Shown: positions 1 to 38,275 of the stretch, in pieces | Layout: every line of letters begins with the position of its first letter | Position numbering within the stretch: the stretch's first letter is position 1 | Source: Acidobacteriota bacterium | GTDB taxonomy: Bacteria; Acidobacteriota; Thermoanaerobaculia; Thermoanaerobaculales; Thermoanaerobaculaceae | DNA: 38,275 bases | Assembly (NCBI GenBank): GCA_004298115.1 | Contig: SCRJ01000200.1 | Location: 1-38,275, forward strand | Reading direction: 5' to 3' | Position numbers and translations under genes: made by a program | Notes under the pieces: generated by a model | Told to the model about the DNA's origin: nothing | The model's input: the letters and a program-made list of their open reading frames with translations, nothing else | Databases searched by the model: none

Positions 1-1383
1 GTCGGCGGCGAGACGTGGAAGGGACGGTTCGTCAACCGTCGCAAGGATGGCGGCCTCTACGAAGTGGAGGCGACGATCTCCCCGGTCCGGAGCGGCGGCG
101 GCAGGATCGTGAACTTCGTCGCGGTCACGAGGGATGTCACCGAGGAGCTGGCGCTCCAGGAGCAGGTCCGCCAGGGACAGAAGATGGAAGCGATCGGGAT
201 GCTCGCGGGCGGGGTGGCGCACGACTTCAACAACCTGCTGCAGGCGATGCTCAACCACGTCGAGCTCGTGCGCGGGCGGCACGCCGACGCGGCGCAGGCG
301 GCGGCGACGATGGCCGAGCTGGAGGCGGAGATCCGGCGCGGCTCGGCTCTCACGCGTCAGCTCCTGCTGTTCGCCCGGCGCGAAACCGCGAAGCCCGAGG
401 GGCTCGACCTCAACGAGATGATCGGCGGTGCCGCCGCGTTCCTCCGCCGTCTCGTCCGCGCGAACGTCACCTTCGTTGTCGAGCTTTCCGAGGAGCCGCT
501 GCCCGTGACCGCCGACCGCGGCCAGATCGATCAGGTGCTCATGAACCTCGCGGTCAACGCCGCAGACGCCATGCCGCGCGGGGGCCGTTTGACCATCCGC
601 TCCGGTCGTCTGGGGTGGGATTGGGTGTGGTTTTCCGCGGACGACACCGGCAGTGGCATCCCCGCCGAGATCCGCGAGCGGATTTTCGAACCTTTCTTCA
701 CGACGAAGGGCAAGGGAACGGGGCTCGGGCTCTCGGTGGTGCACGGCATCGTGACCCAGCACCGCGGCGCGGTGGATATCCAGGACCTCCCTGGAGGCGG
801 CACCTCGTTTCGCGTTGCGCTCCCGCGGGCGGTTTCGGGCGGGCACCCCGTGGCGGTTCTGCCGACCGTCGACACGTCCTGTGTGACGGCCGGCCACGGC
901 GCCCGGGTGCTGGTGGTCGAGGACGAGGAGGGCGCACGGAAGGGGCTGGCCGAGATCCTCCGCATGCTCGACTACGATGTGGTGGCGGTGGGGAGCGGCG
1001 AGGAAGCAGGGCTGCTTCCGCACGATCCCGGGTTCGCCGTGCTGCTCACGGATCTGATGCTGCCCGGCATGTCGGGAGGCGAACTCGCGCGCGAGCTGTC
1101 GGACCGTTGGCCCACGCTGAAGGTAATCCTCATGTCCGGCTACGCGGAGGACGAGGCGGTGCGACGGGGGGCGATGACCGGTGGCCTCCGCTTCCTGCAG
1201 AAGCCGTTCGACCTGGCGACGCTCGCTCGCGAGGTCCGCGCCGCCCTGGCTGGCGAGGCGGCGGTCCGGGCCTCACCGCCCGCCCCCGGCGGGGCCCGCG
1301 GTGAAGGCGAGTCCTCTACGACGAACGGTGAATCGGCCGGGTACCCATCGGCCGCTACGAGCCCTCCTGGAAGTGTTCGATAA
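1..1383 (+). CDS. Hybrid sensor histidine kinase with C-terminal receiver domain (5' end missing)
   Basis: The reading frame is open from the first base, so the true start lies outside the window; 460 residues are visible. Residues 1-45 look like the end of a PAS/PAC sensor domain. The dimerisation/phosphoacceptor segment has the motif GGVAHDFNNLL with His74. The ATPase domain follows with an N box (MNLAVNAADAM), G1 box (DTGSGIP), F box (RIFEPFFTTK) and G2 box (GTGLGLS). After a linker, a receiver domain occupies about residues 302-415 with acidic EDEE, phospho-acceptor Asp351 (LLTDLMLPGMSG), MSGYAED and Lys401 (QKPF). It probably autophosphorylates and relays to its own receiver. No DNA-binding output is seen, so the signal and target are unknown. 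The 3' end overlaps the convergent gene at 1355 by 29 nt. A related receiver remnant lies at 11826-11974. Confidence 0.93.
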   Translation, partial: VGGETWKGRFVNRRKDGGLYEVEATISPVRSGGGRIVNFVAVTRDVTEELALQEQVRQGQKMEAIGMLAGGVAHDFNNLLQAMLNHVELVRGRHADAAQAAATMAELEAEIRRGSALTRQLLLFARRETAKPEGLDLNEMIGGAAAFLRRLVRANVTFVVELSEEPLPVTADRGQIDQVLMNLAVNAADAMPRGGRLTIRSGRLGWDWVWFSADDTGSGIPAEIRERIFEPFFTTKGKGTGLGLSVVHGIVTQHRGAVDIQDLPGGGTSFRVALPRAVSGGHPVAVLPTVDTSCVTAGHGARVLVVEDEEGARKGLAEILRMLDYDVVAVGSGEEAGLLPHDPGFAVLLTDLMLPGMSGGELARELSDRWPTLKVILMSGYAEDEAVRRGAMTGGLRFLQKPFDLATLAREVRAALAGEAAVRASPPAPGGARGEGESSTTNGESAGYPSAATSPPGSVR

Positions 1384-1657
1384 GGTCGCGGATCCGGCGC
1401 GCGTCGGCCTTGCGGTGGCCGTGGCTCAAGATCGGGTTGGAACCGCCGCTCGAGTCGATCCGGATTTCCGCCCAGATGAGGCCGGTGTTGATGTTGACCG
1501 ACGCCACCTTGGAGATCGGGATGCTCTCCTCGTTGGCGCCGACCAGGCGCGGCTTGATGCGGGCGACCCGCTCCCGGCTGACCTCGATGCGGACGGGGAA
1601 CAAGTGGTTGCCGTGGGTCCAGCGGCTGGCTTTGAACACGGACGTCTCCTCGGGCAT
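1355..1657 (-). CDS. Small bacterial PH-like domain protein
   Basis: A 100-residue protein without signal peptide or membrane segment. Its pattern, a strand-rich body (IEVSRERVARIKPRL, ESIPISKVASVNINTG, WAEIRIDSSGG) ending in an amphipathic helix (DARRIRDLIEHFQEGS), fits the small bacterial PH/GRAM-like domains. That assignment rests on pattern and is not certain. In-frame starts exist at 1666 (GTG), 1663 and 1657 (ATG). I chose 1657 because a GGAGG Shine-Dalgarno (plus-strand 1666-1670) sits 8 nt upstream of it, while the other two would overlap that site. The 3' end runs 29 nt into the histidine kinase gene on the other strand. Such domains usually bind lipid or protein; the ligand here is unknown. 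Confidence 0.75.
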   Translation of the reverse strand: MPEETSVFKASRWTHGNHLFPVRIEVSRERVARIKPRLVGANEESIPISKVASVNINTGLIWAEIRIDSSGGSNPILSHGHRKADARRIRDLIEHFQEGS

Positions 1658-2022
1658 GGCCATCACCTCCGCGTCTCGCGCTGAAGGACACCGATCGTGT
1701 CGTGTGCGAGCGCATTCCCCGCGTGTCGCGGCGGCAGTCTATCCCCGGAATCGCGGTCCGTTCAAACCGCCGGCGCCGGGGTCCTCGCGGGAAGCCCCGC
1801 CAGGGTCGGGGCGGGACCGCAACGATGGCGACCGTCCGCGGGGCGCCCGGCGTGGCCGGGATCGGACTATCCGTCCCGCGCGCCGCGTTGTCACGCGGGG
1901 CGGCTCGGGGAAAGCCGACACGCCCCCGAACGACCCTCGCGGTCTATTCTTCGGAGATGGCCGCGGCCGGCTCGGGCGACGCGCGGCTTGACCGGCGCCG
2001 GACCCCTCGAGACGGAGAGCGC
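1658..2022. other. Intergenic region between divergent PH-like gene and lgt
   Basis: About 365 nt with no recognised gene. It must hold the promoter of the minus-strand PH-like gene and that of lgt. The only clear motif is a -10-like TATTCT at 1945-1950. Open frames crossing it on the plus strand lack Shine-Dalgarno sites and recognisable domains. Confidence 0.5.
1945..1950 (+). promoter_or_regulatory. Putative -10 element of lgt (TATTCT)
   Basis: TATTCT matches five of six bases of the sigma70 -10 consensus; no good -35 is visible 17 nt upstream. It lies 72 nt before the chosen lgt start, but only 6 nt before an in-frame ATG at 1957. A leaderless, N-terminally extended form of Lgt is therefore conceivable. 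Confidence 0.4.
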
Positions 2023-2892
2023 ATGTTTCCCATCGATCTGAACCTCGGGTTCAAGGTCTTCTACTACTACGAAGGCTTCTACTTCGTCATCGCGATCCTG
2101 GTGGCCTACCTCCTAGCCGTCGGGCGCGTGCGGCGGGCGGGCCTTGCGGTGCGTCTCTTCGAGGACGCGCTCGCCTGGGTCCTGCTGGGGGCGATCGTGG
2201 GGGCGAGGGTCTCGCACTTCGTCTTCTGGGACCTGCAATCCGTCCTCGCCGACCCGATGTCGTTCTTCCGCTTCTGGGACGGCGGGCTGTCGATCACGGG
2301 GGGCCTGGCGGGCGGGGTGCTGGCGGCGTTCCTCTTCTATCGCCGCCGCCACGCGGACTTCTGGGCCTACTTTGCGGCGGCCAGCCCGGCGATCCTCGCC
2401 GGACAGGCGATCGGCCGCGTGGGCTGCTTCCTGAACGGCGACGCATGGGGGATCCCCACGGCCCTGCCATGGGGGGTCTCCGAGCCGAAGTTCGGCACCC
2501 TCGTGCCCGGTTTCGTCCGCGATCACCTGGCGCCCAGCCAGGCGTGGGTCTGGAGCGTCAGCCACGGCTTCACGGACCCGTCGGCGACGACAACGGTCCC
2601 CCTGCACCCGACGCAGCTCTACGAGGCGGTCGGCGACCTGCTGCTGGCCTGGCTCGTGATCCGCCTCGTCCGATCGCTGGGCGGGGAGGACCGGTCCTTC
2701 GCGAAGGTATTCTGGCTCCACCTCGGGGGGTATTCCTTCCTGCGCTTCGCTCTGGAGTTCCTCCACGGCGACCGCGACGTCACGGTGTGGGCCGGGATGA
2801 CCGCCCTGCAAATCGGCCTGGTCGCGTTCGCGGCGCTGAGCGGGGTGCTCTACCTGAGGGTGGGCCGACGGGGCACGCTGGCGAGCGGGTGA
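2023..2892 (+). CDS. lgt: Phosphatidylglycerol:prolipoprotein diacylglyceryl transferase (Lgt)
   Basis: A 289-residue polytopic inner-membrane protein that transfers diacylglycerol from phosphatidylglycerol to the lipobox cysteine of prolipoproteins, the first step of lipoprotein maturation. Evidence is the Lgt signature region with GQAIGRVGCFLNGDAWG (family form GRxGNFxNxExxG), the preceding GGLSITGG, and the C-terminal HPTQLYEA followed by hydrophobic helices. Length matches the family. The start at 2023 has a GGAGAG Shine-Dalgarno 5-6 nt upstream and gives the family-like N-terminus MFPIDLNLGF. An in-frame ATG at 1957 would add 22 polar residues. The signature Asn is Cys-Phe-Leu-Asn here rather than Asn-Phe-x-Asn, a mild divergence. 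The gene stands alone and converges on the epimerase gene 15 nt away. Confidence 0.9.
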   Translation: MFPIDLNLGFKVFYYYEGFYFVIAILVAYLLAVGRVRRAGLAVRLFEDALAWVLLGAIVGARVSHFVFWDLQSVLADPMSFFRFWDGGLSITGGLAGGVLAAFLFYRRRHADFWAYFAAASPAILAGQAIGRVGCFLNGDAWGIPTALPWGVSEPKFGTLVPGFVRDHLAPSQAWVWSVSHGFTDPSATTTVPLHPTQLYEAVGDLLLAWLVIRLVRSLGGEDRSFAKVFWLHLGGYSFLRFALEFLHGDRDVTVWAGMTALQIGLVAFAALSGVLYLRVGRRGTLASG

Positions 2893-2907
2893 CCGCGCCG
2901 GCGCCGC

Positions 2908-3561
2908 CTACCGGCGCGGGGCGCGTGCGGCCATCGCACGAATCTGAGCGTTCTCGACGATGCACCCGCGCATCCTCTCGGCGGTGGCCTGCAGCATCGC
3001 GCGACCGAGGTCCTCGCCCGTGACGTACAGACTCCGGAACGGCCGCAGCAGCCGGAAGAGCGGCCGCAGCGCCTGGTACGGTCGCGGCGCGCTCGCGGAG
3101 GGCTCGCCGTCGATGACCGCCGGCCGCCAGCAGACGGCGCCGAACCTGTCGATCAGCTCGCGCTCGGTCTCGGCCTTCACGCGCGACCACATGAAGCGGC
3201 TGGCCGGGTTGGTGCCCTGGCCGCTGATGTAGTGGAACGCCGCAGCCGGGCTCGCCGCCCGCAGGGCGCAGGCGGCGGCCAGGGTGAGGTCGTGGGTGAC
3301 GGCCCGGTACGCGGCCTCGCCCCGGACCTGGGTCGCCGAGACACCGAGGCAGAACAGACAGGCATCGACCGCGGCGAACGCGTCCGACACCCGGGCGTAG
3401 TCCAGGTAGTCCTGATGGAGGAACGTGCGCAGCTTGGGGTGGGCGAGGGGGAGCGAACGGCGGGTGATCGCCCGCACCTCGCGCACGACCGGGGACGACA
3501 GGCTCGCGCGCAGAACGCTGCCTCCCGCGGAGCCGGTCGCGCCGAAGATCAGGACATTCAC
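2908..3561 (-). CDS. Rossmann-fold NAD(P)-binding epimerase/oxidoreductase-like protein
   Basis: About 217 residues. The N-terminus VNVLIFGATGSAGGSVLRA is a glycine-rich dinucleotide-binding loop (GATGxxGG) of the atypical short-chain dehydrogenase/NmrA-HTATIP2 type. CLFCLGVSATQ and FHYISGQGTNP, then WSRVKAETE, match the positions where this family has its LG-x-T loop, 'SS' strand and K-x-x-x-E helix. The classical catalytic YxxxK is replaced by a Trp-x-x-x-Lys-like segment, so enzymatic activity is uncertain. The start is GTG at 3561: a -10-like TACAAT lies 7 nt upstream (plus 3569-3574) and no Shine-Dalgarno is present, suggesting a leaderless mRNA; GTG at 3564 is the alternative. It is divergent from the SnoaL-like gene. 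The substrate is unknown. Confidence 0.8.
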   Translation of the reverse strand: MNVLIFGATGSAGGSVLRASLSSPVVREVRAITRRSLPLAHPKLRTFLHQDYLDYARVSDAFAAVDACLFCLGVSATQVRGEAAYRAVTHDLTLAAACALRAASPAAAFHYISGQGTNPASRFMWSRVKAETERELIDRFGAVCWRPAVIDGEPSASAPRPYQALRPLFRLLRPFRSLYVTGEDLGRAMLQATAERMRGCIVENAQIRAMAARAPRR

Positions 3562-3568
3562 CACGCCG

Positions 3569-3574
3569 ATTGTA
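3569..3574 (-). promoter_or_regulatory. -10 element TACAAT for the epimerase-like gene
   Basis: On the minus strand TACAAT (five of six consensus bases) ends 7 nt before the GTG at 3561. This places the expected transcription start at or next to the start codon. No convincing -35 is seen. Confidence 0.5.
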
Positions 3575-3695
3575 CGCGCCGCCCCGCGGCCCGGAGGGCG
3601 GAATTCGGCCGGCACCCGCGGCGTTCCCCTCTGCAACCGCCGACGACGCAAGGCAACGGAGTGTGGTTCGAGACGCTTGGAAAGGGGACACCGCA

Positions 3696-4187
3696 ATGAA
3701 GAAGGCACTCGTCGTGATGATCTCGCTCGCCCTGGCCGTTCCGGTCCTCGCTGCCGGCCGCGCCGCGGAGGAGACCGCCATCCAGCTGGTGTGGCAGCAG
3801 TTCTCGGACGCCTGGGCGCGGGGCGACGCGCGCGGCCGCGCCGCGCTGTGGGCCGAGGACGCGAGCCTCATCAACCCGTTCGGGGTCCAGGCGCACGGCC
3901 GGGCCGCGATCGAGAAGGTGTTCGAGCAGGAATCGGCAGGGTTCGCCAAGGGCACGACCCAGACGTTCTCCCACTTCTCGTACCGGTTCCTCACCCCCAG
4001 GATCGCCGAGGTGGACGCCACCGGCGAGATCGAGGGGATCAGCGGCGCCGACGGTGCGCCGCTGCCGACCATGACGGTCCACGTGTTCGCGATTCTGACC
4101 AAGACGCGCGGCACGTGGCGGATCAAGGACGCGCGGCCGTACGTGTTCGCCCAGCCGCCGGGCGCCGCGCCAGCCGGCGCGAAGTAG
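3696..4187 (+). CDS. Secreted SnoaL/DUF4440-like (SgcJ/EcaC type) protein
   Basis: A 163-residue protein with a cleavable signal peptide (MKKALVVMISLALAVPVLAA, cleavage near residue 20-23). The mature part has the NTF2-like cone pattern: QLVWQQFSDAWARGDA, then AALWAEDASLINPFG, GRAAIEKVFEQE, and late strands ending in TWRIKDARPYVF. This matches the SgcJ/EcaC and DUF4440 groups, which are mostly of unknown function, with some acting as small-molecule isomerases or binding modules. The start has an AAAGGGG Shine-Dalgarno 8 nt upstream. No obvious catalytic residues can be named. It is divergent from the epimerase-like gene and convergent with the alcohol dehydrogenase. Confidence 0.85.
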   Translation: MKKALVVMISLALAVPVLAAGRAAEETAIQLVWQQFSDAWARGDARGRAALWAEDASLINPFGVQAHGRAAIEKVFEQESAGFAKGTTQTFSHFSYRFLTPRIAEVDATGEIEGISGADGAPLPTMTVHVFAILTKTRGTWRIKDARPYVFAQPPGAAPAGAK

Positions 4188-4212
4188 GCCACGGCGACGT
4201 ATCGACCAGGCA

Positions 4213-4230
4213 GGCCGGCCCGCGCCGGCC
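4213..4230. terminator. GC-rich hairpin between convergent genes
   Basis: A 6-bp perfect stem GGCCGG/CCGGCC with a 6-nt loop lies in the 48-nt gap between the SnoaL-like gene and the alcohol dehydrogenase. It has no T-run on either side, so it is at best a weak or bidirectional terminator. Confidence 0.3.
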
Positions 4231-4235
4231 GCGCC

Positions 4236-5291
4236 TCAGGCTTGTTTCAGGCTCGCGGTGTCGATGACGAAGCGGTAGCGCACGTCGCCCTTGAGCATCC
4301 GCTCGTACGCCTCGTTGATCTTCTGGATCGGGATGATCTCGACTTCCGCGACGATCTGGTGCGCGCCGCAGTAGTCGAGGACCTCCTGCGTCTCGGCGAT
4401 GCCGCCGATGAGCGAGCCGGCGAGGCGCTTGTTCCCGCCGATCAGGGAGAAGGCGTTCACCGGCGTGGGCTGGGGCGGGACGCCGACGACCACCATCGTG
4501 CTCTGAGCCTTCAGCATCCCGAGGTACTTGTTGTAGTCGTGCGGGGCGGAGATCGTGTCGACGATCAGGTCGAACGTCCCGGCGAGCGTGGCGAACGTCG
4601 CCTCGTCCGAGGTGAGCGCGAACGCCCGCGCTCCCAGCCGTCGGGCGTCCTCCTCCTTGCGGCGGGATGTGCTCAGCATGGTGACCTCCGCGCCCATCGA
4701 GGCGGCGAGCTTCACCGCCATGTGGCCGAGGCCGCCCAGGCCCACCACGCCCACCCGGTCGCCCGCCTTGCAGTTCCACTGGCGCAGCGGGGAATAGGTG
4801 GTGATGCCGGCGCACAGGAGAGGGGCCGCGCCGGCCGGGTCGAGGCCCTCCGGCACCTTGAGCGTGAAGCGCTCGTCGACGACGACCTGGGTGGAGTAGC
4901 CCCCGAAGGTCGGCGTCGTGCGGTCCATCTCGGTCCCGTTGTAGGTGAAGGCGGCGCCCTTCCGGCAGAACTGCTCGAGGTCGCGGCGGCACGGGTCGCA
5001 CTCGCGGCACGAATCCACCATGCATCCGACGCCCGCCATGTCGCCCTTCTTGAACCGCGTCACGGCGGCGCCTGTCCCGACCACACGGCCGACGATCTCG
5101 TGCCCGGGCACCATCGGGAAGAGCGAGCCGCCCCACTCGTCGCGCACCTGGTGAATGTCGGAGTGGCAGACGCCGCAGAAGAGGATGTCGATGAGCACGT
5201 CGTGCGCCCCCGGCTCGCGCCGCTCGACGGTGAACGGCGTCAGTGGGGATTTCGCGGCGGCCGCCGCGTACGCTGGGACTTTGGTCGTCAT
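4236..5291 (-). CDS. Zinc-dependent NADP alcohol dehydrogenase (CAD/YahK-like)
   Basis: A 351-residue cytosolic medium-chain dehydrogenase that interconverts aldehydes and alcohols. Catalytic zinc ligands are Cys39 (FCGVCHSD) and His64 with Glu65 (PGHEIVG). The structural zinc loop has four cysteines in CMVDSCRECDPCRRDLEQFC. The cofactor site GLGGLGHMAVKLA is followed by STSRRKEEDARRLGA, where the Ser/Arg after the second strand favours NADP(H). Length and order match the cinnamyl-alcohol-dehydrogenase/YahK branch. The start at 5291 has a strong GGAGG site; an upstream GTG frame would add 13 residues but bypass that site. The gene is monocistronic and convergent with the preceding gene. Physiological substrate is unknown; detoxification of aldehydes is plausible. 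Confidence 0.93.
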   Translation of the reverse strand: MTTKVPAYAAAAAKSPLTPFTVERREPGAHDVLIDILFCGVCHSDIHQVRDEWGGSLFPMVPGHEIVGRVVGTGAAVTRFKKGDMAGVGCMVDSCRECDPCRRDLEQFCRKGAAFTYNGTEMDRTTPTFGGYSTQVVVDERFTLKVPEGLDPAGAAPLLCAGITTYSPLRQWNCKAGDRVGVVGLGGLGHMAVKLAASMGAEVTMLSTSRRKEEDARRLGARAFALTSDEATFATLAGTFDLIVDTISAPHDYNKYLGMLKAQSTMVVVGVPPQPTPVNAFSLIGGNKRLAGSLIGGIAETQEVLDYCGAHQIVAEVEIIPIQKINEAYERMLKGDVRYRFVIDTASLKQA

Positions 5292-5588
5292 GAGGTCTCC
5301 TCCGGTGTGCCGGCAAGCGTGTCGCGTCACCGCACGCCGCGTTCAACCAAGCCTACCACCGCGATCTTCCCACAGCGGCCGGCGTTGGGACGGAGCGGGG
5401 TGACCGGCACGCGCTCCCGCTCCTCCCGGAGCCGTGTCGCCGGGACGCCGCCGCTGACGGGGAAGCCGCGGGCGCGCGCCCGTCTCAGGTCGATTTTCGA
5501 TGGTGGCGACGTGCAGCCGGCGCTCGACCCGTGCCTCGATCGGGCGGTCGCGGCGACGCGCGCGGCGCGCCGCGACCGCCCGGACGGC
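5292..5588. other. Intergenic region upstream of the alcohol dehydrogenase
   Basis: Almost 300 nt with no supported gene. On the minus strand a -10-like TAGGCT (plus 5350-5355) about 60 nt before the dehydrogenase start could be its promoter; no matching -35 is visible. Nothing else is recognised. Confidence 0.4.
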
Positions 5589-5981
5589 TCACCGGCGCCA
5601 GTGGCGGAGCCGCGCGGGGCGGCGCATCTCCCAGTGCGGTCTCGGACCCGGGACCCACACGCGCACGTACGACACGGGCGGCGCGACCACCACCGGGGCG
5701 GCGGTCACGTAGCCCCCGTAGTACGGCGCGTAGCCCGGCGCGTAGTACGGCGTGTAGGCCGGCGCGTAGTAGCGGTTGACGTTGCAGCCGGCGGCGTAGG
5801 GCGCGTAGTACGGCGCCACCGGCCGGGCGTTCCCGATCGAGACGACCAGCGGCGGCACCACCACCGCGGCGCCGAAGCCGATCCGGACGCCCCAACCGGC
5901 CTGCGCCGGGGCCGCCGCGACGAGGCCCACAGCGACCGCCGCGGCCGCGAGTGAGGTGCGAAGGATCCCTGTGGTCGGCAT
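5589..5981 (-). CDS. Secreted Tyr/Pro/Ala repeat protein
   Basis: 130 residues with a signal peptide (start MPTTGILRTSLAAAAVAVGL, cleavage after AQA near residue 28). The mature protein has a short hydrophobic segment (IGFGAAVVVPPLVVSIG) and then a low-complexity region with repeated YYAP/APYY units (APYYAPYAA, YYAPAYTPYYAPGYAPYYGGY), ending in a basic tail (MRRPARLRHWRR). A GAGGGGG Shine-Dalgarno 7-8 nt upstream supports the start at 5981. Similar Tyr/Pro-rich exported proteins are common and uncharacterised; adhesion or envelope association is only a guess. Confidence 0.72.
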   Translation of the reverse strand: MPTTGILRTSLAAAAVAVGLVAAAPAQAGWGVRIGFGAAVVVPPLVVSIGNARPVAPYYAPYAAGCNVNRYYAPAYTPYYAPGYAPYYGGYVTAAPVVVAPPVSYVRVWVPGPRPHWEMRRPARLRHWRR

Positions 5982-6035
5982 GTCTGTGTCCCCCTCGACT
6001 CCGCGAAGGAGCAAGTTCGATGCCAACGCTGAGCC

Positions 6036-6053
6036 ACCTGAGAGGCGTCAGGT
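6036..6053. repeat. Inverted repeat ACCTGA-N6-TCAGGT
   Basis: A perfect 6-bp inverted repeat with a 6-nt spacer, 55 nt upstream of the Tyr/Pro-rich gene start. It could be an operator or a hairpin in the 5' leader; no binding protein can be named. Confidence 0.3.
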
Positions 6054-6067
6054 CGCGCCGGCCGCGA

Positions 6068-6086
6068 GCCCGGGTGTCACCCGGGC
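6068..6086 (-). terminator. Hairpin downstream of the CPCC protein gene
   Basis: An 8-bp perfect stem GCCCGGGT/ACCCGGGC with a 3-nt loop lies 46 nt after the stop of the minus-strand CPCC gene. There is no U-tract, so intrinsic termination is not assured. Confidence 0.35.
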
Positions 6087-6131
6087 GATGCGGGTGCTCT
6101 CGGCGGAGGTCGGCCCGGGCGGCGGCGCCGC

Positions 6132-6506
6132 TCAGGGGGCGGGGGGAGGGGAGAGCCAGTAGGGCTCCGGGTCGCCCAGCAGGGCGGGATCGAGGTAGCA
6201 CACCGCCGACGCCATCTCGGTCCCCGACGGCCGCGGGCTCTCGCCCGGGGCGAGCGGCCGCCACCGCGGGTCGCGTTGCAGGCGCCTGGCGGCGGCCGCG
6301 GCTTCCGTGGCGGCGGCGCGGGCGCTCGCTTGCGCCAGGCGGAGCGAGAGCCCCGGGTTCTCCCCCTCGGTCGAGTCGGGGTGGGCGAGCTGGAGCGGAT
6401 CGTTGCGCCAGCCGCACAACGGGCAGACGCGGTGCCAGCCGGGGCCGTCGCCGAGCGCCATGAACCCGCATGCCGGGCAGGTGCCGCCGGGTTTCCCAGT
6501 GCTCAT
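6132..6506 (-). CDS. CPCC family cysteine-rich (zinc-ribbon) protein
   Basis: About 124 residues. The N-terminal part has two Cys-x-x-Cys knuckles, TCPACGF and VCPLCGWRND, followed by DPLQLAHPDSTEGENPGLSL and an AQASARAAATE helix. This is the layout of the CPCC family (CPCCGY ... CPVCFWEDD ... GGANxxSLxxAQxN), whose function is unknown but which likely binds zinc. The C-terminal 60 residues are Ala/Arg/Pro-rich and not recognisable. The start is uncertain: ATG at 6506 lacks a well-spaced Shine-Dalgarno, and an in-frame GTG at 6521 would add five residues. Confidence 0.75.
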   Translation of the reverse strand: MSTGKPGGTCPACGFMALGDGPGWHRVCPLCGWRNDPLQLAHPDSTEGENPGLSLRLAQASARAAATEAAAAARRLQRDPRWRPLAPGESPRPSGTEMASAVCYLDPALLGDPEPYWLSPPPAP

Positions 6507-6568
6507 CCCAAAGGTCAACACAGCCGCGCGGCGATTTGTTCACGCCGCTCGGGCCCGGGACGGGCGCT

Positions 6569-7099
6569 CTACTTCGACGGCTGGCTCGACGGCGGCGTCA
6601 TGCCCTTCAGGCGCATGTAGGTGACGATGTTGCCGTAGTGCTCCCAGTCGTGGGTGAGGTTGATGAGAAGGCCCTCGAACTTCGGGTGATCCTTGCCGAA
6701 GATCTTCATCGTCTTGTGGGCCTCGGCGTCGGGGATGGCGTACGCCAAGGTGCACATGGCCGACGAGCCCTTGAGCGCCTCGACGATGGCGGCCTTCGTG
6801 GTCCTCGTCTTCTCCACGTCGGGGGACGGGTTCGGCTTGCCCAGCACGCGCGAACAGAACGTGTACTGGCTGTCCGCGACGTGAGCGACGATCTCGCCGA
6901 AGCTGCGCACCTCGGGCGTCGGCTTGAACGAATAGTCGGCCTCCGGCACCTGCTCCGCGGCCTTGGTGATGAAGCCGTCGACGTAGGTGTACGACCCGCG
7001 CAACATGCCCACCGCTCCGGAAGCCGAGGGCGCCTTCATGCCCTGGCCGAAGACCGGGGCGGCGACAGCCACGAGCAGAACCGACAGTGTCTTCTTCAT
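6569..7099 (-). CDS. Exported DinB-like (DfsB/DUF664-type) four-helix metal-binding protein
   Basis: A 176-residue protein with an N-terminal signal sequence (MKKTLSVLLVAVAAPVFGQG). The mature part follows the DinB superfamily: YVDGFITKAAEQVPEADYSFKPTPEVRSFGEIVAHVADSQ spans the first helices with a metal-ligand His (IVAHVADSQ). A late helix with LTHDWEHYGNIVTYMRLKG supplies two further His. These three His are where the family binds a divalent metal, often nickel or zinc. Many members are thiol transferases; the substrate here is unknown. Export is less usual for a family that is mostly cytosolic. A strong AAAGGAG site 7 nt upstream fixes the start. Confidence 0.87.
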   Translation of the reverse strand: MKKTLSVLLVAVAAPVFGQGMKAPSASGAVGMLRGSYTYVDGFITKAAEQVPEADYSFKPTPEVRSFGEIVAHVADSQYTFCSRVLGKPNPSPDVEKTRTTKAAIVEALKGSSAMCTLAYAIPDAEAHKTMKIFGKDHPKFEGLLINLTHDWEHYGNIVTYMRLKGMTPPSSQPSK

Positions 7100-7278
7100 C
7101 GCGTTCTCCTTTGTATCGAGGGTAACGCCGGCGCGTGCAGGGCTGATTCCCGCTCCGGGCGCGGGCGAGGCGCGATCGGTGTGACGCCGCCGCCGTGCCT
7201 CTGGCGCGCCCCAGGAAGGCGTCCGCGGCGTTGGCGTCGGGATCGGCCACCGGCCGGCGGTGTGCGATAGTTCGGCGC

Positions 7279-7749
7279 ATGAGCGACGTCCAGCCCACCT
7301 CCCGCTACTGCTTCGTGTGCGGCCGCGACAACCCGGCGAGCCTCGGCGTCCGCTGGAGGAACGACCCCGGCGCGAGGCAAGTCCGCGCGGTCGTCACCGT
7401 GCGCGAGGAGTACAACGGCTACCCCGGCATCGTCCACGGCGGCGTCGTCGCCGCGCTGCTCGACGAGACCGCCGGGAGGGCGTTGATGGTGGACGGCGAC
7501 TTCGAGCGGCTGTGGGTGACGGTCAAGCTGGAGGTCACGTACCGCCGCCCCACCCCGACGGGCGTGCCGCTCACGGTCGTCGGCTGGGTCGAGCGCGAGG
7601 ACGCCCGCCGCTCCACGACCGCGGCCGAGATCCGCCTCCCCGACGGCGAGGTCACCGCGAGATGCAAGGCGCTGATCGCCCGCCCGCCCGAGACGCTGCT
7701 TGAGGGCTGGCTCGCCGAGCGCGAGCACTGGCGCGTCGACCCGGAGTAG
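7279..7749 (+). CDS. PaaI-like hotdog-fold acyl-CoA thioesterase
   Basis: 156 residues, cytosolic. The segment YNGYPGIVHGGVVAALLDETAGRA is the hotdog-fold PaaI/YdiI signature (HGG then ALLDE helix), and KLEVTYRRPTPTGVPLTVVGWV is the typical central strand pair. An N-terminal CFVCGRDNP motif is seen in many members of this subgroup. Such enzymes hydrolyse acyl-CoA thioesters; specificity cannot be read. The start ATG at 7279 has no Shine-Dalgarno. A weak GATAGT element (7266-7271) ends 7 nt upstream, so a leaderless mRNA is possible. It is divergent from the DinB-like gene and convergent with the antiporter gene. Confidence 0.88.
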   Translation: MSDVQPTSRYCFVCGRDNPASLGVRWRNDPGARQVRAVVTVREEYNGYPGIVHGGVVAALLDETAGRALMVDGDFERLWVTVKLEVTYRRPTPTGVPLTVVGWVEREDARRSTTAAEIRLPDGEVTARCKALIARPPETLLEGWLAEREHWRVDPE

Positions 7750-7915
7750 GGTGCCGTCGGCCGCACCCACGAGGGCACGGTTTGGCGGCGCTGCCCAGCG
7801 TCCGGTCGCCGAGTACGCGCAGGCCCGGCGGCGCAGGGGGCGTCCCCGTCGGTGCGAAGCGGAGGGGGTGAACGGTCGGTTGCGGGGGGGGCGTCGCGCG
7901 CTCCGGCCCTCGCGC

Positions 7916-9184
7916 CTACCGCGGCGGCTCGGGCCGGGGCGGGCGCCATCGCCCGCGCAGCAGGCGCTGCATCAGGGGTCCGCTGAGCATCGAGGTCACG
8001 AGCGCCATCACGACCAACGCGACGAAGAGCGACTCGCCGATCACACCGCGTTGCAGGGCGACCAACCCGAGGATGATTTCCATCCCGCCCCGGGCGTTCA
8101 TCGCGGCCGCGACGGCCCACGCCTCGCGCGGCGGCATGCCGGCGAGCCGGGCCGCCGCGCCGGCGCCGGCGAACTTGCCGACACACGCCAGCGCCAGCAC
8201 GCTCAGCACGAGGGCGGCGTCGAACGAGCGCGCGAAGTCGACGCGCAGGCCGATGCTGGCGAAGAACAACGGGGCGAAGAGGTAGGAGGCGAACCGCTCG
8301 GTCGTCTCCCGCATCTCGTGGCCGAAGTGCTCGCAGTCGCCGAGGGCGATCCCGACCAGGAACGAGCCGAACACCGCGTGGACGCCGATCCACTCCGCGA
8401 CCGCCGCCGCGAAGAAGGCGAGGGCGAGGGAGAAGCCCAGCACCCCGCCTGGCCAGGAGAAGTGGCGCTGCACCCAGCGCAGGTGGCGGTGGATCGCCCA
8501 ACGACCGACGGTGAGCATCAGCAGTGCGAAGCCGATGGTGAGCGCGATGGTCGACCCGACCGAATGCCGAACCGCCCCGCCGCGACCCATCAGGGCCAGC
8601 ACGATGCCAAAGACGAACCAACCGGCGAGGTCGTCCACCATCGCCGCCGCGACCGTAACCTGGCCAACGTCGGTGCGGAAGAGGTCGAGATCCATCAGCG
8701 TGCGGGCGATGACCGGCAGCGCCGAGATCGCGAGCGCGACGGCGAAGAAGAGGGCGGGGGCGAGCGAGTCCTGCCCGGGTTGGCGCCCCAACAGACCGGG
8801 CGCGGCGAATACGGTCGCGAACCCGAGGGCAAACGGCACGGCGAGACCGCCGGCGCTCACGGCCACGGCGACCCGGCCGAGGCGCAGGACCCGGAACAGA
8901 TCGACCTCCATCCCGGCCACGAGGAGGAAGAGCACGATCGAAACGGCGGCGATCCCGTCCAGGACCGGGCCGAGCCCGCCGTGCGTTGGGAAGATCGCCG
9001 CTTCGGCGGCCGGGGACACCGCGCCCAGGACCGTGGGCCCGAGCACGACCCCGGCGAGAATCTCGCCGACGACGGCGGGCTGCCCGAGCGTGCGTGACAA
9101 CTCGCCCAGAAGCCGCGCGAGCGCGAGCAGCACGCCCAGCGCCAGCAGCAGGGCGGTGATGTCCTCCGGCTGAAGTGTCGCCAT
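7916..9184 (-). CDS. CPA2-family cation:proton antiporter
   Basis: 422 residues with about 12-13 hydrophobic segments across the whole length and no C-terminal RCK/TrkA domain. The segment GQPAVVGEILAGVVLGPTVLG is the hallmark start of CPA2/Kef-type exchangers. AAAMVDDLAGWFVFG carries the conserved Asp-Asp pair used for ion/proton exchange, and NARGGMEIILG is the C-terminal signature. It should exchange Na+ or K+ for H+ at the inner membrane; ion specificity is not deducible. ATG at 9184 has AGGAG a few nt upstream. It diverges from the SulP transporter gene across 148 nt, suggesting shared regulation of ion and bicarbonate/sulfate transport. Confidence 0.93.
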   Translation of the reverse strand: MATLQPEDITALLLALGVLLALARLLGELSRTLGQPAVVGEILAGVVLGPTVLGAVSPAAEAAIFPTHGGLGPVLDGIAAVSIVLFLLVAGMEVDLFRVLRLGRVAVAVSAGGLAVPFALGFATVFAAPGLLGRQPGQDSLAPALFFAVALAISALPVIARTLMDLDLFRTDVGQVTVAAAMVDDLAGWFVFGIVLALMGRGGAVRHSVGSTIALTIGFALLMLTVGRWAIHRHLRWVQRHFSWPGGVLGFSLALAFFAAAVAEWIGVHAVFGSFLVGIALGDCEHFGHEMRETTERFASYLFAPLFFASIGLRVDFARSFDAALVLSVLALACVGKFAGAGAAARLAGMPPREAWAVAAAMNARGGMEIILGLVALQRGVIGESLFVALVVMALVTSMLSGPLMQRLLRGRWRPPRPEPPR

Positions 9185-9310
9185 GGCTCCTGAGCTCCTT
9201 CGCGCCGTCCAGGGAAGTTTGGAGCGTCCATGCCAACAAATCGGCCCACCGGTGTCAAGCGGGCGAGTCGGCCGCGTGACGGGGCGGCGCCGGGGGAACC
9301 TATGCATTGC

Positions 9311-9316
9311 TATGCT
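9311..9316 (+). promoter_or_regulatory. Putative -10 element TATGCT of the SulP gene
   Basis: TATGCT lies 16 nt before the SulP start codon and just ahead of its GGGAGA Shine-Dalgarno. This predicts a very short leader of roughly 10 nt. No clear -35 is present. Confidence 0.4.
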
Positions 9317-9332
9317 TGGCGCGGGGAGATCG

Positions 9333-11465
9333 ATGAACCTCAGCGGGACACTGGTATCGGCGGGCCGGCGCTTCGCGCGGCCGCTCGAGATCGTCAGAGG
9401 CTACCGCCGCGCCGACCTGCCGGCGGACGTCGCGTCCGGCGTCACGGTGGGGCTGATCTCGATCCCGCAGGGCATCGCCTTTGCGGCGATCGCCCACCTG
9501 CCCCCTTCCGCGGGGCTCTACTCGGCGGTGGTCGCCGGGATCGCCGGGGCGCTCTGGGGTTCCTCCCGCCACCTCGTCACCGGGCCGAGCACGGCGGGGT
9601 CGATCCTGCTGTTCTCGATCCTGGTCCCGCTCGTCCCCGTCGATTCGCCGGACTTCCTCGCCGCCGCGGCGTTGATGGCCGTCTTCGTCGGGCTCTACCG
9701 CATCGGCTTCGGGCTCGCGGGCCTCGGGGCCCTCGTCAACATCGCGTCGCGCGCGGTGCTCCTCGGCTTCACCACCGGGATCGCCGCCCTCATCGGCTTC
9801 GGCGAGCTGGTCAACGTCCTGCGGCTGCCGCTCCACCGCTCGCCGAGCTTCCTCGCCAACCTCGCGGGCGTGCTCACCGACCTGGGCCAGGCCCACCTCC
9901 CCAGCGCGGCGATCGGCCTCGCGACGATCGCGGTCGTGCTCGTGCTCGGCCGCATCGACCGGCGCGTCCCGGGGCCGCTGATGGCGCTCATCGCCGTCAG
10001 CGCGGGCGTGGCGTGGCTGGGCGCGGCTCGGCTCGGCGTCGAGACCTCCGGCGAGGTGCCGCGCGCGCTGCCGGAGCTCTCGCACTTCCCCCTCGAACAC
10101 CTGGCGGCGACCGGCGTGCTGCCGCAGCTCGTCGTCGGCGGGCTCGCGGTCGCGCTGCTCGGCCTGTTCGAGGCGGTGTCGATCGGCCGGGTCGCGGCGA
10201 CCGCCGGCGGGGAGCGGCTCGACGTCAACCAGGAGCTCATCGGCCAGGGGATGGCGAACCTCGCCGCCGGGGTCTTCTCCGGCTACCCCTGCTCCGGCTC
10301 GTTCAACCGCACCGCCGTCAACCTCGAATCCGGGGGCCGCACCCAGCTCGCGTCCGTGTTCGCCGGCGTGTTCATCCTGGGCGCGATCCTCGCCTTCGGG
10401 CCCTACACGGCCCTGCTCCCCAAGCCGGCGATCGCCGGCCTCCTGATCGTGGCGGCGGGGAGCCTCGTCGACCGGGCCGGGATCCGCCGGGTCTTCCGCA
10501 CCTCCCAGAGCGAAGGGGTGATCCTCGTCATCACGTTTCTCGCCACGCTGTTGCTCCCGCTCGAGTTCGCCGTGCTGTCGGGGGTGATCCTCTCCCTCGG
10601 CCTGTACATCTACCAGTCCACCATGCCGACGGTGGTCCCGGCCGTTCCCGACGAGGAGTTCCGCCACCTCGTGGAGCGCGCCGGCGCGCCGGCTTGCCCG
10701 CAGCTCGCGGTGATGAGCGTCCGCGGGTCGCTGTTCTTCGGAGCGGCGCAGCACGTCGAGGACGCGCTGCTCGGGAACCTGGGCGAGAACCCGGGCCAGA
10801 ACCTCCTGTTGCTGCGGCTCCACGGCGTCGACCGCTGCGACGTCGCCGGCGTCGAGGCGCTCGAGCGCGTCGTGCGCGCCTACCGCGACCGCGACGGCGA
10901 CGTCTTCCTCGTCCGCGTCCGCATGCCGGTGCAGGAGATCTTCGACAGATCCGGCTTCTCCGCGTACCTCGGGCGCGACCACGTGCTGCAGCAGGAAGAG
11001 GCGATCGACTGGCTGTTCGAGGAGCGCATCGACCCGGCCGTGTGCATCTACGAGTGCGAGCAGCGCGTCTTCGCCGAGTGCCAGGCGCTCGAGAAGCACC
11101 ACTACGACGCGGCCCTGCCGGCGTACGTGCCGCGCGACCGGCACCCCATCTGCCACCTCTCGGTCGAGCAGTTCGAGCAGGCGCTGCGCGCGCATCGGGG
11201 CCGCGCCGAGTTGCTCGACGTGCGCGAGCCGGACGAGTTCAGGCGGGGCCACATCCCCGGGGCGCGGCTATTGCCGCTGCGGACCATCATGTCCGAGGCG
11301 CCCGGCCTCTCGCGCGACCGCCCGATCCTCCTGGTCTGCCGCTCGGGCCGGCGCTCGACGCGGGCGATGCACTGGCTGCTCGACCTCGGCTTCGAGCGCG
11401 TCTGCAACCTCAAGGGCGGCGTGCTCTCCTGGCGTGCGCGCGGCCGGCCGCTGGTCGTCGAGTAG
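9333..11465 (+). CDS. SulP-type anion transporter with STAS and C-terminal rhodanese domains
   Basis: 710 residues. Residues 1-430 are a SulP/SLC26 membrane domain with the N-terminal signature (DVASGVTVGLISIPQGIAFA), SSRHLVTGPSTAGSI and the downstream GYPCSGSFNRTAVN segment. About 460-585 form a cytoplasmic STAS domain (QLAVMSVRGSLFFG, LRLHGVDRCDVAGVEAL). A Cys-containing linker (ICIYECEQR-like, ECQALEKHH) leads to a rhodanese domain at about 607-710 with ELLDVREPDEFRRGHIPGA and the active-site loop CRSGRRS (Cys669). SulP proteins move sulfate, bicarbonate or other anions, often with Na+ or H+. The rhodanese part suggests a sulfur link, but this is inference. Start ATG 9333 has GGGAGA 4-6 nt upstream. 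Confidence 0.93.
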   Translation: MNLSGTLVSAGRRFARPLEIVRGYRRADLPADVASGVTVGLISIPQGIAFAAIAHLPPSAGLYSAVVAGIAGALWGSSRHLVTGPSTAGSILLFSILVPLVPVDSPDFLAAAALMAVFVGLYRIGFGLAGLGALVNIASRAVLLGFTTGIAALIGFGELVNVLRLPLHRSPSFLANLAGVLTDLGQAHLPSAAIGLATIAVVLVLGRIDRRVPGPLMALIAVSAGVAWLGAARLGVETSGEVPRALPELSHFPLEHLAATGVLPQLVVGGLAVALLGLFEAVSIGRVAATAGGERLDVNQELIGQGMANLAAGVFSGYPCSGSFNRTAVNLESGGRTQLASVFAGVFILGAILAFGPYTALLPKPAIAGLLIVAAGSLVDRAGIRRVFRTSQSEGVILVITFLATLLLPLEFAVLSGVILSLGLYIYQSTMPTVVPAVPDEEFRHLVERAGAPACPQLAVMSVRGSLFFGAAQHVEDALLGNLGENPGQNLLLLRLHGVDRCDVAGVEALERVVRAYRDRDGDVFLVRVRMPVQEIFDRSGFSAYLGRDHVLQQEEAIDWLFEERIDPAVCIYECEQRVFAECQALEKHHYDAALPAYVPRDRHPICHLSVEQFEQALRAHRGRAELLDVREPDEFRRGHIPGARLLPLRTIMSEAPGLSRDRPILLVCRSGRRSTRAMHWLLDLGFERVCNLKGGVLSWRARGRPLVVE

Positions 11466-11668
11466 CCGGCGGCCAACCGCGGGAGCCGGCGGGTCTGGCG
11501 GCCGACGGCGTCCTCGAGCGCGATAGACCGCTCGCCGACACCTTCGAGCACGACCGGGCGCCGCTGCCGGCCGCCGCACGCGTGGCGCTCGGACTCGCGC
11601 CCGATGCAACATCGAGGACGCGATCGCTGGTCTGCGGGGGCGGTGGAACGAATGGGGGTTTCTCCAGA

Positions 11669-11698
11669 CCCGTTGGCCGTGAAAGAAGGTCGGGGAGG
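11669..11698 (+). repeat. 30-nt direct repeat, copy 1
   Basis: Runs from CCCGTTGGCCGTGAA to GGTCGGGGAGG. It matches 27 of 30 positions with the copy at 11751-11780; spacing between copies is 82 nt. Confidence 0.75.
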
Positions 11699-11725
11699 CC
11701 CCGGGAGCCTCCGTTCGTTCCCTAC

Positions 11726-11744
11726 GCCAGACCTGGTACCCAAA
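11726..11744 (+). repeat. Partial copy of the 33-nt dispersed element
   Basis: GCCAGACCTGGTACCCAAA matches 18 of 19 positions of the right-hand element at 13087-13119 (minus strand). It lies between the two 30-nt direct repeats. Confidence 0.65.
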
Positions 11745-11750
11745 CCCAGG

Positions 11751-11780
11751 CCCGTTTGCCGTGAATCAAGGTCGGGGAGG
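11751..11780 (+). repeat. 30-nt direct repeat, copy 2
   Basis: Runs from CCCGTTTGCCGTGAA to GGTCGGGGAGG, differing from copy 1 at three positions. It is followed 17 nt later by the full 33-nt element. Confidence 0.75.
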
Positions 11781-11797
11781 ACCCCGAGGAGACCGGC

Positions 11798-11830
11798 TTT
11801 GTCAACAGTGCCGGACCTGACACCCAAATC
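11798..11830 (+). repeat. 33-nt dispersed element, left inverted copy
   Basis: Begins TTTGTCAACAG and ends ACCCAAATC. It matches 29 of 33 positions of the minus-strand copy at 13087-13119. The two copies face each other 1.26 kb apart around the secreted-protein gene at 12190-12696. The element runs directly into the receiver remnant, so the junction may be a recombination or insertion scar. Confidence 0.7.
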
Positions 11831-11974
11831 CTCACGTCCGGCTACGCCGAGGACGAGGCCGTGCGGCGCGGCGTCACGGCCGGAGACGTGAGGTTCCTCC
11901 AGAAGCCGTTCAGCATGGAAGCGCTGACCCGTGAGGTGCGCACGGCGCTCGAGGAGCAGAAGGACCCGGGATAG
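11826..11974 (+). pseudogene. Remnant of a response-regulator receiver domain (C-terminal third)
   Basis: From codon 11828 the frame reads ILTSGYAEDEAVRRG and then FLQKPF before a TAG at 11972-11974. This is the alpha4-beta5-alpha5 end of a receiver domain, including the conserved Ser/Thr-switch region and Lys. It matches 22 of 28 residues of the corresponding part of the kinase at the window start (residues about 378-404). The phospho-acceptor Asp and everything before it are missing; the sequence just upstream is the 33-nt repeat. No start codon or Shine-Dalgarno is placed for it. It is read as a decayed fragment of a paralogous hybrid kinase or regulator. Confidence 0.8.
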
Positions 11975-12189
11975 GACTCGACGCGAGCGCGCGCGCCGGG
12001 TCCCCGTCTCGCGCACCCGTCCCGCTCGCGTCCCGAGGTCCCGTGTTGCCCATCCTCAACCGCGATGAGCGTGACGCCTCCGCCTCGAACACCGGATGGG
12101 GTCGGATCCAAGCGGGCGCCTGGAGCGCTGCCGAGCGGTGCGCGCCGGCGGACTGCGATGCAAAGCCGAACCGCAGGGACGGCCACGCG

Positions 12190-12696
12190 TCAGGGCGTCC
12201 CCGCCGCCTTCTTGGCCTGGGCCCGCTCCCACGCCCGCTGCTCGTTCAGGATCCCCTTGGAGACGAGAGTCACGTAGCCCACCTTCCCGACCGGGTCGAA
12301 GTGGAGGACGATGGCCGTCACGCCGCCGACCCAGAGACGGTGCTCCACGGACTTGTTCGGCTGGGTGCCGCTGTCGAACTTCTCCGTGAAGGTGTCCAGG
12401 ATACACTTGTAGTTGTCGAGCCCGCGGAACGCCACGCGCACGTCGGACAGCCTCCCCTGCCAGAACCCGTACTCCACGCTCTCGAGCTTCGCGCACCCCA
12501 GCTTTGGGGAGTCCTCGGGGTCCTCGTAGAGCCGGATGCCGCCGAAGGTGGGGTCGGTCTCGACCGGCAACCCCCACGCGGGCGGGGGAGACATCCCCCA
12601 CTCGTGGCCGCGGAAGCCCGGCTCCTCGTTCTGGTAGGCGCCCGCCGCCGCCGCCATGACCGCCACCGCGAAGACCGCCAACACGCGCTTCTTCAT
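12190..12696 (-). CDS. Secreted protein of unknown function
   Basis: 168 residues with a signal peptide (MKKRVLAVFAVAVMAAAAGA). The mature part opens FRGHEWGMSPPP and has GGIRLYEDPED, KLESVEYGFWQGRLSDVRV, a helix with ILDTFTEKF, and VEHRLWVGGVTAIVLHFDPVGKVGYV. This 'FRGxxWG...GI.LY...D...ESVEYGFW.G.L' plan recurs in small exported proteins of environmental bacteria whose function is unknown to me. A GGGGGG-type Shine-Dalgarno precedes ATG 12696. The C-terminus is charged (WERAQAKKAAG). The gene lies alone between two inverted copies of the 33-nt element, in a region otherwise full of decay. Confidence 0.8.
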   Translation of the reverse strand: MKKRVLAVFAVAVMAAAAGAYQNEEPGFRGHEWGMSPPPAWGLPVETDPTFGGIRLYEDPEDSPKLGCAKLESVEYGFWQGRLSDVRVAFRGLDNYKCILDTFTEKFDSGTQPNKSVEHRLWVGGVTAIVLHFDPVGKVGYVTLVSKGILNEQRAWERAQAKKAAGTP

Positions 12697-13086
12697 CCCG
12701 CCCCCCGTTTCCTCGCCGCGCCAGGCCGCTCCGGGGCCCGAGACCCTCACGGTCGCCGTGGCTGAGCGAGAGGGCCCCTCGGCCGCCTTCGTGTCTTGTA
12801 CTCCCTTTTCGCGAGGTAATCCATGCGGCGAACGCGCCGGAGCCGCCCCGGTGGCCGGCGTCCGTACCTCACCTTCCTCGGTCTCGGCTGGCCCCGAGCC
12901 GGCCGAGCGACTCTTCCGAGGCGAGCCGCCTTTCGTGGCATGACGCTTCCGCACGTTTCCACTCGTTGGTCCGCGCCAGGTCCGGTTTCGCAACGCCCGG
13001 GTCGATAAGCACGCCAGCTGCCACGTTGACCACGCGCAGGCCATCCACCTCGATCCCGGGATGCACGGAACCCATCTGGGTTTCTC
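12697..13086. other. Intergenic stretch upstream of the secreted-protein gene
   Basis: About 390 nt without a supported gene. Several frames stay open on the minus strand but show no domain, no Shine-Dalgarno and Arg/Pro/Gly-rich translations typical of non-coding GC-rich DNA. The right inverted repeat and then tRNA-Leu follow. Confidence 0.5.
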
Positions 13087-13119
13087 GATTTGGGTACCAG
13101 GTCCGGCATAGTTGACAAA
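13087..13119 (-). repeat. 33-nt dispersed element, right inverted copy
   Basis: On the minus strand it begins TTTGTCAACTA and ends ACCCAAATC, with a central GGTACC. It is in inverted orientation to the copy at 11798-11830 (29 of 33 identical). It sits 32 nt from the 3' end of the tRNA-Leu gene, a typical place for inserted sequences. Confidence 0.7.
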
Positions 13120-13150
13120 CTCACGGCCCGGGCGCGGGCCGCAGATCGGG

Positions 13151-13236
13151 TGGTGCCGGAGGAGGGGGTCGAACCCTCATGCCCTTGCGGGCCCGGGATT
13201 TTAAATCCCGTGCGTCTGCCATTTCGCCACTCCGGC
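13151..13236 (-). tRNA. tRNA-Leu (anticodon UAA)
   Basis: On the minus strand the 86-nt sequence folds as a class II tRNA. The acceptor stem is GCCGGAG/CTCCGGC with discriminator A and an encoded CCA (plus 13151-13153). The anticodon arm is CGGGA-TTTAAAA-TCCCG, giving anticodon UAA, which reads UUA. The long variable arm is GGCCCGCAAGGGC-like, and the T arm is GAGGG-TTCGACC-CCCTC. In such GC-rich DNA UUA codons should be rare, so this tRNA may also serve UUG by wobble. Confidence 0.96.
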
Positions 13237-13313
13237 GTGGAGCGCACCGCGGGCCGCACGCGCCGGCCCGGCGGGGTCTTGGTGACGGTCGTTTCCGGTC
13301 CCGCGGTCAGGCG

Positions 13314-14438
13314 TCAGGAGTGCATCAGCGCCGCGACCTCGGCGACCGCGCGTAACGCCTCGGCGGCGGGGCCGTCCACGACCTCGACGTGGCCGCCGCG
13401 CTCGAGCACGGCGCGCGCCATGCGGTCGACCATGTGCGGCTCCGCGTCGACCTTCTTGCCGCACACCGGGCAGCGCTCGTCGGCGGGGTCGAAGAGCATG
13501 TTGCAGCCGTTGCAGATGCCGCCTTCGAGCGCGACCCCCTGCAGGTACACGAGCTTCCAGACGCGCCCTTCGTTGATCGCTTCCAGCGTCGCGGCGAGGC
13601 CGGCGACGGCGCGGCCGCCCTTGCGGACCTCCTTGAGCAGCTCGCGCACGACCTCCAGCTCCTCGGCGCGCTCGAGCCGCGTCTGCACCTCGCCGGCACG
13701 CGACAGGATGGCGTCGGTGGTCGCGGTGACCGGGATCGGCAGCACCTCGACGAGGCGGCCGCGCAGGCGCTTCGGCAGGGCGCGGGCGAGCTCCGAGGCG
13801 ACGCCGACGTTGCCGCCGATGATGAGGCGGTCCACCTCGAGCTGTTCCATCAGGCGGGCGATTTCGCCGGCGACCAGGCGGACGTGGGTGGAGACGCTCT
13901 CGTCGTGGTGGCGCTCCATCTTCGACTGCGAGCGGAGCTTGTCCGAGGTAGGCGAGTCCGGGCGGGGCGGGACCGAGGAGATGAGGTCCTTGTGCTCCTC
14001 GATGTCGCCGAGGAACACGGTGAACAGGCGCGCCCGCTTCTGATCGACGAGGACGATGCCGAAGCGCTCGTGCTCGTCCAGCGCTTCGAGGAGCGGGCGC
14101 AGGAACGCCCCGTTGCTCCAGTAGGCGAAGGACGGCATCGTGATGCGGACGACCTTGCGGAAGCTGACTCCGAGCGGGCGGTGCCGGGCGAGCACGAAGG
14201 TCTTTCCCGTCGGCTCGATGGTCTTGACGATCTCCTCGACCTCGCCGCAGGTGAGCGCCAACTCGTCGTCGTCAGGGTTCGCCGCCCGCAGCTGCTTGAG
14301 CATGTCCTTGAGGTGCGTCTCGAACTGGCGCTTGCGGTTGGCGGCGTTGGTCTGGTCCACGTCGAGGTAGACGGTCAGGGTCTTGCCCGGCGCCTGGGAG
14401 AGCTGCTGCAACTGCTCGATGTCACGATGTCGGATCAC
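13314..14438 (-). CDS. Bacterial eRF1-like (baeRF-type) protein with zinc knuckle
   Basis: 374 residues, cytosolic. It has the build of bacterial relatives of archaeal/eukaryal release factor 1: an N-terminal domain (1-130), a central RNase-H-like eRF1 domain 2 (FGIVLVDQKRARLFTVFLG, then RLIIGGNVGVASELARALP near 204-223), and an L7Ae-like domain 3 (KGGRAVAGLAATLEAINEG, VWKLVYLQG). A four-cysteine knuckle follows (Cys309, 312, 323, 326). The catalytic GGQ loop of eRF1 is not seen; the equivalent loop reads SQSKMERHHDES. A role in ribosome rescue or peptidyl-tRNA hydrolysis is therefore plausible but unproven. The GTG start at 14438 overlaps the upstream methyltransferase stop (GTGA), with GGGAGG ahead of it, indicating translational coupling. 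Confidence 0.82.
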   Translation of the reverse strand: MIRHRDIEQLQQLSQAPGKTLTVYLDVDQTNAANRKRQFETHLKDMLKQLRAANPDDDELALTCGEVEEIVKTIEPTGKTFVLARHRPLGVSFRKVVRITMPSFAYWSNGAFLRPLLEALDEHERFGIVLVDQKRARLFTVFLGDIEEHKDLISSVPPRPDSPTSDKLRSQSKMERHHDESVSTHVRLVAGEIARLMEQLEVDRLIIGGNVGVASELARALPKRLRGRLVEVLPIPVTATTDAILSRAGEVQTRLERAEELEVVRELLKEVRKGGRAVAGLAATLEAINEGRVWKLVYLQGVALEGGICNGCNMLFDPADERCPVCGKKVDAEPHMVDRMARAVLERGGHVEVVDGPAAEALRAVAEVAALMHS

Positions 14439-15262
14439 CGCGGCCTCCCTTTCCTATACTGCGATTCAAGTATAGGTGACCCCGCAACCCCCGCCAGCGA
14501 GGCCAGGATGACCGCGGCGGTGGCGCCGACGTTGAGCGACTCGACGCCATCGTCAAGCGGGACTGAGACTTGGCCCGAGCACCCCGAGGCGACCTCGGGC
14601 GAGACTCCCTGGCCCTCGTTGCCGAGCGCGAGCAGCAGCGGCGAGCGCGGGCGCCAGCGCGGCAGCGGCACGCCGGTGCGGCTCGCGGTCGCGACCACCT
14701 CGCCGCCGGCCCGCCGCACCGCGTCGGCCAGCGGCGCGAACGCGGCCTCGGCCTGGACGGGGAAGACGAGGGACTGGCCCGCGGAGGCGCGCACCGCGCG
14801 CGGCGAGAAGGGGTCGGCGCAGCCCGGGGAGCACGCCACGCCCGAGGCTTTGAACGCCGCGGCGCAGCGGATCACCGAGCCCACGTTGCCGGGGTCCTGG
14901 ACGCGGTCGAGGTAGACGACGACGCCGGCGGGCGCGAGACGGGCGCTCGGTAGCGCCACGACGGCCAGGACGCCCTGGGTCTGGCGGGTCGGCGCGATCT
15001 GCGCGGCCGTCGCGGCGTCGAGGAGGTGCACCCGGCCGGCGAGGACGACCTGCTCGATCTCGGGGCTGGCCCGCAACGCCCCGAGCTGCTCCGCAACGGT
15101 GAACAGCTCGACGATCGGAACGCCGGCGGCCGCGAGGTCGAGCGTGAGCTTGAGCCCGTCCACCGCCGTGAGCTCGGGCTCCTGGCGGGCGATGATGCGG
15201 CGAAGGCGCGCGACGCGGGGGTTGTGCCGGCCGAGCAGCTGCGGCGACCCGGTCTCACGCAT
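14435..15262 (-). CDS. TrmH/SpoU-family RNA 2'-O-methyltransferase
   Basis: 275 residues. The C-terminal SPOUT domain carries the three signatures: motif 1 DRVQDPGNVGSVIRCAAAF, motif 2 LALGNEGQG, and motif 3 SVPLDDGVESLNVGATAAVI. The knot region should bind SAM, and Asn and Arg of motif 1 and Ser/Asn of motif 3 are the catalytic positions. The N-terminal 100 residues (HNPRVARLRRIIARQ...) look like the RNA-binding substrate domain of the RlmB/TsnR-like group. The likely product is a ribose-methylated rRNA or tRNA; the target site is unknown. The start ATG 15262 lacks a strong Shine-Dalgarno and overlaps the stop of a possible 12-codon upstream frame. Its stop overlaps the eRF1-like gene by 4 nt. 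Confidence 0.9.
   Translation of the reverse strand: MRETGSPQLLGRHNPRVARLRRIIARQEPELTAVDGLKLTLDLAAAGVPIVELFTVAEQLGALRASPEIEQVVLAGRVHLLDAATAAQIAPTRQTQGVLAVVALPSARLAPAGVVVYLDRVQDPGNVGSVIRCAAAFKASGVACSPGCADPFSPRAVRASAGQSLVFPVQAEAAFAPLADAVRRAGGEVVATASRTGVPLPRWRPRSPLLLALGNEGQGVSPEVASGCSGQVSVPLDDGVESLNVGATAAVILASLAGVAGSPILESQYRKGRPR
14453..14476. repeat. Perfect inverted repeat CCTATACT-N8-AGTATAGG
   Basis: Both 8-bp arms are exact reverse complements. The site is inside the last codons of the methyltransferase gene, 15-38 nt before the eRF1-like start, and contains a TATACT -10-like sequence on either strand. It may mark an internal promoter/operator or an mRNA hairpin near the coupled start. Confidence 0.45.
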
Positions 15263-15293
15263 GGCGGCTCACGGGGACGATTGATGGTTTCAT
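15255..15293 (-). CDS. Possible 12-residue upstream ORF (leader peptide)
   Basis: An ATG at 15293 opens a 12-codon frame reading MKPSIVPVSRHA. Its TGA (15257-15255) lies just inside the methyltransferase gene, overlapping its ATG start by 8 nt. A -10-like TACACT ends 6 nt before this ATG, the same geometry as other putative leaderless genes in the window. Translation of the leader could then deliver ribosomes to the methyltransferase start, which has no good Shine-Dalgarno of its own. No -35 is visible and the peptide has no recognisable motif, so this stays tentative. Confidence 0.35.
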   Translation of the reverse strand: MKPSIVPVSRHA

Positions 15294-15299
15294 CCGATC

Positions 15300-15305
15300 A
15301 GTGTA
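15300..15305 (-). promoter_or_regulatory. Putative -10 element TACACT for the methyltransferase/eRF1-like operon
   Basis: TACACT on the minus strand lies 6 nt before the upstream ATG at 15293 and 37 nt before the methyltransferase start. It is the best -10 match in the gap. Confidence 0.4.
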
Positions 15306-15339
15306 CCCGCCGGCGCCGCTTCGCGCCCCCGCGCCGCGC

Positions 15340-15366
15340 TTGACACGCCGCCGGCTGGTGTAGAAT
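15340..15366 (+). promoter_or_regulatory. Sigma70-type promoter TTGACA-N15-TAGAAT
   Basis: A perfect -35 TTGACA (15340-15345) and a five-of-six -10 TAGAAT (15361-15366) face the secreted-protein gene at 15446. The 15-nt spacer is short. The predicted leader is about 73 nt and includes an AGGGGGGAAG Shine-Dalgarno. Confidence 0.65.
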
Positions 15367-15445
15367 CACGCCACGTTCAGGCGTTTTGGCATGGATCGGG
15401 TTTCGCCGTTGCAGTGAAGACGCCAACTCAAGGGGGGAAGATACG

Positions 15446-16159
15446 ATGGCGAAGGGCCGCGCACTTTTCGTTCTTGCACTGCTGGCTGTGGCCGTGCCCG
15501 GGCTCTGCTTCGACGGACCCGACCCGCGCACCGCTGCGGGACAGCTTGCCGCCTGCGGCGGGGCCGCGAACTGGCAGGCGCTGGGGTACCTCGAGTTCAC
15601 CGTCAAGATCACGGGCTCGGCCGGCGCCCAGGGGCCGTTCCTGTACCGCTGGGACCGGCGTGACGGGTACCTCCGCCTGAGCGGCCCGACCCCGGCCGGG
15701 GACAAGGCGGACATCGCCATCGACCTCGGGTCGAAGACCGGCGGCGCGTGGGCGAACGGCAAGCAGCTGTCGGGGGCGAAGCTGGGCGAGACCATCAACT
15801 GGGCGTTGCAGAGGTTCGGGGAGGACACGCTGTGGCTGACGTTCCCGCTCGACTGGGGGATGGCCGGCGTGAAGGTGAAGCCGCTGCCCGACGTCGCCGG
15901 GGATGGCGGTGCGACGGCGCCGGCCGTGGACGTACAGTCGGCGGTGGGCGACTGGACGGTGACGCTCGATCCCGCGACCGGGCGGGTGGCGAAGACCGTC
16001 CTGGCGCGCAAGAGCGGCACCCTGACCGTGACGTGGAGCGACTGGCAGGCGCACGGGGGCGTCTTCTTCGCCCACAAACGGGTGATCGCGGAGACCGGCG
16101 AGACCGTCGATGTCGAGGTGTTGCAGGCGTTGGCGCAGGCGCCGGCGGGCGCCTTCTGA
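15446..16159 (+). CDS. Secreted protein of unknown function (possible LolA-like fold)
   Basis: 237 residues with a signal peptide (MAKGRALFVLALLAVAVPG, cleavage before FDGPDP). The mature part alternates strands with Trp/Tyr-rich turns: ALGYLEFTVKITGSAG, FLYRWDRRDGYLRLSGP, DIAIDLGSKTGGAWANGK, and late VGDWTVTLDPATGRV, LTVTWSDWQAHGGVFFAHKRVI. The series of antiparallel strands and 'W..dG..r' pattern resembles LolA/outer-membrane lipoprotein-sorting-like proteins, but no family is certain. It has its own promoter and a good Shine-Dalgarno. Location should be periplasm; no partner gene is adjacent. Confidence 0.78.
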   Translation: MAKGRALFVLALLAVAVPGLCFDGPDPRTAAGQLAACGGAANWQALGYLEFTVKITGSAGAQGPFLYRWDRRDGYLRLSGPTPAGDKADIAIDLGSKTGGAWANGKQLSGAKLGETINWALQRFGEDTLWLTFPLDWGMAGVKVKPLPDVAGDGGATAPAVDVQSAVGDWTVTLDPATGRVAKTVLARKSGTLTVTWSDWQAHGGVFFAHKRVIAETGETVDVEVLQALAQAPAGAF

Positions 16160-16227
16160 CGCTGTCCCGGCCCGGTCGGTCGGCGCGCGGCGCCCGCTCC
16201 GACGCGGGCGCCGCGGCGCGTCCGGCC

Positions 16228-16256
16228 TTGCGGGCGGCGCCGCGCGCGTCTACGAT
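16228..16256 (+). promoter_or_regulatory. Promoter of rnd: TTGCGG-N17-TACGAT, leaderless geometry
   Basis: A weak -35 TTGCGG (16228-16233) and TACGAT (16251-16256) are 17 nt apart. The -10 ends 9 nt before the rnd ATG, and no Shine-Dalgarno lies between. Confidence 0.5.
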
Positions 16257-16265
16257 CGGTCCGCG

Positions 16266-17435
16266 ATGGAACTCCCCCCGCTGAACCCGGAGCTGGTCAC
16301 CGACGCGGACGCCGTGCGCCGGGTGTGCCGCCGCGCCGCGGCGGTCGGGACGGTGGCGCTCGACACCGAGTCGGACTCGCTGCACTCCTACCACCACAAG
16401 GTCTGCCTGATCCAGCTCTCGTTCAACGGGGAGCACGCGGTCCTCGACCCGCTCGCGATCGGCCGCGACGGGTTGCAGCCGCTGGCCGAGGTGCTCGCCG
16501 ACCCCGGCGTGCTGAAGCTGATGCACGGCGCCGACTACGACCTGCGGGTGCTGGACCGAGACCTCGGCGCCCGGGTCGTGCACCTCGTCGACACGCAACT
16601 GGCGGCGCAGCTCCTCGGGGAGCCGCAGACCGGTCTGGCGGCGCTGGTCGAACGCGAGGCCGGGGTCACGCTGGACAAGAGGTACCAGCGGGCGGACTGG
16701 GGCGCGCGGCCGCTGCCGGCCGAGCTGCTGGCGTACGCGGCCGGGGACACCGCCTACCTCGAGCTGGTGCGGGCCCGACTGGCGGCGCGGCTGGACGACC
16801 TCGGCCGCGGCGCCTGGTGGGCCGAGGAGTGCGGGGCGCTGGAAGCGGTGCGCTGGGAGGCGCCGGTCCCCGATCCCCTCGCGTTCGAGCGGATCAAGGG
16901 CGCGAAGAAGCTCGCGGGCGAGGCTCGCGACCGCATCGCGGCGCTGCACGCGTGGCGGGAAGGCGTGGCGTCGGCGGACGACGTGCCGCCGTTCAAGATC
17001 CTGCGCGGGGAGACGATGCTGGCGTTGGCCGTGGCGCCGCCGGCCGACCTGGAGGCGCTCGGCGCCACGCCCGGCGTCGGGCGCGGCACGGTCCGCCGGG
17101 CCGGGAAGGAGATCCTCCGGGTCCTCGCCTCGCCGCCGCCGCTGCCGCCGCGGGCGAAGGGGCCGCGCTTCGCCGTCGACCGGGAGCGCGAGGGTCGGGT
17201 GCAGAAGGCCCGCGAGGCCCGCGACCTCATCGCCAAGGAGCTCGCGATCGAGCCGGGCGTGCTGGCGCCACGGGCCGCTCTCGAGAAGGTCGTGGATGGC
17301 CGCCCGGCCGACGAGGTGGCGCTCGCCGAGTGTCTCGGCCGCCGGTGGCGGGCGTCGGTCCTCGCCCCGGCGCTGCTGCCCCTGGCGGCGGCGTGGCGGG
17401 AAGGGGCGCGCCGCCCGGATGCCGCTCCGGCGTGA
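16266..17435 (+). CDS. rnd: Ribonuclease D-like 3'-5' exoribonuclease
   Basis: 389 residues. The N-terminal DEDDy exonuclease domain shows ALDTESDSLHSYHHKVCLIQ (Asp and Glu of Exo I), KLMHGADYDLRVL (Asp of Exo II) and AYAAGDTAYLELV (Tyr/Asp-type Exo III). The middle has an HRDC domain (LAFERIKGAKKLAGEARDRIAALHAWRE, FKILRGETMLALA), followed by a second helical HRDC-like C-terminal region. RNase D trims tRNA 3' ends and other structured RNAs using two metal ions. ATG 16266 is preceded by a promoter ending 9 nt upstream and no Shine-Dalgarno. Its last 17 nt overlap the recO start, so the two are cotranscribed. Confidence 0.9.
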   Translation: MELPPLNPELVTDADAVRRVCRRAAAVGTVALDTESDSLHSYHHKVCLIQLSFNGEHAVLDPLAIGRDGLQPLAEVLADPGVLKLMHGADYDLRVLDRDLGARVVHLVDTQLAAQLLGEPQTGLAALVEREAGVTLDKRYQRADWGARPLPAELLAYAAGDTAYLELVRARLAARLDDLGRGAWWAEECGALEAVRWEAPVPDPLAFERIKGAKKLAGEARDRIAALHAWREGVASADDVPPFKILRGETMLALAVAPPADLEALGATPGVGRGTVRRAGKEILRVLASPPPLPPRAKGPRFAVDREREGRVQKAREARDLIAKELAIEPGVLAPRAALEKVVDGRPADEVALAECLGRRWRASVLAPALLPLAAAWREGARRPDAAPA

Positions 17436-18165
17436 CGAGGCGCTCGTCCTGGCCCGCTACCCGTTCCGGGAGCGGGACCTCGTCGTCGTGCTGCTCGGCC
17501 GTGCGGCGGGGCAGCTGCGGGTCGTCGCGCGGCGCGCCCGCTCGATGCGTGGCTCGCAGGCGACCGCGACCGAGCCGCTCGCCCACGTCCGGGTGAGCTA
17601 CTTCGAGCGCGCCGGTTCGGAGCTGGCGACGCTGGACGAAGCGGAGGTGATCCGCTCCGCGTTCGACCTGGCGAGCCGTCCTTCGGCGTGGGCGGCGGGG
17701 CAGGTGGTGGCGGAGCTGGCGCTGGTGTACTGCCAGCCCGGCCAGCGCAACGAGCCCGCGTTCCGCCTCGTCGAGCGCTGCGTGGCGTGCCTTCTGGGCG
17801 GGCACGAGCCGGCGGCGGTCGTGGGGTACGCGGAGTTGTGGTTCCTGCGCCTCGGCGGCGTGTTCCCGGAGCTGGACCGGTGCGGCGTCTGCGGCGCGGC
17901 CCTGCCGGCCGGGTCGCGCTGGTTCGACCGCGTCGAGAAGCGGTTCGTCTGCGCCGAGCACCGGCCCACGGGCGGCGCCTCGCGCATCTCGGCGGCCGGC
18001 GTGGTCTGGCTGCAGCGGGCGTCGCGCCTGCCGCTCGAGCAGGTCGGGGAGGCCCCGCCCGAGGACGTCGCGGGGTGGCTCGCAGCGCTGCGCGAGGGGT
18101 TCACCGAGCGCGAGGTGAAGTCGTGGCGCTACCTCCGCCTGCTGCTGAAGGAGGGCGGCGCGTAG
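17419..18165 (+). CDS. recO: DNA repair protein RecO
   Basis: 248 residues. The N-terminal OB-fold domain (EALVLARYPFRERDLVVVLLGRAAGQLRVVARRARS) matches RecO's 'LRxxxYxExDxxxxLxTxxxGxxxxxAxGARR'. The helical C-terminal region has a zinc-type cysteine set, CGVCGAALPAG and FVCAEH, found in many RecO proteins, and ends SWRYLRLLLKEGGA. RecO anneals SSB-coated DNA and, with RecR, loads RecA at gaps. Start ATG 17419 lies inside the end of rnd (17-nt overlap). This favours translational coupling, although a GGGCGCGCC stretch upstream is a poor Shine-Dalgarno. Confidence 0.88.
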   Translation: MPLRRDEALVLARYPFRERDLVVVLLGRAAGQLRVVARRARSMRGSQATATEPLAHVRVSYFERAGSELATLDEAEVIRSAFDLASRPSAWAAGQVVAELALVYCQPGQRNEPAFRLVERCVACLLGGHEPAAVVGYAELWFLRLGGVFPELDRCGVCGAALPAGSRWFDRVEKRFVCAEHRPTGGASRISAAGVVWLQRASRLPLEQVGEAPPEDVAGWLAALREGFTEREVKSWRYLRLLLKEGGA

Positions 18166-18198
18166 CGCCTTCGGCGCGTGCGCCGCCCGCGGCGCGGC

Positions 18199-18597
18199 TC
18201 AGGCCGGCACGGCCTTGTGGCCGTAGGCGATGACCCCGGCCTCGCCGTCCTGCTGGATGCGGCGGAACTCGAGCTTGACCGCCATCCCGGCCGCGACCTT
18301 CGCCGGGTCGACGTCGGCGATCTGGCAGGTGACGCGCACGCCGTCCGCCAGCTCGATGACCGCGAGCGCGTACGGCACCTCGTGCCGGTGGCTCGGCGGG
18401 CCGACGTGGATCACCGTCCACGTCAGCACCTTGCCCTCGGGTTTGAGGGTGACCGGCGCGAACTTTCGCCCGCGGCACGCGGGGCAGACCAGACGGGGAG
18501 GGAACGCAATCGCCCCGCACGCCTCGCAGCGCGCCGCCTCGAGGCGGTAGCGGGCGGGGTACTCGCGCGCCGTGCGCGCCGGGTTGAGCGTGCTCAT
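18199..18597 (-). CDS. DUF35 zinc-ribbon/OB-fold protein of the thiolase-HMG-CoA synthase complex
   Basis: 132 residues. The N-terminal rubredoxin-like zinc ribbon has four cysteines (24, 27, 38, 41) in CEACGAIAFPPRLVCPACRG. An OB fold follows (GKVLTWTVIHVGPP, PYALAVIELADGVRVTCQIADVD, GMAVKLEFR). DUF35 proteins bind CoA and, in archaea, bridge acetoacetyl-CoA thiolase and HMG-CoA synthase so that the unfavourable thiolase product passes directly to the synthase. Its ATG overlaps the thiolase stop (ATGA). It is last in the operon HMG-CoA synthase - thiolase - DUF35. The family assignment is firm; the complex is inferred from gene order. Confidence 0.92.
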   Translation of the reverse strand: MSTLNPARTAREYPARYRLEAARCEACGAIAFPPRLVCPACRGRKFAPVTLKPEGKVLTWTVIHVGPPSHRHEVPYALAVIELADGVRVTCQIADVDPAKVAAGMAVKLEFRRIQQDGEAGVIAYGHKAVPA

Positions 18598-19757
18598 GAG
18601 ACCACCTCCAGGATGTGGACGACGGTCGAGGCCCCGGTCCCGCCCATGTTCTGGGTGAGGCCGACCCGGGCGGCCGGGACCTGGCGCTTGCCGGCCGCGC
18701 CGCGGAGCTGGTTGGCGATCTCGACGGCCTGGGCCACGCCGGTGGCGCCCACCGGATGCCCCTTCGACTTGAGGCCGCCCGACGGGTTGACGGGCAGCGC
18801 CCCGCCGAGGGCGGTGCGCCCCGACTCCGCCTGACGCCCGCCCTCGCCGGCGGGGCACAGGCCGAGCGCCTCGAGCACGATGATCTCGGCGATCGTGAAG
18901 CAGTCGTGGACCTCGGCGACGTGCACGTCGGCCGGGGTCTTGCCGGCCATCGCGAAGGCGCGCTGGGCGGCGGCCGTCGTCGCCGGGAGCGTGGTCATGT
19001 CCGAGCGCGACTGCAGTGCCATGTGGTCCGAGGCCTGGCCGACGCCGGCGATGCGGATGATCGGCCGGCCGTGGGCGAGCGTGCGCGCGGTGGCCATGTC
19101 CGCGAGGACGACCGCCGCGGCGCCGTCGGTGATCGGGGAGCAGTCGAGGATGTTGAGCGGATCGGCGACCTTCGCGGAGGAGAGGACGTCCTTGACCGTG
19201 ATCTGCTGGCGGAACTGGGCGTGCGGGTTGAGCGAGCCGTGGCGGTGGTTCTTCACCGCCACCATGGCGAGCTGCTCGCGCGTCGTGCCCCAGCGCGCCA
19301 TGTGCGCCCGCGCCATCATCGCGTAGAGGGCGGGGAAGGTGGCGCCGGGGAAGACCTCGAGCTCGGCGTCGGCGGCCGCGGCGAGGGCCGCGGTGCATTC
19401 GTCGCCGGAGACGTCGGTCATCTTCTCCACACCGGTCGCAAGGACGATGTCGGCGAGGCCCGAGGCGATCTCGGCGAAGGCGGTGCGCAGCGAGACGCCG
19501 CCGGACGCGCACGCCGACTCGACCCGCGTCGCGGGGACCCCGGCCATTCCGAGCTCGCCGGCGAGCAGGCCGCCGAGGTGCTCCTGGCCGACGAACAGGC
19601 CGGGCGCCATGCTGCCGACCGTGATCGCGTCCACGCGGTCGATGCCGGCGTCGTCGAGGGCGGCGAGCGCCGCCTCGGTCCACAACGTCCGCAGCGACGC
19701 GTCCCACACCTCGCCCCACCGCGAGAGCCCGATTCCAACGATTGCCACGTCGCGCAT
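18594..19757 (-). CDS. Thiolase (archaeal acetoacetyl-CoA thiolase / SCP2-like)
   Basis: 387 residues. Nucleophilic Cys83 lies in VESACASGG. His284 and Cys286 lie in EVHDCFTIAE, the HDCF motif that replaces the NEAF loop in SCP2-type and archaeal thiolases. His334 lies in GGLKSKGHPVGATG. Such enzymes condense two acetyl-CoA to acetoacetyl-CoA or cleave 3-ketoacyl-CoA. Placement between an archaeal-type HMG-CoA synthase and DUF35 argues for condensation and channelling. ATG 19757 has GGGAGAAG 3-5 nt upstream. It begins 12 nt after the synthase stop and overlaps DUF35 by 4 nt. A degradative or other-substrate thiolase remains possible. Confidence 0.92.
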   Translation of the reverse strand: MRDVAIVGIGLSRWGEVWDASLRTLWTEAALAALDDAGIDRVDAITVGSMAPGLFVGQEHLGGLLAGELGMAGVPATRVESACASGGVSLRTAFAEIASGLADIVLATGVEKMTDVSGDECTAALAAAADAELEVFPGATFPALYAMMARAHMARWGTTREQLAMVAVKNHRHGSLNPHAQFRQQITVKDVLSSAKVADPLNILDCSPITDGAAAVVLADMATARTLAHGRPIIRIAGVGQASDHMALQSRSDMTTLPATTAAAQRAFAMAGKTPADVHVAEVHDCFTIAEIIVLEALGLCPAGEGGRQAESGRTALGGALPVNPSGGLKSKGHPVGATGVAQAVEIANQLRGAAGKRQVPAARVGLTQNMGGTGASTVVHILEVVS

Positions 19758-19768
19758 GGCTTCTCCCT

Positions 19769-20818
19769 TCACTCGCCCATGCGGATCTTGCCGCGGAGTT
19801 TGGCGTAAGCGCCGTAGCTGAGGTAGATCTTGTTGTCGTCGAGCTGCTCGCGGGTGTGCGGCGCGGCGTCGCGCACCGCGTCGATGCGGTCGGTGACGGT
19901 CCACACGAACCCGTCGGAGCCGGCGCCGGAGCCGTAGGAGACCATGAAGATGCGGTCGCCCGGGCGGGCCTTGTCGAGGATCGCGGTCAGGCCCATCGGG
20001 GACGCGCCGGAGTAGGTGTTCCCCAGCCACGGCGAGAGCCAACCGGTCTCGAGCTGCTGCTGCGTGAAGCCGAGCTGCTTGCCGGCGCGCATCGGAAACT
20101 TGCCGTTCGGTTGGTGGAAGACGGCGTACGCGAAGTCCTTCGGCTGCAGCCCCGTCTTCTCCAGCAGCATGCGCGCGGCGCCGAACGTGGTCTTGAAGTA
20201 CGCCGGTTCGCCGGTGAAGCGGCCGGCGTGGCGCGGGTAGTGCATGTACTCCCGGCGCCAGAAGTCCGGCGTGTCGGTCATGAAGGAGACCTGGGCGTCC
20301 ATCGTGGCGACGACGTCGGAGGCGCCGAAGATGAACGCCGCGGCGCCGGCGGCGGCGGAGTACTCGAGGGCGTCGCCGGGCGCCCCCTGCGAGGTGTCGG
20401 CGCCGACGGCGAGGGCGTGGCTGACCTCGCCGGACTTCACCAGCGCGGCGGCGAGGAACATCCCCTCGCTGCCGGCCTTGCAGGCGAACTCGAGGTCGGC
20501 GCAGTGCACCGCCGGGGTGGCGCCGAGCGCCTCCGCGACCACGGTCCCGGAGGGCTTCACGGCGTAGGGGTGCGATTCCGAGCCGACGTAGACCGCCCCG
20601 ATCGAGAGCGGGTCGATCCCCGCCCGGACGAGCGCCCGCCGCGCGGCCGTGACCGACATGGTGATGGTGTCTTCGTCCGCCCCGGGGACCGACTTCTCGT
20701 GCAGCTCGAGGCCGCGCTCGTACGATGCGGCGTCCGCGCCCCAGACCGCTGCGATCTCTCCGAGACGGATGCGGCGCCTCGGGATGTAGGCGCCATAGCC
20801 GACGATGCCGACGCTCAT
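19769..20818 (-). CDS. Hydroxymethylglutaryl-CoA synthase, archaeal type
   Basis: 349 residues, shorter than eukaryotic HMG-CoA synthase and matching the archaeal form. The N-terminus MSVGIVGYGAYIPRRRI is typical. Key residues are Glu81 (GSESHPYAVKPS), the acyl-accepting Cys113 (CADLEFACKAGSEGM) and His235 (FHQPNGKFP), with a C-terminal SYGSGAGSDGF. The enzyme makes HMG-CoA from acetyl-CoA and acetoacetyl-CoA, a mevalonate-pathway step. A GGGGAGG Shine-Dalgarno precedes ATG 20818. It is the first gene of the three-gene operon. No HMG-CoA reductase or lyase is in the window, so whether the product feeds isoprenoid synthesis or leucine/terpene breakdown is open. Confidence 0.93.
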   Translation of the reverse strand: MSVGIVGYGAYIPRRRIRLGEIAAVWGADAASYERGLELHEKSVPGADEDTITMSVTAARRALVRAGIDPLSIGAVYVGSESHPYAVKPSGTVVAEALGATPAVHCADLEFACKAGSEGMFLAAALVKSGEVSHALAVGADTSQGAPGDALEYSAAAGAAAFIFGASDVVATMDAQVSFMTDTPDFWRREYMHYPRHAGRFTGEPAYFKTTFGAARMLLEKTGLQPKDFAYAVFHQPNGKFPMRAGKQLGFTQQQLETGWLSPWLGNTYSGASPMGLTAILDKARPGDRIFMVSYGSGAGSDGFVWTVTDRIDAVRDAAPHTREQLDDNKIYLSYGAYAKLRGKIRMGE

Positions 20819-20917
20819 TGTGGCCTCCCCATGACGGTGGACAACAGGATGTCCGCGATCGAGCAACCCGGCGACGTTACCTCATCGCCGGCGGTCGCCG
20901 CAAGGGGCGGAACGGGC

Positions 20918-20923
20918 TAGACT
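20918..20923 (+). promoter_or_regulatory. Putative -10 element TAGACT of the AtuA-like gene
   Basis: TAGACT ends 19 nt before the ATG at 20943, leaving room for the GGGGGAGGGG Shine-Dalgarno. No clear -35 is seen. The 124-nt gap is shared with the divergent HMG-CoA synthase operon. Confidence 0.45.
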
Positions 20924-20942
20924 GGCGGCGCGGGGGAGGGGC

Positions 20943-22313
20943 ATGAACACGCGCGTTCGCATCGGCAACGGCCAGGGTTTCTGGGGGGACAGCATCGACG
21001 CCCCGCTCGAGCTACTCACCCGCGGGCCGCTCGACTACCTCGGGCTCGACTACCTGGCCGAGGTCACCCTCTCGATCATGATGCGCCAGCGCCTGCGCGA
21101 CCCGCACAAGGGGTTCGCCGCCGACTTCATCACCCTGCTGCGTCGGGCGCTGCCGGTCATCGTCGAGCGCGGCGTCAAGGTGGTGACGAACGCCGGCGGA
21201 CTCAACCCGGCCGGGTGCCGCGACGAGGTGCTGCGCGTCGCCCGCCAACTCGGGATCACCGGGCTGCGGGTTGGGGTGGTGGAAGGCGACGACCTCCTCC
21301 CGCACGTGGACGAGCTGCTCGCCGCCGGGTGCCGCCTCGAGCACATGGAGACCAAACGCCCGCTCGTGAACGAGCGCGCCAAGGTCCTCTCGGTCAACGC
21401 CTACCTGGGCGCGCGGCCGGTCGCCGCGGCGCTCGGCGAGGGCGCCCAGATCGTGCTCGCCGGCCGGATCACCGACACCTCCCTGGCGCTCGGCCCGCTG
21501 GTGCACGAGTTCGGCTGGGCCGAGGACGCCTGGGACCTGCTCGCCGCGGGCACCATCGCCGGCCACCTCATCGAGTGCGGCGCCCAGGCCACCGGCGGCA
21601 ACTTCACGCGCTGGTGGGAGGTCCCCGACCTCTGGGACGTGGGCTATCCGGTGCTGGAGTGCGCCCCGGACGGAACCTTCGTCGTCACCAAGCACGCCGG
21701 CACCGGCGGCCTCGTGAGCACGAGCACGGTGGCCGAGCAGCTCGTCTACGAGATGGGCGACCCGCGCGCGTACATCACCCCCGACTGCGTCGCCGATTTC
21801 TCCTCGGTCCGGCTCGCGGCGGACGGCGAGAATCGGGTGCGGGTGAGCGGCGTCCGGGGCGGGCCGAAGACCGAGTACTACAAGGTGTCGGCGTCGTACC
21901 GGGCGGGGTGGAAGGCGTCCGGCCACCTCACCGTTTCCGGCCCGCGCGCGGTGGACAAGGCCCGCCTCGCCGCGGAGATCGTCTGGAAGCGCCTCGCCCG
22001 CGCCGGCGTCCGCTTCCCGGACGAGGACCGCGTCACCGAGCTGCTCGGCACCGGCGCGTGCCACCCCGGGCTGGGCGACGCCTCCACCGACCCGCCGGAG
22101 GTGGTCCTCCACCTCGCGGTGCGCTCCGAGGACCGCACGGCCGTGACGCGGTTCGGCTACGAGCTGGCGCCGCTCGTCACCTCCGGCCCGCCCGGCGTCA
22201 CCGGCTTCGCCGGCGGCCGCCCCAAGGCGCAGGAGATCGTGGCCTACTGGCCGGCGCTGGTGCGGAAGTCCCTCGTGGACCCGCACGTCCGGGTCACCGT
22301 CGAGTCCGCGTAG
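20943..22313 (+). CDS. AtuA-like acyclic terpene utilization family protein (DUF1446)
   Basis: 456 residues, cytosolic. The N-terminus RVRIGNGQGFWGDSIDAPLELL and the segments LDYLAEVTLSIMM, VVTNAGGLNPAGC, LAGRITDTSLALGPL, HLIECGAQATGGNF and HAGTGGLVSTSTVAEQLVYE are characteristic of the AtuA/DUF1446 family. AtuA is required for citronellol/geraniol (acyclic terpene) catabolism in pseudomonads, but its reaction is not established, and many homologues occur outside that pathway. No adjacent AtuB-H genes are seen. Divergence from the HMG-CoA synthase operon suggests a link to branched C5/C6 acyl-CoA metabolism; this is inference. Shine-Dalgarno GGGGAGGGG supports ATG 20943. Confidence 0.88.
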   Translation: MNTRVRIGNGQGFWGDSIDAPLELLTRGPLDYLGLDYLAEVTLSIMMRQRLRDPHKGFAADFITLLRRALPVIVERGVKVVTNAGGLNPAGCRDEVLRVARQLGITGLRVGVVEGDDLLPHVDELLAAGCRLEHMETKRPLVNERAKVLSVNAYLGARPVAAALGEGAQIVLAGRITDTSLALGPLVHEFGWAEDAWDLLAAGTIAGHLIECGAQATGGNFTRWWEVPDLWDVGYPVLECAPDGTFVVTKHAGTGGLVSTSTVAEQLVYEMGDPRAYITPDCVADFSSVRLAADGENRVRVSGVRGGPKTEYYKVSASYRAGWKASGHLTVSGPRAVDKARLAAEIVWKRLARAGVRFPDEDRVTELLGTGACHPGLGDASTDPPEVVLHLAVRSEDRTAVTRFGYELAPLVTSGPPGVTGFAGGRPKAQEIVAYWPALVRKSLVDPHVRVTVESA

Positions 22314-22348
22314 CCTGTTCCGCGGCTGGCTCCTCCCATCGCCCTCTC

Positions 22349-22392
22349 GTGTCATCGGGAGCCCCGCCGTCCGGAGGGCGGAGCCGTCTCTC
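22349..22392. repeat. Palindromic intergenic repeat, degenerate copy
   Basis: Starts GTCATCGGGAGCCCCGCC and ends GGCGGAGCCGTCTCTC. It has the same plan as the better copy 5 nt downstream and can form a hairpin from CCGCC/GGCGG. Confidence 0.55.
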
Positions 22393-22396
22393 CCTT

Positions 22397-22440
22397 GTCG
22401 TCATTGCGAGCCCCGCCGGGGCGGGGCGACGCAATCTCGA
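22397..22440. repeat. Palindromic REP-like repeat (GTCATTGCGAG...GCAATCTCG)
   Basis: Outer ATTGC/GCAAT arms surround a perfect 8-bp stem GCCCCGCC/GGCGGGGC (22410-22427). This matches the widespread bacterial intergenic 'TCATTGCGAGC...GCAATCTC' palindromes. It lies between the AtuA-like gene and glyQ and might also act as a terminator for the former. Confidence 0.7.
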
Positions 22441-22496
22441 GGTCACCCGAGCGGCCCCTCTGAACCCAACGTCGCGCCACCTCGGTCGCCTTGTGG

Positions 22497-22502
22497 TATG
22501 CT
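22497..22502 (+). promoter_or_regulatory. Putative -10 element TATGCT of glyQ
   Basis: TATGCT lies 42 nt before the glyQ start. No obvious -35; the predicted leader is about 35 nt and contains GAGGTG. Confidence 0.4.
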
Positions 22503-22544
22503 CCGCCTCCGCGGCCGCAGCCTGGGCCGCATGAGGTGTTTCTC

Positions 22545-23485
<941 letters not shown>

Positions 23486-23489
<4 letters not shown>

Positions 23490-25567
23490 GCGCGGCCGAG
23501 TACCTGCTCGAGCTCCTCTGCGAGGAGATCCCGGCCAACGCGCTCCCGGCCGCCCGCGAGCAACTGCGGGCCGGGTTCGAGGCGGAGCTGCGCGAGGCCG
23601 CGCTCGCCGAGGCCACGGTTCGGACCTACTCGACGGTGCGCCGCCTCGTGGTGCACGTGGCCGGCCTCCCCGAGGCCCAGCCCGACCGCGAGGAGGAAGT
23701 GACCGGCCCCTCGGTCAAGTCCGCGTTCGCCGCCGACGGGGCGCCGACTCCCGCCGCGATCGGGTTCGCGAAGGGGCAGGGCGTCAGTGTGGACGCGTTG
23801 CGGGTCGTCAAGGGCGCCAAGGGCGAGGTCATCGCCGCCACGAAGCTGCTGCCGGGCCGGCCCCTCCCCGACGTGCTCGCCGAGATCAGCGTCCGTGTCG
23901 TGCGCGCTCTCCACTTCCCGAAGACGATGCGCTGGGGCAAGGGCGAGCATGTCTTCGTGCGCCCCCTGCACAACCTGCTGGCGGTCATCGGGAAGCGAAC
24001 CTTCACGACGCAGGTGCCGGTGGAGCTGTTCGGCGTTGCCGCCTCGACCGCCACGTTCGGGCATCGGACGATGACGCCGGCGCGCATCGAGCTTTCCGGC
24101 GCGGCGGGGTTCGACGCCTACCGCGAGCGGCTGCGCGTCGCGGGCGTGGACATCGACCCCGCGGGGCGGCGAGCCGTGCTCGAGGAGGCCGCGCGCCGCC
24201 TGGCGGCTGACGTGGGTTGCGAGATCCGGCCGGATCCGGAGCTGCTCGCGGAGCTGGTCGAGCTCGTCGAACACCCCGGCGTGCTGCGCGGGGCCATCGC
24301 GGAGCGCTTCCTGCAGCTCCCGGAGGAGGTGCTGGTCACGACCCTGCGCCACCACCAGAAGTGCCTGGTGCTGACACGCGAGGGCCGGGTCGCGCCGTAC
24401 TTCCTGGCGGTGTGCGACCGCGCCGGCGACCCGCAGGGGTTGATCCAGCGCGGCAACGAGTGGGTGGCCGGCGCCCGCCTGACCGACGCGGCGTTCTTCT
24501 TCGCGCAGGACCGCAAGGCCCCGCTCGCGTCGCGCCGGGCGGCGCTCGGGAAGGTGCTCGTCCACCAGAAGCTCGGCACGTTCGCGCGCAAGGCCGAGCT
24601 GGTCGCCGAGCTCGCGGCCGCGCTCGCCGGGAGCGCCGGCGCCGCGGTGGACGCCGGTGCGCTGGCGCGCGCCTGCGAGCTGGCGAAGGCCGACCTGGTG
24701 ACCGCGATGGTGGGGGAGTTCGCGGAGCTGCAGGGCGTCATCGGCGGGATCTACGCGCGTCTCGACGGCGAGCCCGCGGCGGTGTGGCAGGCGGTCTACG
24801 ACCAGTACACCCCGGCCGGGCTCGAGGGCGGGCTGCCCCGCGGGCCGGTGGCCGCGGTCGTCGGCGTTGCCGACCGGCTGGACACGCTCGCCGGCCTGTT
24901 CGCCGCCGGGGAGATCCCGTCCGGGAGCAAGGACCCGTTCGCGCTGCGGCGCGCCGCCCTCGCGGTGGTGCGGATCTGCGCCGAGGCGCCGCTCGCGTGC
25001 GACCTGCGGGCCGCGGTCGCGGAGGCGGTGGCGCTGCGCGGCGGCGACGGCGGGGCCGCGGCCGCGCTGGTCGAGTTCGTGCGGGAGCGTGTCCGCCACT
25101 ACCTGACGGCCGCCGCCGGCGTCAAGCCGGAGGTCGCGGACGCGGTGCTCGCGGCCCGCTGGGGGGTGGTTCCGGACGACGTCGCGCGCGCCCGGGCCCT
25201 GGAGGCGGTCCGCGGCGAGGAGGTCTTCGCCTCGCTCGCGGTGGCGTTCAAGCGTGTGCGCAACATGGTGGGCAAGAGCGGCGAGGGTCGCTTCGCCGGC
25301 GCGCTCCTCAAGGAGAAGGCCGAGCGCGAGCTCCTCGCGGCGCTGGAGAAGGCCGAGAAGGAGGTCGAGCGCTCGCTCGGACGCGGCGGCCACGAGGCCG
25401 GCCTGCGCTCGCTCGCGGCGCTGGCCGCCCCGCTCGACGCCTTCTTCACCGACGTGCTCGTGATCTGCGACGACGAGGCTGTGAAGGCGGCGCGCCTCGC
25501 GCTGCTGGCCCGCGTCGAGAAGCTGTTCCTGCGCCTGGCCGACGTGTCCAGGCTTTCGGCTCAGTGA
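23486..25567 (+). CDS. glyS: Glycine--tRNA ligase beta subunit
   Basis: 693 residues, normal for the subunit. It binds tRNA and is required with GlyQ for charging tRNA-Gly. Recognised segments are the N-terminus [18 protein letters not shown], the central [26 protein letters not shown], [20 protein letters not shown] ([16 protein letters not shown]), the HD-like [37 protein letters not shown], and the C-terminal DALR-type anticodon domain ending [22 protein letters not shown]. Start ATG 23486 overlaps the glyQ stop, so the two subunits are translationally coupled. ppdK follows 76 nt later on the same strand. Confidence 0.97.
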
Positions 25568-25643
25568 GCGGTTGGGACAACCGGGCTGCGCGCCGCGCGG
25601 CCCGAGGGCGGGCGGGGCCCGCCCCTGAATCGGGAGGGTGATC

Positions 25644-28600
25644 GTGGTCAAGCAAGCGACGAACAAGCTGGTGTACTCCTTCGGCGGCGGCAAGGCCGAC
25701 GGCCGCGCCGACATGAAGAACCTCCTCGGCGGCAAGGGCGCCAACCTCGCCGAGATGGCGAACCTCGGCATCCCGGTGCCGGCCGGCTTCACCATCACGA
25801 CCGAGGTCTGCACCCACTACTACAAGAACGGCCGCTCGTACCCGAAGGCCCTTGCCGCAGACGTGCAACGGGCGCTCGGCCGGGTGGAATCGGTCATGGG
25901 CGCCAAGTTCGGCGATGTCCGGAACCCGCTGCTCGTCTCGGTCCGCTCCGGGGCGCGCAGGTCGATGCCCGGGATGATGGAGACCGTCCTCAACGTCGGC
26001 CTCTGTTCGGCGACGATCCCCGGGCTGATCGCCAAGACCGGGAACCCGCGCTTCGTGTTCGACGCGTACCGGCGCCTGATCATGATGTACTCCGACGTCG
26101 TGATGGAGAAGGCGGAGGGGGTCGAGCCGGCCGAGGGGAAGGGGATCCGCCAGCAGCTCGACCGCATGCTCGGCGAGATGAAGAAGGCGCGCGGCCGCGC
26201 GTCGGACGCGGACCTGACCGAGGCGGAGCTCAAGGACCTGGTGAAGCAGTTCAAGGCGACGGTCCGTGAGGTGCTGGGCAAGGAGTTCCCGGACGACCCG
26301 ATGGAGCAGCTCTGGGGCGGGATCGGTGCGGTCTTCTCCTCGTGGAACGGGAAGCGGGCGATCTCCTACCGCCGCATCGAGGGGATCCCCGACGAGTGGG
26401 GGACTGCCGTCACCGTGCAGGCGATGGTGTTCGGCAACATGGGCGACACCTCCGCCACCGGCGTGGCCTTCACCCGCAACCCGGCGACCGGCGAGAACAA
26501 GTTCTACGGCGAGTGGCTGGTCAACGCCCAGGGCGAGGACGTGGTGGCCGGGATCCGCACCCCGAACCCGCTCAACGAGGCCACCAAGAACGAGCAGAAC
26601 AAGTCGCTGCCCTCGCTCGAGACCGCGATGCCCGAGGTGTACCGGCCGCTCGAGGCGATCCGCAACAACCTCGAGGCGCACTACCACGACATGCAGGACA
26701 TCGAGTTCACGATCCAGGAGGGTCGGCTCTGGATGCTGCAGTGCCGCACCGGCAAGCGCACCGGCACGGCCGCGCTCAACATGGCGATGGACATGCTCGA
26801 GGAACGGCTGATCGGGAAGGAGGAGGCGGTGATGCGCCTCGCCCCGGCGCAGCTCGACGAGCTGCTCCACCCGATCGTCGACCCGGCCGCCGAGAAGAAC
26901 GCCGCCCTCGTCGCCAAGGGGCTGCCCGCGGGGCCCGGCGGCGCCAGGGGCCAGATCGTCTTCACCGCCGCGGACGCCGTCGCCTGGACGAAGGCGGGCA
27001 AGAAGGTGATCCTGGTGCGCGAGGAGACGAACCCCGAGGACGTCGAGGGGATGCGGGCGGCGGTGGGGATCCTCACCGCGCGCGGCGGCATGACCTCGCA
27101 CGCGGCGTTGGTCGCCCGCGGCTGGGGCAAGTGCTGCATCGTCGGCGCCGGCGGCCTGACCGTGGACGTCCACGCCAGGTCGCTGCTGGCCAGCGGCCGC
27201 ACCTTCAGGGAAGGCGACGTCCTCACGCTCAACGGCACGAGGGGCCACGTCTACGCCGGCGCCCTCGGGATGATGGACGCCACCGAGAACCCCCGCTTCG
27301 TCAAGTTCATGGCGCTGGCCGACGCGATCCGGGCGATGAAGGTGCGCACCAACGCCGACACGCCCGAGGACGCCGCCAAGGCGCGGGAGTTCGGCGCCGA
27401 GGGGATCGGGCTGTTCCGCACCGAGCACATGTTCTACGGCAAGGGCTCGGAGCAGCCGCTGTTCCTGCTGCGCAAGATGATCGTGTCCGGCAGCCAGGCC
27501 GAGCGGCGCGCCGCCCTCGCCGAGCTGTACCCGTTCGTCAAGAAGGACATCAAGGCGACGCTCGCGGTCATGGACGGCCTGCCGGTCACGATCCGCCTGC
27601 TCGACCCGCCGCTGCACGAGTTCGTGCCGACCCGAGCCGACGAGCGCGAGAAGCTGGCCGGGGCGCTCGGCATCACCGCCTCCGAGCTCGACAAGCGGGC
27701 CGACGACCTGCACGAGTCCAACCCGATGATGGGCCACCGCGGCGTGCGCCTCGGGGTGACGTTCCCCGAGATCTCCGAGATGCAGTTCCGCGCCATCCTC
27801 GAGTCCGCGGTCGAGCTGGCGCGCGAGGGGAAGAAGGTCTTCCCCGAGATCATGGTGCCCGTCGTCGGCCTGGTCGCCGAGCTCGACGACCAGCTCGCGC
27901 TCGCGAAGCGGGTCCACGCCGAGGTCTGCGCCAAGTACGGGGTGGCCAAGATCGACCACCTGTACGGCACGATGATCGAGATCCCGCGCGCCTGCCTCAC
28001 CGCCGACAAGATCGCCGGCACCGCGGAGTTCTTCTCGTTCGGCACCAACGACCTCACGCAGATGACGTTCGGGTTCTCGCGCGACGACATCGGCGGCTTC
28101 GTCCCGGAGTACCTGGACAAACGCCTCCTCCCCGCCGACCCGTTCCAGATCCTCGACCGCGAGGGCGTGGGCCGGCTGGTGGAGATGGGGATCCAGCGCG
28201 GCCGCTCGGTGCGCCCGAAGCTCAAGGTGGGGATCTGCGGCGAGCACGGCGGCGAGGCGTCGTCGGTCGAGTTCTGCCACATCGCCGGCATGGACTACGT
28301 GTCCTGCTCGCCGTTCCGCGTCCCGATCGCCCGCCTCGCCGCGGCGCAGGCGCAGCTGACGCATCCGAGAGGCGAGAAGGTGAGGTCCGGGGTTCGGGGC
28401 TCGGGGTCCGCAAAGGCCAAGGCAGGAAAGAGCGCCGGGAAGAAGGGCGCGAAGCCGGTGGCGAAGGCCGCGAAGCCCAAGGCGAAGGTTGCCGCGAAGC
28501 CCAGGACCAAGGCCGCTGTGAAGGCGAAGGCCGCGAGGCCGAAGTCGAAGCCGGCCGCGAAGGCCAAGGCGAAGGTCGCGAAGCCGAGGTCGAAGCCGGT

Positions 28601-28685
28601 CGTGAAGGCCAGGGCGAAGGCGAAAGTGACCGCGAGGCCGAAGGCAAAGCCGGCCGCGAAGGCCAGGGGCAAGGCCCGCCGCTAG
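25644..28685 (+). CDS. ppdK: Pyruvate, phosphate dikinase with a histone-H1-like Lys/Ala/Pro tail
   Basis: 1013 residues against a family length of about 870-900. It interconverts pyruvate, ATP and phosphate with PEP, AMP and pyrophosphate. The N-terminal ATP-grasp domain starts KLVYSFGGGKADG and contains NLLGGKGANLAEM and SVRSGARRSMPGMMET. The swivelling domain has His486 in GGMTSHAALVARGW. The PEP-binding barrel has GLFRTEHMF, FFSFGTNDLTQMTFGFSRDD and Cys865 in GICGEHGGE. The enzyme proper ends near residue 908 (AAAQAQL). The last 100 residues are KAKA/KPKA/KAAK repeats with a strongly basic charge. GTG 25644 is chosen because GGGAGG (25632-25637) is 6 nt upstream; GTG 25638 directly abuts that site. 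It follows glyS by 76 nt. Confidence 0.95.
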   Translation: MVKQATNKLVYSFGGGKADGRADMKNLLGGKGANLAEMANLGIPVPAGFTITTEVCTHYYKNGRSYPKALAADVQRALGRVESVMGAKFGDVRNPLLVSVRSGARRSMPGMMETVLNVGLCSATIPGLIAKTGNPRFVFDAYRRLIMMYSDVVMEKAEGVEPAEGKGIRQQLDRMLGEMKKARGRASDADLTEAELKDLVKQFKATVREVLGKEFPDDPMEQLWGGIGAVFSSWNGKRAISYRRIEGIPDEWGTAVTVQAMVFGNMGDTSATGVAFTRNPATGENKFYGEWLVNAQGEDVVAGIRTPNPLNEATKNEQNKSLPSLETAMPEVYRPLEAIRNNLEAHYHDMQDIEFTIQEGRLWMLQCRTGKRTGTAALNMAMDMLEERLIGKEEAVMRLAPAQLDELLHPIVDPAAEKNAALVAKGLPAGPGGARGQIVFTAADAVAWTKAGKKVILVREETNPEDVEGMRAAVGILTARGGMTSHAALVARGWGKCCIVGAGGLTVDVHARSLLASGRTFREGDVLTLNGTRGHVYAGALGMMDATENPRFVKFMALADAIRAMKVRTNADTPEDAAKAREFGAEGIGLFRTEHMFYGKGSEQPLFLLRKMIVSGSQAERRAALAELYPFVKKDIKATLAVMDGLPVTIRLLDPPLHEFVPTRADEREKLAGALGITASELDKRADDLHESNPMMGHRGVRLGVTFPEISEMQFRAILESAVELAREGKKVFPEIMVPVVGLVAELDDQLALAKRVHAEVCAKYGVAKIDHLYGTMIEIPRACLTADKIAGTAEFFSFGTNDLTQMTFGFSRDDIGGFVPEYLDKRLLPADPFQILDREGVGRLVEMGIQRGRSVRPKLKVGICGEHGGEASSVEFCHIAGMDYVSCSPFRVPIARLAAAQAQLTHPRGEKVRSGVRGSGSAKAKAGKSAGKKGAKPVAKAAKPKAKVAAKPRTKAAVKAKAARPKSKPAAKAKAKVAKPRSKPVVKARAKAKVTARPKAKPAAKARGKARR
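28420..28684 (+). repeat. Degenerate coding repeats of the ppdK Lys/Ala-rich tail
   Basis: Imperfect tandem units such as AAGGCCAAGGCGAAGG and AAGTCGAAGCCGG encode KAKA/KSKP-type peptides. The unit GCGAAGGCC...AAGCC recurs many times in phase with the reading frame. Such repeats tend to vary in copy number between strains. Confidence 0.7.
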
Positions 28686-28716
28686 TCGTCGCAAGTGATC
28701 GAAACACGCTGCATCC

Positions 28717-28740
28717 GCGGGCGGCCTCCGGGCCGCCCGC
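28717..28740 (+). terminator. Hairpin downstream of ppdK
   Basis: A perfect 10-bp stem GCGGGCGGCC/GGCCGCCCGC with a TCCG loop lies 32 nt after the ppdK stop. A short pyrimidine-rich but not T-rich tract follows. It most likely terminates the glyQ-glyS-ppdK transcript. Confidence 0.55.
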
Positions 28741-28773
28741 GCTCGTTCCGGCCCTCTTCGTTCGGTGGGGTGG

Positions 28774-28779
28774 TATGCT
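28774..28779 (+). promoter_or_regulatory. Putative -10 element TATGCT of the prolyl oligopeptidase gene
   Basis: TATGCT lies 52 nt before the ATG at 28832, after the ppdK hairpin. No convincing -35 is seen. Confidence 0.4.
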
Positions 28780-28831
28780 CGGCGGCCGTGAGACGGAGTC
28801 CGCTTCCACCGCTCCGGCCCGGGAGGCACGC

Positions 28832-31027
28832 ATGAACCGACTACGCTTGACAGCCGTTGCGTTGCTGGCGTTCGCGGGGGCCGCGGCCGCCGCGTACTCG
28901 CAGGCCGCGCCCGCCGCCAAGACCAAGCTCGCGTATCCCGCCGCGCACCGTGACGCGACGGTGGACACGTACTTCGGCACGAAGGTGCCGGCGCCGTACC
29001 AGTGGATGGAGAACCTCGGCAGCCCGGCGCTGCAGCGCTGGATCGAGGGCGAGAACGCGTTGGCGTCCTCCTACCTCGAACGGATTCCGGTCCGGGACTG
29101 GATCCGGCAGCGGCTGACGCAGGTCTGGAACTACGCCAAGGAGACCACGCCGGAGCAGGTCGCGGGCGGCCGCATCTTCTTCAGCCGCAACTCGGGGCTG
29201 CAAAACCAGTCGGTCGTGTACGTCGCCGACTCGGCGACGGCCGCGCCGCGCGAGCTGCTCGACCCCAACGCGCTCTCGCCCGACGGCTCGATCGCGCTGC
29301 TCGACTACGAGGCGTCGCCGCGCGGCGCGTTCCTCGCGTACGAGCTGTCGCAGGGTGGCTCGGACTGGGTGACGATCCACGTCCGCGACGTCGCCACGGG
29401 CAAGGACCTGCCTGACACGATCAGGTGGGTGAAGTTCTCGCGCGCCTCGTGGACCGAGGACGGCAAGGGCTTCTTCTACTCGCGCTACCCCCAGGCGCCG
29501 GCGGGCCGGGCGATCAGCCAGCGGGTCGTCGATCAGAGGCTGTACTACCACCGGCTGGGGACCGACCAGAGCGCCGACGCGGTCATCTACGCCCGTCCCG
29601 ATCTCCCGGAGTGGGTCATCGACGGCAGCGTGAGCCAGGACGGCCGCTACCTCTTCGTCTACCTCCGCAACGGCACCGCGTCGCAGAACGAGCTCTTCTA
29701 CGTCGACCTCGGCAACCCGCAAGAGCCCGCGGTCGCCGGCAAGGTCACGCCGCTGTTCACGAAGAACGACGCCGCCTACGCGGCCGTCGGCCACGAGGGG
29801 ACGACGCTGTTCATCCGGACCACGCTCGGGGCGCCGAAGGGCCGGATCGTCGCGGCCGCGTTCGGGGACCCCGACCCCGCGCACTGGCGCGTCGTGGTGC
29901 CCGAGGGCGAAGGGGTGATCCGGGGCGCGGCGATGGCCGGCGGCAAGATCCTCGTCAACCTCCAGGTGGCGGCCACGAGCCGGCTCGCCCTCTACTCCAC
30001 CGCCGGCAAGCCCGAAGGCGAAGTCGCACTGCCGGCGTTGGGCTCGGTCGCCGGCCTTTCCGCCCGCAACGACTCGAACACCGTCTACTACGGTTTCACC
30101 TCGTTCCTGATCCCCGCGTCCGTCTACACCTACGACGTCGCGAGCGGCAAGACCGGGACGTTCTTCAAGCCGGACGTGGCGTTCGACGCGTCGCCGTACG
30201 AGGAGAAGCAGGTGTTCTACCCGTCCAAGGACGGCACGCAAATCCCGATGTTCATCGTGGCCAAGAAGGGCGTCACGCTCGACGGGAACAACCCCACGCT
30301 GCTCTACGCATACGGCGGTTTCGACATCACGATCACGCCGGCGTTCAGCCCATGGCTGCCGGCGTGGCTCGAGCTCGGCGGCGTCTACGCGGTCGCGAAC
30401 CTGCGCGGCGGCGGGGAGTTCGGGGAGGCGTGGCACCAGGCCGGCATGCTGGGGAACAAGCAGAACGTCTTCGACGACTTCGCCTTCGGCGCGAAGTACC
30501 TGATCGCGGCGAAGTACACCTCGTCCAAGCGGCTCGGCATCATGGGGTACTCGAACGGCGGCCTGCTCGTCGGCGCCTCCATCACGCAGAACCCGGCGCT
30601 GTTCGGCGCGGCGTACGCCGGGGCGGGCGTCATGGACATGCTGCGCTACCAGAAGTTCTCGGGCGGCGCGCTGTGGGCCCCGGAGTACGGCGCTTCGAGC
30701 GACGAGAAGGCGTTCCGCTGGCTGCGCGCCTACTCGCCGCTGGCGAACGTGCAGCAGGGGACGTGCTACCCGCCGACGATCATCACGACGGCGGACCACG
30801 ACGACCGGGTCGTGCCGAGCCACTCGTACCAGTTCGCGGCGGCCCTGCAGCACGCGCAGGGCTGCGCCAGCCCGGTGCTGATCCGGGTCGAGACGAAGAC
30901 GAGCCACGGCTACATGCCGACCGACAAAAGAATCGCCCAGACCGCCGACATCGACGCGTTCATGGCGTACAACCTGGGCGTCGTCGCGCCGCCCGCCGCG
31001 GCGGAGAAGGCCCAAGCGCCGCGTTGA
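28832..31027 (+). CDS. Secreted prolyl oligopeptidase (S9A family)
   Basis: 731 residues with a signal peptide (MNRLRLTAVALLAFAGAAAAAYSQ). It starts with the short N-terminal helix segment (DTYFGTKVPAPYQWMENL), followed by the seven-bladed propeller and the alpha/beta-hydrolase domain. The catalytic triad is visible: Ser574 in GIMGYSNGGLLV, Asp in DHDDRVVPSHS (655-665) and His692 in KTSHGYMP. NLRGGGEFGEAWHQAG is the typical pre-catalytic loop. It should cleave short proline-containing peptides in the periplasm or outside the cell. GGGAGG precedes ATG 28832. The gene appears monocistronic; uvrC follows with its own promoter-like sequence. Confidence 0.95.
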   Translation: MNRLRLTAVALLAFAGAAAAAYSQAAPAAKTKLAYPAAHRDATVDTYFGTKVPAPYQWMENLGSPALQRWIEGENALASSYLERIPVRDWIRQRLTQVWNYAKETTPEQVAGGRIFFSRNSGLQNQSVVYVADSATAAPRELLDPNALSPDGSIALLDYEASPRGAFLAYELSQGGSDWVTIHVRDVATGKDLPDTIRWVKFSRASWTEDGKGFFYSRYPQAPAGRAISQRVVDQRLYYHRLGTDQSADAVIYARPDLPEWVIDGSVSQDGRYLFVYLRNGTASQNELFYVDLGNPQEPAVAGKVTPLFTKNDAAYAAVGHEGTTLFIRTTLGAPKGRIVAAAFGDPDPAHWRVVVPEGEGVIRGAAMAGGKILVNLQVAATSRLALYSTAGKPEGEVALPALGSVAGLSARNDSNTVYYGFTSFLIPASVYTYDVASGKTGTFFKPDVAFDASPYEEKQVFYPSKDGTQIPMFIVAKKGVTLDGNNPTLLYAYGGFDITITPAFSPWLPAWLELGGVYAVANLRGGGEFGEAWHQAGMLGNKQNVFDDFAFGAKYLIAAKYTSSKRLGIMGYSNGGLLVGASITQNPALFGAAYAGAGVMDMLRYQKFSGGALWAPEYGASSDEKAFRWLRAYSPLANVQQGTCYPPTIITTADHDDRVVPSHSYQFAAALQHAQGCASPVLIRVETKTSHGYMPTDKRIAQTADIDAFMAYNLGVVAPPAAAEKAQAPR

Positions 31028-31104
31028 CTGGCCCGCAACCGGCGCGGCACCGCTGCCGCGCTCTCGCGCGCTGGGAATGACGACCCGGCCTGGCCGCTGC
31101 GTCT

Positions 31105-31146
31105 CCGGTGCCCGGTGCCCGGTGCCCGGTGCCGGGTGCCGGGTGC
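31105..31146 (+). repeat. Heptanucleotide tandem repeat (six units of CCGGTGC/CGGGTGC)
   Basis: Four units of CCGGTGC are followed by two of CGGGTGC, ending 39 nt before the uvrC start. It lies in the gap between the oligopeptidase gene and uvrC. Confidence 0.85.
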
Positions 31147-31172
31147 CCGGAACCTCCGGCCCCGGTTCGTGG

Positions 31173-31178
31173 TTGAAT
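31173..31178 (+). promoter_or_regulatory. Possible -10 element TTGAAT of uvrC
   Basis: TTGAAT ends 6 nt before the GTG at 31185, and no Shine-Dalgarno follows, again the leaderless geometry. No good -35 lies 17 nt upstream, so support is weaker than for the genes at 33166-36716. Confidence 0.35.
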
Positions 31179-31184
31179 AGGGAC

Positions 31185-32996
31185 GTGGAGAGCGAGCACC
31201 CGCTGCTCGAGCGGGCCCGGCGGGCCCCCGAAGCCCCCGGCGTCTACCAGTTCCAGGACGCCAAGGGGAAGGTTCTGTACGTCGGCAAGGCCAAGCACCT
31301 GCGCCGGCGCGTGCTCTCCTACTTCTCGCGACGTCTCGAGCCGCGCCTCGCCGGGATGCTCGCCCGCGCCAAGGGCCTCGAGTTCGTGGTCACCGGCACC
31401 GAGGTCGAGGCGCTCATCCTGGAAAACCGCCTCATCAAGCGCCACCGGCCCCGCTTCAACGTCCTGCTCCGGGACGACAAGACCTACGCGTACGTCAAGC
31501 TGACCACCGGCGAGGCGTGGCCGCGCGCGTACCTCACCCGGCGGGTGCTCGACGACGGCCACAGCTACTTCGGGCCGTACCTGGGGCACGGGATGGCGGC
31601 GCGGGTCATGGACCTGATCCGGACCCGGACGCAGGTGCGGACGTGCACGATCGAGGTCGACGGCTCGCTGCCGCGGCCGTGCCTCTACCACGGCATGGGC
31701 GCGTGCCTGGGACCGTGCGTCGCCGGCCTCACCACCCCGGAGGAGTACGCGCGCGCCGTCGAGGAGGTCACGCTGCTGCTGGAAGGGCGGCACCAGGAGC
31801 TGCGGCCGCGCCTCGAGACGCAGATGTGGCGCGCGGCCGAGGCGCACGAGTTCGAGAGGGCGGCCCGCTACCGCGACCTCGTGCGGGCGCTCGACGGGCT
31901 GGCGCACGGGCAGAACGTGGAGATCGCCGGCGCCGGGTCGGCGGACGTGATCGGCGTCGAGGGCGACGGCCGCGACGCCTCGGCGGTCGTCCTCATCTAC
32001 CGCGACGGCAAGCTCGTGGACAAGCGCGAGTTCCACTGGGAGGGGCTGGACGGGCCCGCCGCCGGCGAGTTCCTGGCGGCGTTCCTCGGCCAGTTCTACG
32101 AGGCCAACCCGGCGGTGCCGGAGCGGGTCGAGGTGCCGGCCGTGCCGGAGGATGCCGAGGCGATCGCGGGGTTCCTGCGGCAGAAGCGCGGCGCCCCGGT
32201 CCGGCTCGTGGTCCCCAAACGCGGGCAGCGCGCCCGGGTGCTCGAGCTGGCGCAGGAGAACGCGCGCGAGGCGTTCCGCCTGCGTTTCCGCCACCCCAGG
32301 GGCGAGGCCGACCGCGTCGCGGCCGCGGTCGCCTCGGCGCTCGGGCTCCCCGAACCGGTCTGGCGGATCGAGTGCTTCGACATCTCGCACCTGCAGGGCG
32401 AGGCGCAGGTCGCCTCGCTGGTGGTGTGGGAGCGGGGCAAGCTCAAGAAGGGCGAGTACCGCTCGTTCAACGTGCGCGCGGGCCAGGGCGCGGACGATCC
32501 GGGCGCGATCGCGGAGGCGGTGGAGCGGAGGTACCGCAGGCGCCTGGCGGAAGGGGGCGCGCTCCCCGACCTGGTCCTGATCGACGGCGGCCGCACCCAG
32601 CTCGACGCCGCGCTGCGCGCGCTCGCGGCCGTCGGGTGCGAGCGCCCGGCCGCGGGCCTCGCGAAGCGGCTCGAGGAGATCGTGCTCCCGGGCGTCGCGC
32701 GGCCGTTGCTGCTCGAGGGTCACGACCCGGTGCGACTGCTGCTGCAGCGCGTGCGCGACGAGGCGCACCGGTTCGCCGTGACCCGCCACCGGCGCCGGCG
32801 CAGCGCCCGCCGGCTGGCGACGCAGCTCCTCGCGGTGCCGGGGATCGGGCCGCAGCGCTCCCGCCGCCTGCTGCAGGAGTTCGGCTCGCTCGACGGCGTC
32901 CGCGCCGCCGGGCTCGACGCCCTTGCCGGCGCGGTCGGGAGCAAGGCCGCGGCGGCGCTGTGGCGGAACCTCCACGACGAGACCGACGCGGGTTGA
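31185..32996 (+). CDS. uvrC: UvrABC system protein C (excinuclease)
   Basis: 603 residues. The N-terminal GIY-YIG nuclease domain (PGVYQFQDAKGKVLYVGKAKHLRRRVLSYF) makes the 3' incision. The cysteine cluster PCLYHGMGACLGPC is typical. The UVR motif (RAAEAHEFERAARYRDLVRAL) contacts UvrB. The RNase-H-like domain (IECFDISHLQGEAQVASLVVWERG, GALPDLVLIDGG) makes the 5' incision, and a C-terminal helix-hairpin-helix pair (AVPGIGPQRSRRLLQEFGS) binds DNA. GTG 31185 gives the family N-terminus; an upstream frame beginning at 31077 would run through the heptanucleotide repeat and is unlikely. The gene is nucleotide-excision repair and stands alone. Confidence 0.96.
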   Translation: MESEHPLLERARRAPEAPGVYQFQDAKGKVLYVGKAKHLRRRVLSYFSRRLEPRLAGMLARAKGLEFVVTGTEVEALILENRLIKRHRPRFNVLLRDDKTYAYVKLTTGEAWPRAYLTRRVLDDGHSYFGPYLGHGMAARVMDLIRTRTQVRTCTIEVDGSLPRPCLYHGMGACLGPCVAGLTTPEEYARAVEEVTLLLEGRHQELRPRLETQMWRAAEAHEFERAARYRDLVRALDGLAHGQNVEIAGAGSADVIGVEGDGRDASAVVLIYRDGKLVDKREFHWEGLDGPAAGEFLAAFLGQFYEANPAVPERVEVPAVPEDAEAIAGFLRQKRGAPVRLVVPKRGQRARVLELAQENAREAFRLRFRHPRGEADRVAAAVASALGLPEPVWRIECFDISHLQGEAQVASLVVWERGKLKKGEYRSFNVRAGQGADDPGAIAEAVERRYRRRLAEGGALPDLVLIDGGRTQLDAALRALAAVGCERPAAGLAKRLEEIVLPGVARPLLLEGHDPVRLLLQRVRDEAHRFAVTRHRRRRSARRLATQLLAVPGIGPQRSRRLLQEFGSLDGVRAAGLDALAGAVGSKAAAALWRNLHDETDAG

Positions 32997-33129
32997 GCGG
33001 CGGGAGGGCGCGGGCCGGCGGAAAGCGGCGAAGGGCCAGGGCAAGAGGAACGGCCCGGGGGGTGTCGTTCGCTGCCGGTGTCGTCCCTTCTGCTTCCCCC
33101 GTCTTCCCGGTACTCGGCCTGCCCGCCCT

Positions 33130-33158
33130 TTGACGACTGGACCGAGTTTCGCTACTGT
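33130..33158 (+). promoter_or_regulatory. Promoter TTGACG-N17-TACTGT, leaderless geometry
   Basis: A five-of-six -35 TTGACG (33130-33135) and -10 TACTGT (33153-33158) are exactly 17 nt apart. The -10 ends 7 nt before ATG 33166, with no Shine-Dalgarno. Confidence 0.65.
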
Positions 33159-33165
33159 TGCGGGC

Positions 33166-34218
33166 ATGGGACGCACATCCGCGGCGGGCCAGCTGGCCCT
33201 TTGGGTGGGACGAAAAGGGAAGGGCACCGCGCGTTTGCGCTGGGCCGACGCCGAGCTGGTGCTCTACGTGTCGGGGTTGCAGATCATCGCGGCCGAGGGC
33301 GACGACCACGAACGCCTCGCCGCCGCGTTCGGCCTCACCGACGGGGGCGAGTGGTTCGCCGAGGCGGCCGCCGCGGTCGCGGCGGGCCAGGTCTCGCAAG
33401 CCGAGGCGAACGCGGTGGTGAAGCGGGCGTTGTCCGAACGGCTGCGGGATTTCCTCATGGCGCCCGACGCCGAGGCGAGCTTCGACAGCGCGCTGCCGTT
33501 CGAGCCGAAGGGCCTCACGATCTCGTACCCGCACCTGGTGATGGAAATGGGGCTCGGCCCCGGCGGCGAGGACCTGGTCGGCGTGTTCCTCCCCGACCCG
33601 GCGCTGATCCTGCGCCGGCTGCCGGACTTTCCCAAGCGGGTGGGCGCGCTCGGGCTGACCGAGGAAGGCATGGCGATCCTGGCGAAGGTCAACGACCAGC
33701 GGACGGCGCAGGAGATCTCGGACCCCTCGCCGCACGGCCGGGACCTGGCGCTGCGGCTGCTCGCCGCCGCCGCGGGCGCCGGTCTCGTCGAGGCGGTGTC
33801 CCGCGTCGCCGAGACGCCTCTGTCGACGCCGCCGCCCCGGTTCGGGCTTGCCCCGCGCCGGCGGATCTGGCCCCGGGTGGCGCTCGTCCTCGCCCTCGTC
33901 GTGGGCGCGGCGCTGCTCCTCTACTTCCGTCCCTGGGAAGGCGCCGTCGTGGCCGGGGGCGGCGGGCCGTGGGCCGTGGCGGTGGACAGCGGATGTCAAC
34001 CGGCCGAGCTCGAGCGCCTCTACCGCCGCCAGGAACAGGACAAGGCGAACCTGCGGGTGGTCCCGTTCGGGCGCGGAGAAGGGCAGTGCTACCGCCTGGT
34101 CTGGGGCCATTTCCCGAGCGAGGACGCGGCCAAGGGCGCGATGGCGCACCTGCCCTCCGGGGTCGTGGCCCGGGGTTTCGCGCCGCACATCGTCCGGGCC
34201 GAGAGCACCTCGCCTTGA
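33166..34218 (+). CDS. Single-pass membrane protein with SPOR-like C-terminal domain
   Basis: 350 residues. The N-terminal 225 residues are soluble and contain a segment (VGALGLTEEGMAILAKVNDQRTAQEI...LRLLAAAAGAGLVEAV) that resembles the winged-helix part of the neighbouring DUF4388 protein. One membrane helix (RVALVLALVVGAALLLYF, about 245-262) follows an Arg-rich stop-transfer stretch. The C-terminal domain has CYRLVWGHFPSEDAAKGAMAHLP, the 'YRVxxGPFxSxxxAxxxxxxL' look of SPOR peptidoglycan-binding domains. The function is unknown; an envelope-sensing or cell-division link is only inferred. Its promoter ends 7 nt before ATG 33166. The next gene starts 33 nt after its stop and has its own promoter. 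Confidence 0.75.
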   Translation: MGRTSAAGQLALWVGRKGKGTARLRWADAELVLYVSGLQIIAAEGDDHERLAAAFGLTDGGEWFAEAAAAVAAGQVSQAEANAVVKRALSERLRDFLMAPDAEASFDSALPFEPKGLTISYPHLVMEMGLGPGGEDLVGVFLPDPALILRRLPDFPKRVGALGLTEEGMAILAKVNDQRTAQEISDPSPHGRDLALRLLAAAAGAGLVEAVSRVAETPLSTPPPRFGLAPRRRIWPRVALVLALVVGAALLLYFRPWEGAVVAGGGGPWAVAVDSGCQPAELERLYRRQEQDKANLRVVPFGRGEGQCYRLVWGHFPSEDAAKGAMAHLPSGVVARGFAPHIVRAESTSP

Positions 34219-34243
34219 GCGTGTCCTGAAAAGCGGCTAAACT
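34215..34243 (+). promoter_or_regulatory. Promoter TTGAGC-N17-TAAACT, leaderless geometry
   Basis: The -35 TTGAGC (34215-34220) overlaps the TGA stop of the preceding gene. TAAACT (34238-34243) is 17 nt downstream and ends 8 nt before ATG 34252. No Shine-Dalgarno is present. Confidence 0.6.
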
Positions 34244-34251
34244 CCGCTGAG

Positions 34252-35757
34252 ATGACCCAGGGCTTGATTCCGAAGGGGCGTTTCGACGCCGGCGGGTTGC
34301 CGCCGCTTCTCCGGGACGTCGTGCGCCGGCTGGCGGTCGGGCGGCTGGACATCACCGGCGGGGGCGAAACGCGGCACATCTGGTTCGAGACCGGGCAGGC
34401 CCGCGCGGTGGCGTCCGAGGCCGAGGACGAGAAGCTCGGCAAGTGGCTGGTCAACCGCGGCGTGCTCGACGCGAGCCGGATGGCGATCGCGCTCTTGCGG
34501 CAACCGGACGGGGTCCGTTTCGGGACCTTCTTGGTGCAGGAGGGCCTCCTCAGCCCGGAGGCGCTCACCAAGGAGCTCGAGGCGCTCTCGGTCGGCATCG
34601 TCTCGCACATGCTGCTGGAAGCCGGCGAGTGGAGGTATTTCGAAGGGGAGAGGCTCCCCCCCGATGCGGTGTGTCTGGACATGACCACGGCCTCCCTGCT
34701 GGCGGCCGCCGTGCGCGAGGTGCCCGACGAGAAGAACCTGCGCACGCTGGTCGGCGGCGACGGCTTCGTCTGGACGGCTCAGGACGCGCTGCTGCTCTAC
34801 CAGCAGTTGCGCCTGACGGCACAGGAGGGGTACGTGCTGTCGCGGGTGGACGGCACGAGCACCGTGACGCAGCTCCAGCGGCTGGCGCCGATGCCCACCG
34901 GCGAGTACATCCGCGCCCTGGCGGCGCTCGCCGTGACGGGCCTGCTCGAGATTCGCCCCACCTCCGCGACCAGGCCGTTGGCGCCGGCCGAGGTCGAGAC
35001 GTCGGGCGAGCCCAGGCCGGAGGTCGAGGAGGCGCTGCAGTACACCCCGCAAGAGCAGCGCGAGTACGCGGAGGTGATCAAGCTCGCGGCGGAGGTCCGG
35101 CACCGCGACTACTACAGGCGGTTCGGGCTCTCCCCGGGCGCGACGCAGGACCAGATCCACTCGCGCTACCTCGAGTTCGTAAAGCTCTACCACCCCGACC
35201 GTGCCCGGGAGAAGCACCTGACCTCGCTCAGGAGCGAGCTGGCGGAGATCTACTCGGCGCTCCAGGAGGCGTACGAGACGTTGGGACACGCGGAACCGCG
35301 GGCCCGCTACGAGAAGTCGCTCGCGAGCACCCATCACGTCGACACCTACCAGGCGGAGGAGCGGCGGCGTTCCGCCCGGAGCGCGGTGGTGGACGCCAAC
35401 GTCAACCGCGCGAAGGAGCTGCTCCGGGCGGGCGACGTCGGCATGGCGGTGCAGCTGCTCGACCAGGCGGCGCGGTTGAACCCGACCGCCGAAACGCTGC
35501 TGCTGCTCGCCCGCGCGGAGTTCAAGAACCCGATGTGGAGCCAGCGCGCGCTCGACCACCTCAAGCACGCGGTCGCGCTCGCGCCGGAGTTCACCGAGGC
35601 GTGGCTCGAGCTCGCGAACTTCTGGGCGACGCGCAACCAGGGGGATCGGCAGCGGCAGTGCCTCGAGCGGATCCTCGAGTTCGAGCCGGCCAACGAGGAC
35701 GTCCGGGCCGCCCTCGAGAGCCTCAAGCGGCCGAAGGTACTGCGCCGGCGCTCCTGA
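34252..35757 (+). CDS. DUF4388 - J-domain - TPR protein
   Basis: 501 residues, cytosolic. Residues 1-110 resemble DUF4388 (LRDVVRRLAVGRLDITGG, KLGKWLVNRGVLDAS, FGTFLVQEGLLSPEAL), and a winged-helix-like part follows (LRLTAQEGYVLSRVDGTSTVTQLQRLAP). At about 283-345 is a DnaJ J domain (DYYRRFGLSPGATQDQIHSRYLEFVKLYHPDRA) with the HPD tripeptide at 314-316, so it should stimulate an Hsp70 ATPase. The C-terminal 120 residues form TPR-like repeats (NRAKELLRAGDVGMAVQLLDQAARLNPTA, ALDHLKHAVALAPEFTEAWLELA). This architecture occurs in gliding or predatory lineages such as myxobacteria; the client is unknown. It is followed after 15 nt by the NYN gene, probably in one transcript. Confidence 0.88.
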   Translation: MTQGLIPKGRFDAGGLPPLLRDVVRRLAVGRLDITGGGETRHIWFETGQARAVASEAEDEKLGKWLVNRGVLDASRMAIALLRQPDGVRFGTFLVQEGLLSPEALTKELEALSVGIVSHMLLEAGEWRYFEGERLPPDAVCLDMTTASLLAAAVREVPDEKNLRTLVGGDGFVWTAQDALLLYQQLRLTAQEGYVLSRVDGTSTVTQLQRLAPMPTGEYIRALAALAVTGLLEIRPTSATRPLAPAEVETSGEPRPEVEEALQYTPQEQREYAEVIKLAAEVRHRDYYRRFGLSPGATQDQIHSRYLEFVKLYHPDRAREKHLTSLRSELAEIYSALQEAYETLGHAEPRARYEKSLASTHHVDTYQAEERRRSARSAVVDANVNRAKELLRAGDVGMAVQLLDQAARLNPTAETLLLLARAEFKNPMWSQRALDHLKHAVALAPEFTEAWLELANFWATRNQGDRQRQCLERILEFEPANEDVRAALESLKRPKVLRRRS

Positions 35758-35772
35758 CGGGGAGGCCTCGGG

Positions 35773-36240
35773 GTGCCCTGGCTGCTGGACGGCAACAACC
35801 TGGCGCACGGCGGGTCGCGCGAGAAGGTGCGACGCGCCGCGCTCGCGGTCGCCAGGCACGAGCGGGTCCGGATCGTGGTCTACTTCGACGGCGCCCCGCC
35901 CCCGGGGGTCGGCGGCTCGGAATCCCTCGGTGCGGTGGAAATTCGCTACGTGGGGCATGCCGACTCGGCGATCATCGCGTTTTTGCGCCCGCGCGGGCGG
36001 GGGTGGCGTGTGGCGACCGACGACCGCGAGCTGGCGCGGCTGGCGCGCGACACGGGCGCGGAGGCGGTGAGCGCGGCGGCGTTCTGGGGGAAGGCGGCAG
36101 CCGCGTCGGCGGCGCCCGCCGGTGCCGTGCCGAGCCCCGGGTTCGTCGACGAGGTCGCCTACTTCCAGGACCCGCGCCACAGGCTGCCCGCGGTCCCGAA
36201 GCGCGTCCCACGGGGGCGGCGACGCCCGGGCCGCGGATAG
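35773..36240 (+). CDS. NYN-domain (YacP-like) PIN-fold RNase
   Basis: 155 residues. The N-terminus PWLLDGNNLAHGG carries the conserved first Asp of the NYN/PIN fold. IRIVVYFDGAPPP and VRYVGHADSAI-like (IRYVGHADSAIIAFL) follow, then WRVATDDRELARLARDTGAEAVSAAAFW with the later conserved Asp pair. These residues coordinate Mg2+ in RNA-cleaving relatives of B. subtilis YacP/Rae1. The last 30 residues are basic (KRVPRGRRRPGRG), suiting RNA binding. The start is GTG at 35773, with GGGGAGG 7-9 nt upstream. It lies 15 nt after the J-domain gene and only about 17 nt before the RNase P RNA. Confidence 0.82.
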   Translation: MPWLLDGNNLAHGGSREKVRRAALAVARHERVRIVVYFDGAPPPGVGGSESLGAVEIRYVGHADSAIIAFLRPRGRGWRVATDDRELARLARDTGAEAVSAAAFWGKAAAASAAPAGAVPSPGFVDEVAYFQDPRHRLPAVPKRVPRGRRRPGRG

Positions 36241-36244
36241 GGGA

Positions 36245-36250
36245 TACAAT
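36245..36250 (+). promoter_or_regulatory. -10 element TACAAT of rnpB
   Basis: TACAAT (five of six) lies about 8 nt before the predicted 5' end of RNase P RNA and 4 nt after the stop of the NYN gene. No clear -35; it lies within the upstream coding region. Confidence 0.55.
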
Positions 36251-36256
36251 CAGCAG

Positions 36257-36648
36257 TGGCACCGGAGGCGGCAGGCGCTCGCGATCCCGCATCGCGCGGG
36301 ACCGAGGAAAGTCCGAACTCCAGATGGGAGCACGCTGGGTAACGCCCAGCCGCGGCAACGCGAGGGAAAGTGCCACAGAAAAGACACCGCCCCGCCGCGA
36401 ACGGGGTAAGGGTGAAAAGGTGGGGTAAGAGCCCACCGCCCGGCCGGCGACGGCCGGGGCACGGCAAACCCCGTGCGGAGCAAGGCCAAATAGGGGGATC
36501 GACGGGGCCCATCGCCGGATCCGCCGCGAGGCGGGCGATCCCCGGGTAGGCCGCTCGAACCGGCCGGCGACGGTCCGGTCAGAGGAATGAGCGCCATCCC
36601 GCCTCCGGCGGGAAACAGAATTCGGCTTATCGCCGCCTCTGGTGCCGG
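36257..36648 (+). ncRNA. rnpB: RNase P RNA (type A)
   Basis: The catalytic RNA that matures tRNA 5' ends. The 5' strand of P1 is GGCACCGGAGGCGGC (from 36258), which pairs with GCCGCCTCTGGTGCC at the 3' end (to 36646). The universal GAGGAAAGTCCGAACTCC lies at about 36304, and the 3' conserved ACAGAAttcggcttat is at 36615-36630. Internal GGTAAGGGTGAAAAGGTG-type and GCAAACCCC segments match the core. Length of about 390 nt fits bacterial type A. The exact ends are estimated from P1 pairing. A GNRA-capped terminator follows immediately. Confidence 0.96.
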
Positions 36649-36651
36649 CGT

Positions 36652-36682
36652 GGGGGTCCGCAAGGGCCCCTGCGTTTTTTTT
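36652..36682 (+). terminator. Intrinsic terminator of rnpB
   Basis: A 7-bp stem GGGGTCC/GGGCCCC (one G-U pair) closed by a GCAA tetraloop is followed by eight T residues at 36675-36682. This is the clearest rho-independent terminator in the window. Confidence 0.93.
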
Positions 36683-36709
36683 GGCCGTTCCCCGATCGAG
36701 GACTAGAAT
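36681..36709 (+). promoter_or_regulatory. Promoter TTGGCC-N17-TAGAAT, leaderless geometry
   Basis: TTGGCC (36681-36686) begins in the last two T residues of the rnpB terminator. TAGAAT (36704-36709, five of six) is 17 nt downstream and ends 6 nt before ATG 36716, with no Shine-Dalgarno. Confidence 0.65.
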
Positions 36710-36715
36710 CCAGCG

Positions 36716-37627
36716 ATGAGCGCGACGCCACGGCCGCTTCCTCAACCGCTGACGCCGGGGTCGCGGATCGGGGTGATGGCGCCGGCCGGACCGTGCGACC
36801 CTCGCGCCCTCGCCGCCGGCGTCGAGGCGCTGCGGGCGGCGGGGTACGAGGTGATCTGCGCCCCCAACGTGGCGGCGCGCGTCGGGCACCTCGCCGGGGA
36901 GGACCGCGAACGCCTGGCGGGGATCGCCGGCCTGCTCGACCGGGGCGTCGGGTGTCTGATCGCGGCGCGCGGCGGCTACGGCACGATGCGGCTGCTCCCC
37001 GACCTGCCGTGGGAGCGGTTCGCGTCCTGGCAGGGATGGGTCGTCGGGTTCTCGGACCTCACGGCGCTGCACGCCGCGCTTTCCGGGCGGTTTCCGCGGG
37101 CCACGCTGCACGGCCCGATGGCAGCGTCGTTCGGGCGGGACGCGCGCGGCGCCGAGATGGTCGTGGCCTGGCTCGCCGGCCGGGCGCCCCGCCGTTTGTT
37201 CGAGCTGCGCCGCGCCCGCGCGCTGCGGCCGGGCGTGGCGCGCGGGGTGTCGGTGGGAGGGACGCTCTCGATCCTGGCGGCGCTCGCGGGAACGCCGTTC
37301 GCGCCCGAGTACGAGGACGCGGTGCTTTTCCTCGAGGACGTCGGCGAGCCGCTCTATCGCCTCGACCGTCTGTTGACCCAACTGCGGCTCTCCTCTAGAC
37401 TTTCGCGCGTCAAGGCGGTGGTGGTCGGAGATCTGGCCCGGTGCGGGCGAGGGGAGACGGGCTGGCGGGAGCGGTTCCGCGAGCTTCTCCTCGACGCGCT
37501 GCCCGCCGACGCGGTCGTGGTGGAGGGGGTCCAGTTCGGCCACGGCGGCCGCAACGTTCCGTTCCCGCTCGGGGTCGAGGTCGAGGTCGACACCCCCAGA
37601 GGCGAGATCACCTGGGGAGGTGCGTAG
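36716..37627 (+). CDS. LD-carboxypeptidase (peptidase family S66)
   Basis: 303 residues, LdcA/MccF family. It cleaves the terminal D-Ala from tetrapeptides in peptidoglycan recycling, or, in MccF-like members, microcin peptide-nucleotides. Segments are the N-terminal GSRIGVMAPAGPCDP, IAARGGYGTMRLLPDLPW, the nucleophile loop VVGFSDLTALH (Ser in FSD), the Glu-bearing LFLEDVGEPLYRLDR and the His-bearing QFGHGGRNVPFPLG. Thus Ser, Glu and His of the triad are all present. Length is typical. There is no signal peptide, so it acts in the cytosol. Start ATG 36716 follows the leaderless-type promoter. The following cNMP/FHA gene starts directly after its stop. Confidence 0.9.
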   Translation: MSATPRPLPQPLTPGSRIGVMAPAGPCDPRALAAGVEALRAAGYEVICAPNVAARVGHLAGEDRERLAGIAGLLDRGVGCLIAARGGYGTMRLLPDLPWERFASWQGWVVGFSDLTALHAALSGRFPRATLHGPMAASFGRDARGAEMVVAWLAGRAPRRLFELRRARALRPGVARGVSVGGTLSILAALAGTPFAPEYEDAVLFLEDVGEPLYRLDRLLTQLRLSSRLSRVKAVVVGDLARCGRGETGWRERFRELLLDALPADAVVVEGVQFGHGGRNVPFPLGVEVEVDTPRGEITWGGA

Positions 37628-38275
37628 TTGGTCAAGGTCCGGATCGGTGGTGAGACGCACAGGTTGCAGGAGCTGCTCGCGCGGTTTCCCGCCGGGGCCG
37701 TGATCTTCCGCGAGGGCGATCTGGGCCGGGAGATGTTCATCATCCAGAAGGGCCACGTTCGCATCTCGCTCTCGGTCGGAGGCCGCGAGCAGGAGGTCGC
37801 GGTCCTGGAGAAGGGCGACTTCTTCGGCGAGATGGCGCTGCTCGACCAGTCGCCCGCCCGTTCGGCGACCGCCGTCGCGGTGGAGGCGGTGGAGGCCCTG
37901 CAGTTGCGCAGCACCGACCTCGACCTCCTGCTGCGGCGCAAGCCGGACATCGCGGTTCGCATGATGACGAAGCTCTCGGAGCGCCTGCGCGAGACGAACC
38001 GCCGCTTCGAGGAGTTGGGCGCGCGCACCGAACTGGCGGCGCTGGCCCCCGCTCCGGGCGGTCAGGGGATCGCGGCGTCGGCGGTGCTCGCACATGACGC
38101 CTCGGGGCGTCTTTTCCCGCTGCGGCCGGACGGCGACACCACGGTCGGGCGCCACGACCCGATCACGGGCGTGACCCCCGATGTGGACCTGAGCGGCCTC
38201 GACCCGGAGCGCACGGTTTCCCGGCGCCACGCCACGATCCGCGCCGAGGGAGGGGCGCTCACGATCACGGAGACC
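37628..38275 (+). CDS. Cyclic nucleotide-binding / FHA domain protein (3' end beyond window)
   Basis: 216 residues visible, open to the window end. The TTG start at 37628 immediately follows the LdcA stop, with GGGGAGG 7 nt upstream; the first residues are MVKVRIGGETHRLQELL. Residues 15-130 are a CRP-type cNMP-binding domain (FPAGAVIFREGDLGREMFIIQKG, GDFFGEMALLDQSPARSATA, the phosphate-binding cassette with Glu and Arg). A short Arg/Glu-rich helix links to an FHA domain (TTVGRHDPITG, DLSGLDPERTVSRRHATI), which should bind phosphothreonine. No helix-turn-helix is seen so far. It is likely a signalling scaffold that couples a cyclic nucleotide to Ser/Thr kinase output; this is inference. Confidence 0.88.
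   Translation, partial: MVKVRIGGETHRLQELLARFPAGAVIFREGDLGREMFIIQKGHVRISLSVGGREQEVAVLEKGDFFGEMALLDQSPARSATAVAVEAVEALQLRSTDLDLLLRRKPDIAVRMMTKLSERLRETNRRFEELGARTELAALAPAPGGQGIAASAVLAHDASGRLFPLRPDGDTTVGRHDPITGVTPDVDLSGLDPERTVSRRHATIRAEGGALTITET

Follow-up and report, generated by a model that had tools for sequence, protein, structure and literature searches.

Probable TIRYT-type terminal inverted repeats around a secreted-protein gene beside tRNA-Leu in an Acidobacteriota genome

TIRtrons, or TIRYTs, are described in the text of PMC3733652 as RAYT-like genes bracketed by terminal inverted repeats (TIRs) and accompanied by dispersed TIR families, one group of them being made up of Acidobacteria. 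According to the text of a later classification, most TIRYT belong to subclass 2.1 of the TnpA-Y1 proteins, which has C-terminal HTH-like domains (PMC6006769). Here we analyse a pair of inverted 33-nt repeats around a single gene next to tRNA-Leu in a window of 38,275 nt, which is the entire contig C67 of a 3.97-Mb genome in 203 contigs. The finding is mostly ordinary in kind: the repeats are best read as TIRs of a TIRYT family beside a tRNA hotspot.

The repeat pair and its surroundings

A reading of the window from sequence only had noted two inverted arms of 33 nt, and these are real. The copies at 11798-11830 (+) and 13087-13119 (-) are separated by 1256 nt and agree at 29 of 33 positions (88% complementary). 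The same reading correctly saw one reading frame between the repeats, with a signal-peptide-like start (by eye), no transposase anywhere in 11798-13119, and a tRNA-Leu gene alongside (Table 1). A third copy, which it had called partial and placed at 11726, is confirmed at 11714-11741 on the same strand as the copy at 11798; it is full-length but degenerate (PWM score 16.8). Overlooked at that stage was the organisation of the left side, which consists of two tandem units of ~82 bp, each closing with a TIR copy, and includes a 39-nt direct repeat (11664-11702 and 11746-11784, 87% identical). Both units have homologues in G003, at L057/L123:4845-4935 for the first (81%) and L123:4846-4927 for the second (82%). 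A loose scan of the window with 15-mers and 3 mismatches was discarded, as it stayed at chance level (30 found vs 32.45 expected). Further along the window, at 36263-36645, Rfam places an RNase P RNA of class A (RF00010, 258.9 bits).

Table 1. Features around the repeat pair (positions in the window).
Feature	Position	Strand	Basis or remark
SulP permease with STAS and rhodanese domains, left neighbour	9183..11465	+	domain match
First tandem ~82-bp unit, degenerate miniature (REPIN/MITE-like) element	11658..11745	+	TIR copy 11714-11741
Second tandem unit, closing in the left 33-nt TIR	11746..11830	+	repeat search
Response-regulator receiver domain, C-terminal fragment (ILTSGYAEDE...FLQKPFS...)	11828..11974	+	truncated at TIR end
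168-aa predicted secreted protein, accessory gene	12190..12696	-	orthologues only in G003 and G005
Right 33-nt TIR, singlet, 31 nt past the tRNA-Leu 3' end	13087..13119	-	38.8 bits
tRNA-Leu (TAA)	13151..13236	-	ARAGORN and Rfam
baeRF family 10 gene, conserved neighbour of the tRNA	13314..14438	-	domain match

The left TIR runs directly into the remnant of a receiver gene. Homologues in G001, G004 and G003 (L086, L087, L088) match from precisely 11828, and upstream of that point they extend as an intact receiver domain; this start persists when the query, which had begun at 11828 in an earlier search, is begun at 11781. Hence the receiver gene is cut off at the edge of the TIR, its remaining part being absent. 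Searched by itself, the remnant matches proteins with receiver domains weakly, in every case below cut-off. The recombination scar proposed by the sequence-only reading is borne out by this truncation exactly at the repeat together with the gene turnover beside the tRNA. An IS66-like fragment (by eye) in G003 (C117) is likewise broken off at a TIR doublet. This site was considered as a candidate empty site, but the matches stop at the left edge of the doublet (query 436) and never resume behind it, which indicates truncation and gives neither an empty site nor a target duplication.

Spread of the repeat and copies that carry a transposase

The repeat is not a product of chance, since its 25-nt core occurs 9 times in the genome at up to 3 mismatches and the reversed control 0 times. 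Nor is it confined to the window: a search of the whole genome yields 14 matches at E<=0.01. The consensus is GTCAACTNTGCCGGACCTGGTACC. For a sequence model of 33 positions the training set was 22 copies drawn from 7 of the genomes, and these copies match by construction. The model has a match in 12 of the 39 genomes searched. Nine of them (G000, G001, G002, G003, G005, G007, G008, G009 and G015) contain at least 3 matches, and three distant genomes have a single marginal one each. By pattern search the element is present in 9/59 genomes, i.e. the own genome and 8 relatives, with 0 in the controls.

In two relatives a transposase gene is flanked on either side by the window's own TIR (G009 C23: TIR- at 1998, gene 3013-2045, TIR+ at 3060; G015 C176: TIR- at 2952, gene from 3018, TIR+ at 4000), with GGTACC or GGTGCC outermost. 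A truncated transposase gene in G007 (L099) has the TIR at its start side only. On C115 of the own genome, near 3624, a remnant whose start and end residues resemble those of a transposase precedes a copy of this TIR (by eye). Moreover the own genome carries two Y1_Tnp genes. The suggestion of non-autonomous mobile-type DNA, with RAYT-type transposases encoded elsewhere in the genome, stands as far as the repeats are concerned. Both RAYT genes are intact but bear another TIR; an intact transposase with precisely the TIR variant of the window was not found in the own genome, which counts against the explanation we prefer.

Y1_Tnp genes are present in 16 of 18 genomes searched, many of them flanked by inverted repeats with GGTACC or GGTGCC outermost and an inner sequence specific to the element. 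From 31 RAYT loci entered, 25 had a usable match and flanks of sufficient length, and 6 were left out. Matching inverted ends of any element type reach a score of at least 11 at 18 of the 25 testable loci vs 71/600 mispaired controls, a control figure that is inflated because related elements share ends. Among the 7 loci below this score are L010 (score 9), from the own genome, and, in G007, L099 with its truncated gene. Both transposase proteins tested, the one from G009 and one from the own genome, match NCBIfam NF047646, 'REP-associated tyrosine transposase' (85.6 and 84.7 bits, cut-off 80), and the Y1_Tnp domain is found in 4/4 proteins scanned. Judging from these sequences, the 33-nt element appears to be the TIR of RAYT-like Y1 transposase elements.

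Orientation was evaluated for 95 matches (E<=1e-3). A copy reading GTCAAC...GGTACC from left to right is termed '+', such that transposase elements are '- gene +'. All 5 pairs of inverted neighbours within 150 bp show this transposon layout ('-+'; 0 '+-'), 4 of them in G003, where the TIR starts are 58-61 nt apart, and two more '-+' but no '+-' pairs follow at 151-400 bp. Neighbours in the same direction within 150 bp (5 '++', 4 '--') are arranged as in tandem arrays. Short doublets of ~85 bp overall as well as singlets are scattered through the genomes. At 401-3000 bp we count 6 '+-', 4 '-+' (two of which are the transposase elements), 4 '--' and 1 '++'. The pair in the window is '+-', hence its ends face inward, with GGTACC on the inner side and opposite to the transposase-bearing copies.

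The single TIRs of the window fold no better than shuffles (z = 0.62 and 0.51), and a hairpin formed by one TIR was dropped as unsupported. Its two tandem units are no better than shuffles either (z = -0.46 and 0.51). Both results count against our preferred explanation. The inverted doublet of G003 C180 folds with z = -5.05. REP-type repeats influence transcripts. Considering this effect and the copy only 31 nt behind the tRNA, the repeats might be signals for transcription termination or RNA processing, retained by the host near genes, rather than mobile DNA. We regard this as extremely unlikely: besides the poor folding of single copies, no tRNA is found in 10 other repeat loci scanned, and the repeat occurs at the ends of transposases and borders the broken IS66-like gene.

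The secreted-protein gene and the tRNA-Leu flank

The orthologues of the 168-aa protein are 70-71% identical to it, and the 39 genomes searched hold one further, distant match at 26%. The protein has neither a Pfam nor an NCBIfam match. The G003 orthologue lies in the locus syntenic to the window but in a different order, the G005 orthologue on a contig that lacks the tRNA. At the nucleotide level, homology surrounding the gene covers at most 12185-12938 and ends at least 149 bp short of the right TIR and 355 bp short of the left TIR. A TIR bracket around the gene is present at 1/3 orthologue loci. However, each of the three orthologues has some TIR within about 0.4 kb, which counts against our preferred explanation; such proximity in 3/3 cases is commoner than copy number alone suggests, though G000 and G003 share one locus.

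The sequence-only reading had suggested, as one possibility, that the two repeats are the ends of one non-autonomous cassette. In such a cassette a RAYT-type transposase encoded elsewhere would move the secreted-protein gene as cargo. The near-identical inverted ends enclosing one accessory gene and the RAYT genes in the genome would suit such a cassette. So would the six '+-' pairs, which are spaced by 1.0-2.3 kb, come from six different genomes among the 9 carriers, that of the window included, and enclose one or a few accessory genes. Against this, the inward-facing ends are the reverse of the transposase-bearing copies, i.e. the outer ends of the transposon are not outermost, and pairs at 0.4-3 kb are without marked orientation bias. 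With ~1 gene per kb any such pair spans a gene, and the segment is a mosaic that includes the receiver-gene fragment. Since moreover the bracket is conserved at a single orthologue locus and the gene homology falls short of both repeats, the reading as a cassette bounded by these ends fails, and we consider it very unlikely. Among the 39 genomes searched neither the same bracketed unit at another locus nor an empty site was found; no empty site was found for either TIR copy of the window, which leaves mobility there unproven and counts against our preferred explanation.

Accessory genes between TIRs are observed elsewhere as well. In G015 (L125:29-1509) inward-facing TIRs enclose a gene for a Gp49-like toxin together with an HTH gene, which likely form a toxin-antitoxin pair. 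In G002 C179 (L128:1685-3602) two TIR doublets of ~276 bp flank one predicted exported protein gene in a composite-transposon-like manner.

TIRYT doublets might pair as a composite element, [- +] gene [- +], whose outer '-' and '+' move an accessory gene. The window would then be a decayed case lacking the outer right TIR. G002 C179 shows exactly this arrangement, and if the reading were true, the accessory genes moved would be secreted proteins and toxin-antitoxin pairs. We regard the TIRs near all three orthologues and the six gene-enclosing '+-' pairs as expected from intergenic insertion in variable regions, yet because of them we keep a small probability for composite elements.

The baeRF gene adjoins tRNA-Leu across the genus, while the content past the tRNA varies by genome. 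A protease-like gene (by eye) follows within ~30-50 bp in G002 and G005, and a transposase gene at ~1.1 kb in G004. The stretch past the tRNA extends for 8.5 kb in G001 and 6.0 kb in G003 and reaches a direct repeat of the tRNA 3' part, of 55 nt and 84% identity in G001 (L077:3341-3423 and 11842-11896) and of 51 nt and 98% in G003 (L057:1442-1527 and 7497-7547). Outside the variable stretch, G003 is colinear with the window (window positions 1343-7148 and 13141-14674). The tRNA-Leu(TAA) flank thus represents a gene-turnover hotspot in the genus.

In G003 the baeRF tail, tRNA-Leu and a TIR occur a second time (L123:2194-2593), with N's inside the tRNA. This may be a tandem duplication or an assembly artefact and was kept out of the main evidence. 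As in the window, where a TIR starts 31 nt past the tRNA 3' end, a TIR also lies behind both extra tRNA ends of G003 (L123:2559 and 7579). The spacers between tRNA end and TIR are identical to that of the window (TIR 13087-13119) at only 14-18 of 31 positions, and the TIR at L123:7579 is weak (PWM 20.2) and absent from the match list of the sequence model.

The direct repeats of the tRNA 3' part in G003 and G001 are as expected after integration by a tyrosine integrase. The segment may accordingly be a decayed genomic island at tRNA-Leu, with TIRs that arrived with the island or landed later. In the G003 stretch the secreted-protein gene indeed occupies the inner end, in a locus syntenic with the window on both sides. 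We consider an island possible but rather doubtful, as no comparable tRNA fragment was detected on the far side in the window and no integrase is among the 10 ORFs scanned in the G003 and G001 stretches. It is compatible with the following explanation and does not exclude it.

Very probably the two sites in the window are stray TIRs of the TIRYT type, derived from independent insertions in the tRNA-Leu hotspot, and the gene is a bystander rather than cargo bounded by TIRs. The parent element would consist of a Y1/HUH transposase gene between two TIRs whose outermost bases are GGTACC (or GGTGCC). Its transposase would have moved these copies by single-strand transposition, and doublets would be transposase elements that suffered a deletion. 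On the left, one doublet-derived element presumably was duplicated in tandem; on the right, a solitary TIR sits just behind tRNA-Leu. Left and right TIRs probably arrived or decayed independently in the gene-turnover hotspot downstream of the tRNA, an order of events that is inferred. The secreted-protein gene and the receiver-domain remnant would both be bystanders of the hotspot.

Taken together, the analysis extends the little-studied TIRYT group of Acidobacteria by one specific TIR family with its transposases, and it documents copies of the repeat next to a gene-turnover hotspot at tRNA-Leu. A single gene lying between inverted repeats, as this case warns, is not necessarily a cassette; a quick and telling check is to compare the orientation of the repeats with that in a copy that carries the transposase.

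Comparison with REPINs and TIRYTs

Several traits resemble REPINs and RAYTs as described in the text of PMC3116915: inverted doublets (with a fold better than shuffles in G003 C180, though not in the two window units), singlets read as decayed doublets, the association with RAYTs and insertion beside existing copies. Copy number differs, with at most 25 per genome here, in incomplete assemblies, vs about a thousand in the genome of PMC3116915. REP repeats of the GTAG type are palindromic whereas the single repeat here is not, as the fold scores of the window TIRs indicate, and no GTAG-type tag of REP/REPIN is seen.

The features of TIRtrons/TIRYT are found instead: a bracketed Y1/HUH RAYT-like gene, a REP-associated tyrosine transposase and dispersed TIR copies. 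As in the text of PMC3733652, the Y1 gene lies within element-specific TIRs, and dispersed copies are single, dimeric or grouped. Unlike a TIRtron, the window has TIRs without a transposase. The motif GGGGWSAS, given there for some but not all TIRtron TIRs, is absent from the consensus, and the TIRs here begin with GGTACC/GGTGCC. This particular repeat was not seen in passages of PMC3733652 and PMC6006769, and we make no claim of its being unpublished. Long proteins (322-341 aa) and a C-terminal HTH-like region, seen as weak HTH_IclR and HTH_23 matches below cut-off in 2/4 proteins, are shared with TnpA-Y1 subclass 2.1 as characterised in the text of PMC6006769. The transposases probably belong to the TIRYT class and resemble subclass 2.1 in these features. 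Overall, the element matches the TIRtron/TIRYT class as the text of PMC3733652 describes it from Acidobacteria.
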